The notes: a model not told the origin generated them from the sequence alone. Shown: positions 1-64,000, counted from the first letter of the stretch. The stretch is 64,000 nt of DNA from Longimicrobiales bacterium (GCA_028278645.1 JANQDZ010000034.1:124001-188000), one strand, 5' to 3'. Translations and numbers: made by a program.

Positions 1-1
1 A

Positions 2-268
2 GGGTTGGCCCGACGCGGCGTCCTCATCCGCCATCTGGTGATGCCGGGGTTGCCCCATGAGTCCGAGTCGATCTTCCGCTGGATTGCACGGGAACTGGGA
101 CCCGACACATACGTGAACGTGATGGGCCAGTACCGGCCCGGAGGGAAGGTGGGCCCAAAGGTCTGGCCGGAGCTGAACAAGCCGTTGGGGAGGGAGGAAC
201 ACCGTTCCGCCCTGAGGGCGGCGGAAACCGCCGGCCTCCGGCGTCTCGATCCACGAAACATCCCCTAA
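2..268 (+). CDS. Radical SAM protein, C-terminal end (5' truncated)
   Basis: Only the last 88 or so codons lie in the window; the frame is open to the left edge. The segment GVLIRHLVMPG, followed by WIARELGP, YVNVMGQYRP, WPELNKPL and AGLRRLD, is the C-terminal part of radical SAM enzymes related to pyruvate formate-lyase activating enzyme (PflA-like), where the arginine-rich H-x-VMPG strand closes the barrel. The CX3CX2C cluster motif would lie upstream of position 1 and cannot be seen. Substrate unknown. Confidence 0.75.
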   Translation, partial: GLARRGVLIRHLVMPGLPHESESIFRWIARELGPDTYVNVMGQYRPGGKVGPKVWPELNKPLGREEHRSALRAAETAGLRRLDPRNIP

Positions 269-308
269 AGCAGCACACTTCCCCGCTTTAAAGGCTTACC
301 TCCGGAAT

Positions 309-324
309 GAAAACATTTGTTTTC
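309..324. promoter_or_regulatory. 16-bp inverted repeat upstream of the pilin pair
   Basis: GAAAACA-TT-TGTTTTC: seven-base perfect arms with a two-base spacer, in an AT-rich patch of an otherwise GC-rich gap, about 37 bp before the first gene of the pilin pair. It has the look of a repressor or activator operator; the binding protein is unknown. Confidence 0.4.
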
Positions 325-360
325 AACGACGGTCCCTGCTAAGGTGGGAAAGGAGGTTTG

Positions 361-810
361 GTGTGCCCCCCCATGCCGACCCGAAGCGGGGAGAACCCCA
401 GCGTGCAGAATAAAAAAAGAACGAAGAACCTGGTCACATCGGACCGGAGCGGGCAAATCCACCCCGGGCTCGTGGTGGGACTTTTTCTGGTGCTTGGTCT
501 CCTGCTCTGGTCGAACCGGGATGGTGGGACGGAAGGATCACCATACCCGATCGTGACATACCTCCAGGAAACGATCTACGTCACGGCCCTTGCCCTGGAC
601 GCGGAATTCACCGACACCGGTGCGTATCCGCCTGATCTGGAGACGATAGGGATGGACGAGGAGGGCTTGGCTTATAGCCGGGTGGCGGAGGGATATACCC
701 TCGTAGCTTCCGAGGGCGAGGTCACCGTGGCCTATGAATCCGGGGAGAACTTGGAGCCGTTCAGGCAGGCGTTCGAGGCCCTTCTCCCTCCATACGAGGA
801 GGGCAAATGA
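361..810 (+). CDS. Single-pass membrane protein encoded with a pilin-like gene
   Basis: About 149 residues. A basic N-terminal segment of about 35 residues is followed by one membrane helix (LVVGLFLVLGLLLW) and an extracytoplasmic domain of about 95 residues with no cysteines. The start is chosen at GTG 361 because AGGAGG lies at 351-356; TTG 358 and ATG 373 are alternatives. Its stop overlaps the start of the pilin gene (ATGA), so the two are translationally coupled. The family is not recognised. By context it may be a minor pseudopilin or assembly partner, but it lacks the G-FTLxE prepilin cleavage motif, so that is inference. Confidence 0.65.
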   Translation: MCPPMPTRSGENPSVQNKKRTKNLVTSDRSGQIHPGLVVGLFLVLGLLLWSNRDGGTEGSPYPIVTYLQETIYVTALALDAEFTDTGAYPPDLETIGMDEEGLAYSRVAEGYTLVASEGEVTVAYESGENLEPFRQAFEALLPPYEEGK

Positions 811-1274
811 AGACACGCCGGAGTGATGGGACCCTCGGGTTCACGCTTGTCGAGCTTCTCACCGTCGTCGTCCTGATCGGGATCCTGGCGGCCATCGTAC
901 TCCCCCATTTCCGGAGTGCCGTGCATAAGGCTCAAGCCACCGATATCCTCGGTGATGTCCGAGCGATCCAAATCGCCTACTCCCATTACATAGTTGATGG
1001 CGGCGAACGGACCCGAAACGCAGGGTGGGGGCGGGTACCCGGTGACCTGCGGCCTTACTTGCCGGACGGATTCACCTTCAGGACGGACCTTGCCGACTAT
1101 CGATGGGTTCGCCTCCGACCCAGAGCATCTCCCTGGGGGGTGGAGTCGGCAGAGCTCCGCGTCCGCCCGCAAAGGCGATTCCGGCCGGTCTTGGTGGATG
1201 TTCTCGCTGATATGGCGAACCAAACCATGATCGTAAAAAAACGGAACCACGTGCGGTTCTACATGGTCCCCTGA
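807..1274 (+). CDS. Type IV pilin / GspG-like pseudopilin
   Basis: 155 residues. Near the N terminus is the class III prepilin signal: basic leader, then G-FTLVELL with Glu at +5, followed by the hydrophobic N-methylation helix (VVVLIGILAAIVLPHF). The rest is a short globular domain without a C-terminal disulfide pair. Prepilin peptidase would cut after Gly. Start ATG overlaps the previous stop by four bases. It is more similar in layout to GspG/PilA-type (pseudo)pilins than to archaellins. No pilus assembly ATPase or peptidase lies nearby, so it probably works with machinery encoded elsewhere. The C-terminal half is Arg-rich and unlike known pilins. Confidence 0.8.
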   Translation: MKTRRSDGTLGFTLVELLTVVVLIGILAAIVLPHFRSAVHKAQATDILGDVRAIQIAYSHYIVDGGERTRNAGWGRVPGDLRPYLPDGFTFRTDLADYRWVRLRPRASPWGVESAELRVRPQRRFRPVLVDVLADMANQTMIVKKRNHVRFYMVP

Positions 1275-1304
1275 AAAGCGGGCCCGGCCAGGAGAGAAAG
1301 GAGT

Positions 1305-1340
1305 AAGGAGGAGGGTCTTAGGACCCTCCTCCTTTTGTTT
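1305..1340 (+). terminator. Rho-independent terminator of the pilin pair
   Basis: A 13-bp perfect stem (1305-1317 with 1322-1334, starting AAGGAGGAGGGTC) and a four-base loop TTAG, followed by TTGTTT. It lies 30 bp after the pilin stop codon. Confidence 0.85.
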
Positions 1341-1396
1341 CCCTACTTCTTGGAAAGCCGAGCAGCCAGGAAGCTGTTGACCCTTTCAGCCGGGAC

Positions 1397-2686
1397 CTAC
1401 CCCTGAATCTCGGCAGCCACTCTCTCCACCTCTCGCCAGGCTCGGAGGAGGTTCCCACCCCATATCTTCATGATCTCCTCTTCGGAGTAACCCCGGCGGA
1501 CCAACTCCACTGTGACGTTCATTGCCTCGCTGGCGTCGTTGAACCCCGGGACTCCTCCTCCCCCGTCGAAGTCCGTACCGATCCCCACGTGGTCGATGCC
1601 AATGAGGTTCACGGCGTAATCGATATGGTCCACCATGGTCTGAACCGTAGGGCGCGGGTATTCCTCATCCAACTCCGCCATCCGAGACTCGTACTGAGGC
1701 ATGACCTCTTGCATCCGGGCCTGGTATGCGGCCCTCTCCTGCTCACTCATGCCCCTCAGGGTGCTCCGGTCGGCCATGCCGAGCTCCTGGCGAACCGCCG
1801 CCATGGCTTCACGTCGCTCCGGGGGATCCACCTGAAGGAACCCGCCCAGGGCCACGATCTGGATCACTCCTCCGTTTTCCTTCAGCGCGAGGAGTTGGGC
1901 GTCGTTCAGGTTCCGGGACACGTCAGCGATCCCGCTGACTCCGGAGTGGGAAGCCATGATGGGTGCCTTCGACAACTCGATGGCCTGCATCATCGTGTTG
2001 TACGATGCATGAGAAACGTCCACGAAGATGCCCAGGCGGTTCATCTCTTTGACCACCTCACGCCCAAACTCGGACAGCCCGCCGTGCTCCTCCTCCGGTT
2101 GGCCCCCCCGCGGGTTGGTGGAGTCGGCAATGTCGTTGTGCCCGTTGTGGGTCAGCGTGATATACCTCGCCCCCAGATTGTAGTACTCCTCCACCAGCGA
2201 CAAATCGTGGCCCACGGGATAGCCGTTCTCGATCCCGATTGCGAACATCCTCTTTCCGGACGCGTGAATACGCTCCACATCGTCCGGAGTATAGGCGATC
2301 TCGACCTTCTCGGGGCACATCTCTTCCGCCACCCTGTGAATCGCATTGAACTTGTTCATGGCGGAGGCTTTGGCAGCCGCATGTCCCTCATCGGTCCTGG
2401 GGCCCTGTCCGACGTAGACTGCCAAAAAGGCCACATCCATATCGCCGGCTTCCATCTTCGGAAGATCAACCCTGGAGCTGGTCCCGACACAGGGATCGAC
2501 TTCCGGCGTGCCGTAGTTCCCACCGATGTCGATGTGAGTGTCCATCACGATGGCGGCATGATGTATAGCCTCGGCCTTGGCCAGGATCTCCTCTTCTGAG
2601 AGGGTGTCCTCACCGGAGCCGCACGCTGTCAAAGGCACAACCAGTGCCATTAGGACCATTGCTAGGCTGAAAAGAGATCGGTTCAT
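1397..2686 (-). CDS. Membrane dipeptidase, peptidase family M19, lipoprotein
   Basis: 429 residues from ATG 2686, chosen because GGAGG lies eight bases upstream and the signal peptide then starts with MNRSLFSL. The lipobox is L-T-A-C, so it is a lipid-anchored periplasmic or outer-membrane enzyme. Family M19 (renal dipeptidase type, binuclear zinc TIM barrel) motifs are visible: VMDTHIDIGG (zinc-binding D-x-H replaced by DTHID), IGIENG, LTHNGHND, VDVSHASY, ASHSGV and GIGTDFDGGG. It hydrolyses dipeptides, probably supplying amino acids from scavenged peptides. It is transcribed convergently with the pilin genes and divergently from pdxH. Confidence 0.9.
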   Translation of the reverse strand: MNRSLFSLAMVLMALVVPLTACGSGEDTLSEEEILAKAEAIHHAAIVMDTHIDIGGNYGTPEVDPCVGTSSRVDLPKMEAGDMDVAFLAVYVGQGPRTDEGHAAAKASAMNKFNAIHRVAEEMCPEKVEIAYTPDDVERIHASGKRMFAIGIENGYPVGHDLSLVEEYYNLGARYITLTHNGHNDIADSTNPRGGQPEEEHGGLSEFGREVVKEMNRLGIFVDVSHASYNTMMQAIELSKAPIMASHSGVSGIADVSRNLNDAQLLALKENGGVIQIVALGGFLQVDPPERREAMAAVRQELGMADRSTLRGMSEQERAAYQARMQEVMPQYESRMAELDEEYPRPTVQTMVDHIDYAVNLIGIDHVGIGTDFDGGGGVPGFNDASEAMNVTVELVRRGYSEEEIMKIWGGNLLRAWREVERVAAEIQG

Positions 2687-2892
2687 CGTGGCCTCCGCGG
2701 TTTTCGAAACGGCCCCGGAAGTGTCGCCGGGGCTCACCCAAAATGGTAAACGGGGTTGAACGTCGGCCTGGGGGCTCGCCTGCGCAACACCGGAGGGGAA
2801 ATCCAGCCCACCTTGCCGGGGTTACGGCGAGACTGGATCTTGGAGAGTTTGGTAGAAGACCGTTTCACCCAACTCTCGGAGACGCACCACGG

Positions 2893-3546
2893 ATGGCCCT
2901 TTGGTCCACGGTTCGAGCTTTTTTCACCGCCGGGAAGGGCGTTCTTGGAGGATTGTCGGAAAAGGCGGCCGGGAACGATCCACTAGCCCTTTTTCATCGG
3001 TGGTACCAGGACGCCAACCGGTCCGGGCTCTACCTTCCGGAGTCTATGGCCTTGGGTACGGCCACCCCGGACGGAAAACCGTCGGTTCGGTTCGTTTTGC
3101 TGAAGGAATACGACGGCCGGGGATTTGTCTTCTACACCAATTACGGCAGTCGGAAGGCCGCGGAGCTCGAGGCCAACCCGGAGGCCACGCTGATCTTCCA
3201 CTGGGCAATTCTTCAGCGACAGGTCCGGCTGGAAGGCCCGGTCCATCGGATCACTTCAGAGGAGTCGGAGGCGTACTTCCACTCCCGTCCCAGGGGAAGC
3301 CAGATCGGGGCATGGGCTTCCGCACAGAGTGAGCCTCTTGCTGCCCGGGGGGAGCTTGAAAAGCGGGTGAAGGAATTCGAAGCCAAGTTCAAAGGAACCG
3401 AGGTGCCACTCCCTGATTTCTGGGGCGGGTACCGCTTGGTTCCCCACTCGATTGAGTTCTGGCAGGGGCGAGCCGACAGGCTCCACGATCGAATAAAGTT
3501 CTTACGGGAGGGGGATGGCTGGGCCCGAGCCAGGCTCTACCCCTGA
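2893..3546 (+). CDS. pdxH: Pyridoxamine/pyridoxine 5'-phosphate oxidase
   Basis: 217 residues from ATG 2893, about the family's usual length; the frame is open further upstream, but that part is Arg/Gly-rich and not family-like. The FMN- and substrate-binding motifs are all present: SVRFVLLKEYD, GFVFYTNYGSRKAAEL, LIFHWAILQRQVRLEG, YFHSRPRGSQIGAWAS-QS, the WGGYRL-P-EFWQG stretch and RLHDRI, ending in ARLYP. It oxidises pyridoxine or pyridoxamine 5'-phosphate to PLP in the cytoplasm. It sits alone, divergent from the M19 dipeptidase; PLP feeds enzymes such as the trans-sulfuration enzyme at 60.4 kb. Confidence 0.95.
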   Translation: MALWSTVRAFFTAGKGVLGGLSEKAAGNDPLALFHRWYQDANRSGLYLPESMALGTATPDGKPSVRFVLLKEYDGRGFVFYTNYGSRKAAELEANPEATLIFHWAILQRQVRLEGPVHRITSEESEAYFHSRPRGSQIGAWASAQSEPLAARGELEKRVKEFEAKFKGTEVPLPDFWGGYRLVPHSIEFWQGRADRLHDRIKFLREGDGWARARLYP

Positions 3547-3611
3547 CCGGAGCCAGCGAAGCTCCTTCGACCAGACCGACCGTCAGTCACAAAACCAAAG
3601 AGAGGGATACC

Positions 3612-4775
3612 ATGTCCAGCACACGAAGGGACTTCCTGAAAAACTCCGTCGTCGCAGGTGGGGCCCTCGCTTTGGGAGCCAGCCGTCCATCTCACCTTGG
3701 CGCCGGGAACGTCACCCAACTGGCCCCGGAGGGAGGATTCGCCGGGGCCGGGGCTGCGTCGCGATCCCTCAAAATCCTCATCCTGGGCGGAACCAATTTC
3801 CTGGGACCGCACCAGGTCAGGTACGCTCTCCAGCGGGGCCACGAGGTTTCGATTTTTACTCGGGGCCAGACCCAACCCACCGTGAACGTCGAGTATTTCC
3901 AGCGGGTAGAGCACTTGATCGGGGACCGGGAAGACGACCTCGTCGCCCTGGGGGGTCGGGAGTGGGACGTCGTGTTCGACAACTCCACTCGGAAATGGGA
4001 ATGGACCCGGGACTCGGCCCAGCTCCTCAAGGACTCGGTGGACCGCTACCTTTTCATCTCTTCCACGGGCGTGTACTACCCCTACCTCACCACGGATATC
4101 GACGAAACCGTCCAACCTCTGACCGTGGACGAATCCGGCGGCCAGAACGGAAGTGCGGCCTACGGGGTGATGAAAACCCTCGGGGAGATGGAAGCTCAGA
4201 AGGCCTTCGGAGACAGAGCTATCATCGCCCGGCCTCAGCACTTCACGGGGCCCGGAGAAAGCCAGGACCGGCACCCCTATTGGGTCGACCGTATGGAGCG
4301 GGGCGGAGAGATCTTGGCCATGGGCAGGCGGGAAGATCCCGTGATGTTGATGGACGTGAGGGATTTGGCTGAATTCTGTGTCCACTTGGTGGAAACGGAA
4401 GCCGGTGGGATCTTCAATATCGCTGGACCGGCCTCATCCCTGACACAGGAAGAGTTCCTCCACGGACTTCGTTTCTGTACCGGAGCCGACGTCCAGTGGA
4501 GCTGGGTGGACGACTACGACTTCCTGAAGGAACACAACCTTTACTTCGCCGTTCCCTGGATTCTCCTGGACGGGCCGGAGCTGGGGTACACAAGCATCAA
4601 CATCGACAAGGCACTAAAGCACGGGCTGAAGATGAGGCCTCTGGCCCAAACCCATCTCGACACCCGGGATTGGTGGTACTCCGAGGCAGTACCCGACGAA
4701 AGGCGAAACAACCCCCAGTTCCCCCTGTCTCCCGAACGGGAAGCAGAGATCTTGGCGGCCTGGAAGGCACGATAG
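3612..4775 (+). CDS. Tat-exported NAD-dependent epimerase/dehydratase family protein
   Basis: 387 residues. It opens with a twin-arginine signal (TRRDFLK, then a hydrophobic VVAGGALALGA stretch), followed by an extended-SDR Rossmann fold: ILILGGTNFLG (Gly-rich NAD loop), Ser-Ser-Thr and a Tyr/Lys pair around VYYPY and YGVMKTLGEME. The epimerase fold is normally cytoplasmic; export through Tat suggests it is folded with NAD bound before transport. Substrate unknown, possibly a sugar or nucleoside derivative. A paralogue with the same layout is encoded at 10841-11998. It follows pdxH by 65 bp on the same strand. The start is supported by the Tat signal; the leader carries GAGAGGGATACC. Confidence 0.85.
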   Translation: MSSTRRDFLKNSVVAGGALALGASRPSHLGAGNVTQLAPEGGFAGAGAASRSLKILILGGTNFLGPHQVRYALQRGHEVSIFTRGQTQPTVNVEYFQRVEHLIGDREDDLVALGGREWDVVFDNSTRKWEWTRDSAQLLKDSVDRYLFISSTGVYYPYLTTDIDETVQPLTVDESGGQNGSAAYGVMKTLGEMEAQKAFGDRAIIARPQHFTGPGESQDRHPYWVDRMERGGEILAMGRREDPVMLMDVRDLAEFCVHLVETEAGGIFNIAGPASSLTQEEFLHGLRFCTGADVQWSWVDDYDFLKEHNLYFAVPWILLDGPELGYTSINIDKALKHGLKMRPLAQTHLDTRDWWYSEAVPDERRNNPQFPLSPEREAEILAAWKAR

Positions 4776-4812
4776 GAATTCGGGCCTCCCAGGCTCACGC
4801 CAATGTCTTCCT

Positions 4813-7800
4813 TTAGCGCCCTCCACCACCCGCTCGGCGTATGGGGCCGGCCGGTTTCAGGGGTCTCTGGTACTGGGGTTTCTCGAGCTCCTCCAAGAGG
4901 TGTTGGACAGCCCTCTCGATCATCAACTCCCTCCCGGCCGCAATATCCTCGGGCCGGTCAAGGATCTCGAACCCAGGGTCAGGCGCCACGCCTTCGGCTT
5001 CCACCGCCCAGTTCCCCTCTGCATCGATGAAGGCGAACCGCGGCACAGCGAGGCTACCACCGTCCACGAACACGGGATTCCCGCTGATCCCCACCAAACC
5101 ACCCCATGTCTTTTCCCCGATCAGGACCCCGAGGCCCAGGCGCCGGAAGTAGTACGGGAATGCGTCTCCTCCGGAAGATGCCTGGCCATTGATAAGGAGA
5201 GCCTTGGGCCCGGTGTGAACCACCGCCGGTTGAGAATAGATGTCGAGGTGGCGGCGTGCCCAGTAGTTCAGGAGCGGTGCCCCAACCATGAAGGCCATCT
5301 CCTCAGGAATAAACCCGCCGCCGTTGTAACGGTCGTCGAGGATCAGGGCTTCCTTCAGATGCAGGGGCCGGTACCCTTCGAAGAGCTCCCTATGGCCCGG
5401 AACGCCCGTATTGGGAAGGTGGATATACCCGATCCGGCCATCGGAAAGGGAGTCCACGAGGGAGGCGTTGTCCCGGACCCACTCCTGGTATCTGAGCCCC
5501 AACTCACTGGTTACCGGACGAACCTGAAAGGACCTTGCCCCTTGAGGCGATGGCAGGTCATTCACCGTCACTTCCACGATCCGATCCGCCTTCCCCACCA
5601 GGAACGAGTAGGGATTGTCGGAGGTAGTCACGTCCTCACCGTCGATGGCTATGAGGTAGTCCCCTTCCTCCACGCCGATCCCAGGCTCGGTCAGCGGAGA
5701 CCGGTACTCTCCGTGCCAGTTTTCCCCTGGGAAGATGTTGGCAATTCGATAACGGTCGCCTGACGCCTCGAACTCAGCGCCCAGAAGCCCGACATCTACA
5801 CGGTCCGGGCGCGGCATTTCCGGGGAGGAGTTCGCGTAGGCATGGCCAACATTCATCTCGCCGATCAGCTCGGTGATGACGTAATCCAGATCCGCCCGGT
5901 GGGCCACGTGGTCCACCAGGGGAGCGTAGCGATCCCGGATGGCTTCCCAATCCACTCCGTGCATGTCCGGATCGTAGAACCAATCCCGCATGATGACCCA
6001 AGCGTCATGGTACACCTGGGCCCACTCCACCTTGGGATCGATTCGGAGCTCCATCCCGTCCAGATCCAGGCGCCCCGAATCGGTGGATTGTCCGGGGCGG
6101 ACATCAACGATGCCGAAGGCTCCCTGCCCCGATCGGTATACCAGCTTGCTTCTGTCCGGTGTGATGGCCAGGCCCGAGACCCGCCCGATGATCTCGGAAG
6201 ATTCACGGGACTCCAGGGAGTACTTGTGGAGAGAGCCGCCCGAGAAATAGAGAAGGCCGTCGTCCGTGGGGATGATGCCCTGATAGCCCCCAGGCTGAAC
6301 GCCCGGGAGGGCCATGATGCGGTCACCCAGCCCCTCCAGGTCCACACGAAGAACGCCTTCTTCCTCGGATCCTTCGGTTTCGCCCTCGCCTTCATTCTCT
6401 CCGACGACGGCCGGTTCCTCGTCACTCTTCGGCGGGAACGGGTGGCCATAACCGGCTTCCAGAGTGGCCGCGAAGATGCGGGATTCGAAGTTGCTGCCAG
6501 CGCCGTCGTAAGAAAAATCCCGGGCCGACACGAAGTAGAGGAACCGTCCCTGTGGATCGAAGGCCGGGCTGGATTCGTCCGTCAGGTCGTCGGTGACCTG
6601 GCTTCGCTGCCCGGAGTCGAAAGAATAGAGCCAGACGGCGGACACTGTATTCGGGCTGTTCTTGGCATAGGCGATCCATTTGGAATCACCTGACCAACTG
6701 AAATCGTTCAGTGACCCTGCGCCGGTTTGGTCGATCTCGACCAACCGCCTGGACTCCACCTCCATGGCCCGGAGCCGGTTCATGTTGTCGGCCCAAGCCA
6801 GCCACTTGGAATCGGGGGACCACCGGACGCCGTCAACCCAGACCGCGTCTCCGGAAACAAGGCGGACGGGAGCAGCGGATCGGTCAGAGGGCATTATGTA
6901 GAGATCGTAGTCGCCGGAAACGTCCGAGAAGTAGGAGATCCACTTCCCGTCCGGGGACCAACTGACGCCCCGTTCTCTGTGGGCCGGAGTTTGCGAAATG
7001 TTCCGGATGTTTCCGTGCTCCGCCGGTACGGTGAAGATCTCGCCCCTGGCTCCGAAAACCACCCTTTTTCCGCTCGGGGAGATGTCGAAGGACTCAACGT
7101 CGTCCGAAACGTTCTTGAAATAGGGTGCCGTGTAGGGTCGATCGCCGGTCACAGTGATTGAGAGTCGTCGGGCCTCTTTGGTCTCGGGATCGAGGTGATA
7201 TATGAATCCCCCGTTCTCATAGACGACGCCTCCCACACCCCGGCTGGGCCACATCACGTCGAACTCGGTATGCCGGGTTACCGGAACCTTGTCTCCCGAC
7301 CCGGAATCGTAGACCCAGAGGTTCAACCTTTCGTTCTCGTCACGATCACTGACGAAGTAGATCTCATCGCCAATCCACATCGGGAAGTTGTCCGTACTGG
7401 CTTCCGTTGTGATTCGCTCGGCCGTGTGATTGGCCAGGTCGTAGGTCCAGACGTCCTGCTGGCGCCCGGCCCGATACCGCTTCCAATGCCGCCATTCACG
7501 GCTTTTGATGTTGTAGGCCAGCTTGTTTCCGGTCGCGTCAAAGGTGGCCCCGGAGGCGCCTTCGGGAATCTCGAGGGGCACTTCCAAGCCTCCATTCACC
7601 GGGTCCACCAGGAAATACCGGCCCACCCTTTGCCCAAAGGGGGTCCGGTTCGCCCGAACCAGGATCTTCGAGCCATCGGGGGTCCAATCCAGGACCAGGT
7701 GATCGTAACCTCCCCTGGGTGGCATGGGCCCGACATCGGGGTAGAAAGTCAGCTGACGAGGGGTTCCCCCCGTCGACGGAATCACATAGACCTGTCGGGT

Positions 7801-8076
7801 TCCAGCGTATTCCCCGGAGAAGGCAATCCATCGACCGTCGGGACTGAATCGAGCAAAGAGCTCCAGTCCTTCATGAGACGTCAGCCTCTTCGCTTCCCCA
7901 CCGTTCAGGGACGCGGTATACAGGTCCCCCGCAAAGGTGAAGACCACCGAGTTTCCGTGGATGTGCGGGAACCGCAAGAGGCGGGTTCCCTCCTGAGCCG
8001 AGGCCAGTGCAGGCCAGGCCAGCAGCAAGAAGGTTGAAAGAGTAGCCAGTAGGCGTGGAAGGCGAACAGGACCCAT
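4813..8076 (-). CDS. Tricorn-type S41 protease (beta-propeller, PDZ, tail-specific protease)
   Basis: 1087 residues from ATG 8076; a cleavable signal peptide ends ALASA-QEG, and GGAG lies upstream. Domain order: a PD40/TolB-like propeller (about 40-300, RFSPDGRWIAF repeats), a second propeller (about 310-640, SWSPDGKWISYFSD, SGDSKWIAY), an acidic linker rich in Glu, a core domain with the helix-HY region (IGEMNVGHAY, candidate His), a PDZ domain (about 790-890), and the S41 serine region NGQASSGGDAFPYY followed by IGEKTWGG. This matches the architecture of archaeal tricorn protease, which trims peptides released by larger proteases. The signal peptide indicates a periplasmic enzyme, in line with the other secreted peptidases here. 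Confidence 0.9.
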   Translation of the reverse strand: MGPVRLPRLLATLSTFLLLAWPALASAQEGTRLLRFPHIHGNSVVFTFAGDLYTASLNGGEAKRLTSHEGLELFARFSPDGRWIAFSGEYAGTRQVYVIPSTGGTPRQLTFYPDVGPMPPRGGYDHLVLDWTPDGSKILVRANRTPFGQRVGRYFLVDPVNGGLEVPLEIPEGASGATFDATGNKLAYNIKSREWRHWKRYRAGRQQDVWTYDLANHTAERITTEASTDNFPMWIGDEIYFVSDRDENERLNLWVYDSGSGDKVPVTRHTEFDVMWPSRGVGGVVYENGGFIYHLDPETKEARRLSITVTGDRPYTAPYFKNVSDDVESFDISPSGKRVVFGARGEIFTVPAEHGNIRNISQTPAHRERGVSWSPDGKWISYFSDVSGDYDLYIMPSDRSAAPVRLVSGDAVWVDGVRWSPDSKWLAWADNMNRLRAMEVESRRLVEIDQTGAGSLNDFSWSGDSKWIAYAKNSPNTVSAVWLYSFDSGQRSQVTDDLTDESSPAFDPQGRFLYFVSARDFSYDGAGSNFESRIFAATLEAGYGHPFPPKSDEEPAVVGENEGEGETEGSEEEGVLRVDLEGLGDRIMALPGVQPGGYQGIIPTDDGLLYFSGGSLHKYSLESRESSEIIGRVSGLAITPDRSKLVYRSGQGAFGIVDVRPGQSTDSGRLDLDGMELRIDPKVEWAQVYHDAWVIMRDWFYDPDMHGVDWEAIRDRYAPLVDHVAHRADLDYVITELIGEMNVGHAYANSSPEMPRPDRVDVGLLGAEFEASGDRYRIANIFPGENWHGEYRSPLTEPGIGVEEGDYLIAIDGEDVTTSDNPYSFLVGKADRIVEVTVNDLPSPQGARSFQVRPVTSELGLRYQEWVRDNASLVDSLSDGRIGYIHLPNTGVPGHRELFEGYRPLHLKEALILDDRYNGGGFIPEEMAFMVGAPLLNYWARRHLDIYSQPAVVHTGPKALLINGQASSGGDAFPYYFRRLGLGVLIGEKTWGGLVGISGNPVFVDGGSLAVPRFAFIDAEGNWAVEAEGVAPDPGFEILDRPEDIAAGRELMIERAVQHLLEELEKPQYQRPLKPAGPIRRAGGGGR

Positions 8077-8413
8077 GAGGCCAGTCTCCGTCTGAAGTTT
8101 TCGTATTAAATTCCGTAATCTCAAGCGTACACCATGAAGGTCTCGAAAGAGCCGAGGTCTCCCTCCTGGATCATGAACACCCGGACTCCCCACATCCGGC
8201 CACCAGAGCCAGGAGTAGCGCCAGAATGACTTTGACTGGATCAGGGGAAGCGAGGGGAAAACCGGTTGTCGGATACACCTGACTCCTCCATTGCGGGTCG
8301 GTTCTTGCTAAGGCGTGCAAGACCATCAAGCTTAGGCCCTAGCCTTCCAGGGGCAAAGGTGGCTTAAAGATCTTCTCCTTCAGCCCCTTTATCGGGGAAA
8401 GGACCCGACAGTC
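8077..8413. other. Intergenic gap with a short lipoprotein-signal-like frame
   Basis: 337 bp between divergent genes. On the minus strand at 8171-8233 a short frame reads KVILALLLALVAGC then GESGCS and stop, which looks like a lipoprotein signal peptide with nothing behind it. It has no start codon with a ribosome site, so it may be the remnant of a lost lipoprotein or an accidental match. Nothing else was recognised; promoters for both flanking genes should lie here. Confidence 0.35.
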
Positions 8414-10150
8414 ATGAGAGCCTTCCGCAACTTCGCAATTCCAACCACCGGCTTTCTGTTTCCCGCAGCGCTTCTGCTAGCCGGCTGCGGTGATCAAGAA
8501 TCGGCTGCTTTGTACCCCTCTTTCGAGATCGAGCTCTCCGCATCGGCCGCCGAGGAGATCGAAGCCCTGGGCCTTCAGGTTCCGCTGCAAGGTCGTGCCT
8601 ACGTCATCTTCGGTGTAGAGGGAGAAGCCGAGCCAAGGCGGCAGACCGGTCTTCGAGGGGTCCCGTTCTGGGGCTGGGAGGTTGAGAGCTGGTCAGGCGG
8701 CGAGACCATCACGCTGGCGCCCACGGCTGCGGAGGCCATCGGATACCCGCTCGCTTCACTTCACGACCTTCCGGCCGGGGAGTATTCGGCTCAGGTGTTC
8801 CTGAACGTCTTCACCACTTTCCATCGAGCCGACGGCCATGTGGTGAACATGCACCTGAACTCAGGCGCTGGGCAGAGCCCGTGGAGGGCTCCGGGGAATG
8901 CCTTCAGCGAGCCACAACAGATCCGAATCGACCCGGCCCAGGGGGGCACTTTCCGGTTTGTTATCGACCAGGTTCTACCTCCGATCGACCCTGTGCCGGA
9001 AGGGGGCACCCTCCAACAAGGGAATCCCCAGGACCAAGGGGAATTCGTGAAGTTCGTGAAGATCCGAAGCCAAGTCCTTTCCGATTTCTGGGGTCAGGAC
9101 ATGTATATCGGAGCGAACATCCTTCTGCCTTCCGACTACCTGACCAGCCCTGATCGTCACTATCCCGTCGTTTATCTCACAGGGCACTTTCCCGGGGGCA
9201 GGACCCCGTTCGGGTACTCGGACGAGTCTCAAGAAGGTCGAGGTAGGAGCGCCGGGTTCTCCGAATTCTGGAGGTCCCCTGAGAGTCCGAAGGTCATCCT
9301 GGTTTCTGTACGGGATGCCAACCCGTACTACGACACCGGCCACTCTGTGAATTCCGCCAACGTCGGTCCCTACGGAGACGCCTTCACTCAGGAACTGATT
9401 CCTTATCTCGAAACCCAGTTCCGGATGATCCCGGAGGGGTGGGCACGGACCCTGGCGGGTGGATCCACCGGCGGTTGGGAGGCTCTGGCAATCCAGATCT
9501 TTAATCCCGACACCTTCGGTGGAGCTTGGGGCTGGTGCCCGGACCCGGTGGACTTCCACTACTACCAGATCGTGAACGTCTACGAAGACGAGAACGCCTA
9601 TTGGTCCGGAACGGAGTGGGTCAAGGTCGAACGCCCCAACGCCCGACAGCCCGATGGGAATGTCACCTCCACTATTCTCCAGGAGAACAGCTACGAGAGG
9701 GCCGTCGGGCCCAACGGGCGGTCGGGGGGCCAATGGGCCATCTGGGAAGCACTCTTCAGCCCGGTGGGTCCGGACGGGTACGCGGCACCGATTTGGGATC
9801 GGGTGACCGGAGAGATCGATCCCGAGGTGGCCGAGTACTGGCGGGAGAACTGGGATCTCACACACTACCTGACGGAGAACTGGGCGCAGGTCGGCAGGAG
9901 TCTGGCCGGAAAGCTCCATATCGCCACTGGGGACATGGATTCGTACTACTTGAACAACGCCGTCGAGCTCATGGAGCAGGCTCTGACGGACCTCTCAAAC
10001 CCCGATCCGGAAGCAACTTTTGAGTATGGCCGGAAACGGCGCCACTGCTGGATCGGTTCCAGCCCGTGGCGGCCCGGTGAAGACCTCTCCAACGCCGAGT
10101 TTGTCCAGGTTGTCTCAGACTACTTGAGGAGGCGAGGAGGAACCTGGTAG
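8414..10150 (+). CDS. Putative esterase, alpha/beta-hydrolase lipoprotein
   Basis: 578 residues with a lipobox (L-L-A-G-C at about residue 25). The N-terminal 200 residues form a beta-rich domain; from about 230 there is an alpha/beta-hydrolase fold of the esterase D/putative esterase type: ANILLPSDY, YPVVYLTGH, VSVRDANPYYDTGHS, the nucleophile elbow GGSTGGWEAL, and a late His in RKRRHCWIG. The role is probably hydrolysis of an ester or short peptide substrate outside the cytoplasm; the substrate cannot be named. The gene stands alone, with the DUF1232 gene convergent 9 bp downstream. Confidence 0.8.
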   Translation: MRAFRNFAIPTTGFLFPAALLLAGCGDQESAALYPSFEIELSASAAEEIEALGLQVPLQGRAYVIFGVEGEAEPRRQTGLRGVPFWGWEVESWSGGETITLAPTAAEAIGYPLASLHDLPAGEYSAQVFLNVFTTFHRADGHVVNMHLNSGAGQSPWRAPGNAFSEPQQIRIDPAQGGTFRFVIDQVLPPIDPVPEGGTLQQGNPQDQGEFVKFVKIRSQVLSDFWGQDMYIGANILLPSDYLTSPDRHYPVVYLTGHFPGGRTPFGYSDESQEGRGRSAGFSEFWRSPESPKVILVSVRDANPYYDTGHSVNSANVGPYGDAFTQELIPYLETQFRMIPEGWARTLAGGSTGGWEALAIQIFNPDTFGGAWGWCPDPVDFHYYQIVNVYEDENAYWSGTEWVKVERPNARQPDGNVTSTILQENSYERAVGPNGRSGGQWAIWEALFSPVGPDGYAAPIWDRVTGEIDPEVAEYWRENWDLTHYLTENWAQVGRSLAGKLHIATGDMDSYYLNNAVELMEQALTDLSNPDPEATFEYGRKRRHCWIGSSPWRPGEDLSNAEFVQVVSDYLRRRGGTW

Positions 10151-10159
10151 GGTAGCCCG

Positions 10160-10672
10160 TCAGGCGTCGTGAGCGACCTGTTCCCAGACCAGAGTCAGCT
10201 GCTGGGACACCTCCTCCATCGCAGCCACGGAGAGGGTATCCAGTTTGGTGCCGATCTCCCTACCCACCAGCCCACGCAAGAACGCCAATGGGAACTCCAA
10301 GTCCCAGTCCAAGAAAGGCTCCGGGCCCCGATCGAGGTTCTGGAGGATCCGCAAAACCAAATAGGTATCGTCCAGAAGGCCAGCCAGCCCCATGGTCATC
10401 TCCGGAATGAGGTCCATGGGTCGAAGGAAATATTGCTCGGCATGATCCAGAACCGGCTGGACCGTACGTACCATCTGCCTGGCCCTGGCTTCTTGAGAAG
10501 CCCTGGCCAAAAAGATGGGGATGGACTCTATGATCTCGATGGCGACCTCGGCAGTCTCTTTTACCTTTGGCTCGGGCATGTCCGGAGCCCTCTGCCGGAT
10601 ATAGCCCTCGAGGTGTTCGACTCCCCGTGCCTTTGCGCTCTCGATAACCGCCTGAATGTCTTCCAGGCCCAT
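10160..10672 (-). CDS. DUF1232 (YkvA-like) family protein
   Basis: 170 residues, with no signal peptide. The C-terminal half carries the YkvA/DUF1232 signature YFLRPMDLIPE followed by GLAGLLDDTYLV, a helical hairpin that is membrane-associated in the family. The N-terminal half is helical and charged. The function of DUF1232 is not established. The start is supported by CAGGAG 11 bases upstream. It lies downstream of the second Tat epimerase, separated by a strong hairpin. Confidence 0.7.
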   Translation of the reverse strand: MGLEDIQAVIESAKARGVEHLEGYIRQRAPDMPEPKVKETAEVAIEIIESIPIFLARASQEARARQMVRTVQPVLDHAEQYFLRPMDLIPEMTMGLAGLLDDTYLVLRILQNLDRGPEPFLDWDLEFPLAFLRGLVGREIGTKLDTLSVAAMEEVSQQLTLVWEQVAHDA

Positions 10673-10718
10673 TCTTCGTAAAACTCCTGCTGGTCAGAAA
10701 GTAGATCGGGATAGTATA

Positions 10719-10757
10719 GGCCCCCGCAGGGTAATTGGGAATCACCCTGCGGGGGCC
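10719..10757 (-). terminator. Strong hairpin between two minus-strand genes, candidate terminator
   Basis: Arms GGCCCCCGCAGGGT (10719-10732) and ACCCTGCGGGGGCC (10744-10757) pair over 14 bp with an 11-base loop. The minus strand continues CTATACTATC rather than a T-run, so it is either an imperfect terminator of the epimerase gene or a processing or pausing structure. TATACT just after it could be a -10 box for the DUF1232 gene. Confidence 0.5.
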
Positions 10758-10840
10758 CGCTACCTCCCTTGCTCCTCCAAGGAGCCGCGGCCAGTTGCGA
10801 GTCCCCTTAAAGGACTCGATTCCAGTGGGCAGTCCCGGCG

Positions 10841-11998
10841 TCAGGCACCCCTGGCATGCCAGGCCCGAAGGACGTTCGCCTCCTTCTCAGGATCGATCCC
10901 GGTGCGCATGGTCTGCTGCTCGGGAGGCAGTCCCTTCCACCAGGCCAAAGTGTCCCGGGCAGTTTCTGCCAACGGCCGGAAGGTCAAGCCCGCATTGATG
11001 GCCTTGGTACAGTCATAGGCGCTGAAGCCGGCCATCTCCGGATCCGGGTACATCCAACACGGCATCTCCATCCAAGCCCCGACCTCATGCTCCCGCAGGA
11101 AGTCCGCCGCCACCCAGGTGATGGTCACAGGCGTAGTAGTGACGGACCGGATGCCGGACAACATCTCCGCCATGGTCAGGGGGGATTCGGGACCCGTGGC
11201 GTTGAAGGTGCCGGACTGCTCCTGCTCCAACAGGTGAACCATAAACTGGCTCAAATCCCTGACGTCCACGATTTGGGTCAGGTCATTCCCGTCACCGGGC
11301 GCAAGCACCTCACCGCCACGATCGATGCGGACCGGCCAGTACGTGAAGCGGCCGCTGCCGTCCATGGGGCCGACGATAAGGCCTGGACGGACTACGATCC
11401 CCCGGTCACCAAAGGCTCGGAAGGTCAGTCGCTCTGCCTGGGCTTTGTTGGGCCCAAAGGCGGCCCCGAATCCGGCTCCGGAAGCAATGACCTCGTTGTA
11501 CTCCTCTTCGGAGAACACCGGGCCATCTTCAGTCATCCCGATGATGCTGTTGTCCGAATGGGCCGAGATGCTCGAAACGAACAAGTAGCGCCCTACCCGG
11601 TCCTTCAGCGCCTGAGTGGCATCGTCGAGCCACGAGGCCACGTTGGCCGAGTCGTCGATTACCGCATCCCACTCTCGCCCTTCCAGCGCCGAGTAGTCGG
11701 GAGCCGCTCGGTCCCCAACCAGCTTCTCGACATCAGGGAAGAGGTGGGGATTGGTTCGACCCCGGTTGAAGAGCGTGACTGAATGGCCACGGGCCAAGGC
11801 ATACTCCACCTGAGCCGGGCCGAGGAATGCCGTGCCCCCCAAGATCAGGATCCGGAGAGGTTTCTCAGCCCGGGCGATCCCGCCCTCTTCAGCTGTTCCC
11901 CCCTCTCTTCCGCTGCACCCGAGGGTCGAGAATGCGCCCAAACCCAGCCCCAGACCGGCCAGGGCCGATCCGGTCAGAAACTCCCTTCGACTTGCCAT
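10841..11998 (-). CDS. Tat-exported NAD-dependent epimerase/dehydratase paralogue
   Basis: 385 residues from ATG 11998, supported by GAGGAGGGGG upstream. Same layout as the protein at 3612-4775: twin-arginine signal (SRREFLTG, hydrophobic AGLGLGLGAF), then the extended SDR fold with LILGGTAFLGPAQVEYAL, NRGRTN, VGDRAAPDY, the VIDDSAN stretch and RYLFVSS. The sequence GCSG at the end of the signal could be an imperfect lipobox. The two copies differ throughout, so this is an old duplication, not a recent one. Substrate unknown. It is divergent from glpD. Confidence 0.85.
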   Translation of the reverse strand: MASRREFLTGSALAGLGLGLGAFSTLGCSGREGGTAEEGGIARAEKPLRILILGGTAFLGPAQVEYALARGHSVTLFNRGRTNPHLFPDVEKLVGDRAAPDYSALEGREWDAVIDDSANVASWLDDATQALKDRVGRYLFVSSISAHSDNSIIGMTEDGPVFSEEEYNEVIASGAGFGAAFGPNKAQAERLTFRAFGDRGIVVRPGLIVGPMDGSGRFTYWPVRIDRGGEVLAPGDGNDLTQIVDVRDLSQFMVHLLEQEQSGTFNATGPESPLTMAEMLSGIRSVTTTPVTITWVAADFLREHEVGAWMEMPCWMYPDPEMAGFSAYDCTKAINAGLTFRPLAETARDTLAWWKGLPPEQQTMRTGIDPEKEANVLRAWHARGA

Positions 11999-12295
11999 CG
12001 AAACCCCCTCCTCGTCGTTATTGCGTTTGAACTCTTTCGAGTCTAGTCGCCCGTTTTCGTTGCGCAACTTCGAACATCAAACTCACCATCAGCCAGATCA
12101 CGGCCGAAGGAGCCGTGACGAACGCCGGTGAGGTCCTGGTTTCCTCGTGATCCATTCCCGAGCACTATTCCTTTTGGAAAGCTCCTTCGAATGGGGCCCC
12201 CAACCAAAGGCCCCTTTCAGGTCGGGGGAACCTAGGTGAACGGGACCGTCCGGGAAACTCTCTGACGGACCTCATCCTTTTTCGAAAGGAACGGC

Positions 12296-13858
12296 ATGGA
12301 CAGGGATGCGATGCTGAGGCGTGTAACCGAACGATCGGAGCCTTGGGACTTTGCCGTCATCGGAGGGGGTGCCAGCGGGATCGGGGTTGCCGTAGATGCC
12401 GCTTCCCGGGGTTACAGCGTCGTCCTTGTGGAGCAAAGTGATTTCGGAAAAGGAACCTCGAGCCGCAGCACGAAGCTTGTCCACGGGGGCGTCCGTTACC
12501 TCCAGCAAGGGAACATTCCTCTGGTCTTGGAAGCCCTGCGGGAAAGGGGCCGGTTGAGAAGGAACGCCCCGCATCTGGTCCAGGACCTCGAGTTCGTGGT
12601 CCCGAATTATGTCTGGTGGGAGGCGCCCTTCTACGGAATCGGAATGAAGGTTTACGACGCCTTGGCGGGGAAATACGGCTTCGGCAAGTCGGCCAACCTT
12701 TCCAGGGAGGAAACGGTTCAACGGCTCCCGACGATCGAGACCGAGGGTCTTCGGGGAGGCGTGGTTTATCATGACGGTCAGTTCGACGATGCTCGGTTGC
12801 TCCTGGACCTGGCCAATACGGCTGCCGGACAAGGGGCTACCCTCCTGAACTACTGCGCCGCGGTGGGCCTGGAGAAGGACAAAAACGGGTTCGTAAGGGG
12901 TGTTTCGGTCGTTGACCAGGAAACGTGGACCAACCTCCTGGTGGAGGCCCGGGTCGTGGTGAACGCCACCGGTGTCTTCACCGACGAAGTCCGCCGGTTG
13001 GATGATCCGGAGGTTGCTTCCATGATCAGACCCAGCCAAGGCGTGCACATCGTGCTACCGAGGGAGTTCTTGGGCGGGGATTCCGCCATCATGGTTCCCC
13101 ATACAGACGATGGCAGGGTCCTTTTTGCCATCCCCTGGCATACCGTTGTCATCGTGGGAACGACGGATACGCCCATATCCGACATCCCCCTCGAACCCGT
13201 TCCGTTCGAGGAGGAAGTAGAATTCCTTCTCACCCACGCGGCCAGGTACCTGACCAAAGATCCGAGCCGGTCGGACGTCCTTTCCTGTTTCGCCGGTCTG
13301 AGGCCGCTGGTGAGCCAAGGAGAAGACGGGGACACATCCTCCATTTCCCGGGATCACACCCTGCACGTTTCCAAGTCCGGCCTCCTGACCCTCACCGGAG
13401 GGAAGTGGACCACCTACCGTAAGATGGCCGAAGACGCAGTCGACCATGGGATCGTTCTGGGCGAGCTGGAGCCTGAGGACTGCGTGACCCGGGACCTGAA
13501 CATTCACGGTTTTCACACACATCCAGAACGATTCGGGGAGCTGGCCTGCTACGGATCCGACGCGCCGGCTGTGGAGGCGTTGATTCGGTCCGACCCGGCC
13601 TATGCGGAGCCCATACACCCCCGTCTGCGGCCGAAGGCAGGTGAGGTTATCTGGGCTGTGAGGGAAGAAATGGCTCGGACGGTGGACGATGTCCTGGCCC
13701 GAAGGACGCGGTCCCTGGTACTGGATGCCAGAGCCGCGGTCGAGGCCGCTCCCGTAGTGGCCAAGCTCATGGCCTCCGAGCTCGGGCGGAAAAGGAGTTG
13801 GGTCAAAGCGCAGATACGGGAGTTCTCCGAGCTGGCTGACTCATACTACCTGGACTAA
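12296..13858 (+). CDS. glpD: FAD-dependent glycerol-3-phosphate dehydrogenase
   Basis: 520 residues. N-terminal FAD-binding motif FAVIGGGASGIGVAVDAASRG, then the GlpD signature GTSSRSTKLVHGGVRYLQQG, the substrate region VPHTDDGRVLFAIPWH with IVGTTDT, and GGKWTTYRKMAEDA. The C-terminal helical domain (from about 400) contains the EVIWAVREEMARTVDDVLARRTR motif region of GlpA/GlpD. It oxidises glycerol 3-phosphate to dihydroxyacetone phosphate and passes electrons to quinone at the membrane, so it can feed the quinol-dependent Nap and Nos chains in this window. No glpK or glpF is adjacent. Confidence 0.92.
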   Translation: MDRDAMLRRVTERSEPWDFAVIGGGASGIGVAVDAASRGYSVVLVEQSDFGKGTSSRSTKLVHGGVRYLQQGNIPLVLEALRERGRLRRNAPHLVQDLEFVVPNYVWWEAPFYGIGMKVYDALAGKYGFGKSANLSREETVQRLPTIETEGLRGGVVYHDGQFDDARLLLDLANTAAGQGATLLNYCAAVGLEKDKNGFVRGVSVVDQETWTNLLVEARVVVNATGVFTDEVRRLDDPEVASMIRPSQGVHIVLPREFLGGDSAIMVPHTDDGRVLFAIPWHTVVIVGTTDTPISDIPLEPVPFEEEVEFLLTHAARYLTKDPSRSDVLSCFAGLRPLVSQGEDGDTSSISRDHTLHVSKSGLLTLTGGKWTTYRKMAEDAVDHGIVLGELEPEDCVTRDLNIHGFHTHPERFGELACYGSDAPAVEALIRSDPAYAEPIHPRLRPKAGEVIWAVREEMARTVDDVLARRTRSLVLDARAAVEAAPVVAKLMASELGRKRSWVKAQIREFSELADSYYLD

Positions 13859-14053
13859 ACGCAACGAACCGGAGACGGTGCGATCCCCGGTTTTCTCGTT
13901 AAAGCCGGTCTTGGATCCAGCTAAGGAGTAGCTTCGCTACGCGCTTCAGGATGCTGACCATGAGAAACCTCCTCAGGGAAGCCAGTTGGTTGCAAGAAAG
14001 AGCTGGTCAGCCCTACGAGAGGTTGGCAAACGAGGTTTCCGGTGGCCGCCGCT

Positions 14054-14920
14054 TTAGACGATCTCGTCGGAGAGCTCAGTCAAGCCGGTGAGGCGTACAC
14101 TGATCTCCCAGAGTTCCTCGGCCAGGCGTGCGTCCTGGGCACGGCGTGACGGTTCCCGCTCCCGCGTTTTGTCGAAGTACTTCCCGTGGATTGCTTCGGC
14201 GGGCTCCTTCGAAAGAAACAGGGCCGCTTCTCCACCGACAGCTGGCTTCCCCATGATGGGCTTGAACAGGACCATAAGGAGGCTGATGGGGTTCAGATTC
14301 TGGTTCCAGATCCTCGTGGCCAGAACCCCCGGGTGGAATGCGCAGGCGGCCATCTCTTCCGGCCGATAACGTTTGGCAAGCTCCGAGGTGAAGAGGATGT
14401 TGGCCAACTTTGAGTCCGAGTAGGCCCCCCAACCGCTGTACCGAGACCGACCCAGCAAAGCGTCCTCAAGCTTGTCGGCCACGAGGCTCCCTCGGCGGTG
14501 GGCGTCGGAGCTCACGTTGATCACGCGCCCTTTGGCGGCCCGGAGTTGTGGAACGAGGAGATGCGTCAGGAGGAAGTGGGAGAGATGATTGACAGCCAGG
14601 GTTCTCTCATAGCCGTCTACGGTTTTTTCCGATCCGGCCCGGTACACGCCGGCATTGTTGATCAGGAGGTGGATGGCGGTGTACTCCGATGAGAGGGTAG
14701 AACCGAGGACCCGAACCTCGTCCAGGACAGAGAGATCCTTTACTTCCAGCCTGAGGTCGGCGTCCGGCAGCCGCCGACGGATCCGAGCCATGGCGGCCTC
14801 GCCTTTTCGCCGATCCCGGCAAACCATCACCACTTTCCCGCCCTCGGCGGCCAGAAGGTGGGACGTCTCGAACCCGATTCCCGAGTTCGCACCGGTAACA
14901 ACCGAGACCTGGCCTTTCAT
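14054..14920 (-). CDS. Short-chain dehydrogenase, retinol dehydrogenase-like
   Basis: 288 residues. Classical SDR motifs: VVTGANSGIGFET (NADP loop), CRDRRKGEAA (an Arg typical of NADPH preference), LLINNAG, NVSSDAHRRG and YSDSKLANILF (catalytic Tyr and Lys). The layout is that of the retinol dehydrogenase 11-14/WW-oxidoreductase-like group found widely in bacteria, where the substrate is usually unknown. GGAGGGAGTAG precedes the ATG. Convergent with glpD across a 195-bp gap that holds only small hairpins. Confidence 0.85.
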   Translation of the reverse strand: MKGQVSVVTGANSGIGFETSHLLAAEGGKVVMVCRDRRKGEAAMARIRRRLPDADLRLEVKDLSVLDEVRVLGSTLSSEYTAIHLLINNAGVYRAGSEKTVDGYERTLAVNHLSHFLLTHLLVPQLRAAKGRVINVSSDAHRRGSLVADKLEDALLGRSRYSGWGAYSDSKLANILFTSELAKRYRPEEMAACAFHPGVLATRIWNQNLNPISLLMVLFKPIMGKPAVGGEAALFLSKEPAEAIHGKYFDKTREREPSRRAQDARLAEELWEISVRLTGLTELSDEIV

Positions 14921-15045
14921 CTACTCCCTCCGGGTTTTGGACCGTCACTGAATACCCGCTTCCCACCGGCAAGAGCCATGTTTTTGAACCCTCCCAGCGC
15001 AGAATGCGTAGTATTAGACAGGACTTCTTCAGGAGGTGAAAGACC

Positions 15046-15276
15046 ATGGCACGGTGTGAAGGAACCAAACGGGACGGTGACCAGTGCAAGCGGGAGGCTC
15101 AGCCAGACTCCAAGTTTTGCTATATGCATGGACCGGCAGCTGCTGACGGGGGAGAGGCAGCGGCCGATGACGATCTGGACTTCGCCGAACTGGCGCCCAT
15201 ACTCCTGGCTGGACTCTTGGCGGCTGGGTTGGTGTTCCTGCTGAAGGGTTTTGGGAGGTGGATCCCGAAGCTTTAG
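15046..15276 (+). CDS. Small Cys/His-motif protein with one membrane helix
   Basis: 76 residues, preceded by AGGAGGTGAAAGACC. The N terminus has a C-x(9)-C-x(10)-C-x(3)-H motif (RCEGTKRDGDQCKREA then FCYMHG) of the kind found in short DUF5763-like zinc-binding peptides. An acidic linker leads to one hydrophobic helix (LAPILLAGLLAAGLVFLLKGF). It looks complete and well translated, and is followed by its own terminator, so it is a monocistronic small membrane protein. Function unknown; zinc binding is inferred from the motif. Confidence 0.75.
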   Translation: MARCEGTKRDGDQCKREAQPDSKFCYMHGPAAADGGEAAADDDLDFAELAPILLAGLLAAGLVFLLKGFGRWIPKL

Positions 15277-15303
15277 GTCTTTAGACCTCCTTGACGGAGG
15301 GAG

Positions 15304-15345
15304 ACGGGGACGAGCAGAATAAAATCTGCTCGTCTCCGTTTTTTT
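15304..15345 (+). terminator. Rho-independent terminator of the small protein gene
   Basis: A 15-bp stem with one G-T pair (15304-15318 with 15325-15339, core GACGAGCAGA), loop ATAAAA, and a run of T through 15345. A small AGGTCT-TT-AGACCT hairpin lies just upstream at 15275-15288. Confidence 0.92.
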
Positions 15346-15385
15346 CATGCTCGAATACTCACTTTCCCAGCGGATCAGGGGGTTG

Positions 15386-16696
15386 ATGATGCGAGTGACT
15401 TCGGTGGTTCTCTTCTCGTCCCTTTTCCTCCTGCCCGTCCTCTCCGGAGCCGAAGCCCAGGTTCTGCCCCAAAACTCAGGTACGGCCCCCGAGCTTGTTG
15501 ATGAGAACCTGGGATTTCTGGAGGAGTGCACAGCCGGCGTGGCAAGCGGAAAGGCGACTGCCGACGGACGACCGCTTCTCTGGAAGACCCGGGACGCGGG
15601 TGCGACGAACAACGAGGTCATCTGGAACACCTCAGGCCGGTATCCCTTCGTCTCGGTCATCTCAGCCGGAGACGAGTCGTCGTCCTGGATGGGTGTGAAC
15701 GAGGAAGGGTTCGCCATCATAAACACCCTTTCCTTGGATTTACCTGCCGGCAGAACGGGCCTTCACAACGGGACGTTCATGGCCCACGCCCTCCGTGAGT
15801 GCGCCACCGTAGCCGAGTTCGAGGAGCTCCTGAAAGAGACAAACAATACCGGCCGGATGACGAACACCAATTTCGGTGTAATCGATGCCACCGGGGCCGC
15901 CGCATTCTTCGAAACGGCCGGAGACCGGTATTGGCGATACGACGCCGCCGACAGGGAAAAGGGGTATATCCTTCGGACGAACTTCGCGATCAACGGAGAC
16001 GGATCCCGGGGTGACCCCCCGTCCAGCATGGACCGGTTCCTCCAGACCGAACGCCTGATGATCGATTTCTACCGAACGGGGAAAATCGACTTCAAGGAGA
16101 TCATCAAGATCCAGGTCCGGAGCTTCGGCACACCCGAAGGCACCCTCGTAGAGCTCCCGTTCACTGGGTCCATCGACGGGCACCCTCGAGGGTATTACCC
16201 CAACAACTCAAGCATCAATCGGAACTCGTCCGTGTCCTTTGCCGTTATCCAGGGCGTGAACCCCGGGGAAGATCCTCGGCTCAGCACCATGTGGACCATC
16301 CTGGGGCAGCCTTCCACCGGTATCACGGTTCCGTATTGGCCGGTCGGTGAAACCCCGGCAGAAGCGAACGGGCCCAACACGGCTCCGCTGGCCGATGGCG
16401 CCAACCGCATCAAGGAGGAGCTTTACGAGGAATTCGAAGACGCGGACCCCACGGCCCTCCGCGTTCGACCCCTCTTCATCAACACCCGGGAACTCCTGGA
16501 CGAAAACGGAGACGGCATCTGGAAGACCATGCTGCCCCTGGAAGACAGCATCATCTCCGCGTCCGAGGAAGCCCTGGACCGGTGGCGGACAGACGGGATC
16601 GACTCTTCGGAGATGTTGGAGACCGAGGCCACCATGGCCCGACGGGCTCTGGAAGGCATCAAGCGAGCTTACAGGTTTTTGACCGGGAAGCAGTAG
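15386..16696 (+). CDS. Secreted Ntn-hydrolase, C45 / linear amide hydrolase-like
   Basis: About 436 residues from ATG 15386 (or the adjacent ATG 15389), which follows CAGGGGG. An upstream ATG at 15347 overlaps the terminator and is rejected. A signal peptide ends SGAEA-QV. The segment CTAGVASGKATADGR followed by LLWKTRD places a Cys at the start of the mature catalytic chain of peptidase family C45 (acyl-CoA:6-aminopenicillanate acyltransferase type), implying self-cleavage before that Cys. NTNFGV and the late NNSS-NRNSSVSF motifs also fit. It probably hydrolyses an amide outside the cytoplasm; substrate unknown. Confidence 0.75.
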   Translation: MMRVTSVVLFSSLFLLPVLSGAEAQVLPQNSGTAPELVDENLGFLEECTAGVASGKATADGRPLLWKTRDAGATNNEVIWNTSGRYPFVSVISAGDESSSWMGVNEEGFAIINTLSLDLPAGRTGLHNGTFMAHALRECATVAEFEELLKETNNTGRMTNTNFGVIDATGAAAFFETAGDRYWRYDAADREKGYILRTNFAINGDGSRGDPPSSMDRFLQTERLMIDFYRTGKIDFKEIIKIQVRSFGTPEGTLVELPFTGSIDGHPRGYYPNNSSINRNSSVSFAVIQGVNPGEDPRLSTMWTILGQPSTGITVPYWPVGETPAEANGPNTAPLADGANRIKEELYEEFEDADPTALRVRPLFINTRELLDENGDGIWKTMLPLEDSIISASEEALDRWRTDGIDSSEMLETEATMARRALEGIKRAYRFLTGKQ

Positions 16697-16778
16697 TCGG
16701 GCAAACCCGACCATTGGGGCCGGTTTGGGTGGCGGGTGTCGGGCTCCCGGGACAGACGCCGGCCTTCCCGGCAAAAGG

Positions 16779-16816
16779 AAGAGGGCGACGCCTTCCGGTG
16801 TCGCCCTCTTGGTTTT
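16779..16816 (+). terminator. Rho-independent terminator between convergent genes
   Basis: A 14-bp stem with one G-T pair (16779-16792 with 16797-16810, AAGAGGGCGACGCC arm), loop TTCC, then GGTTTTTG. It ends the C45-type gene and lies 44 bp from the stop of the convergent S9 peptidase gene. Confidence 0.85.
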
Positions 16817-16859
16817 TGATTCAGACCGACCCCCTTTTCGAGCCGCCCGCCTCAAAGGG

Positions 16860-19847
16860 CTAGATACCCCCGGTGCCTCCTACCTTTTTTTTCTCCTTCT
16901 TCTCGTCAGGGGGCCGAACCAGGTGAATCCGGTCCTTGATGTGGTCGTCCATCTCCAGGTGGGGAACACCGACTGTCCACCACTCGGGAGCCGGCTCGCC
17001 CTTCAAGTAATGGTTGAAGAACTCCCTCATGCGGACCGTGTAGTCCTTTCGGTTCGCGTCTTCCCGGAGCCCGTGGTTCTCACCCACGTACTGAAGCATC
17101 ACGATTGGTTTTTGGAGTCGCCGAACCGTGTTGTAGAACTCGATACCCTGATTCCAGTCCACGGCGCCGTCCTGATCGTTGTGGAGGAGGAGGATCGGAG
17201 TGTTGATGTTCGGCGCAAAATAGACCGGCGAGTTCCGCTCATAGGCCTCTTCATGATCCCACGGTCCCCCATAAAACCGGCCTTGGCCGCTCTCGAAGAT
17301 GGCGCCATCGGCGCTTCCCGAGTTCCAATAGATCGAGCCGTACATGGAGATCATGTTCGTGAGAGGCGCGCCGGTGGCCACCGCCGCAAAGGCGTCGGTC
17401 TGGGTTACAAGGAAGGAGCTTTGGTACCCGCCCCAAGAATGGCCGTGCACGCCGACCTTGTCGGGATCGACCACGCCGGTCTCGATGGCCGCTTGCAGGC
17501 CGGGGAGTACGCACCATACCGCAGACATCCCCGGATCGTTGATCCGGTAGACGATATCGGGCATGAACACAGCGTACCCGTTGCTCGTGTAGACGCTTTT
17601 GTTGAAGCCGTTGGCCGACGGGAAGGTGTAGCTGTTCAGGCTCTGGGAGAGTTTCTCGTAGAAGTACACGATGGTCGGGTAGCTTTTCCCCTCCTCATAG
17701 TTCGCAGGGAGGTAGAGAGCACCCTGGAGCCGGTCCCCCTTGTCGCTTTCGTAGTCCACCAGGACCGCGCCATCGGTCCACAAGAAGTCCGCCTGTTCGG
17801 GAAATCCGTCGGTGATCTGCCGGGGGTCCCGGAGGCGAGAATCAGTGAGGTGATAGTTGGGATAGTCCTCATTAGTGGACCATGATACCACATAGGTGTC
17901 GGCGTCCTCGGCCTTCATGAAAGCCCCATATTGGCGATCCTCCCAAGCCAACACTTCAGGCCCGGGCCGACCCCGGCTCATGAGGCTGTAGCCGGCCTTC
18001 TTCGTCCACTCACCGTAAGTCCTGAAGTAAACAGGTTCGGACAGATCGATCCCCGGCTCGTTGTCCGGATCGAACTGCGTGACGCTTTGATACCGGATCT
18101 GATCGGTCTTCCCGTTCACGGTCAGGTTGGTAGCCTCGCCGCCGTCCAACGGGACCTGCCAGATGTCCCAGTTGTCATAAAGGAGGACGTGCCGACCGTC
18201 TTCGGTCCATCCCCTGGAACCGATGGGGGGATCGACACGGTTCCGATCGTCTTCCGTGTTGATGAAGGAGGTAGGGATGTTCTCGGTGATGTTCCGATGC
18301 CGGCCCGTGGCGAACTCATACGTGTGGTAGTGCCCGCCCTGGAAATAGAGGAAATGCTCACCGCTGGGAGAGGTGGTGTTGGGATACTCAGCCCGCTCCA
18401 GGATCATCTCCCGATCGCCCGTCCGCGTGTCCACAGCGTAGACATCCACGAACCCCCGGCCGTCCAGGCTTCCCATGAGCTCGTAGGCCCGGTCGTCCCG
18501 GCCGATGGCCCACGGCCCCACCCGGGCCGGCCCCACCGTCTCCACTTCATCGTCGGCCAGTTGGACGAACTTTCCCGACTCGATCCAGTAAACAGAACCG
18601 AACGAGAAGTTTCGGTCTCTACTGGCCTGGAGTTCCTGAGCCCGTTGAAGCCGAGGGTCCTTCCAGTGCCACAAGACGAGATTCGGTTTCTCGTCGTCGT
18701 CCACCTCATCCGGCCGGGAGCGGGAGGGGGCTTCTTCTTCCTCACCCTCTCCCTCGCCGGCAGCCTCTTCTCCCTCCTCCTCGTCCCCTGCCCCGTCCTT
18801 CCTTTCCACCTCATGGATGCCGAAGAAGAACGCGTCCATGTTTTCGGACCAACTGGGGGCCCGGTTCGGTGAGACGGTCATTCCCTCCGGGAACCCGTCG
18901 GTCTCGGCCGGATCGAACACGACCTTCGACGGCCCATCCCGATCCCCGAACCCGGTCCACCCGAGAATGGAATGGAGGGGGTCCACGAAGTCGTCGTGGT
19001 CCATGGCTTTCAGGACGATCAGCCCTTCACCGTCGTCAGTCCAAGCCAGCCGGCTGTAACGTGCTTCGTCACTCTCCAGTGGCCGGCTCACACCGGTCTC
19101 CATATCCCGCATCTGGATGCCGTTCCCAACTTTTCCTTGGGCGTCCACGGTCCAGGCGAGCCACCGCCCCGTCTCATCAAAGCCGTATTGCACCACGTTC
19201 CCGATGTTCAACCGGGCCCCGGTTGCGAGCTCCTGGAGGACCACGTCCACTCCCCGCGCCTGGTCACCGCTTCCTTCACTTTGTCCGCCCCCAGGGCCTC
19301 CGCTTCCACCCCCTCGTGCAGCCGATCCCCCTCCCCCTGCAGCTCCGTATTTCCGCAGAGCGATCCACCCGCCTCGTTCCCCTGCAAAGGAGAAGGATTG
19401 AACCTCTTCCACCTCGGTCATCTCACCGGTGGAGAGCTCCAGGATCCCCACCTTGTTTCGAGCTGGAGGGCCTTGGCCCCGTGGCCGGTCTGACTCCTCC
19501 TGGTCCGGGGCGATGATGAACGCCAACCACTGGGAATCTTCCGAAAACTGAACCGAACCACCCCCTTCTCCCACGGAAAACCGGTGCTCAGTGTCATCGG
19601 ACGTGCTTCGGACTACCAGCTCGGAGTTTCCTTCCCCCGGTGAGAGACGATAGGCGAACCACGCGCCATCGTCCGAGAGGGTCGGGCCCACGATCCGCTT
19701 CCAGTCGAAAACGTCCTGTAACCCGATGGGGCGAGGTCCGGCTGTCGTTTCAACCTCTTGGCCAACGGCCGGGGCGGGACTCCCCAAGAGAGCCAGGCCC
19801 AAAAAAAGGCATCCGATTCCGAGAATCCTGGGGGATGTGAATCTCAT
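16860..19847 (-). CDS. Secreted S9 prolyl oligopeptidase / acylaminoacyl peptidase
   Basis: 995 residues from ATG 19847, with AAGGAG nine bases upstream and a signal peptide ending APAVG-QE. A beta-propeller domain (about 40-690, with SDDGAWFAYRLS and SEDSQWLAFII blades) is interrupted by two low-complexity inserts: a Gly-rich one near 180 and a Glu-rich one near 375. The alpha/beta-hydrolase domain at the C terminus has the nucleophile GHSWGGYQSS, the acid in HNDQDGAVDW and the His in GENHGLRE. It cleaves peptides in the periplasm or at the surface. The acidic insert is also seen in salt-adapted homologues; here that is only an observation. Confidence 0.92.
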   Translation of the reverse strand: MRFTSPRILGIGCLFLGLALLGSPAPAVGQEVETTAGPRPIGLQDVFDWKRIVGPTLSDDGAWFAYRLSPGEGNSELVVRSTSDDTEHRFSVGEGGGSVQFSEDSQWLAFIIAPDQEESDRPRGQGPPARNKVGILELSTGEMTEVEEVQSFSFAGERGGWIALRKYGAAGGGGSAARGGGSGGPGGGQSEGSGDQARGVDVVLQELATGARLNIGNVVQYGFDETGRWLAWTVDAQGKVGNGIQMRDMETGVSRPLESDEARYSRLAWTDDGEGLIVLKAMDHDDFVDPLHSILGWTGFGDRDGPSKVVFDPAETDGFPEGMTVSPNRAPSWSENMDAFFFGIHEVERKDGAGDEEEGEEAAGEGEGEEEEAPSRSRPDEVDDDEKPNLVLWHWKDPRLQRAQELQASRDRNFSFGSVYWIESGKFVQLADDEVETVGPARVGPWAIGRDDRAYELMGSLDGRGFVDVYAVDTRTGDREMILERAEYPNTTSPSGEHFLYFQGGHYHTYEFATGRHRNITENIPTSFINTEDDRNRVDPPIGSRGWTEDGRHVLLYDNWDIWQVPLDGGEATNLTVNGKTDQIRYQSVTQFDPDNEPGIDLSEPVYFRTYGEWTKKAGYSLMSRGRPGPEVLAWEDRQYGAFMKAEDADTYVVSWSTNEDYPNYHLTDSRLRDPRQITDGFPEQADFLWTDGAVLVDYESDKGDRLQGALYLPANYEEGKSYPTIVYFYEKLSQSLNSYTFPSANGFNKSVYTSNGYAVFMPDIVYRINDPGMSAVWCVLPGLQAAIETGVVDPDKVGVHGHSWGGYQSSFLVTQTDAFAAVATGAPLTNMISMYGSIYWNSGSADGAIFESGQGRFYGGPWDHEEAYERNSPVYFAPNINTPILLLHNDQDGAVDWNQGIEFYNTVRRLQKPIVMLQYVGENHGLREDANRKDYTVRMREFFNHYLKGEPAPEWWTVGVPHLEMDDHIKDRIHLVRPPDEKKEKKKVGGTGGI

Positions 19848-19974
19848 TGCCCATGCTCCTTCCGAAGGATCGGGTTTCACCGATCGAACTCAGTTGACTA
19901 GGGTGTAGACGAAGGCTGGAAAAGTGCTCGATGTGGATTCAGGCGCAAGGGTAGGAAACGGGCAGGTGTTACCG

Positions 19975-19985
19975 CCCCCCCCCCC
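19975..19985. repeat. Poly-C tract (C11) upstream of the porin gene
   Basis: Eleven consecutive C residues, five bases before the TGTGA half of a Crp/Fnr-like site and 160 bp before the porin start. It is the longest homopolymer noticed in the window. Such tracts can slip during replication and alter promoter activity. Confidence 0.6.
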
Positions 19986-19989
19986 GGTG

Positions 19990-20005
19990 TGTGACATTCG
20001 CCACA
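19990..20005 (+). promoter_or_regulatory. Crp/Fnr-like site upstream of the porin and nap cluster
   Basis: TGTGA-CATTCG-CCACA matches the TGTGA-N6-TCACA palindrome at nine of ten arm positions. It is centred 147 bp before the porin ATG. The -10 at the class II distance (CAGATT, 20027-20032) is poor, so its role is less certain than that of the site at 21406. Confidence 0.5.
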
Positions 20006-20144
20006 GACTTCCTGAGCGAGAAAAGACAGATTGTCCCATTGGAAAGCCGGCTGGACTCGCCTGTTTGGGCTCTGTGAGTTCCAGGGAAGCGGTCTCCCAA
20101 ACGTCCGGCCCAATGTGCACCCCTCCCAATCGGAGCGCTTCGGG

Positions 20145-21353
20145 ATGTGTAAGAAACGGAGTATCCAGGCAGGCTTTGCCCTCCTCTTCCTCTTGGTTTT
20201 TCCTCTCATCACCCACGCACAAGGAACCACTCAGGTGACCTTCTCCGGTCAGGTCAGGCCCAGGTTCGAGCGGCGGACCCCGGTAGACGGAGAATGGAAC
20301 GGATTCACGTCCATGAGGGTGAGGGCCGCCTTGGAAGCCCGCCTAGAAGGGAGCGTCCGGATCTTCATGCAATTCCAGGACGTCCGCTTCTTCGGTGAAG
20401 AAGGCAACACCCTCGGGGACTACAGCGCGGACAATATCGATCTTCACCAGGGCTACCTGGAACTGACGGATGTGCCCTCCCTCGGGGGAGCTCTTCGGAT
20501 CGGACGTCAAGAGCTGGCGTTGGGAGAACAGCGGCTGGTTGGATCAGTGAACTGGGCCCAACAGGGTCGAAGCTTCGACGGGATTCGGTATACCACTCCG
20601 CAGAAAGACGGATTAAAAGTCGACTTCTTCGCCATGAAGCTCCGGGAGGAGACCGCCGGGACCCACGACTGGGATCAGTCCTTCTTGGGTGCTTACGGCG
20701 CCATCCCCGTAGGGGACGGAGGCTCGCTCGATCTCTATGGCCTGATGACCACCGACTCTCGAGATGAAAACGGGAGCGAGCTCACGTTCGGGGGGCTCTG
20801 GAGGGGAACAGCAGGTCCGTTGAGCCTCCGAGCCGAGGGGAGTCTCCAGACGGGGGAACGGGGAGGGGAGGACGTATCGGCCTATATGATGGGCGTTCGG
20901 GCGGGCGGGAATCTACACGAAAAGGTGACAGCCACCCTCTGGTACGATTACCTGTCTGGCGACGACGATCCTTCGGACGACGAGGTCGGGGTTTTTAACA
21001 CGCTCTTCGCCACCAACCACGCGTTTTACGGCTTCTACGATCTCTTCCTGAACATCCCGGCCCATACCGGGGGCCTGGGGTTGAAGGACGCCGCCATAAA
21101 ATTCGCGTTTACCCTCTCCCCCACCACCAGCCTCCGGGCCGACCTCCACAATTTCCGGTCGGCCCAGGAGGGAGATTTGTCCACCCAATCCCTGGCGAAC
21201 GAGTTGGATCTGACCCTGAACCATCGGATCTCCGGTGGGCTGACGATGGTCACTGGATACTCCTATGTCCAAGCCAAGGATGGGATCAAGGAGCTGGGGA
21301 GGCTGTCGGAAAACGCCCAGTGGCTCTTCCTGATGCTGAACGCGGTCTTCTAA
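20145..21353 (+). CDS. Outer-membrane beta-barrel porin, alginate-export-like
   Basis: 402 residues from ATG 20145 (GGAG nine bases upstream); the frame is open further upstream, but only this start gives a clean signal peptide ending THA-QG. The rest is made of alternating beta strands (FSGQVRPRFERR, LRIGRQELALGEQRLVG, AFYGFYDLFLNIP) and ends in Phe, typical of outer-membrane barrels; RIGRQELALG is characteristic of the alginate export/OprD-like family. It heads the nap cluster, so it may pass nitrate or nitrite, but alginate-export-family porins take many anions. It is separated from the Rieske gene by 139 bp with its own promoter. Confidence 0.8.
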   Translation: MCKKRSIQAGFALLFLLVFPLITHAQGTTQVTFSGQVRPRFERRTPVDGEWNGFTSMRVRAALEARLEGSVRIFMQFQDVRFFGEEGNTLGDYSADNIDLHQGYLELTDVPSLGGALRIGRQELALGEQRLVGSVNWAQQGRSFDGIRYTTPQKDGLKVDFFAMKLREETAGTHDWDQSFLGAYGAIPVGDGGSLDLYGLMTTDSRDENGSELTFGGLWRGTAGPLSLRAEGSLQTGERGGEDVSAYMMGVRAGGNLHEKVTATLWYDYLSGDDDPSDDEVGVFNTLFATNHAFYGFYDLFLNIPAHTGGLGLKDAAIKFAFTLSPTTSLRADLHNFRSAQEGDLSTQSLANELDLTLNHRISGGLTMVTGYSYVQAKDGIKELGRLSENAQWLFLMLNAVF

Positions 21354-21405
21354 CGCGCAACCCTTCGGACGGGCCCAGCCGAAGATCGGCCCGAGAGCAG
21401 CGTAT

Positions 21406-21448
21406 CGTGACGAGAGTCACTTTCGGAATTCTCAACACGACCTATTAT
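21406..21448 (+). promoter_or_regulatory. Class II Crp/Fnr-type promoter of the nap operon
   Basis: CGTGA-CGAGAG-TCACT (21406-21421) has perfect GTGA/TCAC cores. TATTAT at 21443-21448 matches the -10 consensus in five of six positions. If transcription starts at about 21455, the palindrome is centred at -41.5 and TATTAT occupies -12 to -7, the exact geometry of Fnr/Crp class II activation. The 5' leader would be 38 nt. No good -35 box is present, as expected for an activator-dependent promoter. Confidence 0.65.
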
Positions 21449-21492
21449 GGGGTGAATCCCGAAAACACAGAGAACCCGGACGAAAACCCAGT

Positions 21493-22107
21493 ATGGCAGA
21501 CGAAAAGAAGACAAAGGGCCAGGAGGGTGCCGACAGGAGGTCCTTCCTGGGTAAGGCGTCGAAAGGGGCCATGGCCGCTGGCTTGGTGGGCGGGTACGGA
21601 GGTCTGGGAGCCATCGCCCTACGGTACCTTTATCCGGCTCGCCCCGACGAGCTTTCCTGGCAATTCGTAGCCGAGGTGAACACCATCAGGGTCGGGGAGT
21701 CACTCCTCTATGAGGGTCCGTCTGGCGAGACCATCAATATCGCCCGACAAGCCCGGGACGGTGGGGACGGGGATTTTGTGGCCCTATCCAGCACCTGTCC
21801 TCACCTGGGGTGCCAGGTCCGGTGGGAAGCCCAAAACAACCGGTTTTTCTGCCCCTGCCACAACGGGGTTTTTGACCCTTCAGGAAAGGGCATAGAAGGC
21901 CCTCCAGGCGATGCCGGTCAGAGCCTGGCCGAATACCCGCTGAAAGTGGAGGGAGGGCTCCTCCACATCGCGGTACCCGCCGCGCGCCTGGCCGACGGAA
22001 CCGAGGCCGAGGGAAGGGTTTTGGCTTCCGGCACCGATCCTGTGGGGCCCGGTCACGATCCCTGCTTGGGCTCCAAGCCTCCCGCCAACACGGTCAGGAG
22101 GGCTTAG
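21493..22107 (+). CDS. Rieske iron-sulfur protein of the nap-linked bc complex
   Basis: 204 residues. Twin-arginine segment (DRRSFLGKAS) then one membrane helix; soluble domain with both Rieske motifs, CPHLGC and CPCHNGVF, which bind the [2Fe-2S] cluster through two Cys and two His. It takes electrons from quinol in the bc-type complex with the next gene, four bp away. It is much closer in context to nap than to the second Rieske gene at 51.4 kb, which serves nos. Ends in a Pro/Gly-rich tail. Confidence 0.92.
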   Translation: MADEKKTKGQEGADRRSFLGKASKGAMAAGLVGGYGGLGAIALRYLYPARPDELSWQFVAEVNTIRVGESLLYEGPSGETINIARQARDGGDGDFVALSSTCPHLGCQVRWEAQNNRFFCPCHNGVFDPSGKGIEGPPGDAGQSLAEYPLKVEGGLLHIAVPAARLADGTEAEGRVLASGTDPVGPGHDPCLGSKPPANTVRRA

Positions 22108-22110
22108 CCT

Positions 22111-23160
22111 GTGAGCACGGTCCTGAATTGGGTGGGCGAGCGGCTCCCGGTCTCAGGCAGGCAGTTTCGAGAGCTCACCAACGAGCCGGTTCCGTACCAC
22201 CTCAAACGCTGGTGGTTCGCCCTTGGAGGGACACCGGCCTACCTGTTCATCGTCCAGATCTTCACCGGGATACTCCTGGCCTTTTATTACGAAGCCTCCC
22301 CCGCGACGGCCTACCAATCCGTGGAGCATATCACCAACGAGGTGGCCTTCGGTTGGTTTATCAGGAGCCTCCACAAATGGGCTGCAACCCTGATGATCGC
22401 GGCCGTGATCCTCCACCAGATCCGGGTGTTCTTCACCGGGGCATATAGGCGTCCTCGGGAGATCAACTGGTTCGTGGGGATGTGCCTGCTCCTTTGTACG
22501 CTCATGACCGGGTTCACCGGATACAGCCTGGTTTTCGAACAGTTGAGCTTCTGGGGTGCGACGGTGGGAGCGAACATCGCAGACGCGACCCCGTTCGTTG
22601 GAGGCTTCCTCAAGAACATGATGCTGGGGGGGGAAAGCTATAACCAAGCAACGCTCTCCCGGTTCTTTGTCCTGCACGCCGCCATCCTCCCGGTGACCAT
22701 TGTCCTTTTGATCGCCGTTCACATCACCATCATTCGGCTACAGGGCGTGACTGAGTTCCGGTTCAAAGACGAAGAGACCGGGGCCCCAAAGACCTTCAAC
22801 TTCTTCCCGGACCACCTATACACCGAGCTGATGATCGGCCTTGTGTTGATGATCCTCCTGAGCGCTCTGGCGACCATCTTCCCGGCCACTCTCGGACCCG
22901 CCGCGAATCCCCTCCAGACGCCTGAGATCATCAAACCGGAGTGGTTCTTCTACGTCGCATTCCGATGGCTGAAGCTCTTTACCGGCACCGCGGCCATTCT
23001 GAGCATGGGATTCGTGCTCTTCGTGATGTTCGCCTGGCCCTTCATCGACGCATTGATACGAAAGAAGACCAGGTTCCAGGAGGCCTCCGTCTGGATCGGC
23101 ATCCTGGGTGTTCTGGCCATTATCGGCCTGACCGTTTGGGAAGCAATCGCCAAGCACTGA
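22111..23160 (+). CDS. Cytochrome b of the nap-linked bc complex
   Basis: 349 residues from GTG 22111, three bases after the Rieske stop. It combines the b6-like part (four helices; heme ligands in LHKWAATLM and HQIRVFFTG, and FFVLHAAILP with VHITIIR) and a subunit IV-like part (KPEWFFYVAFRWLK, then three helices). It oxidises quinol at the membrane, with the Rieske protein as one electron acceptor. There is no separate cytochrome c1; the anchored octaheme protein encoded next is the likely acceptor. The sequence contains a G8 run near 22626, inside the coding frame. Confidence 0.92.
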   Translation: MSTVLNWVGERLPVSGRQFRELTNEPVPYHLKRWWFALGGTPAYLFIVQIFTGILLAFYYEASPATAYQSVEHITNEVAFGWFIRSLHKWAATLMIAAVILHQIRVFFTGAYRRPREINWFVGMCLLLCTLMTGFTGYSLVFEQLSFWGATVGANIADATPFVGGFLKNMMLGGESYNQATLSRFFVLHAAILPVTIVLLIAVHITIIRLQGVTEFRFKDEETGAPKTFNFFPDHLYTELMIGLVLMILLSALATIFPATLGPAANPLQTPEIIKPEWFFYVAFRWLKLFTGTAAILSMGFVLFVMFAWPFIDALIRKKTRFQEASVWIGILGVLAIIGLTVWEAIAKH

Positions 23161-23169
23161 GGCACGTAA

Positions 23170-24810
23170 ATGACTCTCGAGACCAAACGCATCGTCATCG
23201 CCTCCCTGGGGGGGCTGTTCCTGCTTTCCTTGGTGTTCGTCCAGTGGATGGAGACTGCTCGAAAAGCCGAGGAGGCGGGCCTCCGGGAAGCCCATGTGGC
23301 CGTCCCGGCCCAATCCGAGGAGTGCGTCGACTGCCACGCCGAAGAGAACCCTGGGATCGTCACGCACTGGACAGGATCAACCCACGCCGAAACCGGTGTC
23401 GGTTGCTGGGACTGTCACCAGGCGGTAGAAGGCGATCCGGACGGCTATCTCCACAACGGGGCGTTCATTGCGACGGTTGTGACACCCATGGACTGCGCTC
23501 GCTGCCATGACGCCGAAGCAGCCGAGTTCGCCCAGAGTCACCATGCCGCCGGCGGGAACATCTTGGCCTCTCTGGACAACTTCCTGGCCGAGACCGTAGA
23601 GGGTGCCCGGATGGAGTTCAACCCCCATTCACCCACCCCCGGAAGGGACTTCGAGACCGCTAACGGGTTCGCCAGCGCCAATTCCGGGTGTCAGCAGTGC
23701 CACGGGGCGAAGGTGGCCCTGGAAGCCACGGACGGCGGATCCATCACAGTGGACGATCTTCAGCCCGATGAGAACGGGATTCCCACCAACCAGGATGCGG
23801 TAGCCCGGATCGCTCTGGACGAGAACGGTCAGCCCATGCTGGTGGCGTCGACCTGGCCTAACACCGGCATTGGCCGCCTGAATCTCGACGGCTCCAACGG
23901 CTCATGCACGGCTTGTCATAGCAGGCACGATTTCTCACCGCGACGGGCAAGGCAGCCGGAAAACTGCGGTAAATGCCACCTGGGACCAGACCACCCCCAG
24001 AAGGAGATCTACGAGGAGTCCAAACACGGCATCGCTTACCGGGATCTGAAGGACGACCTGAACCTGGACGCCGTGGAATGGGTCCTCGGCGAGGACTACG
24101 CCGCAGCCCCCACCTGCGCCACTTGTCATATGTCGGGGAACATCCGGAATGGAGGCCGGATCACCCACGATCCAGGGGAGCGGATCTCCTGGACCAACCG
24201 CCCGGCGGTGAGCCTGGCCATGGACACGGACATCAACCACAACATCGTGACCGAGACGGATCCCGAGCTCCGCCGGGAGTTGATCCACGACACCTGGAAC
24301 CAGAAGCGGGACCGTATGAAGGCGGTCTGTACCACCTGCCACACCGACACGTACGTGAACTCCTTCTACACCCAATACGACGACCTCGTGGTCCTCTACA
24401 ATGAAAAATTCGCGAAGCCTGGCCTCGCCATCATGACAGCCCTGGCTGACAACGAACTCAGGACCCCGACGCAGTTCGACGAAGAGATCGAATGGACCTG
24501 GTTCTACCTCTGGCACCACGAGGGACGACGGGCCCGCCACGGAGCCTCCATGATGGCACCAGACTACACCCACTGGCATGGGATGTACGAGGTGGCCGAG
24601 CGGTTCTATATGGAGCTGATCCCCCAAGCCAGGGAGATCACCGGCCACGCTGCTTCAACGGGACACGGGGCGGCTGGGCGGGCCGTGAACGCAGTTATCG
24701 AAGAGATACTGTCCCGTCCGGAGCACGTCTGGTTCGAGCAAGGCGCCGAGGCGGCCTCCGAGAGGATTCGCCAGGAGATGGAACGGCGATACGGACGGAC
24801 AGGGGGTTAA
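23170..24810 (+). CDS. Membrane-anchored octaheme cytochrome c, HAO-like
   Basis: 546 residues. One N-terminal membrane helix (about 8-25) and eight CXXCH motifs at residues 52, 79, 109, 174, 246, 266, 316 and 387. The spacing and the blocks CHSRHDFSPRRAR, CHLGPDHPQKEIYEESKHG, WHHEGRRARHG and MMAPDYTHWHGMYE are those of the octaheme hydroxylamine oxidoreductase family. Family members oxidise hydroxylamine or hydrazine, or reduce nitrite or hydroxylamine when the crosslinked catalytic Tyr is lacking; the candidate Tyr region is around residue 466. Placed between cytochrome b and napA it may carry electrons from the bc module to Nap, act on nitrite, or both. It lies 9 bp after cytochrome b and 5 bp before napA. 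Confidence 0.88.
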   Translation: MTLETKRIVIASLGGLFLLSLVFVQWMETARKAEEAGLREAHVAVPAQSEECVDCHAEENPGIVTHWTGSTHAETGVGCWDCHQAVEGDPDGYLHNGAFIATVVTPMDCARCHDAEAAEFAQSHHAAGGNILASLDNFLAETVEGARMEFNPHSPTPGRDFETANGFASANSGCQQCHGAKVALEATDGGSITVDDLQPDENGIPTNQDAVARIALDENGQPMLVASTWPNTGIGRLNLDGSNGSCTACHSRHDFSPRRARQPENCGKCHLGPDHPQKEIYEESKHGIAYRDLKDDLNLDAVEWVLGEDYAAAPTCATCHMSGNIRNGGRITHDPGERISWTNRPAVSLAMDTDINHNIVTETDPELRRELIHDTWNQKRDRMKAVCTTCHTDTYVNSFYTQYDDLVVLYNEKFAKPGLAIMTALADNELRTPTQFDEEIEWTWFYLWHHEGRRARHGASMMAPDYTHWHGMYEVAERFYMELIPQAREITGHAASTGHGAAGRAVNAVIEEILSRPEHVWFEQGAEAASERIRQEMERRYGRTGG

Positions 24811-24815
24811 GCACC

Positions 24816-27203
24816 ATGGCAATGAAGCGACGGAGGTTCCTCAGGACCCTGGGAGCCGGCACTGCCGGGATCGCCGCCTTCTCATGCAGTGATCAGGAAG
24901 CGGCCCGCCGAATCGCGGCCGAACAGGGTTCGGTGCAGGATGCTGACCTGACCTGGACCAAAGCCCCGTGCCGATATTGTGGCACCGGGTGTGGCGTCGA
25001 AGTCGGCGTGAAGAACGGTCGGATCATGGCGGTCCGGGGGGACGAGGCCAACCCGGTGAACCGCGGCCTGCTATGCGTCAAGGGTTACCACCTCCCCGCC
25101 ATGCTGTATGGGGAGGATCGACTCACGACGCCCCTGCTCCGGAATTCGAACGGCCAGGGCTTTTCGGAAATCTCCTGGGATGAAGCCCTGAACCTCATCG
25201 CCCAGAAGTATCAGGAAGCTCTGGATGAGGCGGGCCCAACGTCCGTGGCTTTCTACGGCTCCGGGCAGTGGGGAATCCACGACGGCTACGCGGTGACGAA
25301 GTGGTTCAGGGGTGGGTTGAGAAGTAACAACGTGGAGCCCAACGCCCGGCTATGTATGGCCTCGGCAGTAATGGGCTTCATGACCCAGTTCCAGAGCGAC
25401 GAACCCATGGGTTGTTACGAGGACCTCGAAGCCGGTGACGACTTCATCCTCTGGGGCAACAACATGGCGGAGATGCACCCCGTCCTCTTCTCCCGGATCC
25501 TCGCCAACAAACGGGAAAACCCTAGCGTTCGCATCGTGGACCTCGCCACCCGGCGGACACCCACCAGCGATTACGCCGACATGTACGTCGAGTTCAAGCC
25601 GAACACCGATCTGGCTCTGGCCAATGGGATCCTCCATCTCCTGGTGGCCAACAACCAGGTGGACCAGGCCTTCGTTCAAGAAAACGTGGTGTTCCGGCGG
25701 GGGACCGAGGAGCTGGAACAGATCGGATACGGCTCCTGGGGACCCGATGGCCTGGGGCTGAGCCCGGACGACGGCCCGGCAGAACACTATCGGTTTGCCG
25801 ACCAGGCCCGACCCTCCTCCTTCGACGAGCTCGAGGAGTTTTTGGCCGATTATGCGCCGGCCCGGGTCAGCGAGATCACTGGCGTGCCTGTGGGGCAAAT
25901 CCACGCACTGGCCGAGATGTACGGGGATCAGGGGCGCGGGACGGTGAGCCTCTGGTGCATGGGCGTGAATCAGCACGTCCGCGGCACGTGGATGAACAAC
26001 CTCATCAACGACCTTCACCTGATCACGGGGAAGATCAGCCGGCCCGGCGCTAACCCCTTCAGCCTCACCGGCCAACCCTCAGCCTGCGGTACGGCAAGGG
26101 AGGTCGGGACACTTTCCAATCGGCTTCCTGCCGATCTCGTGGTCATGAACCCGGCCCACAGGGCCAAGGCCGAAGAGATCTGGGACCTGGAACCGGGCAC
26201 GATCCCGGAACGACCCGGCTACCACACCATGGACATGTTCCGGGCCTTCATGCGGGGCGACGTCCGGGTTATGTGGGTTCAGACCACTAACCCCTGGGTC
26301 AGCATTCCCAACGTCCGTAGGATCCAGCGGGAGCCGAACGACGGGCGTTTCCTGGTCGTCAGCGACATCTACCCCACGCCCACGACGGAAGCCGCGGACC
26401 TCATCCTCCCCTCTGCAGGATGGGTGGAGCGGGAAGGCACGTTCGGGAACTCGGAACGCAGGACCCAGCACTGGGAAAAAGCCGTGGAACCGCCGGGAGA
26501 GGCGAAAGAGGACGCCTGGCAGGTCATGGAAGTGGCCAAGCGCATGGGCATGGGACACTTGTTCCCCTGGCCGGAGGAGGACTGGCACGAAGCCATGTAC
26601 GAGGAATACCGCCGGTTCGGCCTGGGAATCGGCAAGGACCTGGCCTCCTATCAACAGCTACGGGAGACCCGTGGCCTCCTCTGGCCCGTCGTGGATGGCA
26701 AGGAAACCCGGTACCGATACGCTGCCGGGTTTGATCCCTACGTCCAGAAAGACAGAGGGGTGCATTTCTACAAGGCCACGGGGTTCGGGGAAAGGGCAGC
26801 CTTCTGGCTTCGACCGTACCATCCCCCAGCCGAGGCACCGGATGACGAATACCCATTCTGGCTCTCGACGGGACGGATCCTCGAGCACTGGCACACCGGG
26901 TCCATGACTCGTCGGGTGAAACAGCTTCATCAGGCGGCCCCGGAGGCCTACGTGGAGATCAACCGGGTCGACGCCACGGAGTTGAGCATCAACTCCGGAG
27001 ACCTCGTGAGGGTCGTGAGCCGACGTGGAGACCTCGAGTTGAGAGCAAAGGTTGATGGTCGGGGTCAACCACCCAGGGGTACCCTGTTTATCCCCTTCTT
27101 CGACGAAGACCGGCTTGCGAACCTCCTGACCGTCGACGCCATGTGCAACATCAGCAAAGAACCGGACTTCAAGAAATGCGCGGTTCGAATCGAAAGAGCT
27201 TGA
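24816..27203 (+). CDS. napA: Periplasmic nitrate reductase, catalytic subunit
   Basis: 795 residues from ATG 24816 (AGGGGG upstream; ATG 24822 is also possible). Tat signal KRRRFLRTLG. [4Fe-4S] cluster ligands C52, C55, C59 and C87 (CRYCGTGCG, LLCVKG); molybdenum ligand C180 in NARLCMASAVMGF, the NapA hallmark (DMSO-reductase family with Cys ligand), followed by DEPMGCYEDLE and WGNNMAEMHP. C-terminal MGD-binding LSTGRILEHWHTGSMTRR. It reduces nitrate to nitrite outside the cytoplasmic membrane. SCSD after the Tat signal is only a weak lipobox. The usual partners NapC, NapGH, NapF and NapD are absent nearby. Confidence 0.95.
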   Translation: MAMKRRRFLRTLGAGTAGIAAFSCSDQEAARRIAAEQGSVQDADLTWTKAPCRYCGTGCGVEVGVKNGRIMAVRGDEANPVNRGLLCVKGYHLPAMLYGEDRLTTPLLRNSNGQGFSEISWDEALNLIAQKYQEALDEAGPTSVAFYGSGQWGIHDGYAVTKWFRGGLRSNNVEPNARLCMASAVMGFMTQFQSDEPMGCYEDLEAGDDFILWGNNMAEMHPVLFSRILANKRENPSVRIVDLATRRTPTSDYADMYVEFKPNTDLALANGILHLLVANNQVDQAFVQENVVFRRGTEELEQIGYGSWGPDGLGLSPDDGPAEHYRFADQARPSSFDELEEFLADYAPARVSEITGVPVGQIHALAEMYGDQGRGTVSLWCMGVNQHVRGTWMNNLINDLHLITGKISRPGANPFSLTGQPSACGTAREVGTLSNRLPADLVVMNPAHRAKAEEIWDLEPGTIPERPGYHTMDMFRAFMRGDVRVMWVQTTNPWVSIPNVRRIQREPNDGRFLVVSDIYPTPTTEAADLILPSAGWVEREGTFGNSERRTQHWEKAVEPPGEAKEDAWQVMEVAKRMGMGHLFPWPEEDWHEAMYEEYRRFGLGIGKDLASYQQLRETRGLLWPVVDGKETRYRYAAGFDPYVQKDRGVHFYKATGFGERAAFWLRPYHPPAEAPDDEYPFWLSTGRILEHWHTGSMTRRVKQLHQAAPEAYVEINRVDATELSINSGDLVRVVSRRGDLELRAKVDGRGQPPRGTLFIPFFDEDRLANLLTVDAMCNISKEPDFKKCAVRIERA

Positions 27204-27814
27204 TGCGGGCTCAGCGGGGTAAACGGAGTATCTGGCTCCTGGCTTTGACAGCAGTGGCCGGCCTCGTGTCAGGAGCCTGCGGCCAGGGCGATTGGGTGCC
27301 CGTAGCGGATTCGGGCGGAGCAATGAAGTCCAGCGGGGCCGTCCGGGCCGAGCGACGGCTGTATGACGGGGCGCCTCCCATCATCCCTCACGACCCGTTC
27401 GGGGCCTCCTGCGCCTCCTGCCATGACGAGTTCGGAGTAGGCGTGGAAGGGGTAGGATTCGCACCGGCTTCGCCCCACGACGACACCGATCACGAAGGAG
27501 CCACCGGACGGTGCCGACAGTGTCACGTCCACGTCCTTTCTGGCGATCTCTTCGTAGCTAATGGCTACCAGGGACTGGAACAGGATCTGAGGCTCGGGGG
27601 CCGTCTATATCCCGGCGCGCCCCCCACCATCCCTCACCAGGTCCTCATGCGAGAGAACTGCGTGGCCTGCCATGCGGGGCCCGGGGCGAGGGTGGAGATC
27701 CTCACCACCCACCCGGAGCGGGTCAGGTGCCGGCAGTGCCACGTGCCCGTGGACACAAGAGAGGGTATCCTCAGCTACACCGTGACGCCCACCACCACGC
27801 CGGAGGGTCCATGA
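27203..27814 (+). CDS. napB: NapB-like cytochrome c with four hemes
   Basis: 203 residues; ATG overlaps the napA stop (TGATG). Signal peptide with an imperfect lipobox (SGAC, residue 26). CXXCH at 70, 104, 153 and 176, while known NapB has two. The protein reads as two NapB-like units: GAPPIIPHDPFGASCASCH with CRQCHVH, then GAPPTIPHQVLMRENCVACH with CRQCHVP. Both units keep the PP-x-IPH motif of NapB. It would pass electrons from the octaheme protein or the bc module to NapA. The second unit retains the usual NapB end (SYTVTPT). Confidence 0.85.
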   Translation: MRAQRGKRSIWLLALTAVAGLVSGACGQGDWVPVADSGGAMKSSGAVRAERRLYDGAPPIIPHDPFGASCASCHDEFGVGVEGVGFAPASPHDDTDHEGATGRCRQCHVHVLSGDLFVANGYQGLEQDLRLGGRLYPGAPPTIPHQVLMRENCVACHAGPGARVEILTTHPERVRCRQCHVPVDTREGILSYTVTPTTTPEGP

Positions 27815-28368
27815 GCGAGAAGCCGGAGGTCATACTCCTGGGAGCAGAGGAAGAAGCGGAGCGCCTTTGGCAGGGCGCTTTAAGAGCTCAAGGATCGGCC
27901 AGTGACGATTTTGTGGCGCTGTGCGAGGCGTTGGATCTGGGCCTGAGAGCCGCGGAGATCCTCGTTACCCACAAGCTCCAGCCCCTCAAGGACCAGTTCC
28001 CGGCAACCATCGGCATCCAGCTCGAAACCCCGTCACCTGAGGTGGACCCGGAGAGGGACGCCATCAACGTCCCCAATTCCCTCCCCTTCATCGCCATCTT
28101 GGACCTTCTGAGTGGTGAGGAGATGGACTGTGTGGCTCCTGGACTGCACCGGGGCTGGGAGGATAGGCGCTTCTCCTGCCGACGCTCCCGCGTTACCGCC
28201 GGAGAGGCCCTTGGCGTCACCCTGACGGAGGAAGAGCGGCACCAACTCCTGGTTCTCGCCGCCTATCGGAACCGCATCTTCAGGAGCCCACCCCCTGTCC
28301 AGGTGAATCGAGGGCAGGTCCTGGAAGCCTTCCCGGCCCTGAACAAACTCATGGAGCGCTTCAGGTAG
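27811..28368 (+). CDS. Unrecognised 185-residue protein ending the nap operon
   Basis: Starts at ATG 27811, overlapping the napB stop (ATGA). No signal peptide, heme motif or membrane helix; mostly helical with an acidic N terminus, two lone Cys near the middle (MDCVAPG and FSCRRS) and the sequence VPNSLPFIAILDLL. It is not recognisably NapD, NapF or a TorD-type chaperone. Position at the end of a coupled operon suggests a cytoplasmic maturation or insertion role for NapA, because no napD is seen, but this is inference from context only. Confidence 0.7.
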   Translation: MSEKPEVILLGAEEEAERLWQGALRAQGSASDDFVALCEALDLGLRAAEILVTHKLQPLKDQFPATIGIQLETPSPEVDPERDAINVPNSLPFIAILDLLSGEEMDCVAPGLHRGWEDRRFSCRRSRVTAGEALGVTLTEEERHQLLVLAAYRNRIFRSPPPVQVNRGQVLEAFPALNKLMERFR

Positions 28369-28486
28369 GGGATTAGAAGGGTGTTGCAGAGGGTCCCTGT
28401 CATATAAGTGCCCCCCTCAGGTCACTCAGAAACAGAACCGACAACGTCGGGGTATTCGATTCGTGCCCTCAGAGGAGGAACCGAAC

Positions 28487-29317
28487 ATGATCCAGATCCG
28501 CAGCTCAGCCCTCAGGCGAGCCCTTACCCTGGTATTGCTGGCCGGCCTCACGGCCTGCGATGGCGATTCCACTTCCCCGTCGGACCCGGGGTCGCCTCCG
28601 GAGCTTCCTCCCCTGACCTCCATGTCAGTTGACTTCAGCTTGTTCGGCACTCCGGGACCCGGCCAATCGCAGCCGTCGGCGGAAGCAAACCTGACGTCCC
28701 TGAACTTCACCAACGCCGCAATCCGGGTGCTGGCAGCCCAGGTCGCGACGGTGGTGACACTGGCCGTGCCCGTAGCGACGTTTGCCGCGGCCGCCAACAG
28801 CACCCCGACGTTCGAGGACGACGATCGGTGGCACTGGCGGTTCACCACTGTCCAAGGCGGCCATACCTACACGGCCCACCTCAGCGGCGCGGTGCAGGGT
28901 GCCATGGTCAGCTGGGATATGCGCATCACGTCGCCCACGCACACACCACCGCTCGACGAATTCGTGTGGTATGGGGGTGAGGGCCACCGAGACCGCACCT
29001 CCGGTACGTGGACGTTCTACGACCCTTCCACACCTTCAACGCCCACGGCGGTGCTGAGGATCGACTGGACACATGCGTCAGCCACCGAGCACGGATGGGA
29101 AGCCACCGCCCTTTCAGGCACAGCGGTCGGTGACGTGTTCACCGCCAGCGTCGACGGTGACGCTCGGATGATCACCTACTTCGATGCCTCGGAGCAGACC
29201 TCCATGGAGATCTACTGGAATGCCAGCGATGGAAGCGGCTACCTGATTGCTCCGAACTACAATGGTGGTGTCAAAGCGTGTTGGGACGCCACCCAACAAG
29301 ACGTAGCCTGCGGATAG
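28487..29317 (+). CDS. Lipoprotein of unknown function
   Basis: 276 residues from ATG 28487 with AGAGGAGGAACC upstream. Lipobox L-T-A-C then a Ser/Pro/Asp-rich linker. The body is beta-rich with several Trp/Tyr strands (WHWRFTTVQGGHTYTAHLSG, GTWTFYDPSTPS, GWEATALSGTAVGD), and ends with two Cys (KACWDATQQDVACG) that may form a disulfide. It resembles secreted lipocalin-like or jelly-roll lipoproteins in layout, but no family is recognised. It stands 118 bp after the nap operon and need not belong to it. Confidence 0.7.
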   Translation: MIQIRSSALRRALTLVLLAGLTACDGDSTSPSDPGSPPELPPLTSMSVDFSLFGTPGPGQSQPSAEANLTSLNFTNAAIRVLAAQVATVVTLAVPVATFAAAANSTPTFEDDDRWHWRFTTVQGGHTYTAHLSGAVQGAMVSWDMRITSPTHTPPLDEFVWYGGEGHRDRTSGTWTFYDPSTPSTPTAVLRIDWTHASATEHGWEATALSGTAVGDVFTASVDGDARMITYFDASEQTSMEIYWNASDGSGYLIAPNYNGGVKACWDATQQDVACG

Positions 29318-29502
29318 GGGCCGGGTCGACCGGGAGGCCAGCCACCAACCCCTGGTTCTCGCCAACAACCCGAATCGCATCCCACGGGAGCCTGCCCTCG
29401 GTGCGGGTGGGCCGAGGCCAAGGCGAGGCTGGGCCAGGACGGGGCCGCCCAGGCGGATAGCCTGGACGTTGGATCGATCTTTCTTCACACACTTGCCACC
29501 CA

Positions 29503-29880
29503 GGCACCAACCCCCAGTTCGGAGCCTTGGGACCCGATGGCAATCTATATGTGGCGAACACAGGCAACTACTTCGATCCAAGCTCCGTTGCCGTAATCGA
29601 TCCGACAACCATGACGCGGATCGACCTGATCGAAGCGTTCCCTGCCGGTTCCGGTGACGTCCACGTCGATAGCGAAGGGCTCGTCTACGTATCCGGTTTC
29701 TTTTTCGGGACAGTGGTCTGGGACTCCAGAAGCCGAGTCTTCGTCCGAGGGCCGGACAATCCAGTTTGCGCTCCCCTGTCCGCAGGGGGTTGCCGGGGTG
29801 CATCCAGCTCGTTCACCGCCTCCGACGGAGGGCTTTTCCAGACATTCTTCGGGAGTGCGGCCCAGGGGCTCCAGCCGTGA
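29503..29880 (+). pseudogene. Remnant of a beta-propeller (NHL/YVTN-like) gene
   Basis: About 125 codons carry propeller-type strands: FGALGPDGNLYVANTGNY, SSVAVIDPTTMTRIDLI, GDVHVDSEGLVYVSGF and TVVWDSRSRVFVRGPDNPVC. There is no signal peptide or proper start, and the frame ends just after FFGSAAQGLQP, where homologues continue for further blades. The 29318-29502 stretch before it and 29881-29935 after it show no gene. Truncated at both ends, it is best read as a decayed gene. Confidence 0.55.
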
Positions 29881-29935
29881 GAGGGTATGTCGGGGAGGAA
29901 AGGCGTTTCAGGAAAGCCGCCGCGAGTTGGTCTCC

Positions 29936-30742
29936 TCAGGTCTGTTTTCGAAGCGGGAGGACCTGGGGGGACCCGGCATCCGGCCCGGGACCAGGGTGGG
30001 GGGCCACCACCACCGGCCATCGGTAGACCTTCTCGAGGGTTTCATCGGTGAGGACTGATTCGGGCCTCCCCGTCGCCTGGATTCTCCCATCGGCCAGCAG
30101 GACCAACTTGGAGGAGTAGCGTGCGGCCAGGTTCAGATTGTGCGTGGCCAACACGACCGTGAAGCCCGAGTCCGCCGCAAGCCCCCTCATGAGCTCGAAC
30201 GTCTCCATCTCATAGTGGAGATCCAGGGCCGCCGTGGGTTCGTCCAAAACCATCGTAGACGGCTCCTGAGCGAGAGCCCGAGCGATTCTGGCCCTCTGTC
30301 GCTCGCCACCGGAGAGGGTGCTGATAACTCGGTCCGCCAGCTCCTGGACCCCTGCCCTTTCCATTGCCCGGTCCACCGCGGCCCGATCCTCCGGTCCCGT
30401 CCGACCAAGTATACCGACGTGGGGGAACCGCCCCATTTCCACCAGTTGCCTGACGGTGAGGGGGAACGCCATGGGCTCTCCCTGAGGGACAAACGCCACC
30501 TGTGCCGCGATGGCTCGGCGGGACCATCGCTGAATGGGCTGCCCCATGAACTCGACAGCTCCTTTGGCACCGGACAACTCCCCCAACATCACCTGGAGGA
30601 GAGTGGACTTCCCAGATCCATTCGGCCCCAGGATCGCGAACAGCTCTCCCGACGGGACCTCGAGGGAGATATCGGAAAGGGCCGCCCTCCGCCCGGTGGG
30701 ATACTGGAACGAAACCCGATCCACGCTGAAAACGGAAGTCAT
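29936..30742 (-). CDS. btuD: Cobalamin ABC transporter, ATP-binding protein
   Basis: 268 residues. Walker A GPNGSGKST, Q-loop VPQGEP, signature LSGGERQRARIARAL, Walker B TMVLDEPT, and the H-loop ATHN. It is of the FecE/BtuD subfamily that powers FecCD-type permeases. Its start overlaps the permease stop (ATGA), and the operon is behind a cobalamin riboswitch, which fixes the substrate as cobalamin or a corrinoid. Confidence 0.9.
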   Translation of the reverse strand: MTSVFSVDRVSFQYPTGRRAALSDISLEVPSGELFAILGPNGSGKSTLLQVMLGELSGAKGAVEFMGQPIQRWSRRAIAAQVAFVPQGEPMAFPLTVRQLVEMGRFPHVGILGRTGPEDRAAVDRAMERAGVQELADRVISTLSGGERQRARIARALAQEPSTMVLDEPTAALDLHYEMETFELMRGLAADSGFTVVLATHNLNLAARYSSKLVLLADGRIQATGRPESVLTDETLEKVYRWPVVVAPHPGPGPDAGSPQVLPLRKQT

Positions 30743-31725
30743 CGGGTTTCCTCGCTCTTAAGAAGGAGCCAGAGGAAAAGGGGGACCCCGATGATAGCTG
30801 TCACCACTCCGACCGGGAGCTCGGCTGGTGCCAGAATCGTGCGGGCGATAGTGTCGGCAACCACCAAAAGGAGGGCGCCGGCGATCGCACTGGCTGGCAA
30901 AAGCCACCGATGATCGCTTCCACCTATCAACCTCAGGGCGTGGGGGACCACCAGACCCACGAACCCTATGGCGCCGGCCCCGGCTACGCAGATGCCCACC
31001 ACCAACGAGGTGACCACGTAAAGGATGAGTTTGAATCGCCTGACGTCCACGCCGAGGTGGAACGCGCTCTTTTCACCCACGGCCAGGAGGTTCAGCGGCC
31101 GGGCCAGAAGGACCAGGCCCAGGAAGGCAGGGATTAGGTAGACCGAGAGAGTGATGACCCCTTCCCAGGACGCCCCAACAAACGACCCCATGATCCAAAG
31201 TACAGCCTCACGGAAAGTTTCGACGTTCGCGAAGTTGATGACCAAGAGGAGGAAGGCGTTAAAAAAAGCCGCTATGACCACCCCGGACAGGAGCAGGACC
31301 CTGGTGTCCATCCCCCGCCCCCGGCCCCCAGCCATAAAAAGGACCAGGAACATGGCGAGAAGCGCCCCTCCGAAGGCAAAGAGCGGCAGGGCGATCACCG
31401 AACCGATGGTCAGGCCAAAAACGATGGCGATGACGGCGCCCAGGGCTGCGCCGCTAGACACCCCGAGGACGTATGGCTCGGCCAACGGATTCCGGAGAAG
31501 GGCCTGGAAAACCGCCCCTGATACCGCCAACCCTCCACCCACCAAGGTTGCCAGGAGTACTCGCGGCAGACGGAGCCCGATCACGATGGTCTGGGTGGCA
31601 GGGTCGGCTTCTCCCCTGAACGCCAGGAGGAACTCTCGTACCGGGAACTCCACGTCCCCCACCATGAGAGCGACCACGGCAGCCACAATCAGGGCCAGTC
31701 CGAAAAATAGAAGCCGCACTATCAT
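30739..31725 (-). CDS. btuC: Cobalamin ABC transporter, permease
   Basis: 328 residues with about ten membrane helices, FecCD family: RLPRVLLATLVGGGLAVSGAV, NPLAEPYVLGVSSGAALGAV, GAIGFVGLVVPHALRL and PAELPVGVVTAIIGVPLFLWLLL. Forms the dimeric channel for cobalamin entry through the cytoplasmic membrane. Overlaps both neighbours by four bases. Confidence 0.92.
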   Translation of the reverse strand: MIVRLLFFGLALIVAAVVALMVGDVEFPVREFLLAFRGEADPATQTIVIGLRLPRVLLATLVGGGLAVSGAVFQALLRNPLAEPYVLGVSSGAALGAVIAIVFGLTIGSVIALPLFAFGGALLAMFLVLFMAGGRGRGMDTRVLLLSGVVIAAFFNAFLLLVINFANVETFREAVLWIMGSFVGASWEGVITLSVYLIPAFLGLVLLARPLNLLAVGEKSAFHLGVDVRRFKLILYVVTSLVVGICVAGAGAIGFVGLVVPHALRLIGGSDHRWLLPASAIAGALLLVVADTIARTILAPAELPVGVVTAIIGVPLFLWLLLKSEETR

Positions 31726-32642
31726 GGTCGGCCCCCCCCGGGGGCGTTGAAGGCGCTGGAGTGAAGGGCCCGTGCCAGGGCCTCGACGGCGGCAGGGAAC
31801 CCCGGCCCCGGGCGGCTGAACAAATCACCGTCCACAAAAAGCACTCGACCTTCCTGAACCGCCGGTATGGTCCTCCATCCAGGGGTTGATTGGAGCGTTC
31901 GAAGGTCCTGGATCGAATATTCCCCCTGGGGCCATATCAGGGCCTCAGGATCACGGGCCACGATGGCTTCGAAACCAACCGCGGGCCACGGGAGGTCGGC
32001 ATCCGCGAAGACATTTGCGCCCCCGGCCAGCCGTACCAGATCGTCGATGAAGGTCCCGGGCCCCGTCGTCACTGGCGGACTAGGGGCCACAACGTACATC
32101 ACGGGAACGGGGGGAAATCCTTCTATCCGCTCCTCCACCCTGGCAATCATCTCTTCCAGGGTATCCGCCAGGGAATCGGCCTTCGTGGGGACTCCGAAGA
32201 ACTCTCCAAGGGCATCGATGGCACGAAAGAGGTCCGGGACCGAATTGGTTGGGAGGGAGACGACAGAGATACCCAGGGATTCGATACGCTCCGCCATAGC
32301 CGGCGCGTCTCTCCCCGTTGGCATGAACACCACGTTGATCCCCAGGTCGATCATCCGCTCCAGATTCGGATCCAGACCACCGCCAATGCTTGGAAGGGCG
32401 GCCAAGCTCTCGTGGGTGTCGAAATCGGTTTTGGCCACCAGGCGTTGAGTCTCCCCCAGAGCCACGATCAATTCGCCCAGGGACGGCACGAGGCTCACAG
32501 ACCGGACCTCTTCCGGGATGCCGGGTTGAGAGTCGGCCGCTGGGGCACACCCTGGTAATTGAAAAGGAAGGAGCACTAAAAAAGCGCGACGAAATACCCA
32601 GGACACCCGGGGAACCATGCCACGCCTGAAAACCCATTTCAT
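31722..32642 (-). CDS. btuF: Cobalamin-binding periplasmic lipoprotein
   Basis: 306 residues from ATG 32642, with GAGAGGTGG upstream; a GTG three codons earlier is possible. Hydrophobic leader ending QLPGC, close to a lipobox. Class III binding-protein fold: VVSLVPS-type strand (VSLVPSLGELIVALG), KTDFDTHE, PSIGGGLDPNLERMIDLGINVVFMP, then a long helix and the second lobe (YVVAPSPPVTTGPGTFIDDLVRLAGGANVF). Binds corrinoids and delivers them to BtuC. First gene after the riboswitch. Confidence 0.88.
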   Translation of the reverse strand: MKWVFRRGMVPRVSWVFRRAFLVLLPFQLPGCAPAADSQPGIPEEVRSVSLVPSLGELIVALGETQRLVAKTDFDTHESLAALPSIGGGLDPNLERMIDLGINVVFMPTGRDAPAMAERIESLGISVVSLPTNSVPDLFRAIDALGEFFGVPTKADSLADTLEEMIARVEERIEGFPPVPVMYVVAPSPPVTTGPGTFIDDLVRLAGGANVFADADLPWPAVGFEAIVARDPEALIWPQGEYSIQDLRTLQSTPGWRTIPAVQEGRVLFVDGDLFSRPGPGFPAAVEALARALHSSAFNAPGGGRP

Positions 32643-32681
32643 GAAAGCCACCTCTCGACCGGAGGATCGATGCTCGTCCCC

Positions 32682-32832
32682 AACGACACAGGTCTCCTGG
32701 CTCAGGGCCGATCCGCTCGCCTTCCCGGGAAACCCTTCCCAGTGGCGTTTTGAGGGATCGTTTCGGTGGTTCCGAGCCCAACACAGTGGCGGGACCGCGC
32801 CGGATTCACACCGGCTTCCGAGATGTGCCGTT
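32682..32832 (-). promoter_or_regulatory. Cobalamin riboswitch upstream of btuFCD
   Basis: Read on the minus strand, the element has the P1 arms AACGGCACA (32832-32824) and TGTGTCGTT (32690-32682), the hairpin GCCGGTGTGAATCCGGC (32815-32799), the conserved core GGTCCCGCCACTGTG (32796-32782), GCCACTGGGAAGG in the middle, and the B12 box GAGCCAGGAGACCTG (32703-32689). The end is 40 nt before the btuF ATG, so it can mask the ribosome site (GAGAGGTGG) when cobalamin binds. At about 151 nt it is a compact member of the class. The 32833-33086 stretch beyond it holds the promoters of both flanking operons and a small AATACCC-GTTG-GGGTATT hairpin. Confidence 0.93.
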
Positions 32833-33086
32833 CCAGACGTTAGGACGTCCGCCAGAAAGAGACAAGCGACCGGGAAAGGACCTACCCTCCATTCGCCCAG
32901 GCACGGGCAAGAAACTGGAGCTCATATAGTCCGTTCGGAAGATCGTCGGACCACGAGTATTCTGCGTTCCCTTCCTGGCCAAGGAAAAGCTCATAGCGAT
33001 GGAGTCCGTTATACTGGAGTGGGAAACCGAAATGGAGGAATACCCGTTGGGGTATTACGCGGGACGCCATCCGAGGGAGGGAAACA

Positions 33087-34937
33087 ATGAAATCGGACTC
33101 AATCAGAACCGGCGTTTGGACCAACTCGGTCGGCATCCTGGGCTTCCTGGCCCTCTCCTCGTACACCGCAGCGGCTGAGATCCAGCCCCAGGAACGGGAG
33201 AAGTTCCATCAGGGAGTGGACTATCGGATCGAGGCTGTGCTGGACGAGGACGAGGAAACCCTCCGGGCCCGGGCCCGGGTCCGGTACACCCACAACGGGC
33301 ACGGGACGATCGATACCCTCTATTTTCATCAGCACCTGAACGCTTTCCGCCCCAACAGCGACTGGGCGAAGCGGGACCTGGAATTCGATAATCGACGTTT
33401 CACGGATCTGGGTCCTGAAGAACACGCTTTCGAAAAGCTTCTCTCCGTGTCCGTCGGCGGAACGCAGGCCGAAGCGCTCTACCCCGGCGCCCCAGATTCA
33501 ACGGTTGTGGCCGTGCCCCTGGCAAGCCCCCTCGAGCAGGGGGAGACCATCACCGTAATCCTCGACTGGGGGGCCAGGCCCTCCACCCTTCCCCGTCGGC
33601 AGGGGAGACGTGGAAGGCACTACGATTTTGCACAGTGGTACCCGCGGATCGCCGTCTACGACGAGGGTGGATGGCAAGTTCAACCTCTCATGCCCCAGGG
33701 TGAGTTCTACGGGGAGTTTGCCACCTACGATGTCACTCTGGACGTCGCTGACGATCAGGTCATGGGCGCCACGGGGGTCCCCGTGGAGGGAGATCCCGGC
33801 TGGGCGAACGCGGCATCCGGTGCAGCTTCGGAGGGCTCCCAGGGCCCCTTACTCCGGGCCGAGTTCTATGGAGCCGCAGATGAAGAATCTCTCGGGTTCC
33901 TGGACGGTCAGCCTGCAGTCGGCCGGAAAAGGGTGCGATGGCATGCCCAGGACGTCCACCATTTCGCGTGGAGCACCAGTCCGGAATACACCTATGAAGG
34001 TGGGAATCACGGCGAGATCGCCATTCACGTCCTCTACCAGCCGGGCGACGAAGACTCTTGGGGGGGTGGGATCGCTGTGGAGCGAACGGTAAGGGCAGTG
34101 GACTGGTTGGAAACCGTTTTTGGGCCGTATCCCTATCCTCAGGTCACCAACGTCCACAGGATCGAAGGCGGGGGAACCGAATTCCCAATGATGGTTATGG
34201 ACGGATCGGCTTCCCAAGGGCTCATCACCCACGAGGTGGGCCACATCTACGCCCACGGGATTTTGGCTAACAACGAGTGGAAAGACGCCTGGCTGGATGA
34301 AGGGCTCATCTCCTTCGTGACGTCCTGGTTCTCCGAAGAAGCCGACGGAGCGACAGGCCTATGGGAGGGGGCTCTCAGAAGGGTGGCGGCATTCGAAGAC
34401 CGGGTGACCCCGCAGCCCGTCGGGATCCCGTCGGCTGATTTCTTCGATCCCCGGGCCTACAGCACCTACTCCTATTCGAAGGGGTCGATCTTCTTCTATA
34501 TGCTCAGGGAACTCATGGGCTGGGAGGACTTCCGGCGGGTGACTCGGCTCTACTTCGAAGACAACAAGTTCGAGCACGTGAACGAGTACGATTTCAGGGT
34601 GGCGGCAGAGGCCGTCTATGGTGAGGACCTGTCCTGGTTCTTCCAACAGTGGCTCCACACCACCCACCGACTCGACTACGAGTTGAGATCGGCGGTAGCG
34701 CGGCAGCAGGACGACGGGAGCTGGATCACCCAGGTTACCATCGCCCGGAACGGAGAGGCTTGGATGCCCCTGGAGGTTCAGGTCGGGTCGACGAGGGTGA
34801 AGCTGGAATCCAGAGAGGCAGTTCAGACCGTTGAGGTTTCGACAGAAAACAAGCCGGAAGCCGCCATTCTGGATCCCGACCTCGCCCTGTTCGAATCCAC
34901 CAGGGAGAACAACCGAAAGGTCGTGGAGGGTCGCTAG
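33087..34937 (+). CDS. Secreted M1 family metallopeptidase
   Basis: 616 residues. Signal peptide (ILGFLALSSYTAAA-EI). N-terminal beta domain (about 30-240), then the catalytic domain with GGGTEFPMMVMDG, the zinc motif HEVGHIYAH with the third ligand in WLDEGLISF, and a helical C-terminal region (DLSWFFQQWLHTTHRLDYEL) leading to a short beta domain. It is an aminopeptidase-type enzyme of the gluzincin clan, shorter than PepN, acting outside the cytoplasm. GGGAGGGAAACA precedes the ATG. Divergent from btuFCD. Confidence 0.9.
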   Translation: MKSDSIRTGVWTNSVGILGFLALSSYTAAAEIQPQEREKFHQGVDYRIEAVLDEDEETLRARARVRYTHNGHGTIDTLYFHQHLNAFRPNSDWAKRDLEFDNRRFTDLGPEEHAFEKLLSVSVGGTQAEALYPGAPDSTVVAVPLASPLEQGETITVILDWGARPSTLPRRQGRRGRHYDFAQWYPRIAVYDEGGWQVQPLMPQGEFYGEFATYDVTLDVADDQVMGATGVPVEGDPGWANAASGAASEGSQGPLLRAEFYGAADEESLGFLDGQPAVGRKRVRWHAQDVHHFAWSTSPEYTYEGGNHGEIAIHVLYQPGDEDSWGGGIAVERTVRAVDWLETVFGPYPYPQVTNVHRIEGGGTEFPMMVMDGSASQGLITHEVGHIYAHGILANNEWKDAWLDEGLISFVTSWFSEEADGATGLWEGALRRVAAFEDRVTPQPVGIPSADFFDPRAYSTYSYSKGSIFFYMLRELMGWEDFRRVTRLYFEDNKFEHVNEYDFRVAAEAVYGEDLSWFFQQWLHTTHRLDYELRSAVARQQDDGSWITQVTIARNGEAWMPLEVQVGSTRVKLESREAVQTVEVSTENKPEAAILDPDLALFESTRENNRKVVEGR

Positions 34938-35010
34938 TGTCCTGAGGCAGGGCGCTCGGGCTCTGACCCGGGCTGATCGCCGCCTCTGACTCAGGACACT
35001 CAGGTCTTTT
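34936..35010 (+). terminator. Long hairpin at the end of the M1 peptidase gene
   Basis: Perfect 11-bp arms AGTGTCCTGAG (34936-34946, overlapping the stop codon) and CTCAGGACACT (34990-35000) enclose 43 bases that themselves can fold (CGGGCT...). TCTTTT follows at 35005-35010. Probable terminator; the enclosed loop is unusually long. Confidence 0.5.
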
Positions 35011-35019
35011 CTCAGAACC

Positions 35020-35961
35020 CTAAGGAGAACCCTCTCCCCCCCGGAGGGCCACGAGCCTCACCTCCAGGAACTCCAGGCGGGTTTCAGCCTGTACCAGGTC
35101 CAGCGTGGCTCTCTCCAGCTCCGATTCGGGGGCAAGGCCCAACTCGACCCTCTCGGACACCTCCTGATACCGGGTCGCCGCTTCCTGATGGGCCGTTCTC
35201 AAAAGCTCGACTTCAGCTTCGATCTCGGCCAGCTCGATTCCCCGCTCTGCTTCCTCTCCTGAGACCTCCCCAGCCAGGAATCTCTCCCGAAGCTCCAACT
35301 TTTCGCGAATGTTGCTCAGAACCGATCCGGCCTCCTGGAGGGCCATCATTCCCTGGACGAGTGCAGAGGAACCTAAGGCCCCCACCTCCTCGAGATCCTG
35401 TACTTTCTGGAAGCGGACCTGGGCATGCTGATACCTCTCCCCGGCAGCTGACTCATCCAGGGCCAACCGTTCGGAAACGAAGTCCCGCCCGCCGACCAGC
35501 GGCGCCGATACCGTGTTCAGCGGTTCTTTCCTGCTGGCTTGGATTTCCTCCATATCGAGGCGAAGCCTCGCCAGCCGGTTCTCCGCATCCAGCATGGCGA
35601 CTCTGGCCGAAAGAAGGGCCTCCTCTCCCAACACTCCGCTCCCGTAGCGGGTTTCCGTCTCCTGAAAACGCCTGACCGCGAAGTCCAATTCCAGCGTAGC
35701 CAGCCTCAGGTCCGAAGAGGCTTTTGCGAGCAGGACCTGCTGAGCCCGCGCCTCCTGAACCTCGTCTTTCACCACAACCCCACCTGCCCCCAAAAGCGCA
35801 GACGCCAGTACCAACACGACCAAGTTCATCTTTCCTCCCGTCTTTTGCCGGACCGGCTCAGAGAATCGGTTCTGTCTCCGCAGGGACGTCCTAACCTGCC
35901 ATTCGAGGCTGGAGACAAACTCATCCGTAGGCTCGTGAGCCGGTTCTTGGAATTCGTTCAT
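35020..35961 (-). CDS. Anti-sigma-like membrane protein with a coiled-coil periplasmic domain
   Basis: 313 residues; the ATG overlaps the stop of the ECF sigma gene (ATGA). The N-terminal 40 or so residues are cytoplasmic (EFVSSLEWQVRTSLRRQNRF), followed by one membrane helix (LVVLVLASALLGAGGVVV). The remaining 240 residues form long Glu/Leu/Arg-rich helices (LRLATLELDFAVRRFQETETRYGSGVL, AEVELLRTAHQEAATRYQEVSERVELGLA), with the G-x-L/A-x-E-x-x-L pattern seen in TolC-like outer-membrane efflux proteins. No zinc HX3CX2C anti-sigma motif. Likely a membrane regulator of the sigma factor, with the coiled coil as sensor; inferred. Confidence 0.7.
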   Translation of the reverse strand: MNEFQEPAHEPTDEFVSSLEWQVRTSLRRQNRFSEPVRQKTGGKMNLVVLVLASALLGAGGVVVKDEVQEARAQQVLLAKASSDLRLATLELDFAVRRFQETETRYGSGVLGEEALLSARVAMLDAENRLARLRLDMEEIQASRKEPLNTVSAPLVGGRDFVSERLALDESAAGERYQHAQVRFQKVQDLEEVGALGSSALVQGMMALQEAGSVLSNIREKLELRERFLAGEVSGEEAERGIELAEIEAEVELLRTAHQEAATRYQEVSERVELGLAPESELERATLDLVQAETRLEFLEVRLVALRGGEGSP

Positions 35962-36476
35962 GGTGCTCCTCCTTCAGAACCGACCATCGGTTCCAACTTT
36001 GCCCTAAGCTTGAGACGGGCCCGCCTGAGTCGACCTTCAACCGCCCTCTCCGACACCCCCAAGTCCGCCGCGATTTCCCCGACGCTTTTTCCGTCGAGAT
36101 GGAAGGCTTCAATCAGCTTTGATTGTCTGGGGCGAAGGCGAGCGAGGCCCCAGGACACGGCGGCGGCGCACTCGCCGTCGTCCTTTCCATCGCCGGCCTC
36201 CAGGAACCTTCGTTCCCAATCCGGCGGAAGGCTGTTCAATGAGATGTGGGGAGTTTTTCGGAAGTAGTTCAGGAGAAGGTTCCTGGCCACGGTTTTCAGC
36301 CAGGCAAGGGGGTTGTCGGGGAAGCCTTTCCTTTTCCAAGACTCGACCGCACGGAGCCAAGCCTCCTGAGTCACGTCCTCAGCCAACACCCGGTCGCCGC
36401 CACACCGATGGGAGACGAACGAATACAGGGGAGTCACACATTCCCTGTAGGTGCTGATGAGTTTTGTCTCCTCCAT
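35958..36476 (-). CDS. RNA polymerase sigma factor, ECF family
   Basis: 172 residues from ATG 36476 (TGGAGAGCCC upstream). Sigma-2 region with LAEDVTQEAWLRAVESWKRKG and NPLAWLKTVARNLLLNYFR; sigma-4 region with LRPRQSKLIEAFHLDGKSVGEIAADLGVSERAVEGRLRRARLKL. Directs RNA polymerase to a small stress or envelope regulon. Coupled to the membrane protein encoded next, which is probably its regulator. An autoregulatory promoter is expected upstream near 36480-36540, but no clear ECF -35/-10 pair was identified. Confidence 0.9.
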   Translation of the reverse strand: MEETKLISTYRECVTPLYSFVSHRCGGDRVLAEDVTQEAWLRAVESWKRKGFPDNPLAWLKTVARNLLLNYFRKTPHISLNSLPPDWERRFLEAGDGKDDGECAAAVSWGLARLRPRQSKLIEAFHLDGKSVGEIAADLGVSERAVEGRLRRARLKLRAKLEPMVGSEGGAP

Positions 36477-36620
36477 GGGCTCTCCAGTGAGGGCGTAACG
36501 CCTCAAGTCCCTATTGATTAAGACACCAGAGGAGATAAAAACCCACGCTTTTGCTGGAAAGCCCGACGACCCGGGCCCAAACCCCGCCGGGGGTCCGGAC
36601 CCGGAGCGGGTCGAAATCGG

Positions 36621-38426
36621 TCAGCGGCTGAGCAAGCCTCCCCGTTCGTAGATCTCCTTCTGGACCTTGGAGAACTGACCGGGTGTGGTCTCCCCGGACG
36701 GAAGTGTGATGGACCCGGACTCCAGGTCCACCTCGATGACCTGCCCATCCGTCAATCCCCGGGAAATCAGATCTGCCACAACGATAGGGAACCCCTTGTT
36801 GATGGCGTTTCGTTCATAGATCGAGCCGAACGATTCGGCGATTACGGCTGACACACCGAGGCTTTCGAAACAGTCGACAGCCTGCTGCCGGGAGGATCCA
36901 GCGCCGAAGTTCTTGCCTGTAACGACGATATCCCCAGTTTGAGCCTTCGAAGAGAAGTCCTCCCAACCCTCCAGGTTATCGAACGTGTACTGTCCCATCT
37001 CGGCGATATCGGTGACGGTCAGATACCGGTTATGGAAGATCATATCCGTATCGATATTGTCCTGCTCCACCACCCATACTCGGCCCTTCAGCTTCGGGGG
37101 CTTTCCCTCGGTTCCGGTTTGGGTTCCCTGTTCCTCTGAAGGGGCGGTGGTGGGGGCGTCGGCGGCAAAGATCGCCGGCTCCTCGGGGATCTGGTCGGGG
37201 AGGCAGATGGCTCCGGCGACGGCGGAGGCGGCCACCACGGCGGGGGACGCGAGGTAGACCTCCCCCTTGCCCTGCTTCCCTGCGAAGTTACGGTTCCCCG
37301 TGCTCACGGTCACCTCACCGGGCCCGTTTTGCCCTACCTGGCCGGCCGCGCATCCGGCACACCCTGCGTTGGAAACCAGGGCCCGTGCCTCCTTGAACAC
37401 GTCCATGAGGCCGGCTTCCAGACACTGGCGCCATACACGATCGGTGCTGGGCACAATCTTGAGAACGACCCCGGGGGCCACCTTTCGGCCCCTCAGGATC
37501 TCTGCGGCAATCTCCAGATCTTCGAAGCGACCGTTGGTGCAAGATCCGATAAAGGCGGAGCCGATCTTGGTTCCATCCAGGCTGCTCACGTCGACGACGT
37601 CCTCAGGGTGCCCCGGGCGAGACATCTTGGGCGTCAGGCCTTCGATATCGACCTCGATCACCGAGTGGTACTCCGCGTCCGCATCGGCGAACACCCCCTC
37701 TACCGGGCGGCCTGAAGCGGCGCTGCAGAAGTCCAAAACTGCCTGGTTGGGGGGGAAGAGAGCGACGATCCCGCCCATCTCAGTCGCCATGGACGCGATG
37801 GTGATCCTTGATGCCAGGTCCAGTTCATCGACGATCTCGCCATAGATCTCAGCGGCGTACCCCAGGAGCCCGTTCGCACCGAGCTGCCTGAGCATGGCCA
37901 GCGTGATGTCCTTGGCTGACGCGCTGGCGGATGGGGTGCCGTTGAGGACGATTTTCACCGTTGGGGGGACCTTGAACCACACCTTCCCGAAGGCAAAAGC
38001 CTGGGCAATGTCCACATCGCCCATGCCCTGCCCAAAAGCCCCGATGGCCCCCAGGATATTTGCGTGGGAATCGGTCGAAACAAAGGTGGAGCCGGGAACG
38101 GCGTGCCCACCGTCGATGGCGAGGTGAGTCCCGATTCCAGCATCGATATCATACACGCCGATGCCCTGTTGCCGGGCGAAATCTCTGCACACCTGCTGAT
38201 TCGTAGCGTATTTCTGATCGGACCCACCGGGATTGCAGTCGAAGGTGAAGAGGGTCTTTGAGGGATCGGCTACTGGCAGCGCGTGGTCTCTGATGTTCTT
38301 CACAACGTTAGCGCCGCCGAAGTCCCTGGCTGCTCGGACATCGATGCGGATATCGACAATCTCACCCGGGGAGACTTCTTCATCCGAATGTTCGGAGATG
38401 ATTTTTTCGATGATGGTCTGTCCCAC
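36621..38426 (-). CDS. Fused LeuCD-type dehydratase (aconitase superfamily)
   Basis: 601 residues in one chain. Large-subunit part (1-420): DCNPGGSDQKYATNQQ, STDSHANILGAIGAFGQGMGDVDIAQAFAFGK, Fe-S ligands in SCTNGR and in NAGCAGC, and NRNFAGKQGKGEVYLASP. After a Thr/Glu-rich linker (about 425-450) the small-subunit part has RVWVVEQDNIDTDMIFHNRYLTVTD and GKNFGAGSSRQQAVDCF. It is 3-isopropylmalate dehydratase or a homoaconitase-like enzyme; YLTV at the specificity loop does not settle which. Separate LeuC and LeuD chains are the common form; fusion is less usual. No leuA or leuB is adjacent. Confidence 0.85.
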   Translation of the reverse strand: MGQTIIEKIISEHSDEEVSPGEIVDIRIDVRAARDFGGANVVKNIRDHALPVADPSKTLFTFDCNPGGSDQKYATNQQVCRDFARQQGIGVYDIDAGIGTHLAIDGGHAVPGSTFVSTDSHANILGAIGAFGQGMGDVDIAQAFAFGKVWFKVPPTVKIVLNGTPSASASAKDITLAMLRQLGANGLLGYAAEIYGEIVDELDLASRITIASMATEMGGIVALFPPNQAVLDFCSAASGRPVEGVFADADAEYHSVIEVDIEGLTPKMSRPGHPEDVVDVSSLDGTKIGSAFIGSCTNGRFEDLEIAAEILRGRKVAPGVVLKIVPSTDRVWRQCLEAGLMDVFKEARALVSNAGCAGCAAGQVGQNGPGEVTVSTGNRNFAGKQGKGEVYLASPAVVAASAVAGAICLPDQIPEEPAIFAADAPTTAPSEEQGTQTGTEGKPPKLKGRVWVVEQDNIDTDMIFHNRYLTVTDIAEMGQYTFDNLEGWEDFSSKAQTGDIVVTGKNFGAGSSRQQAVDCFESLGVSAVIAESFGSIYERNAINKGFPIVVADLISRGLTDGQVIEVDLESGSITLPSGETTPGQFSKVQKEIYERGGLLSR

Positions 38427-38449
38427 AATAACCCCCTCGTTTTTCGAAG

Positions 38450-38544
38450 CCGCCGATATCGGCGGGGTAGATTCCGGTTTTTTGGGACCGCCTGGATCGG
38501 CGGCACATCCTTTGGTTCAGGTTCAAGGCCGCCTGGCCTGGCGG
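38450..38544. repeat. Three evenly spaced CCGCC-N6-GGCGG inverted repeats
   Basis: 16-bp palindromes at 38450-38465 (spacer GATATC, fully palindromic), 38488-38503 (spacer TGGATC) and 38529-38544 (spacer TGGCCT), with centres 38 and 41 bp apart. They fill the gap between the Crp/Fnr gene and the LeuCD-type gene (both minus strand), upstream of the latter. They could be operators for one dimeric regulator or three RNA hairpins in the leader. Confidence 0.7.
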
Positions 38545-38579
38545 CACGGGGTTCGGATCCCTCGTCGCACGGGCAGTCT

Positions 38580-39350
38580 CTAGGCCCTTGGGAGAGGCTG
38601 GGGAGGGATCTCCCCCTGGGCGATATCGACCAACCGGGCCAGGGAGAGGATGGTCACACGTCGCCCCTCGGTGGAGATCACCTCATTGCGGCGGAGATCA
38701 CCCAATGCTCGGGCAACACTCTCCCGGCTCGTGGCCAGCTGATGGGCCAGATCGGACTGGGTGCCGCCTAGGACAAACGTGCCCCCCTTCCGTGCAGCCC
38801 CCGAGCGTTCAGCCTGTTCCAGGATGGCCTTCGCCACCCGCCCTGGGACACTCCTCAGCGACACTTTCTCCACAACGCCCACCAGGGCCCGAAGGCGCTG
38901 GCCCAGGTTCCGGATCACGGCGTCAGCGATTTCCGGATGTTCCCGATAGAGCCGTTGGAAGTCGTCAACAGAAAGGAAAAGCAGCTCACAATCTTCCGCG
39001 GTTCTCCCAGAAGCCGGGTAAGGCCCACCGTCAAAAACCGGGAGCTCGGCGATGCTCTGGACCGGGTTCTCCGTGTGGAGCACCTGTTCCCGGCCGTCGG
39101 CCGTAGATCGGAAGATCTCCACCCGGCCACTCACCAGGACGTAAACGCCCCGTGCCTGCTCGCCTTTACGGAAAAGGATGCTCCCCGACGGGACCGTTCT
39201 CCGGACCATGCGCTCACGAACGAGGGCCAGGGACTCCTCCGAAAGATCCCGGAAAAAGGAGACGTTTTTAAGTTTTTCCGCCAAGCTGTTGGTTTCCAAC
39301 TCGGTCCTCACTGTGACTCTGCCCAGGGCCCTTGGCCCAAACCCGCTCAC
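38580..39350 (-). CDS. Crp/Fnr family transcription regulator
   Basis: Up to 256 residues from GTG 39350; TTG 39299 behind GAGG is an alternative start. Cyclic-nucleotide-binding fold (LFRKGEQARGVYVLVSGRVEIFRST, then IAELPVFDGGPYPASGRTAEDCELLFL), a long dimer helix, and a winged helix-turn-helix (TQSDLAHQLATSRESVARALGDL). The N terminus lacks the cysteine cluster of Fnr, so it does not sense oxygen that way; a Dnr/NnrR-like (heme, NO) or cAMP-type sensor is possible. The perfect TGTGA-N6-TCACA site in its divergent promoter and two similar sites before the nap cluster make those genes likely targets. Confidence 0.88.
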   Translation of the reverse strand: MSGFGPRALGRVTVRTELETNSLAEKLKNVSFFRDLSEESLALVRERMVRRTVPSGSILFRKGEQARGVYVLVSGRVEIFRSTADGREQVLHTENPVQSIAELPVFDGGPYPASGRTAEDCELLFLSVDDFQRLYREHPEIADAVIRNLGQRLRALVGVVEKVSLRSVPGRVAKAILEQAERSGAARKGGTFVLGGTQSDLAHQLATSRESVARALGDLRRNEVISTEGRRVTILSLARLVDIAQGEIPPQPLPRA

Positions 39351-39405
39351 GCCCGGGAAGATGCCCTATTTAGCGACGGATTGGAAGTGGGAGAGGATGC
39401 CTGGT

Positions 39406-39421
39406 TGTGACGGGTATCACA
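39406..39421. promoter_or_regulatory. Perfect Crp-type palindrome between the regulator and the DUF438 gene
   Basis: TGTGA-CGGGTA-TCACA, ten of ten arm positions. It lies 56 bp from the regulator start and 66 bp before the DUF438 gene start, so it can serve autoregulation and activation or repression of the divergent gene. The hexamer at the class II -10 distance on the plus strand (TAAGGT, 39443-39448) is weak. Confidence 0.7.
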
Positions 39422-39486
39422 TCTCCAATTCCGTCCAGGCCGTAAGGTTAAAACACAACAGAGAACACCCTATGGAGAGGTTGACC

Positions 39487-41010
39487 ATGGCGCAGATATC
39501 CCCGGACACGACAATCCACGATCTCCTGGAGGAATTCCCTTTTCTCCTGGACTTTCTGGTGGAGTACAACCCCAACTTCAGCCGCCTCAAGAACCCTGCG
39601 ATGCGGGCCACCATGGGGCGGATCGCCACGTTGAGGAAAGCCTCGGAAATGGGCGGGGTGGAGTTGGACAAGTTCCTCGAAGACATCCACCTGGAGGTGG
39701 ACCGGCAGTCAGGATCGGCCGGAACAGCCCAAGGGGCCGCGAGCGACGACGAGAAGGTCGACAAGGTCGCGGAGCTGAAAAGTCTGATCCTCGACCTCCA
39801 CGAGGGCGAGGAGCCCGAGGCGGCAAAGGCCCGTTTCAACGCGGTCGTGAAAGACGTCTCGCCGGAAGAGATCGGGGCCATGGAGGAACAACTCATCCGG
39901 GACGGAATGCCGGTCGAAGAGATTCAGCGGCTCTGCGACCTCCACGTTTCGGTCGTTCAAGACGCCCTCGATGCACACGAGGAGGTCCAAGCCGAGCCGG
40001 GACACCCGATTCATACCTACAAGGTCGCCAACGAGATCATCACGGATCTCGCCAACCGTCTAGGCGACCTGTGCAGAGACGAGCGGCGGGATGGATTCTC
40101 CGGCCCGGGGTGGTCGGCCGAGTATCTCGAAGTCCTGAATGAGCTCTCCGGAATCGACAACCACTACCTCCGTAAAGAGAACGAACTCTTCCCAGCCCTG
40201 GAGAAGCATGGGATTACCGGTCCTTCCCAAGTGATGTGGGGCGTGCACGACGAGATCCGTGGCCAGGCCCGGGAAGCGAGGGAGTACCTGGAGAACGGGT
40301 CGTGGGAGGGTGCGGCCAGAGCCGGTACCTCCCTGGCCCGAGCCGTGGTGGAGATGGTGTACAAGGAAAACCGGATCCTTCTTCCGTTAGCCCACGAAAA
40401 CCTTACACACGAGGAATGGGCTGCTGTAAGGAAGGGTGAGGACGAGCTCGGGTACGCCTTCCAAGCGCCGGAAGCTCCGTTCCCAACGGAGCCCTCACGA
40501 ATCGGCCCGGCCCGGCCCGAGGAAGCCGACGCTGGCTCGGGGGTTCAGCTCCCTATCGTCAACGCCGCGCCCACCGCCCCCCTGCCGGAAGGGACCGATC
40601 AGGCATACGTGGACCTGGGAACCGGTCGATTGAGCGTCGAACAGTTGGATATGATGCTGCGGAACCTCCCCATCGAGATCTCGTTCGTAGACGCCGACGG
40701 ATTCGTCCGATACTACTCCGAGACCGAGGAACGACTCTTCCCCCGGACCCCAGGGGCCATAGGCCGACACGTGGAGAACTGTCACCCGCCGAAAAGCATC
40801 CACATGGTCAGGGAGATCCTCGAGAAGTTCGCCGCCGGGGAGAGAGAGGTGGCCGAATTCTGGATCGAGATGCAGGGGAAATTCATCCACATCCGGTACT
40901 TCGCCGTTAGGAGTCTTGAGAGAGAGTACCTGGGTTGCCTGGAGGTGACCCAGGACGTGACAGAGATCCGGGCTCTCGAAGGCCAACGCAGACTGTTGGA
41001 GTGGCGGTAG
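39487..41010 (+). CDS. DUF1858/DUF438/hemerythrin/PAS sensor-like protein
   Basis: 507 residues from ATG 39487 (GGAGAGG upstream); ATG 39472 is an alternative. Domain order: DUF1858 (about 1-60, TTIHDLLEEFPFLLDFLVEYNPNF), DUF438 (about 90-165), hemerythrin-like four-helix bundle (about 170-310, with HPIHTYKVANE, DNHYLRKENELFPALEKHG, MWGVHDEIR and ENRILLPLAHENLT, which supply His/Glu iron ligands), and a PAS domain (about 380-500). Proteins of this type are tied to NO and nitrosative stress or Fe-S repair. Together with the divergent Crp/Fnr regulator this suggests a NO-responsive unit. Confidence 0.85.
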   Translation: MAQISPDTTIHDLLEEFPFLLDFLVEYNPNFSRLKNPAMRATMGRIATLRKASEMGGVELDKFLEDIHLEVDRQSGSAGTAQGAASDDEKVDKVAELKSLILDLHEGEEPEAAKARFNAVVKDVSPEEIGAMEEQLIRDGMPVEEIQRLCDLHVSVVQDALDAHEEVQAEPGHPIHTYKVANEIITDLANRLGDLCRDERRDGFSGPGWSAEYLEVLNELSGIDNHYLRKENELFPALEKHGITGPSQVMWGVHDEIRGQAREAREYLENGSWEGAARAGTSLARAVVEMVYKENRILLPLAHENLTHEEWAAVRKGEDELGYAFQAPEAPFPTEPSRIGPARPEEADAGSGVQLPIVNAAPTAPLPEGTDQAYVDLGTGRLSVEQLDMMLRNLPIEISFVDADGFVRYYSETEERLFPRTPGAIGRHVENCHPPKSIHMVREILEKFAAGEREVAEFWIEMQGKFIHIRYFAVRSLEREYLGCLEVTQDVTEIRALEGQRRLLEWR

Positions 41011-41036
41011 GAAGTAGGCTCCGACTGAAGATTAAA

Positions 41037-41070
41037 AAGAAGAGGCCCCGTTCGACGGGGCCTTTTCTTT
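41037..41070 (+). terminator. Rho-independent terminator after the DUF438 gene
   Basis: Stem AGGCCCCGT (41043-41051) with ACGGGGCCT (41055-41063), loop TCG, A-rich before and TTTCTTT after. The A/T flanks on both sides allow it to stop transcription from the convergent cupin gene as well. Confidence 0.88.
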
Positions 41071-41090
41071 GGCGCTCCTCTCCAGCGGTA

Positions 41091-41435
41091 TCAGCCCGCC
41101 GGCTCCCGGATCATGATGAGAAGCATCTTAAAATCCGACACTGCGGAGAGTGCGTGAGGGATGTTCGCTGGAAGGAGAAGGCCTTCCCCTTCCCCCATCT
41201 GCTGCGTAGCCCCTCCAATCGAAATCTCTACACAGCCCTCGAGGACATGGACCAGCGCATCGTGGGGAGTCGAGTGCTCGCTGAGCCCCTGGCCTTCCGA
41301 GAAGGCGAAAAGCGTCACAGTACCGGTCTTCTTCTTCAGAACCTCCCTGCTAACCACCGATCCGGCCTGGACTGTGATCAGATCGGCCACCGCCGCGGCC
41401 GTGGCCAGAATATGATCCTCTGGAAGCTTGCTCAT
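41091..41435 (-). CDS. Small cupin-domain protein
   Basis: 114 residues from ATG 41435; a GTG at 41474 would add 13 residues. Cupin strands with the first metal motif partly kept (LSEHSTPHDALVHVLEGCVEISIGG) and the second as LLLPANIPHALSAVSDFKMLLIMIRE. Metal ligands are His-rich (EHSTPHDALVHV, PHAL). Often found in nitrogen-oxide and redox regulons, but substrate and role are unknown. It follows nosY by 93 bp and may be the last gene of the nos operon. Confidence 0.7.
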   Translation of the reverse strand: MSKLPEDHILATAAAVADLITVQAGSVVSREVLKKKTGTVTLFAFSEGQGLSEHSTPHDALVHVLEGCVEISIGGATQQMGEGEGLLLPANIPHALSAVSDFKMLLIMIREPAG

Positions 41436-41528
41436 CGAAACCCTTTTTTCTGGTTCGGTTGGGAGGAGTCCCACCCTGGACTTCTTGTCGAGTGGTCCTA
41501 GAGCCCGAGAAGGTACCCGGGGAGGAAC

Positions 41529-42353
41529 CTAGAGATCCTGTCGTTTGAACAACCTGACGGAGAGCCCGACGGGAACGACGGTCCAGACCAAAAGCCCAAG
41601 GAACCCAATCGCAGACGCCACTGCCACCGAACCGGTGAGTTTGATAAGGGTGGCCCCCCCAGGCCCGAATAGGTGGATCCCTCCAACCTGGAGCAGGGAT
41701 AAAACCCGGACTGTGTCGATGGGGTTGCCCAAAAGCCCCCCGATGAGGACGATCCTGAGGGCACCGGGGGTCAGATAGAGCGTGGTGCCAAGCATGATCA
41801 CGCCGTACACCACTTCAAAGAAGATCCACACTCCCAAGGCTATCCCGATTGAGAGCTGGGTCCGCCCCGATAACAGCGATACCAACATCGACACCCCGGT
41901 GAAGACCAGAGCCAGAAGGAGACTATACCCGATGACGATGAGGTAGCTGAGAGCTCCTATCGGACCTATGACCAAAGCGATGATGATGCCCGGTGCTCCA
42001 AACCCGACGATGGAAGCTCCAAGTACCGTCATGACCAGGCCAAGGTACTTTCCCAGAAGGACGCGGGATCGGGGGAGAGGCTGGGTGGCGAGGAGCTCCA
42101 GGTATTCCGTGTTGGAGGTAAAGCTGAACACGCCGAGGAGCAATGCGAAAAGGGGTATCAGAAATCCCGCCAGGTTCACGATGCTGGCTGCCGTCCGGGT
42201 AAAGTCCTGGAAACCTGCGTATCCCGATGTGACCATTCCGAAATAGGCAGTCAGAATGGTGAGGATCGTAAACAAACCCGAGAAAAGGAGGACCCAGCGG
42301 TTTCTCCTGTTGAGCGTGAACTCCTGGCGCCCAATCCACCAAACCGAGCTCAT
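41529..42353 (-). CDS. nosY: Nos ABC transporter permease
   Basis: 274 residues with six membrane helices, ABC-2 type. SSVWWIGRQEF at the start, SNTEYLELLATQPLPRSRVLLGKYLGL between helices 2 and 3, and GIIIALVIGPIGAL. It works with NosF to supply the sulfur or another factor needed to mature the copper-sulfide centre of NosZ. Its start overlaps the nosL stop (ATGA). Confidence 0.88.
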   Translation of the reverse strand: MSSVWWIGRQEFTLNRRNRWVLLFSGLFTILTILTAYFGMVTSGYAGFQDFTRTAASIVNLAGFLIPLFALLLGVFSFTSNTEYLELLATQPLPRSRVLLGKYLGLVMTVLGASIVGFGAPGIIIALVIGPIGALSYLIVIGYSLLLALVFTGVSMLVSLLSGRTQLSIGIALGVWIFFEVVYGVIMLGTTLYLTPGALRIVLIGGLLGNPIDTVRVLSLLQVGGIHLFGPGGATLIKLTGSVAVASAIGFLGLLVWTVVPVGLSVRLFKRQDL

Positions 42354-43099
42354 CTTTGGGCCTCTTCATCGGATGTGTGGGCTCCCGCGACCTTCAACAT
42401 GCCAAAGGGGCGATCCTTAGACGGACCGATGGGGAAGCCCGAGCCTGGCTTGAGGGCCAGGAACCGCACCTCCACGGTGTCCCCCGCCGCTGGGACAGTG
42501 ATAGCGCCGGCTTCTGGATAACCGGTGACGGTCAGGGTGAGGTCAGCCTCCAGTTCTCGGCCCACCGCCCTCAAGATCACGAGATCGTCTTTCTCTACCT
42601 CCACAACGTCCGGGACCATCCGGTCCCCTTCGATGGTGACCTCCAAGATCTGGTCCGGGGTCCCCCGCTCGGCGCGGTACCCGTACCAGTCCACCACTTT
42701 TTCGTCAGGATGCTGTTTGGCCTCCTTGGCGCCACTGGCATCACTAAAAGTCACCACCCTGCCATTCATCACCGTGGGGATATGGTCGGTAAGGAGGAAG
42801 GTCGACAGCTCGGCACTCTGGAAAAACCCAGTCCGGTAGTCTGCGAAGTAGATGTCCGAGGCCCGGGGGCGTTCGTCCTTCGGTAGCCCTTCGAGGTACC
42901 GGAGCAGACACGCCGGGGAGTCGAAGGTGATGAACTCGGATCCGCTCACGAAGCCAGCGGATTGGTTCACCTGGTCGATGACCATGTTGCATTCCCGACA
43001 GACGTCGATCCCTTCTACCAACTCGATTTTCGGCTCCTGGGCGCAGCCAGCCAAGATCACGAGGCTCAAAACCGTACGAAGAAATAATCGAAGCCTCAT
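42350..43099 (-). CDS. nosL: NosL copper chaperone with a C-terminal extra domain
   Basis: 249 residues; lipobox L-A-G-C. NosL domain (about 20-150): CRECNMVIDQVNQSAGFVSG (the C-x2-C-x-M copper motif), FDSPACLLRYLEG, ADYRTGFFQSAEL and FLLTDHIPTVMNG. NosL delivers Cu(I) to NosZ. A second, cupredoxin-like domain (about 165-245: VTIEGDRMVPDVVEVEKDDLVIL, GDTVEVRFLALKPGSGF, GMLKV) is not part of ordinary NosL. That domain has no Cys or His in the usual copper-ligand positions, so it may only serve binding. Overlaps nosF by four bases. Confidence 0.88.
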   Translation of the reverse strand: MRLRLFLRTVLSLVILAGCAQEPKIELVEGIDVCRECNMVIDQVNQSAGFVSGSEFITFDSPACLLRYLEGLPKDERPRASDIYFADYRTGFFQSAELSTFLLTDHIPTVMNGRVVTFSDASGAKEAKQHPDEKVVDWYGYRAERGTPDQILEVTIEGDRMVPDVVEVEKDDLVILRAVGRELEADLTLTVTGYPEAGAITVPAAGDTVEVRFLALKPGSGFPIGPSKDRPFGMLKVAGAHTSDEEAQR

Positions 43100-44034
43100 G
43101 AGGATCCCTCCCGGCGTTCCGTCGCCTCAAAGTGGGGTCGCACCAATGCATCCCAATCCGGTGGCTCGGTGTGGAATTCTTCCACCGCTCCACCAGCCTC
43201 CTCGATGGCCTTGACCACGTCCAGCCGCCGGTTCGGGAGAGCCCGAAAGTGCACGTGCCGTCCATTCCGATCAGTGATCTCCGCTCCGGCAGCCCTCGCC
43301 GCCGCCAGGATCGACTCGGAAGTGGCGGTCAGCACCACTCGAACCTTCGTTTCCCTGGTGACGGTGGTCCTGAAGACCGAGGCGTCTTCCACAACCACGA
43401 GTCGCCCTCCGACCAATACCGCGACCCGATCCGCCGTCCGCATGGTCTCGTGCAAGTTGTGAGATGAAAAGATGACGGTCATGCCCTTGGCCCTCAGGGT
43501 CTTGAGGTGATTCCGGAGCCTTCGGTTCCCCAGGGAATCCAGGTTCAAGGTCGGCTCGTCCAAGACATAGAGCGGAACCTCTTTCAGGAATGCCACCGCT
43601 AGGCTAAGGCGCTGCAACATCCCACCGGAGAATTCCCTCGTGAATCGATCGGCATCTTCCTCGAGGGCAAATAGGTCCAACATCCCGTCGACCTTGGCCT
43701 TCGGCTCCCCTCGAAGTCGTGCAAAAAAAGCCAGAATCTCCCGGGCAGTCAGAAGCCCCGGCATCGTAGTCTTCTGCGGCAGGTAAGACACCACGGCCTT
43801 CGCTTTGTCGGGCTCCGCTGAGACGTCGGATCCGTTGATCAGCACCCTTCCAGCCGAAGGGGAATGCAGTCCGGCGATTGCTCTCAGGACGGTGGTTTTC
43901 CCGCCCCCGTTTGGTCCAAGGAGGGCGAGGGTCTCACCTTCCCCTACCTCGAGGTCGATCCCCCGCACGGCTTTAACCTGCCCGAAACTTTTCTGGAACT
44001 CCTCCAACTTCAGGATGGACTCTTTCGATATCAT
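43096..44034 (-). CDS. nosF: Nos ABC transporter ATPase
   Basis: 312 residues from ATG 44034, overlapping the nosD stop; an earlier start lies inside nosD and is rejected. Walker A GPNGGGKTT, Q-loop LPQKTT, signature FSGGMLQRLSLAVAFL, Walker B LYVLDEPTLNLD and H-loop SSHN. The C-terminal region after 220 (a small alpha/beta domain, RVVLTATSESILAAARAAGAEI) is as in NosF. It drives NosY during NosZ maturation. Confidence 0.9.
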   Translation of the reverse strand: MISKESILKLEEFQKSFGQVKAVRGIDLEVGEGETLALLGPNGGGKTTVLRAIAGLHSPSAGRVLINGSDVSAEPDKAKAVVSYLPQKTTMPGLLTAREILAFFARLRGEPKAKVDGMLDLFALEEDADRFTREFSGGMLQRLSLAVAFLKEVPLYVLDEPTLNLDSLGNRRLRNHLKTLRAKGMTVIFSSHNLHETMRTADRVAVLVGGRLVVVEDASVFRTTVTRETKVRVVLTATSESILAAARAAGAEITDRNGRHVHFRALPNRRLDVVKAIEEAGGAVEEFHTEPPDWDALVRPHFEATERREGSS

Positions 44035-45422
44035 TGCCGGCGCCTCCGAGTCCGTAGCCAGGAACTCCCAATGGCCGTGCCTGCCATCGGACCTAGAGTG
44101 AGAAGGAGGTAGAAAAACGCCCAGGCAGGAGCCCGGTTCAGGCTCCGAGGCCCGAACAGGTGCCACGGAACGTCGCCGTTCGGTGACGGCTCCATGAGAG
44201 GCGCGGGATCCTGTGCCTCTCCCAGGTCGAGGATGGGGAGAGCGTTCTCCGCCAGTTCCAGGATCCGAGCTGCGGGACTCAGAAGGTAGAACCGGACCTC
44301 CGGAGTGGAAGATTCCATGACCTGGAACACGTTTTGTATACTGAAGGGGTGGTCTCCCCAGCCATCGCCATCCAAGTCGTAACCTCGGTAGTCAGTCCAG
44401 TGGTTCCCTCCTCCTTCGTCGGCCCAGGCGATATCCATCTCGCTCACATCCTGGAGAAGCTCGCTGAGGTTGTTGATGAAGTTGTTCCGGATAAAGGAGT
44501 TGTGATCGCTTCCCCCGTTCAGCTGGACGGCCAGGTCATTGTCCACGACGTCGTTCCGTGCAATCACGTTGTTACTGCTATTGTTCAGGAAGATGCCCCG
44601 GCTGTTGTCGATGATGAGGTTGGAATCGGCGAAGACGTTGTCCATCGACTGGTAGAGAATCCCGTAAGCCCTGAATCCCCGGCACTGGGCAAACGTGTTC
44701 CCCGTGAGGGAGATGTCTTCCGAATACATCAGAGCTGCCCCAGCAACGTTTCGTTCGAAGAGATTCCCCCGGAAGTTGTTGTGGTTGGAATACATGTAGT
44801 GGAGGCCGTACCGGACATGATGGATGTGGTTATCGACGACCTCGGTTGAGTCGGAGAACGAGAAATAGATCCCATCCCGGGCATTCACGATCTCGTTCCC
44901 GAGAACGAGGTTCCCCCTGGAGTTCCAGAGGTGGATCCCGTTTCCCCGGTCCGATTCGATCAGGTCCTCCCTACCCTCGATGAGATTCCCTTCGAGGTGA
45001 GCGTAGTTCCCGGCCTTCACATAGATCCCGTGTAGGGATTCCGACACCCTGGAGTTGCGAACCGTTACCGAGTCGGCCTCCACGAGGATACAGGCCATGT
45101 CTTTGGTCAGGTGGGGACCGGCTTCGCTCACATGGATCTCATCCAGGACCGTTCCAGGCGCCAGGATCTGGACCACGTTTCCCACATAGCCCCCACGAAT
45201 GGTGGGTACACCTTCGCCAGTCCCGGTCAAGACCACGGGGACACGAATGACCAGGTTCTCACGGTACTCCCCTGGAGAGAGGCGGATCGTATCACCTGGA
45301 CCCGCTCTTTCGAGGACGGCTCCGATGGACTCCCCCGACAAGAGGGTGTGCGTAGCCACGCCCCCCTCTTGGGGAGCCGCCTGGAGGGTCACCAGCGCCA
45401 GGAGGATCGCAGCAGAACTCAT
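44031..45422 (-). CDS. nosD: NosD maturation protein, right-handed beta-helix
   Basis: 463 residues. A short signal peptide, then many short beta-helix rungs rich in Asn (NSRGNLVLGNEIVNARDGIYFSFS, NNFRGNLFERNVAGAALMY, NNSSNNVIARNDVVDNDL, NHWTDYRGYDLDGDGWGDHPF), the NosD/CASH pattern. It ends in a membrane helix (AFFYLLLTLGPMAGTAIG). The periplasmic partner of NosFY in assembling the NosZ CuZ site. Confidence 0.9.
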   Translation of the reverse strand: MSSAAILLALVTLQAAPQEGGVATHTLLSGESIGAVLERAGPGDTIRLSPGEYRENLVIRVPVVLTGTGEGVPTIRGGYVGNVVQILAPGTVLDEIHVSEAGPHLTKDMACILVEADSVTVRNSRVSESLHGIYVKAGNYAHLEGNLIEGREDLIESDRGNGIHLWNSRGNLVLGNEIVNARDGIYFSFSDSTEVVDNHIHHVRYGLHYMYSNHNNFRGNLFERNVAGAALMYSEDISLTGNTFAQCRGFRAYGILYQSMDNVFADSNLIIDNSRGIFLNNSSNNVIARNDVVDNDLAVQLNGGSDHNSFIRNNFINNLSELLQDVSEMDIAWADEGGGNHWTDYRGYDLDGDGWGDHPFSIQNVFQVMESSTPEVRFYLLSPAARILELAENALPILDLGEAQDPAPLMEPSPNGDVPWHLFGPRSLNRAPAWAFFYLLLTLGPMAGTAIGSSWLRTRRRRQ

Positions 45423-45472
45423 AAGGAGGACCCAGGCTTCATGAGGAGAAGCCCGTCGATCCGAGTCCCTTT

Positions 45473-45970
45473 CTATCTGGTCATCCGACGGATCTCGTCG
45501 TTGACCATGGTTTGAGTCCGGACCCCCGCCACTCCGGTTTTCACCAGGAGCTGCCAGACTTCCTCCATGTCGAGGAAGAGCTGTTTATCAAAAGCACCGG
45601 CCTCCCGGCGGGCATTGCAGTCCTCGTATAGGCCGAGGGCAGCGGTGAGCTGGTGCTGCGTGTCCACCCACTCCTCCTGGAGCGTTGGACTGAAGTCGGA
45701 CCCGTGTTGGTTGAACCCTTCGGTGATGTACGCCGCGACCGGGTTGATGACGTTGAGGACACCGATGATCTCGATGTCCTTGTTATGCACCCTGGCCTCC
45801 CAATCCTCATCCGAACTCACCTCCATCGGGTCGGGGACCACCAAGGGTTCTGGAGCCTCCACCGTCAGGAGGGGGGCTTCCGCGTCGGGCTCGCTCGCCG
45901 GGGACCCATCGGTCCCTCCGCAGGCCGAAACCAGCCCGGCTGTCAAAAATCCAATCAGTAGGTTTCGCAT
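45473..45970 (-). CDS. Nos-cluster lipoprotein of unknown function
   Basis: 165 residues from ATG 45970 (GGAGGTTAGAG upstream). Lipobox V-S-A-C after a short signal peptide, then an acidic Pro-rich linker and a helical domain (EDWEARVHNKDIEIIGVLNVINPVAAYITEGF, QEEWVDTQHQLTAALGLYEDCNARREAG). No heme or metal motif; lone Cys near 115. It is encoded between the NosB-like protein and nosD with two bases between stop and start, so it belongs to the operon. Not recognised as any named Nos factor. Confidence 0.7.
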   Translation of the reverse strand: MRNLLIGFLTAGLVSACGGTDGSPASEPDAEAPLLTVEAPEPLVVPDPMEVSSDEDWEARVHNKDIEIIGVLNVINPVAAYITEGFNQHGSDFSPTLQEEWVDTQHQLTAALGLYEDCNARREAGAFDKQLFLDMEEVWQLLVKTGVAGVRTQTMVNDEIRRMTR

Positions 45971-45972
45971 CT

Positions 45973-46629
45973 CTAACCTCCAGTACTTGTCTCCGGGCGC
46001 GATTCGCCGTCCGGTGCGGGTCTCCGCAATGTCAGGTAGAAGGCCCCCGTCAGTAGCAGTCCGAAAGCCAAAAAGAGGTAGGCCCCGAAAGCCGGGTAAG
46101 ACCACACCTCGAACTGGCCCACCATTTTGTGCCCGAATACAGGGGGCGTGAACGGATCGACCGTCACCGCGGCCCGTGGATCCAGATTTTTTCCATAAAA
46201 ATCAAGCTTGTACCAGAAACTCCAGAGGGAGAATCCACCGAAATACACCGCAATCACGAGCAAATCCAGGAGAGAGCGTAGGTTCCCGATGGCTGCAGAC
46301 CTGAGTGTCAGGACGCCGATCAACCCGATCACGAGCGGTATCCACTTCAGTTCGGTGAAATCCTCCTCCCGGAGTTCCTCCATCCCGATGTAGTGGTTGA
46401 GAACATTGATCTCGGTGAGGTCATTCCCCCCGTCGCCCCCCACCAGCGCGTGGCTATAGATGTGGAGGTCGAGACCCTCGGGGTACTGCTGCGCCCAGAA
46501 ATTCATCCGCCAAAGGGGCGCGAAGAACGTCGGGATCAAGACCAAGACAGCGACCGCCACTAACAACCGGCTTCGCCCTGTGAGGGGCCGATCCAGACTG
46601 TTCGAGAGTCGTTTTAGCCAGGCGACCAT
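45973..46629 (-). CDS. nosB: NosB-like multi-pass membrane protein
   Basis: 218 residues with four to five membrane helices. The first helix is followed by a periplasmic loop (PLWRMNFWAQQYPEGLDLHIYSHALVGGDGGNDLTEINVLNHYIGM) characteristic of the membrane protein that follows nosZ in clade II clusters. It is given the nosB name only because of position and topology. The exact job of NosB in N2O reduction is unknown. RBS not distinct; it lies 64 bp after nosZ. Confidence 0.6.
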   Translation of the reverse strand: MVAWLKRLSNSLDRPLTGRSRLLVAVAVLVLIPTFFAPLWRMNFWAQQYPEGLDLHIYSHALVGGDGGNDLTEINVLNHYIGMEELREEDFTELKWIPLVIGLIGVLTLRSAAIGNLRSLLDLLVIAVYFGGFSLWSFWYKLDFYGKNLDPRAAVTVDPFTPPVFGHKMVGQFEVWSYPAFGAYLFLAFGLLLTGAFYLTLRRPAPDGESRPETSTGG

Positions 46630-46693
46630 CAGCGCCTCGTTCGGTTTCTTCCGGCCGGAGCCGTTTTCGGCCCCGACCGGTCACAAGTGTCTC

Positions 46694-48601
46694 CTACCTG
46701 ACGAGGAGGTACCCCTGCATCTCCTGGTGGAGAGCGCTACAGAAATTCGTGCAGTAGAAGGGGTATACTCCCGCCTTGTCAGCGACGAAGGTCACGGTCT
46801 TCGTCTCTCCAGGGTCGATCACCAGGTTCACGTTGTACTCGTCCACAGCCATGCCGTGGAGCTCGTCCCTGGTCTGCTCAATGTTCGTGACATGAATCCG
46901 GACCGTGTCTCCCTGGTTCACTCGGATAACGTCCGGAGCGAAGAACGACCGAACCGACAACATCCATACCTCGACCATCCGGCCATTCCGCTCGATCCTC
47001 GTATCCTCCACTTCCCAGACGGCTTCGGGATGGGAGGGCCACTGTGGGTCATCCCGCTCGTAGACCTCAATTGGGTTGAGCTTGTCCGCGTGCACCATCA
47101 CGGCGTAGTGGGGCTCAGGCTCGGTGAAAGCATCGTAAAGGAGGGACATCCGTTCCCCCTGGATGTCTATGAGCTGAGCCGATTCGGGGATTGACGGACC
47201 CACGCTGACGTGACGCCCTTTGGAGAGCTTGTTCAGGGCCACCAGGTAATTCCCGTCCGGAGACCGGCTGTCCCCTTCGGCCGCCACCAGGTGTCCGATG
47301 TTGTACGCAACCGGAATCTTGTCCAGCACGTACTGGTTCATGTCTGCACCGTCCTCATACGGAGGGAGCTTCCATTTCGCCACGGCGCTCTCTACAAAGA
47401 GGGAGGTATACGCGTTCCCTTTGTCATCGAACTGGGTATGCAGGGGGCCCAGGCCTACCGGGATTTCGGCCTCCCTGACCGATTCGTAGGTGAGCACCGG
47501 GATCCCGTCGATGATCTCTTCAAAATCTTCGGCCGCGATGGCGGTCCGGATCTTTTCGATGTCATAGACGGTGGTGGTGGGGGAGAGTTTGCCAGATCCG
47601 ATGATCCAACGGCCGTCGGGGCTTACGTCAACACCGTGGGGAGACTTGGCCAGTGGGATGAACCAAGCAATGTCTGAAACGTCCTCAGGCATGATGACGG
47701 GCGCCCCGGCATGGGTCTCAAAGTTCCCGGCATCCACTGCTGCTTGGGCGGCCCGCCAGTCCACCATAAGGATGTAGTCTTTATCCTTCTGAGAGGCGGT
47801 GACCTCCAGCTTCCCACCCTCGATGAACTCACGCTCAGAGTTATAACACGTCCAGAAGAAGTACCCGTCGCTGGGCCCCTTCCCAGAATCTCCGAGATCG
47901 TAGTTGAATGGCGGTACCAGGATCTCCCACCCGAGCGTCATGTCCCCGGAGTTTGGATCCACCTTGATTCCAGCGACCACGCCTTTATACCGGGTGGCGT
48001 ACTCTGTTACGTCGGCGTATGTGCCTTCCGGGAATGGGATGGACATCCGCGTAGCCATCGTGACGTACTCGGTGTTGGGGCTCACAAAAGAGCTTCCGTG
48101 GTTCGCTGAGATATTCGGGATCTTCAGAATCTGCTTGACCTTGAAGTCCCGGAGATCGATGCGTGCGATACGTCCGTTGGCGTTGTCATTGATGAACAGC
48201 CAGCGGCCATCGTACTCCCCATCGGTCTCGGACGGGCCTGGGTGGTGGGAGTCTCCCCAGGTGTAGCCGCCCAGCATTTCCTTCGACTCATCGTCAAATC
48301 CATACCCGGTGCCGGGATACGGCGTGAACACGGGAATGGTGGCGATGTGTCGCATGGAAGGGACGCCAGACACGAAGATCTGCCCGCTGTGGCCACCGGA
48401 GTAGAAGAGGTAGTACTCATCCAGGTCTCCCGGTGCCACGTACGTGGCCAGAGCAGCGTTGGTTAGCTCTGATCCTCCGGCCGCAGCTCCGCCCCTTCCC
48501 TCCCCTCTCCGTGGCGGGCCATCTCCGCAGCCGATCACCCCTCCGAGAAACAGGGCGACCATCGGCAGAGTCACCAGCCGGTAATTGGTCTTCGTACTCA
48601 T
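46694..48601 (-). CDS. nosZ: Nitrous oxide reductase, clade II
   Basis: 635 residues from ATG 48601 (GAGGAGGCG upstream). The signal peptide is Sec-type, not Tat, and ends in a V-I-G-C lipobox, so the enzyme may be lipid-anchored; clade I NosZ has a Tat signal. Seven-bladed propeller with CuZ His candidates in DSHHPGPSE, SANHGSSF, SPHGVDVS, GPLHTQF, YNIGHLV and EPHYAVM. C-terminal cupredoxin domain with the CuA site: HGMAVDEYN, then CTNFCSALHQEMQGYLLV (two Cys, His, Met). It reduces N2O to N2 in the periplasm. Confidence 0.96.
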   Translation of the reverse strand: MSTKTNYRLVTLPMVALFLGGVIGCGDGPPRRGEGRGGAAAGGSELTNAALATYVAPGDLDEYYLFYSGGHSGQIFVSGVPSMRHIATIPVFTPYPGTGYGFDDESKEMLGGYTWGDSHHPGPSETDGEYDGRWLFINDNANGRIARIDLRDFKVKQILKIPNISANHGSSFVSPNTEYVTMATRMSIPFPEGTYADVTEYATRYKGVVAGIKVDPNSGDMTLGWEILVPPFNYDLGDSGKGPSDGYFFWTCYNSEREFIEGGKLEVTASQKDKDYILMVDWRAAQAAVDAGNFETHAGAPVIMPEDVSDIAWFIPLAKSPHGVDVSPDGRWIIGSGKLSPTTTVYDIEKIRTAIAAEDFEEIIDGIPVLTYESVREAEIPVGLGPLHTQFDDKGNAYTSLFVESAVAKWKLPPYEDGADMNQYVLDKIPVAYNIGHLVAAEGDSRSPDGNYLVALNKLSKGRHVSVGPSIPESAQLIDIQGERMSLLYDAFTEPEPHYAVMVHADKLNPIEVYERDDPQWPSHPEAVWEVEDTRIERNGRMVEVWMLSVRSFFAPDVIRVNQGDTVRIHVTNIEQTRDELHGMAVDEYNVNLVIDPGETKTVTFVADKAGVYPFYCTNFCSALHQEMQGYLLVR

Positions 48602-48646
48602 ATTTCGCCTCCTCTGTGGAAAAACTGGTCGCACTCCGATTCCGTT

Positions 48647-49894
48647 CTATCTGGTCTCAGATCCGCCTAGGTCCGAGGCCCCAGCGGTATCCGGCGGGAT
48701 ACTGTCGGCTCTGTTCGTCACGATGTCGTAGGCCCGCATGATCTTCTCGATAGCCTCCCACTTCTCCTCGTCGGTGAGGATGATCTGACTCCCGAGGATG
48801 ATCTCCATTGTCCCGGTCGGATCGAAAAGGAACTCCTCCACCGTCTTATTGAATCGCGTCCGGACATCGTCGGGAGCCCAGGAGAGATCCGGCCCTTTCT
48901 CGGTGGGAGACTGGATGTCGTAGGCCTCGATGCTGTGGCAGACGAAGCAGCTCTTCTCAGCGAAGAAAGCCCCTTCGCCTTCGAGCATCCTCCGCTCCCG
49001 CTCGATCTCCTCTTCCGTCATCTCGTCTCTCAGCTCAATCCCCGGGAAGTAGGACCAAGGCAGGTCGCTGTTGTCCCTCCAGCTCATGGCCAGCATGGCT
49101 AGAGCGTATTGATCCCGAGATTGCAGGTTCATTTCGGGCATGATGGTGCCCGGCACGACGGTTTCAGGGGATTGGAAGTGTTTGATGTGCCAGTTGAAGA
49201 TGGTCTGCTGTGGGGAAACCAGATTCGAGAAGTCGTACCCTTCCGCGTGCTTGTCCCCTTCGAACGTCAGGTCCGGCCCGAGGCTGCCCCCGACACCGTT
49301 GATCACATGACAGATCTTGCACCCTTTTTCCCTTACCAACTGCTTCCCGTGGTTGATGAAGGGCATGCCGGCCGTGCTGCGTTCGTACCTGTGGCAGAAA
49401 TTGCAGGTGATCTCATACAGGGGTATGGGAGAACGAGGATCGTACTCACTTCCGACGGCCTCCCCGAGAATCGGGACGTCCCAGTGTTCTACATATCCGT
49501 GTCCGTCGGAGTAGGTGAGAGCCAACCCTTGGCCCCCGTGGCAGGGCGTACATCCGAATTCCTCGATCGGATGTGCCGAGAAGATCTCTTGGTTCGGATG
49601 CGTTGCCCACGGTTGCTCAACGTCCTCCAGCCCCGCCCAATCGACCCCGAGATGGCAGGTTGTGCACCGGTCGACCAGGTTCAGGTCTTCCACCCAGATT
49701 TGTTGAATCCCTTTCGGGAGTTGGCCGGGGTCCACATCACCGATCTCCTGTGCCACGATGAACTCGAATTCGGACTGGTAATACTTCCATTCCGGCGAGG
49801 AATCCACGACGACAGCTGCGACCCCGGCAACCAGGGTGAGAGCAGAGACCACCAGTAGAATGGTGAGTTCTTTCACGCCGATCCGTTGAATCAT
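48647..49894 (-). CDS. Membrane-anchored pentaheme cytochrome c of the nos branch
   Basis: 415 residues. N-terminal membrane helix (about 10-31) and five CXXCH motifs at residues 77, 115, 164, 192 and 316; Met ligand candidates in MPEM. It contains CHVINGVGGSLGPDLTFEG typical of mono-heme cytochrome c domains, here in the middle. It takes the place of cytochrome c1 for the Rieske/cytochrome b pair encoded just upstream and would donate to NosZ, directly or via small carriers. The gene is 45 bp from nosZ and 19 bp from cytochrome b. Confidence 0.9.
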   Translation of the reverse strand: MIQRIGVKELTILLVVSALTLVAGVAAVVVDSSPEWKYYQSEFEFIVAQEIGDVDPGQLPKGIQQIWVEDLNLVDRCTTCHLGVDWAGLEDVEQPWATHPNQEIFSAHPIEEFGCTPCHGGQGLALTYSDGHGYVEHWDVPILGEAVGSEYDPRSPIPLYEITCNFCHRYERSTAGMPFINHGKQLVREKGCKICHVINGVGGSLGPDLTFEGDKHAEGYDFSNLVSPQQTIFNWHIKHFQSPETVVPGTIMPEMNLQSRDQYALAMLAMSWRDNSDLPWSYFPGIELRDEMTEEEIERERRMLEGEGAFFAEKSCFVCHSIEAYDIQSPTEKGPDLSWAPDDVRTRFNKTVEEFLFDPTGTMEIILGSQIILTDEEKWEAIEKIMRAYDIVTNRADSIPPDTAGASDLGGSETR

Positions 49895-49913
49895 GGCCTG
49901 ATCTCCCCCCGCC

Positions 49914-51410
49914 TCAGAACGTGATTGGGTGTTCGGGCCACGCTTGCCACGGCCAATAGAAGTCCCAGTTGGGTCCTCTCAAGGCGGTCCCTATGTACGT
50001 CATGAGGACAAAAGCCGTGATGAAACCGCAGAAGGTGGCTATGGCCGCAACTCGCTTCGATCCCGAGACCCTCAACACGAGGAAGTAGAATCCGACAAAA
50101 AGAAGAAGGAGCAGCGTGGCCGGGTTAAAGACGTCGAAGAAGAGTTGACTCTCGATGCCGCTCAAGATGTCCCGCAGGGGAAAGAGAACGGCCGATGCCA
50201 CGCACAACGAAGAAGAGGCCACGCCAAAGACCGCCCCGATGATTCCCCAGTTCTTCCCGCTGGCGTTTGTGAACCACCGACCGATGCCATCCTGCTCCGT
50301 GTCCAGGAACGGAATCAAACCAAGGCCCAAAATCACGACGCCCGGAACCACCACCCCACCGACCAACGCCGAATAGCCCACAAGTTCCTGGAGGCCGAGG
50401 AAATACCACGGCGCCTTGGCCGGGTTCGGGGTCACCTCGGGGTTTGCCGCCTCCTCCAAAGGAGCGGAGAAGATGAGGGAGAGGATCACACAGAAGGCCA
50501 CGGTGGCCAGCGTCACCAACAGAAGCCTCACGGTCATGAATGGAGTGGATGGGGCCGAGTTGGTGTCGTCCAGTGTGGTGGGATCAGAGACCTGGACAGT
50601 GGTCCCGGTGGCAATCCCGAGCACGCTGTAAGTCTTCGAAGACCTGGGCGGCGCCGGTTCCCGGGACCTCGCTTCGACCCTGAGTTCTTCGGTTATGGCC
50701 AGGCCTCCGTCCTTTCGGATTCGCCACATATGCCAAACGGCGATCCCAGTAAGAAGGACCGGCAAAAAGACGCAGTGGAGGACGTAGAACCGTATGAGGG
50801 TCGGTTGCCCGATGACGGTTCCACCAAGGAGGAACTGCCGGATTTCTTCACCAACCAGCGGAATAGCCGCGGCTATGCTGGTCCCTACAGTGATGGCCCA
50901 GAAAGCCAACTGATCCCATGGAAGCAGATAACCCGTGAAGCTCAACAGAAGGGTCAGAACCAGGAGAATGACTCCCAGGACCCAGTTGAAGGGCCTGGCG
51001 GACTTCACCACCTCCCCGGCTTTGTAGGCCCCGGTGAGGAACACCCGGAACATATGGAGGAAGACCACAGCCACCATGAGATGGGCCGCAACCCTATGCA
51101 CCCGGCGGAGAAGCCAGCCAAAGCTTATGGCGAAGTCCAGGTCCTTGATTCCCCAATAGGCCCTCTCCACCGAGGGCACATAGAGGAACATGAGGATAAT
51201 CCCCGTCACCGTGAGGATCAGGAATAAGACAGCCGAAATGGTCCCGAGATAAAAAGAGTAGCCCCAGGCCATGCCTTTCAACGAGACCCGGTTCGGGAAC
51301 CAGTGGAGCAGGAAGTTGGACACGATTCCACTTCCTGCTTCGCGGTTAGAGGTAGGACGCCAGGACCAAACCAGCCTCCCCCAGATCCCTGAGATCGATG
51401 GCAGGTTCAT
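49914..51410 (-). CDS. Cytochrome b of the nos-linked bc complex
   Basis: 498 residues. b6-like part with heme ligands in RRVHRVAAHLM and LHMFRVFLTG, and FYVLHCVFLP with AVWHMWRIR; TGYLLPWDQLAFW; then a charged linker of about 60 residues (about 235-290) and a subunit IV-like part (NPAKAPWYFLGLQELVGYSA) with three or four more helices. Longer than the 349-residue cytochrome b of the nap branch. Stop and start are adjacent to the Rieske gene. Confidence 0.92.
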   Translation of the reverse strand: MNLPSISGIWGRLVWSWRPTSNREAGSGIVSNFLLHWFPNRVSLKGMAWGYSFYLGTISAVLFLILTVTGIILMFLYVPSVERAYWGIKDLDFAISFGWLLRRVHRVAAHLMVAVVFLHMFRVFLTGAYKAGEVVKSARPFNWVLGVILLVLTLLLSFTGYLLPWDQLAFWAITVGTSIAAAIPLVGEEIRQFLLGGTVIGQPTLIRFYVLHCVFLPVLLTGIAVWHMWRIRKDGGLAITEELRVEARSREPAPPRSSKTYSVLGIATGTTVQVSDPTTLDDTNSAPSTPFMTVRLLLVTLATVAFCVILSLIFSAPLEEAANPEVTPNPAKAPWYFLGLQELVGYSALVGGVVVPGVVILGLGLIPFLDTEQDGIGRWFTNASGKNWGIIGAVFGVASSSLCVASAVLFPLRDILSGIESQLFFDVFNPATLLLLLFVGFYFLVLRVSGSKRVAAIATFCGFITAFVLMTYIGTALRGPNWDFYWPWQAWPEHPITF

Positions 51411-51935
51411 TTAGACCACCAGTTTGAAATCACGTTCGACCCCCAGAGCCAGATCGACGACCAGAGAACCGTCTTTCGGAGAGACCTCGAGGTGATGCCA
51501 CTGCAGGGGCCGAGGGGCTGGCCCGGAATAGTTGGTCCCGTCGCCGTGGAACTTCGAGCCGTGACAGGGGCAGTGGAACTCGCCCAGAGCCTCAAACTCA
51601 TGGTCCCGAACCGTCAATTGTCGCGACTGCTCGAACGGCGCGAATTTCACCGTGCAACCCAGGTGGCTACAAACCCCAGAAACAGCGCTGTAGCTGTTCC
51701 CGTCCCTGAGCAAAAAGACGCGATGTTCCTCGAGGTACGTCATGCCATTCTGGAACGTGCCCGGTGACCCCAAACGAACCCTTTTTGGGGGTTCGTAGAG
51801 GACGTTCGGAACCAGTGCCCGGAACATGGGCCAAGAACCCAAAACCGCGCCCAATCCGATGACTCCACTGGTAAGGCGCTGGAGGAAGGTCCGCCGGCTG
51901 GGGGCCCCTCTGCTTTCAGTTTCGTTGTTCTTCAT
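51411..51935 (-). CDS. Rieske iron-sulfur protein of the nos-linked bc complex
   Basis: 174 residues. Twin-arginine segment (SRRTFLQRL) and one membrane helix; Rieske motifs CSHLGC and CPCHGSKF. The ATG overlaps the stop of the preceding oxidoreductase gene (ATGA). Oxidises quinol together with cytochrome b. Confidence 0.93.
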   Translation of the reverse strand: MKNNETESRGAPSRRTFLQRLTSGVIGLGAVLGSWPMFRALVPNVLYEPPKRVRLGSPGTFQNGMTYLEEHRVFLLRDGNSYSAVSGVCSHLGCTVKFAPFEQSRQLTVRDHEFEALGEFHCPCHGSKFHGDGTNYSGPAPRPLQWHHLEVSPKDGSLVVDLALGVERDFKLVV

Positions 51936-53902
51936 TCCGCTACCTCAATGAAGTGGAATCTTTCCATCGTCATGGCCTCGGTCGGACACCGAATGGCGCA
52001 GAGGCCGCAGCGAATACAAGCCGTGTCGTCCTTCAGAAGGACGGTCATCGGATCAGTCCGGTCGTGGCCGTACTGCTCCATGGCCCTTTCCCTCTGATCC
52101 CGGGGCATCTCGACCTGGTCCATCGGCACGAACTTCAGGCACTTTTCAGGACACACGTCCGCACACCGACCACATAGGACACAGAGATGTGGGTCGTAGA
52201 TCGTGTCGATGTGGCATGCCAAACACCGTTCCGCCTGGCTCTTGGCTTCCCCTTCCGTCAGGACGCCCTCCACCTCCGTGATCCCGGTTCGGCGCCCCAG
52301 GTCCACGAACTCCGGGGAGCGACGTTCCCTTTTCTCGTAGCCGGCGGGCATGGTGTACTCATCCGGCGGCACACGGGTAACCTGGACCGTCAGCTTGGCG
52401 GGCCCGCGGGAGCCGCCCAGGTATTCGTGAATGGAACGGGCGGCGGTTTTTCCGTTAGCCACGGCTTCGATGGCTATCCGGGGGCCGAAGGCGGCGTCCC
52501 CTCCCGCGAAGATGTCCGGAGCGGTGGTGGCCAGGGTTTCAGGCTCGATCTGGATCGTTCCCGCCGGCGTGATCCGGACCCCATCCGCGTCGGACAAGAA
52601 GCCGAAGTCCGAACGCTGGCCAATGGCCAGGATCACCGAGTTGGCTTCCAGGGTCATCTGTTCCGACACGTCATACCGAGGGCTGAAACGGCCCTCGTCA
52701 TCGAACACGCTGAGGCATTTCTTGAACCTCACGCCCTCCACTTCCTTCCCTCCCAGGATCTCGTCGGGGCCCCAGGCTGGATGGATTTGGATTCCCTCTT
52801 CTCGGGCCTCCCGGAGTTCCTCTCGCCCCTGGACGGTAAGGGCCGCCGGCATTTCCTCCCCTGCCTCCAGAGAAACCACGTGGACCTCGCTCGCTCCCCC
52901 TCGCAGCGCCCCACGAGCCGCGTCCATGGCCGGCTGGCCCACAACGGCCCTTGCGGTCATCTCGATCTCTTCCATGGGGGAGTAGAAGTCCCTGACGGCG
53001 CTGCGGGCCGCATCGAGGGCGACGGAGCCACCCCCGATGACGATGACCCTCTCGCCGAGGTCCACCCTGTAACCGCGGTTGATATTCAGGAGGTAATCGA
53101 CCGCTTTCACCACGCCGTCCCTGTCGGAACCCGGAAGGTCCAGGTCCCTGCCCTGCATGGCACCGACGGAGAGGAAGAACGCTTCGAAGCCCTCCGCTTT
53201 CAGGTCGCCGATGCCATACTCCTCCGTGAGCGGGGTACCCATCCGGAACTCGGCACCCAGGTCCCGGATCAGGGCCACCTCCCGTTCGATGACTCCCCTG
53301 GGGAGGCGGTATTCCGGCACCCCGTAGCGGAGCATCCCTCCGGCATGATCCAGCGCATCGAAGAGGGTCACGGCGTAGCCCAGCACCGAGAGGTCGTGGG
53401 CGCAGGCCAGCCCCGCCGGCCCGCAGCCGATGACCGCTACCTTCCTCCCCTCTCGCGTGTGTTCTGGCGGCGTTGCTGGCCGGCCTCGGGAGAGGACCGG
53501 AAGGTGCCACGGTAGCTGGCAACCCGGATCCAGGGCGTCCCCCGCGGATCCGTTGGAATCGGCGAACAGGGCCTGATAGGCGTCTGGACGGGGAGACTCC
53601 GCTCCATACTGCTCGCATACGAAACGTTTCAGGGCCCGGATGGACACCGCTTCGTCGATTTTTGTGCGACGGCAAGCGTCTTCACAGGGAGCTGCACAGA
53701 TGCGACCGCAGATCGACGCCAGGGGGTTGGGAGACCGGGCAACCAGGAAGGCTTCTTCGTATCGGCCTTCGCCGATCAGTTGCACATAACGGCCCGAGTC
53801 GGTGTGGACCGGACAAGCTTCCATGCAGGGAACGTTGGTGCGGTACCAACTTATGTCGTTAAACCGTGCCGGGAATTTCCCTGGGGCCGATTCTTCTGAC
53901 AT
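51932..53902 (-). CDS. GltD-like FAD/NAD(P) oxidoreductase with ferredoxin domains
   Basis: 656 residues from ATG 53902, GGAGG upstream. N-terminal 4Fe-4S dicluster domain (CMEACPVHTDSGRYVQ, SICGRICAAPCEDACRR), FAD motif VAVIGCGPAGLACAHDLSVLG, NAD(P) motif VIVIGGGSVALDAARSA, and DIFAGGDAAFGP. The C terminus adds two 4Fe-4S clusters (CLCGRCADVCPEKCL-type and CIRCGLCAIRCPTEAM). Same build as glutamate synthase small subunit and NADPH-dependent oxidoreductases. No signal peptide, so cytoplasmic. Coupled to the Rieske gene: it may move electrons between NAD(P)H, ferredoxin and quinone for N2O respiration, or serve Fe-S maintenance; inferred. Confidence 0.88.
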   Translation of the reverse strand: MSEESAPGKFPARFNDISWYRTNVPCMEACPVHTDSGRYVQLIGEGRYEEAFLVARSPNPLASICGRICAAPCEDACRRTKIDEAVSIRALKRFVCEQYGAESPRPDAYQALFADSNGSAGDALDPGCQLPWHLPVLSRGRPATPPEHTREGRKVAVIGCGPAGLACAHDLSVLGYAVTLFDALDHAGGMLRYGVPEYRLPRGVIEREVALIRDLGAEFRMGTPLTEEYGIGDLKAEGFEAFFLSVGAMQGRDLDLPGSDRDGVVKAVDYLLNINRGYRVDLGERVIVIGGGSVALDAARSAVRDFYSPMEEIEMTARAVVGQPAMDAARGALRGGASEVHVVSLEAGEEMPAALTVQGREELREAREEGIQIHPAWGPDEILGGKEVEGVRFKKCLSVFDDEGRFSPRYDVSEQMTLEANSVILAIGQRSDFGFLSDADGVRITPAGTIQIEPETLATTAPDIFAGGDAAFGPRIAIEAVANGKTAARSIHEYLGGSRGPAKLTVQVTRVPPDEYTMPAGYEKRERRSPEFVDLGRRTGITEVEGVLTEGEAKSQAERCLACHIDTIYDPHLCVLCGRCADVCPEKCLKFVPMDQVEMPRDQRERAMEQYGHDRTDPMTVLLKDDTACIRCGLCAIRCPTEAMTMERFHFIEVAE

Positions 53903-53930
53903 ACTCCCTCTTTCCTCCAAGTCTACCGTT

Positions 53931-54452
53931 TCAGGACGCTTCCAACTCCTCATCTCCCGGAGATGGTTTGGACGCGTTTCCTACCATGTCCTCCAGCCGG
54001 TTCCCACTCAGGTCGACATCGGTTCCGACCAGGTCGGCGATCGTGACCTCCTGAAGCAGGGCCAGGTATCCGTCCCTCAGAGGGCCCCAACGGTCGTGGA
54101 CAACGCATCCGTTTTCCGGAGAGCACTGAGCCATCCCCAACAAACACTCGGACCACCGATCCACCTGATCGATGGGTTCCACGACGTCCATGAGCGTGAT
54201 TGAGCCGGGGGGGACCGCGAGACTGAACCCTCCGCCCAGGCCTTTTCGGGATTCAACCAATCCTTGGCGGGATAGGCCCTGCAGGAGCTTCCCCAAGTAG
54301 TTCGGGGGAGCCCCGATGGCTTCTGCGATGGATGCGGCCCCAGCCCGTTGCCCAGCCGGTACCTTCGCTAGAGCACAAAGAGCTCTGATGGCATGAAGTG
54401 CCGTCTTGCTGACCAAAGGTCCGCTCACTTCTGGAGATAATGGGATACTCAC
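53931..54452 (-). CDS. Rrf2 family regulator with three cysteines
   Basis: 173 residues from GTG 54452; no clear ribosome site. Winged helix (SIAEAIGAPPNYLGKLLQGLSRQGLVESRKGLGGGFSLA), then Cys at CLLGMAQC and ENGC (C-x6-C-x5-C), the arrangement that binds an Fe-S cluster in IscR/NsrR. First gene of the nos operon (28 bp to the next), so it most likely regulates it in response to NO or redox state, as NsrR does for NO genes. A palindromic AATCCG-T-CGGATT lies in its promoter region. Confidence 0.88.
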   Translation of the reverse strand: MSIPLSPEVSGPLVSKTALHAIRALCALAKVPAGQRAGAASIAEAIGAPPNYLGKLLQGLSRQGLVESRKGLGGGFSLAVPPGSITLMDVVEPIDQVDRWSECLLGMAQCSPENGCVVHDRWGPLRDGYLALLQEVTIADLVGTDVDLSGNRLEDMVGNASKPSPGDEELEAS

Positions 54453-54496
54453 ATGCGAATCTACGTTTTATTGTTTTTTTCGCAAGGATCGTGTTG

Positions 54497-54509
54497 AATC
54501 CGTCGGATT
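54497..54509. promoter_or_regulatory. Candidate Rrf2 operator in the divergent nos promoter
   Basis: AATCCG-T-CGGATT, perfect six-base arms around one central base, the type of odd-length palindrome used by NsrR-like Rrf2 regulators. It is 45-57 bp before the rrf2 start and about 190 bp before the ABC exporter ATG. The surrounding 54450-54535 stretch is AT-rich. TTGACG at 54537-54532 (minus) could be a -35 box. Confidence 0.5.
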
Positions 54510-54698
54510 TTTCTGGAAATAATTGATTACTCGTCAACGGGAGCTGAGTTGTCTTCGGCCACCAGGCCGACGGATCCGGGACGGCCCACGGCACTGGCGG
54601 AGGCCCTTTTTGAGTCCCAGTTTTCTCGGTGGAACTCACTGTCAGCCAAGGGGAGGGTGAGAGGACAGCTCAGCCCGATTCCAATCGTGATTCCGACC

Positions 54699-55682
54699 AT
54701 GCCTTCGGCCGACCCGGACCCGATCCTCCAAGTCACCGGCCTCCGAAAATCGTTCGGAAGCCTCACAGCGGTGCGAGACCTCTCCCTGGATGTGTTCCGG
54801 GGGGAGGTTTTTGGGTTTTTGGGGCCAAACGGCGCCGGCAAAACCACCACCATCCGAATGATCTGCGGGCTTCTCCGGGCCGACTCCGGGGAGATCCGCA
54901 TCAACGGTCGTGAGTTCAAAAAGCACGTCGGCCTTTGCCGGAGCAGAATCGGGTTGTGTCCACAGGACCTGGTGATATGGGAGACGCTCACCTGCGTCGA
55001 ACAGATGGTCTTCGTCGGGACTCAATACGATCTCCCCTGGAAGGCGGCCCGTCGCAGGGCCTTCGAGCTTCTGGACGCGTTGGGGCTCACCGAAAAAGCC
55101 AATCGCCTCGCAAAGACCCTCTCGGGCGGGATGAAGCGGCGCCTCAATCTTGCCTTGGGCTTGGTCCACGATCCCGACCTCTTGGTTCTCGACGAACCCC
55201 AGGCGGGGTTGGATCCCCAAAGCCGGATTATGGTGAGGGAGTACATCCTCTCTCTGGCACGGGAGAAGACCGTGCTTCTCACGACCCACGAGATGGACGA
55301 GGCCGAACGGCTAGCCGGAAGGATCGGAATCATCGATCGCGGACAACTCCTGGTGCTGGACACACCAGATCGCATGAAGGCAGCCCATGCCGGCGGCGAG
55401 ATCCTGGAGCTGACCGTCGGCGGAGACCGCGGGGAGGCGGATCCGGCCGCGGAACGACCACCCAATCTAGACGGTTTCCTGGGTGAGTTGCCGCCTGGCC
55501 TGACCGCGCTGGAGAGCCTTCCCGGTACCGTTCGTCTCACTGGCCAAGCCCTGCACGATCAGATTCCACCCTTATTCGGAAAGCTCCGTGCTGCGGGGAT
55601 GGACGTACGCGATATGACGCTCAGGAAGCCGACACTCGAGGACGTGTTCATTTCCCTGACCGGAAGGGGGCTGAGGGAATGA
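54699..55682 (+). CDS. ABC exporter ATPase, ABC-2 associated
   Basis: 327 residues from ATG 54699, where the family fold begins (ILQVTGLRKSFGSLTAVRDLSL). An upstream TTG 54549 with GGGAG before it would add 50 residues of low-complexity sequence. Walker A GPNGAGKTT, Q-loop CPQD, signature LSGGMKRRLNLALGLV, Walker B LLVLDEPQAGLD, H-loop TTHEMDEAERLAGRIG. DrrA/NatA-like with a C-terminal regulatory domain (from 225). Pairs with the permease encoded next (overlap ATGA); substrate unknown. Confidence 0.88.
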   Translation: MPSADPDPILQVTGLRKSFGSLTAVRDLSLDVFRGEVFGFLGPNGAGKTTTIRMICGLLRADSGEIRINGREFKKHVGLCRSRIGLCPQDLVIWETLTCVEQMVFVGTQYDLPWKAARRRAFELLDALGLTEKANRLAKTLSGGMKRRLNLALGLVHDPDLLVLDEPQAGLDPQSRIMVREYILSLAREKTVLLTTHEMDEAERLAGRIGIIDRGQLLVLDTPDRMKAAHAGGEILELTVGGDRGEADPAAERPPNLDGFLGELPPGLTALESLPGTVRLTGQALHDQIPPLFGKLRAAGMDVRDMTLRKPTLEDVFISLTGRGLRE

Positions 55683-56866
55683 CTCTGCCTGCCCTTCCCC
55701 GCTTTCGTTCCTTGTTCCGGAAGGAGATGCTCGAGACCTTCCGGGACTGGAAGATGCTGAGTCTCGTCCTGACATTCGCGCCCTTCTTCGTCCTCCTCAT
55801 GTACGGCTACCTGGGCCACACCACGCCGGTATTCCAGATCGCAGTCGTGAATCAAGACCTGGGTGGATCAACCGGGGCGGGGGGATCCGAACACCTCGGA
55901 GATGACTTGGTGGAGATGCTCCGCGGGGTCCGCTCACCGGAAGGGGATACGGTCCTGAGGGTCCGGCTCGTGGGCGAGGAAGAGTTGGAGGGTCTGTTGG
56001 AAAGTCGGAGGGCCGATCTGGCCATCCTCGTCCCGCCAGGGTTCTCCGAGGCGGTCATTGGCGCCAGAGAAGGCGGGAGCCCCCTTCCAGTTCCAATCCG
56101 AAGTCGGGGTGACCCCGGGAACCCTGATTACATCATGGCGGCGGTCTGGGCAGACATGACCACCATGGCCTTCGTCGAGATTGCTTCCGGCCTGAGGAGC
56201 CCGGCTCTCTTGGCCCCCGAAACCGTCTCGGGCGCCACATCTCTGAACGAGTTCGAGCTCTATGTCCCGAGCCTTCTCATCCTTGCCCTCATGATGCTGA
56301 TGTTCACTGCGGCGGGAGCCCTCATTCGGGAAAAGGACAAGGGGACGCTGATACGGTTACGCCTGTCCAAGCTCACAGCCGTGGAGTGGCTGACCGCAGT
56401 GAGCTCGACCCAGCTGATCGTTGGAATCCTGGCTCTCGGCTTGACCTACCTCACCGCCATGGCCGTGGGCTATCGAGCCAATGGATCCTTGCTGATCCTC
56501 TTCCTGGTTGGAGCCTTGGCGAGTCTTTCCATCATGGCAATCAGCGTTCTTGTAGCCTCGTTCCTGAGAACCGTTTTTGACCTGGTCACGGTGGGATGTT
56601 TCCCATTTTTCATCCTGATGTTCTTCTCAGGTGGGATGTTCCCGCTTCCCGGAGTCTCGCTCTTCAGCTGGGGGGAGCGAGTCATCTCCCTGAACGAGGT
56701 CCTTCCAACCACCCATGCCATCGCTGCGCTGAACCGGGTCCTGAGCTACGATGCCGGGTTGGGGGACATCACCTATGAAATCACGGCCATGGTGATCCTG
56801 ACCGTGGCCTTCTTTGCAGTGGGAACGTGGATCTTCACCCGCAGACACATGCCGGCAGTGGGTTGA
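55679..56866 (+). CDS. ABC-2 type permease
   Basis: 395 residues. First helix near the N terminus (MLSLVLTFAPFFVLLMYGYLG), a large periplasmic domain (about 50-190) rich in charged residues, then five helices (VPSLLILALMMLMFTAAGALIREKDKGT and on). The REKDKGTL loop and the NEVLPTTHA motif fit the NatB/YhgE-like and ABC2_membrane_3 permeases. Partner of the preceding ATPase; together they form an exporter next to the nos operon but not part of it. Confidence 0.88.
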   Translation: MTLPALPRFRSLFRKEMLETFRDWKMLSLVLTFAPFFVLLMYGYLGHTTPVFQIAVVNQDLGGSTGAGGSEHLGDDLVEMLRGVRSPEGDTVLRVRLVGEEELEGLLESRRADLAILVPPGFSEAVIGAREGGSPLPVPIRSRGDPGNPDYIMAAVWADMTTMAFVEIASGLRSPALLAPETVSGATSLNEFELYVPSLLILALMMLMFTAAGALIREKDKGTLIRLRLSKLTAVEWLTAVSSTQLIVGILALGLTYLTAMAVGYRANGSLLILFLVGALASLSIMAISVLVASFLRTVFDLVTVGCFPFFILMFFSGGMFPLPGVSLFSWGERVISLNEVLPTTHAIAALNRVLSYDAGLGDITYEITAMVILTVAFFAVGTWIFTRRHMPAVG

Positions 56867-56921
56867 CGCCCTGAAGCACCCCCCATTTGTCGGCGGAGTT
56901 TTCCCAATACCGGAGGTCACC

Positions 56922-57797
56922 ATGAACGGCCGCGCGTGGATTGTCGTCTTTCTCTCCCTGTTTCTGTTCCCGTATTCGGCGACGGCCCAGGAAGAGCTCA
57001 AAGTGTTCATCTCTGTGGACATGGAGGGAATCGCCGGAGTCGTAGTCTCTGAGGAATGTTCTTCCAGCGGACCGGATTATGGGTACTTCCGGCGGATCAT
57101 GTCCCATGAAGCCAACGCGGCTGTGCTGGGAGCGTTCGACGCGGGAGCCACCGAGGTCGTTGTGAGGGACTCCCACGGATCGGCTCGAAACATCCTCCCG
57201 GACCTCATCGACCCGAGAGCCAAGCTTCTCCGTGATTGGTCCGGAGGGCCCAAGGGGATGATGGAGGGGATCGACGAGTCGTTCGATGCCGTTGTGTTTG
57301 TCGGCTACCACGCAAGAGCCGGAACCGCCGACGCGATCATCGATCACACCATGTCCGGGAACGTCATGGACCTGTCCATCAACGGCCAATCCCTTCCCGA
57401 AGCTGGGGCGAACGCGCTGATCGCGGGTCACTTCGGGGTGCCGGTGGTCTACGTCGCCGGGGACCAGGGAATTGTCGACCAGGTGGAAGACCTGTTCGGG
57501 TCGGTTGGTACCTTCGCCACAAAACAGGGGATTGGCGCCTCTTCTCTGGGCCTCCACCCGGAGGTCGCCCAGAAGGAGATCAGGGCTGGAGTGGCGGACG
57601 CCGTGAGGAGCCGGGCCGATTTCGAGCCATTCACCATGACCAAACCGTACACCATGGTCCTCAAACTCAAGTCCGAGGCATCGGTCTACAACGGCTCCTT
57701 CTTTCCCGGAGCCCAACGCACCGGAGACTGGGAACTCACCTTCTCCAACGACAACATCTTGAACGTGATGTATGCTTTCGGGGTCATGAGACGTTAA
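56922..57797 (+). CDS. D-aminopeptidase DppA family (M55), secreted
   Basis: 291 residues from ATG 56922 (CGGAGGTCACC upstream). A signal peptide ending ATA-QEE. DppA motifs VFISVDMEGIAG (zinc-binding D-x-E), SHEANAAVLGAFDAGATEVVVRDSHGSARN (His/Asp), HTMSG and AGANALIAGHFGVPVVYVAGDQ. Releases D-amino acids from peptides, and with the other peptidases in the window fits turnover of peptidoglycan-derived peptides or scavenged D-peptides. Cytoplasmic homologues exist, so the signal peptide is notable. Confidence 0.88.
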   Translation: MNGRAWIVVFLSLFLFPYSATAQEELKVFISVDMEGIAGVVVSEECSSSGPDYGYFRRIMSHEANAAVLGAFDAGATEVVVRDSHGSARNILPDLIDPRAKLLRDWSGGPKGMMEGIDESFDAVVFVGYHARAGTADAIIDHTMSGNVMDLSINGQSLPEAGANALIAGHFGVPVVYVAGDQGIVDQVEDLFGSVGTFATKQGIGASSLGLHPEVAQKEIRAGVADAVRSRADFEPFTMTKPYTMVLKLKSEASVYNGSFFPGAQRTGDWELTFSNDNILNVMYAFGVMRR

Positions 57798-57842
57798 CAG
57801 GATAGGAGGGTAGGTCTGTCGTACTTCTGGAGGGTTATTCTC

Positions 57843-59090
57843 ATGGCGCCAAACACCCGACTCCTCGTTGGAGGCCTGGTCCTGATGGTTTTGAATACCG
57901 CCTGCGATGATCCGGTGGGTCCAAGCAAGCCGGATCCCATCACCGAGCTCCCGCGGGCCCTGACGGCTACAGAGCAAACCGTCATCGCCAGGTCGAACAG
58001 CTTCGGATTCGACCTCCTGGAAGCGGTGGACGAAGCCAGGGAATCGGAAGAACCCAACACGATCCTTTCTCCCCTCTCGGCCTCCATGGCCCTGGGGATG
58101 GCCATGGAGGGCGCAGACGGCGAGACATTCGCGGAGATGCAGACCGTCCTCGGCTTCCAAGGGGTGGACAGGGCGGAAATCACAGCCTCCTACGGGGGGC
58201 TCATGGACCTTCTTTTGAACCTGGACCCCGCCGTGGAGGTGGAGGTCGCGAACTCGGCTTGGTCGCGGCAGGGTTTCCCGTTCACGTCCGGGTACTTCGA
58301 CGCCCTCACGCAGTCGTTTTTCGCCCTTGTTCGGGAGCTGGACTTCTCTGATCCGGGGGCAAAGGACGTGATTAACCAATGGGTCAACGACCAGACCAAC
58401 GGCCGTATCGACTCCATCATCGACGCCATCAGCCCGTTGGATATCCTCTTCCTCATAAACACTGTCTATTTCAAAGGTGATTGGACGACTCAGTTCAAAA
58501 AATCCGCAACTCAACCGGGATCCTTTTTCCTGGAGAACGGGTCAACCGTCTCGGTCCCCATGATGTCCGGGGATATCGAAGACGTGGGATTCGCCCATTT
58601 GGGTGCCGGGCGGACCATCGCGGAACTCCCCTACGGTGGTCAGGCGTTCGGGCTGGTGGTGGCCTTGCCCGCCCCCGGCGAAACGGTGGACGACCTGGTC
58701 GGAGACCTGGACGAGGGAGCCTGGAACGCCTGGATGGATTCTTTGCACCCGGCCAAGGTCATGGTGCGGATGCCGAAGTTCGAGCTGGAGTGGGAGAGCC
58801 TCTTGAACGACGCCCTGAAAAGCTTGGGCATGCAAAAGGCCTTCAGTGCCCTGGAAGCCAATTTCTCCCGTATGACGCCGGCTCCCGACGCTCACATCAG
58901 CGCGGTCAAGCAGAAGACGTATATGAGAGTGGATGAGGAGGGTACGGAGGCAGCCGCGGCCACGAGTGTGACCGTGGGCGTCACCTCGGCGCCCCCGGGC
59001 ATAGTGGTGGACCGGCCGTACCTCCTGGCCATTCGAGAACGCCTGAGCGGCACCGTCCTCTTCGTGGGAGTCGTTCGGGACCCTCGATAA
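57843..59090 (+). CDS. Secreted serpin (serine protease inhibitor)
   Basis: 415 residues. Signal peptide with a near-lipobox (N-T-A-C). Serpin fold throughout: NTILSPLSASMALGMAMEGADGET, ANSAWSRQGFPFTSGYFD, NQWVNDQTNGRIDSIID, LFLINTVYFKGDWTTQF, VRMPKFELEWE, and the hinge DEEGTEAAAATSVT at 364-377. With Glu365 as P17 the predicted scissile bond is Thr381-Ser382, followed by DRPYLLAIRE. The small-residue hinge indicates an inhibitory serpin, likely aimed at a serine protease of elastase-like taste. It probably protects the cell from its own or foreign peptidases. Confidence 0.9.
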   Translation: MAPNTRLLVGGLVLMVLNTACDDPVGPSKPDPITELPRALTATEQTVIARSNSFGFDLLEAVDEARESEEPNTILSPLSASMALGMAMEGADGETFAEMQTVLGFQGVDRAEITASYGGLMDLLLNLDPAVEVEVANSAWSRQGFPFTSGYFDALTQSFFALVRELDFSDPGAKDVINQWVNDQTNGRIDSIIDAISPLDILFLINTVYFKGDWTTQFKKSATQPGSFFLENGSTVSVPMMSGDIEDVGFAHLGAGRTIAELPYGGQAFGLVVALPAPGETVDDLVGDLDEGAWNAWMDSLHPAKVMVRMPKFELEWESLLNDALKSLGMQKAFSALEANFSRMTPAPDAHISAVKQKTYMRVDEEGTEAAAATSVTVGVTSAPPGIVVDRPYLLAIRERLSGTVLFVGVVRDPR

Positions 59091-59126
59091 GAGTCAGGTA
59101 CACCTTTCGACGACCTGCCCAGACAG

Positions 59127-59175
59127 ACCTCGGCCCCACCGGATGTTGATCCAGTGGGGCCGAGGTTCTTTCTTT
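59127..59175 (+). terminator. Rho-independent terminator of the serpin gene
   Basis: 13-bp stem ACCTCGGCCCCAC (59127-59139) with GTGGGGCCGAGGT (59154-59166) and a 14-base loop, then TCTTTCTTT. Lies 37 bp past the serpin stop. Confidence 0.9.
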
Positions 59176-59195
59176 GGATTATCCGACGATCCGCC

Positions 59196-60245
59196 TTACC
59201 CGTCGGCCTCTCCGTAACCAAGGAGGAGCTTCGTGATGCCGTCATCCTGACCCGCCACGAGGAAGACCACACGACCAGCATCCTCATTCCTGGCCCACAG
59301 GTAGCTCACTTCTTCTCCGTCGGCATGGCTGCGATGTTGAGCCCGAAGCTCATAACCTTCTCCCTCCAGCCAGCTTCGGTAGAAGGAAAGGATGTCACGG
59401 GCCGATCCGTCACCCTGCCAGGCAACCGCCCCCATGAACCCATCGTCTGACGAGAGGGAGTAGACCCGCTGCGGATCCCGGGGCATCCCGTCGATCCGCT
59501 CCACCCAACCGGGCATGGCGTCAGCCTCGTCCCCGGCACCAAAGCGGAGGGTTGCGTCGTCGGTGCGAACGACCATGGTTCCTCCGTTTTCACCCCCTGC
59601 CACGTCAAAGCGTACCTGGCCCTCGTCGGACTGGATGACCAGAGAACCTCCGTCCTCCCCTTTGATCAGATCGAACCGTACCTGGCCTTCACCGGAGTCG
59701 ATGGAGAGAAACCCCCCGTCTTCCGTTTTTCTGAGGTCGAACCGTACTTGGCCCTCTTCCGTATCGATCACCAGGGCCCCGCCGTCATCCCCCCGGATCA
59801 GGTCCATTCGGACATTGCCTTCGGAGGATTTTACCTCCATGAGCCCTTCTCGTGCTTGCTCCTTGAGGCCCTCTACGAACTCCTTGCCTTCAGGGAACAA
59901 CTCCATGGTCCCACCGAAGAACTCCCGCATGAAGGCCTCTTCCGGTGCATCGGACCCCAAGTCCTGCAGGAGGGTGACGCCCTCTTCAGGCGGCACGGAA
60001 AGGAGTGAAGCATGGGACTCCATTCTTTCCACCATCTCTTCAGCCGCCAAGGTGGGGTTCGCCTTCAACTCGTGCTGGACCACGTGGGCGATCTCGACCA
60101 CCTGATGTTTGACTCGGACGGCCATGAGGCCCACGCCGATCATGCCGATCACGAACAGAGTGCCCACGGCAATCGAAAACCATCCGAGAAAAGAAAGCTT
60201 TTCTCCGCTTTTTCCGGTGACAGCTCTCTCGAATTCGTCGTACAT
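59196..60245 (-). CDS. Membrane protein with 22-residue repeats
   Basis: 349 residues. One N-terminal membrane helix (FSIAVGTLFVIGMIGVGLMAV), a helical region (about 45-135), four copies of a 22-residue repeat at 141-228 (EGQVRFDLxKxEDGGxLxIxS), then a globular C-terminal domain (about 245-349: WVERIDGMPRDPQ, FYRSWLEGEGYEL, VSYLWARNEDAGRVVFLVAG). AGGAGGAGG precedes the ATG. The repeats look like a short parallel beta stack; no family recognised. Sense: an exported anchor with a repeat stalk, function unknown. Confidence 0.72.
   Translation of the reverse strand: MYDEFERAVTGKSGEKLSFLGWFSIAVGTLFVIGMIGVGLMAVRVKHQVVEIAHVVQHELKANPTLAAEEMVERMESHASLLSVPPEEGVTLLQDLGSDAPEEAFMREFFGGTMELFPEGKEFVEGLKEQAREGLMEVKSSEGNVRMDLIRGDDGGALVIDTEEGQVRFDLRKTEDGGFLSIDSGEGQVRFDLIKGEDGGSLVIQSDEGQVRFDVAGGENGGTMVVRTDDATLRFGAGDEADAMPGWVERIDGMPRDPQRVYSLSSDDGFMGAVAWQGDGSARDILSFYRSWLEGEGYELRAQHRSHADGEEVSYLWARNEDAGRVVFLVAGQDDGITKLLLGYGEADG
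59562..59825 (-). repeat. Four tandem 66-bp coding repeats
   Basis: The four 66-bp units encode repeats 141-162, 163-184, 185-206 and 207-228 of the membrane protein. Units share the stretch encoding G-Q-V-R-F-D and E-D-G-G. They differ in synonymous positions, so the array is not freshly expanded. Confidence 0.75.
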
Positions 60246-60338
60246 GAAACCTCCTCCTACCTCATGTCAGGTGGGGCAATTCCGGGGGACACACCTCCCC
60301 TTCAAACAGGACTACGAGAAAAATACCCAAAGTGTTTT

Positions 60339-60385
60339 ACTCTGCCGCAGGCGGAGCCCGGTCGGCAAAGTCCCGTAGCCAGAGT
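60339..60385 (+). other. Candidate structured leader upstream of the PLP enzyme
   Basis: ACTCTG (60339-60344) pairs with CAGAGT (60380-60385); inside, CCG-CAGG-CGG (60345-60354) and GCC-CGGTC-GGC region (60356-60366) can form two further hairpins, so a three-way junction is possible 58 nt before the start of the trans-sulfuration gene. It does not match a known SAM or cobalamin riboswitch consensus. May be chance pairing in GC-rich DNA. Confidence 0.25.
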
Positions 60386-60442
60386 CCCCCTCCTACGACA
60401 GATTATGGGGCAAACGCAACCTCAGAAACGGATCCGAGCTTC

Positions 60443-61591
60443 ATGACCGGAAAACCTGGAAAATCCACCAAGTCGATCCATGCAGGCCGTCTCGAGCCCA
60501 GACCAGAAGGGGCAATCACCACCCCCATCTTCCAGTCGAGCACCTACGAATACCACGGGGAAGACTACCACAACGTGGGATACCTGCGGCTGAGCAACAG
60601 CCCGAACCACCTGGTTCTGGGTGAGAGGCTGGCGGCCCTGGAGGGCACCGAGGCGGCTCTGGCCACCGGTTCCGGGATGGCGGCGATCTCTGCCACCTTC
60701 CTGGCACTCCTCTCCACCGGCGACCACATCTTGGTCCAGGATTGTCTTTATGGGGGAACCACTTCCCTGTTGAACCACGAGATGGCTCGCCTTGGCATCT
60801 CCTATACTCCAATCGATCCCCAGGCCCCGGCCACCTGGGCCGAGGCCGTTCGCCCCACCACCCGTGTGGTTTACGTGGAGAGCCTGACCAATCCCCTTGT
60901 CCAGGTGGCGGACCTGGAAGCTGTGGTCAGCTTCGCGAAGGAACACGGGTTTGTGACAGTCATCGACAATACCTTTGCGAGCCCCGTGAACTTCCGGCCG
61001 GCCGAGCTAGGGATCGACCTCGTAATGGAGAGTGCAACGAAGTACCTGAACGGCCACACCGATATCTGCGCGGGAGTCGTAGCGGGGTCGGCAGACCACG
61101 TTTCCCAGATCAAGATCACGTTGGACCATATCGGGGGTGTCCTGGACTCTCATGCCTGCTTCCTTCTGGAACGGGGTCTCAAGACCCTTCCCATCCGGGT
61201 TTCCGGCCAAAACGCCGCAGCCCTCCGCATTGCTGAGTTCCTGGAAGCCCACCCAAGGGTGGCGAAGGTGAACTATCCGGGGCTTGCTAACCACGAACAG
61301 CACCATAGGGCTACCCGTCTCTTTGACGGCTTCGGAGGGATGCTGTCGTTCGAGTTGGTCGGGGGCGTAGAAGAGGCTGAGGAGTTCCTGGGGAAACTCA
61401 CCCTACCCGCTCACGCTGCCAGCCTGGGAGGGGCCGAGTCACTTATCGTGAGGCCAGCGGCAGCTACCCACGGAGGCGTGCCCCCGGAGGAAAGGGCCAG
61501 GAGCGGGATTAGCGATAGCTTGATCCGTTTCTCGGTAGGGCTGGAGGACGTAGAGGACCTCGTGGAGGACTTGGAGACCGCCCTGGGCTGA
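60443..61591 (+). CDS. PLP-dependent trans-sulfuration enzyme (MetB/MetC family)
   Basis: 382 residues from ATG 60443; the frame is open upstream without family signal. Cys/Met metabolism PLP family: ITTPIFQSSTYEY, the PLP pocket GSGMAAISATFLALLS, DCLYGGTTSLL, VVYVESLTNP, IDNTFASP, and the PLP lysine in ESATKYLNGHTDICAG, then GGAESLIVRPAAATHGGV. Catalyses beta- or gamma-elimination or replacement (cystathionine gamma-synthase, gamma-lyase or O-acetylhomoserine sulfhydrylase); the exact reaction cannot be read off. Confidence 0.9.
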   Translation: MTGKPGKSTKSIHAGRLEPRPEGAITTPIFQSSTYEYHGEDYHNVGYLRLSNSPNHLVLGERLAALEGTEAALATGSGMAAISATFLALLSTGDHILVQDCLYGGTTSLLNHEMARLGISYTPIDPQAPATWAEAVRPTTRVVYVESLTNPLVQVADLEAVVSFAKEHGFVTVIDNTFASPVNFRPAELGIDLVMESATKYLNGHTDICAGVVAGSADHVSQIKITLDHIGGVLDSHACFLLERGLKTLPIRVSGQNAAALRIAEFLEAHPRVAKVNYPGLANHEQHHRATRLFDGFGGMLSFELVGGVEEAEEFLGKLTLPAHAASLGGAESLIVRPAAATHGGVPPEERARSGISDSLIRFSVGLEDVEDLVEDLETALG

Positions 61592-61594
61592 AGA

Positions 61595-63076
61595 TCACCA
61601 GAGGCCCAGGAATCTCCACCAGAGGCTCCCGATTCCTAACCAGATCACCAGGTTGGCCAGGCTCACGACAAAGCCGAGGCGCCACCAGTCGGACACCTCC
61701 ACATACCCTGCTCCGAACAGGACCGGGGCCGGGCCGGTGCCGTAGTGGGTCATGGAGCTGAAGAGGTTGCTGAAAAACCCCAGCACCAACGCCGCCAGCA
61801 CAGGGGGAGTCCCAACCACCAGCGCTACGCCGAGGAATGGAGCATACATGGCGCTGACATGGGCGGTGTTGGAGGCGAAGAAGTAGTGGGAGTAGAAGTA
61901 GACCAGGCTCAGGCCGAGGAACGCCGTCACCCAACCGAAGCCCCCGAACACGCCACCCATGGCCTCACTGAACCATGGGATGAGGCCGAGCTCGGTCATG
62001 AAGGACGCCATCATCACCAGGGCCGAGAACCACACCAGCGTATCCCATGCCCCCTTTTCTCTCAGGACGTCGTCCCACGAAAGGACCCCGGTGATGAGCA
62101 ACACCACCAGGCCGAGAAGAGCTGTGGCCGTGGTGTGAATGCCCAGTGGTCCGGCCAGGATCCAGAGCGTGAGAAGGAGGCCAAAGCACCCCAGCATGAT
62201 CCACTCGGATCTTTTGACCGGCCCCATCTCCCGGAGACGGTCCGAGGCGAGGGTCCGAGCCTCTGGGGTCGCCCGAATCTCAGGTGGGAACATCCGATAG
62301 AGCATCCACGGCACCACCACCAGGCTCACTACGCCGGGAACCAGGGCCGCGACAGCCCACCCCACCCACGTGACCTCCACTCCCTGGGCAGAAGCCAACT
62401 CCGCCGCCAGAGGATTTGCTGCCATGGCCGTGAGGAACATGGCGCTGGTCACCACGGTTCCCTGGAATGCGGTAACCGTCAGGAAAGCTCCCATCCTCCC
62501 GGACGTGCCGTCGCCGGGCCTACTCCCGTAGGCCTCCGCGATGGATCGGAGGATGGGGAAGACCACCCCCCCGGCCCTCGCGGTGTTCGACGGGATCGCC
62601 GGTGCCAGGACAAGGTCCGTGGCCACCAAGCCGTAGCCCAGACCCAGGCTTCGCCGGCCCAACAGTGCCATGAAGAGGTAGGCGATCCGTGCGCCCAGTC
62701 CGGTCTTGATGAAACCCCGAGAGATAAAAAACGCGAGCACGATCAACCAAATCACCCGGTTCCCGAAGCCGGACAAGGATTGGGTAATAGTGAGGGTGTT
62801 GGTCATGGCGGTGGCGGCGATGCCCACCATGGCCACGGCCCCCATGGGAAGGGGCTTCAAAATGATTCCGACGATGGTAGCCACGAAGATGGCCAGTAGG
62901 TGCATTCCCGCTGGGTCCACGCCCGACGGCGCGGGGAGGAACCAAAGTGCGACAGCTAAAACCAGTGGGATCAGCAGACCGATCCACCTGGTGCCCTTTT
63001 CTGCACCGGCACCTTCATGCTCCTTTGCAGCTATGGGCCCGGCCTGACGCCCGCTTCCTCTTCCCGGATCTGCCAA
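61595..63076 (-). CDS. DASS-family dicarboxylate/anion transporter
   Basis: 493 residues from TTG 63076 with AGGAGG six bases upstream; the frame is open further up to 63175 but without a ribosome site. About 12 membrane helices. SLC13/2-oxoglutarate-malate translocator features: two SNT-type motifs (PAIPSNTARAGGVVFPI, FFASNTAHVSAMY) and SSMTHYGTGPAPVLFGAGY. Moves dicarboxylates or similar anions, probably with sodium. Convergent with the PLP enzyme, only three bases between stops. Confidence 0.88.
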   Translation of the reverse strand: MADPGRGSGRQAGPIAAKEHEGAGAEKGTRWIGLLIPLVLAVALWFLPAPSGVDPAGMHLLAIFVATIVGIILKPLPMGAVAMVGIAATAMTNTLTITQSLSGFGNRVIWLIVLAFFISRGFIKTGLGARIAYLFMALLGRRSLGLGYGLVATDLVLAPAIPSNTARAGGVVFPILRSIAEAYGSRPGDGTSGRMGAFLTVTAFQGTVVTSAMFLTAMAANPLAAELASAQGVEVTWVGWAVAALVPGVVSLVVVPWMLYRMFPPEIRATPEARTLASDRLREMGPVKRSEWIMLGCFGLLLTLWILAGPLGIHTTATALLGLVVLLITGVLSWDDVLREKGAWDTLVWFSALVMMASFMTELGLIPWFSEAMGGVFGGFGWVTAFLGLSLVYFYSHYFFASNTAHVSAMYAPFLGVALVVGTPPVLAALVLGFFSNLFSSMTHYGTGPAPVLFGAGYVEVSDWWRLGFVVSLANLVIWLGIGSLWWRFLGLW

Positions 63077-63126
63077 CAAGGTCCTCCTGATGTTTTCCGT
63101 CGAGAATAGGAGGTGAAATACAGTGA

Positions 63127-64000
<874 letters not shown>

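Follow-up and report, generated by a model that had tools for sequence, protein, structure and literature searches.

The stretch of DNA analysed here (the window) is 64,000 nucleotides long and represents positions 124001-188000 of contig C39 in a 4.9 Mb draft genome that is 95.6% complete. The genome belongs with Gemmatimonadota; close relatives from its phylum appear to share records with named Gemmatimonadota/Gemmatimonadales loci (L044 with L062, CP070812.1; L047 with L063). The genes under study are listed below by their positions in the window.

20145..21353, plus strand: outer-membrane beta-barrel of the Alginate_exp family (Pfam PF13372, E 1.7e-25)
21493..22107, plus strand: Rieske 2Fe-2S protein (PF00355, E 4.1e-11)
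22111..23160, plus strand: cytochrome b (PF00033, E 3e-53; also PF13631 and PF00032)
23170..24810, plus strand: octaheme cytochrome c (OCC), eight CxxCH motifs (PF13447, E 1.6e-23)
24816..27203, plus strand: NapA (NF010055, 964.6 bits against a cut-off of 904; TIGR01706, 940.3 bits against a cut-off of 930.55)
27203..27814, plus strand: tetraheme NapB-like cytochrome, four CxxCH motifs, with an internal repeat
27811..28368, plus strand: conserved 185-aa ORF (ORF186) with no Pfam family and a helical, HEPN-like predicted fold

The Rieske and cytochrome b genes are separated by 3 bp, the cytochrome b and OCC genes by 9 bp, and the OCC and NapA genes by a few bases; furthermore, stop and start codons overlap by 1 base between NapA and the NapB-like gene and by 4 bases between the NapB-like gene and the 185-aa ORF. 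These tiny gaps and overlaps indicate that the genes from Rieske through the 185-aa ORF likely form one operon with a single transcript. The original prediction had described a Rieske protein, a cytochrome b and a membrane-anchored octaheme of the hydroxylamine oxidoreductase (HAO) superfamily beside Nap, and all of these were present, on the same strand and closely packed; its gene list omitted the seventh conserved ORF (27811-28368), which follows the NapB-like gene. It had also described napA and napB without napC, napGH or napD, and none of these was found within the cluster; however, the protein taken for NapB has four hemes, not two. The same gene order, which was sought in other genomes, is present in other families of Gemmatimonadota, with octaheme identities of 77-82%, and its retention across families argues that the arrangement is not due to chance. 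No relative was found in the viral contigs searched. Porin homologues lie close to the octaheme in approximately 20 of the loci compared; the Alginate_exp barrel is a recurrent neighbour of octaheme clusters and possibly a nitrate/nitrite porin.

The Rieske protein carries the cluster motifs CPHLGC and CPCHNGVF, and in the second of these Gly replaces Ser and Phe replaces Tyr in every homologue where the motif was found. In high-potential Rieske proteins, the Ser and Tyr are hydrogen-bond donors that raise the potential. By this established Rieske chemistry, the missing Ser and Tyr predict a lower, menaquinol-type potential. Cytochrome b consists of a b6-like domain fused to a subunit-IV-like domain, with seven predicted transmembrane segments, heme ligands H88/H102 and H189/H204 at b6-like spacing, and the Qo motif PEWF. 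Judged by the presence of the Rieske motifs, the four heme-b histidines and PEWF, the Q-cycle machinery is intact. At the position of the b6f heme-ci cysteine, before GGTP (approximately residue 39), the window protein has Ala and many relatives have Cys; heme ci may have been gained or lost among otherwise similar Rieske-cytochrome b-OCC complexes.

OCC has an N-terminal transmembrane segment at residues 8-26. Its best solved relative, and the closest structure by sequence, is the archaeal IhOCC of Ignicoccus hospitalis (PDB 4qo5), which was matched with E 2.2e-41 from the single sequence and 5.4e-72 from a profile, and which has Val at the position of His275 in the window protein. Residue positions of NeHAO were mapped onto OCC by alignment, with Ruegeria HAO as a bridge. 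All eight proximal histidines are invariant in the OCC alignment, further invariant histidines are candidate distal ligands, and Asp274-His275, which aligns with the catalytic pair Asp267-His268 of NeHAO, is invariant in 94 of 94 sequences. The crosslinking tyrosine of NeHAO (Tyr467, within GGWTYTEGW) aligns with His468 of OCC, and across the OCC family this column holds mostly His, Gln or Trp. A candidate crosslinking tyrosine had been proposed at about residue 466, in the PDYTHWHG region; in the alignment via Ruegeria HAO, Tyr466 falls opposite Trp465 and is not the HAO tyrosine. A placement outside the HAO family would have counted against the original prediction, and OCC does fall within the HAO superfamily, by its PF13447 match and by PDB matches to HAO; its reading as a hydroxylamine oxidoreductase was not upheld, because the crosslinking tyrosine is missing. 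OCC is thus an HAO-like octaheme without this tyrosine, as are the reductive octahemes IhOCC, eHao and HAOr. The missing tyrosine together with a retained active-site region follows the reductive-octaheme pattern, from which we infer, with direction read from sequence, that OCC is of the reductive type within the superfamily and not a hydroxylamine oxidoreductase. Oxidation of hydroxylamine or another reduced nitrogen compound, feeding quinone in reverse as nitrifier HAO does, would agree with membership of the superfamily and the same eight-heme core, but is very improbable given that the tyrosine is missing family-wide, that the octahemes usually stand next to reductases or complexes that oxidise quinol, and that the cluster has no haoB. 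No haoB- or cytochrome c554-type partner is adjacent to OCC, whose neighbours are the Rieske protein, cytochrome b, NapA and the tetraheme NapB-like protein; in contrast, Ruegeria HAO comes with haoB.

To place the cluster among its relatives, named genomes were scanned, which gave at least 80 octaheme loci, and among the matches listed 70 octahemes had more than 2.5 kb of sequence on both sides (the full-flank set). Among these listed matches, Rieske and cytochrome b are encoded directly upstream of the octaheme in 49 of the 70 loci; NapA follows directly downstream in 20 of these 49 and does not in the other 29, and at none of the 70 does NapA directly follow an octaheme that lacks Rieske-cytochrome b. 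The Rieske-cytochrome b-OCC arrangement was found in about ten phyla among the matches listed, including Gemmatimonadota, Acidobacteriota, Planctomycetota, Myxococcota, Krumholzibacteriota, Bacteroidota, Chlorobiota, Ignavibacteriota, KSB1 and Nitrospinota. On an octaheme tree obtained by a quick search, with many open forks, long branches for the outgroup rows, and the NeHAO, Caldithrix and Kuenenia octahemes left out, the Nap state changes at least 12 times and the Rieske-cytochrome b state at least six times. The stable unit, by gene neighbourhood, is Rieske-cytochrome b-OCC, and Nap is therefore an add-on that is attached in some clusters and absent in others. Octahemes of the same family are also encoded beside NapC/NirT cytochromes in Pseudomonadota, and a related octaheme lies beside NarHJI and NarK within Gemmatimonadota; both are settings expected of a nitrite reductase.

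These data bear on the role of the octaheme, which the original prediction had left as an electron conduit, a nitrogen-transforming enzyme or both. As a mere conduit, it would carry electrons from Rieske/cytochrome b to NapB and NapA as a multiheme stand-in for cytochrome c1 and NapC, without being catalytic itself, and its place between cytochrome b and NapA in both gene order and expected electron path would suit this, as would the presence of Rieske-cytochrome b at every full-flank locus, among the matches listed, where NapA directly follows the octaheme. However, the 29 listed loci without NapA directly downstream, the invariant Asp-His pair, and the occurrence of relatives that stand by themselves, next to NapC-type donors or next to NarHJI make a purely conducting octaheme unlikely. 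The conduit-only form of the earlier proposal is weakened accordingly.

Octahemes adjoining Rieske-cytochrome b share a conserved N-terminal anchor that appears not to be cleaved off (window sequence MTLETKRIVIASLGGLFLLSLVFVQWMETARKAEEAG), whereas octahemes without Rieske-cytochrome b mostly have ordinary cleavable signal peptides. Among the matches listed with more than 2.5 kb upstream, the anchor is present in 56/56 octahemes with adjacent Rieske-cytochrome b and in 0/24 without. Anchors were called with an HMM trained on 16 sequences at a threshold of 8 bits, which was set by hand and not separately tuned; the 46 held-out positives scored 28.6 to 95.2 bits and all others with upstream sequence scored at most 6.6, so the gap is wide relative to the cut-off. 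Two apparent exceptions (L086 and L090) are both cut by a contig end within 200 bases. It should be noted that only three contrasts in anchor and Rieske-cytochrome b fall on well-supported (starred) branches, all in the expected direction, and that the two features are partly co-inherited, so that the perfect correlation reflects few independent events. No cytochrome c1/f is encoded in the contiguous run, and the anchored octaheme comes after cytochrome b. Since the anchor tracks a neighbouring Rieske-cytochrome b, OCC would be a membrane-bound c subunit that most likely takes the place of cytochrome c1/f, and we hold it to be highly probable that the octaheme serves the Rieske/b complex as its c subunit. 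Together, the conserved synteny and the match between anchor and Rieske-cytochrome b support the predicted quinol-fed, bc-type module with an octaheme in its electron path beside Nap.

Other N-termini were also observed. A more distant type of octaheme in Gemmatimonadota (L055-L057) lacks Rieske-cytochrome b and starts with an N-terminus of another kind, which also appears to be uncleaved; in one of these loci (L056), the octaheme, with its own type of anchor, lies near narH-narJ-narI-narK and apparently serves Nar, not Nap. A KSB1 locus (L130, 12455-13954) encodes two octaheme types, one with a signal peptide beside a porin and the other downstream of its own Rieske-cytochrome b.

NapA scored above both NCBIfam NapA cut-offs, one of them narrowly, and has a Tat signal (RRRFL), a 4Fe-4S motif and the Cys ligand region. 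A PROSITE-type, lipobox-like AAFSC follows the Tat signal in all Gemmatimonadota copies, although it is not universal, and suggests that NapA is a Tat lipoprotein tethered to the membrane. The NapB-like protein, with four CxxCH motifs in place of the two of a diheme NapB, scores under the NapB Pfam cut-off. Its two halves align with a score of 95, whereas 2000 shuffles with Cys and His held in place averaged 37 and reached 79 at most; this score, above all shuffles, indicates that a diheme NapB-like unit was duplicated in tandem, and a PP-x-IPH motif occurs twice in the protein. The tetraheme form is present in 20 of 20 cluster homologues found, window included, a count in which L044 and L062 are one record. 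Bacteroidota and Chlorobiota clusters with NapG and NapH encode an ordinary diheme NapB. The tetraheme protein is possibly also a lipoprotein, given its VSGAC motif, and its structure was predicted with low confidence (pLDDT 64). The 185-aa ORF follows NapB or, in clusters without NapA, follows OCC directly, a placement that points to a possible role with OCC or the Rieske/b complex. Its fold was predicted with a pLDDT of 87.8 and resembles HEPN-like bundles with Z 9.8, a value within the chance range for helical bundles, and Foldseek gave E values no better than 0.84. When the ORF was checked as a TorD/NapD-like chaperone, there was no Pfam match and no TorD chain among the fold-search matches.

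Genome-wide absences were judged by family searches of the 95.6%-complete draft. No match to PF02335 (Cytochrom_C552, NrfA) was obtained, NapD was not found, and no NapH-type protein exceeded the cut-off. A single weak match to NirK (20.8 bits, far under the cut-off) lies inside the NosZ region, the only NirS match was an unconvincing 20-bit piece in a 367-aa ORF, and the matches to PF01077 (NIR_SIR), considered as siroheme nitrite reductase (NirB), are DsrAB. The two PF03264 matches, considered as NapC-type donors, are an FGE-sulfatase fusion and a 24-heme protein, neither of them a plain NapC/NrfH. The original prediction would have been weakened by napC, napGH or nrfA elsewhere; the genome searches returned no NrfA and no canonical NapC/NapGH set. 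The genome has ten Molybdopterin-family matches, and six other proteins of the family, some scanned in part, had formate dehydrogenase, PhsA or QrcB models as their best matches, with none over the NapA or NarG cut-offs; as no other NapA or NarG passed, the cluster NapA is the only nitrate reductase recognised in the genome. With NrfA, NirK, NirB and a convincing NirS missing, OCC is left as the candidate nitrite reductase, although at 95.6% completeness a missing NrfA or NirK could reflect an assembly gap. Altogether, it is likely, on these and the residue data, that the octaheme acts as a nitrite reductase.

The principle of a Rieske/b complex with an octaheme is known from Caldithrix and Kuenenia, and the window holds a widespread variant of it. 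In Caldithrix abyssi, Cabys_2564-2556 encodes napM-A-G-H with Rieske, cytochrome b and eHao, and its authors proposed Rieske/b as a quinol oxidase that passes electrons to the octaheme as nitrite reductase (PMC5317091). As in the window, a single locus combines Nap with Rieske, cytochrome b and an octaheme that lacks the HAO tyrosine; however, Caldithrix has NapGH and a tetraheme NapM without NapB, whereas the window has a duplicated tetraheme NapB and no NapGH. The R/b-3 complex of Kuenenia stuttgartiensis (kuste4569-4574) contains the HAO-like octaheme kuste4574 (PMC12954380, PMC12485887) and, like the window, no cytochrome f/c1. Kuenenia R/b-3 differs in its split b6/subunit IV, extra multiheme subunit and putative NAD(P) oxidoreductase; in the window, cytochrome b is fused, Nap is attached, no NAD(P) oxidoreductase is encoded within 21493-28368, and the NapB-like protein is the only other multiheme there. 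Furthermore, the Kuste4569 Rieske potential is above +300 mV (PMC12954380), and the window motifs predict a lower one. The earlier statement that Nap with Hao elsewhere relies on NapGH or NapC donors was thus too strong, as Caldithrix has Rieske and cytochrome b in addition to NapGH (PMC5317091) and Kuenenia R/b-3 holds an HAO-like octaheme (PMC12954380). A Desulfobaculum plasmid (L150) likewise encodes an eHao-type octaheme without the crosslink tyrosine beside a quinol-oxidising partner, but this partner is of the NapC/NirT family, not Rieske/b, and no Q-cycle is expected. In Nitrospina gracilis, a bc-like operon is accompanied by an atypical octaheme and no other c subunit, as in the window; however, this organism is a nitrite oxidiser with no Nap, and its octaheme was not described as HAO-type (PMC3578206). 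Octahemes detected with an HAO HMM in Phycisphaerae have been suggested as nitrite reductases (PMC11266412). Neither the anchor rule nor the tetraheme NapB nor the multi-phylum triad was described in the literature searched, which lay outside subscription journals, and these three points are provisionally new.

The product of the octaheme could also be NO, as proposed for Kuenenia HAOr/kuste4574, with NO and N2O handled elsewhere and the nos cluster of the window removing N2O. In favour of this, kuste4574 is homologous to HAOr and sits in a Rieske/b complex, and HAOr itself, a Kuenenia relative whose biochemistry has been studied, reportedly produces NO instead of ammonium (PMC12485887); likewise, the genome has no NirK or convincing NirS, yet a clade II NosZ cluster lies about 13-18 kb away. 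OCC is, however, nearer by sequence to IhOCC than to the Kuenenia structures. NosZ is also common in non-denitrifiers, which counts against this reading, and we regard such a division of labour as rather unlikely. That the octaheme makes ammonium rather than NO is given slightly better than an even chance.

Based on the gene set and order, the motifs, the anchor/synteny correlation, the tetraheme duplication and the genome absences, the operon probably encodes a membrane-bound, quinol-fed nitrate/nitrite respiratory unit, for which we infer a physical complex. Rieske and cytochrome b would oxidise quinol, presumably menaquinol, through a Q-cycle, and the anchored octaheme, in the structural place of cytochrome c1/f, would itself reduce nitrite, with ammonium as the most likely product. 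NapA and the tetraheme NapB, each probably held by a lipid anchor, would join this module and reduce nitrate to nitrite, so that the whole set would convert nitrate to ammonium and conserve energy at the bc step; that Nap is fed through the Rieske-cytochrome b-OCC module is likewise probable. The fullest form of this proposal is tentative, with less than an even chance of holding in every part: a membrane respirasome in which one octaheme replaces c1/f, reduces nitrite to ammonium and relays electrons via the tetraheme NapB to a lipid-anchored NapA, giving Q-cycle-coupled ammonification independent of NapC, NapGH and NrfHA, with a core that extends across many phyla. Classical periplasmic nitrate ammonification by Nap and NrfHA takes quinol electrons without proton-pumping at the quinol oxidase. 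If the proposal is true, both the nitrate and the nitrite steps would be coupled to a bc-type Q-cycle, and surveys based on nrfA, nirK and nirS would overlook a nitrite reductase in Gemmatimonadota, Planctomycetota, Acidobacteriota and others. The cluster would also make it possible to test whether a catalytic multiheme enzyme can stand in for cytochrome c1/f, which bears on the debated function of Kuenenia R/b-3.

Further redox modules were observed in the same genome. On the minus strand of the window, positions 41529-51950 hold a clade II (Sec-type) nosZ, nosD, an ABC ATPase, a NosL-like ORF and a membrane protein, and this nos cluster has its own multiheme cytochrome c, cytochrome b and Rieske, which represent a second bc-type complex on the contig, approximately 13-23 kb from the Rieske-cytochrome b-OCC-Nap cluster. 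On another contig (G000:C42, locus L153), dsrA and dsrB are encoded with an adjacent NrfD/DsrP-like membrane protein. A further quinol module on G000:C13 (locus L060, 7909-15952) comprises a Rieske-like protein that lacks the usual cluster motifs and a cytochrome b, together with 9-heme, 24-heme (with a NapC-like N-terminus) and 19-heme proteins.
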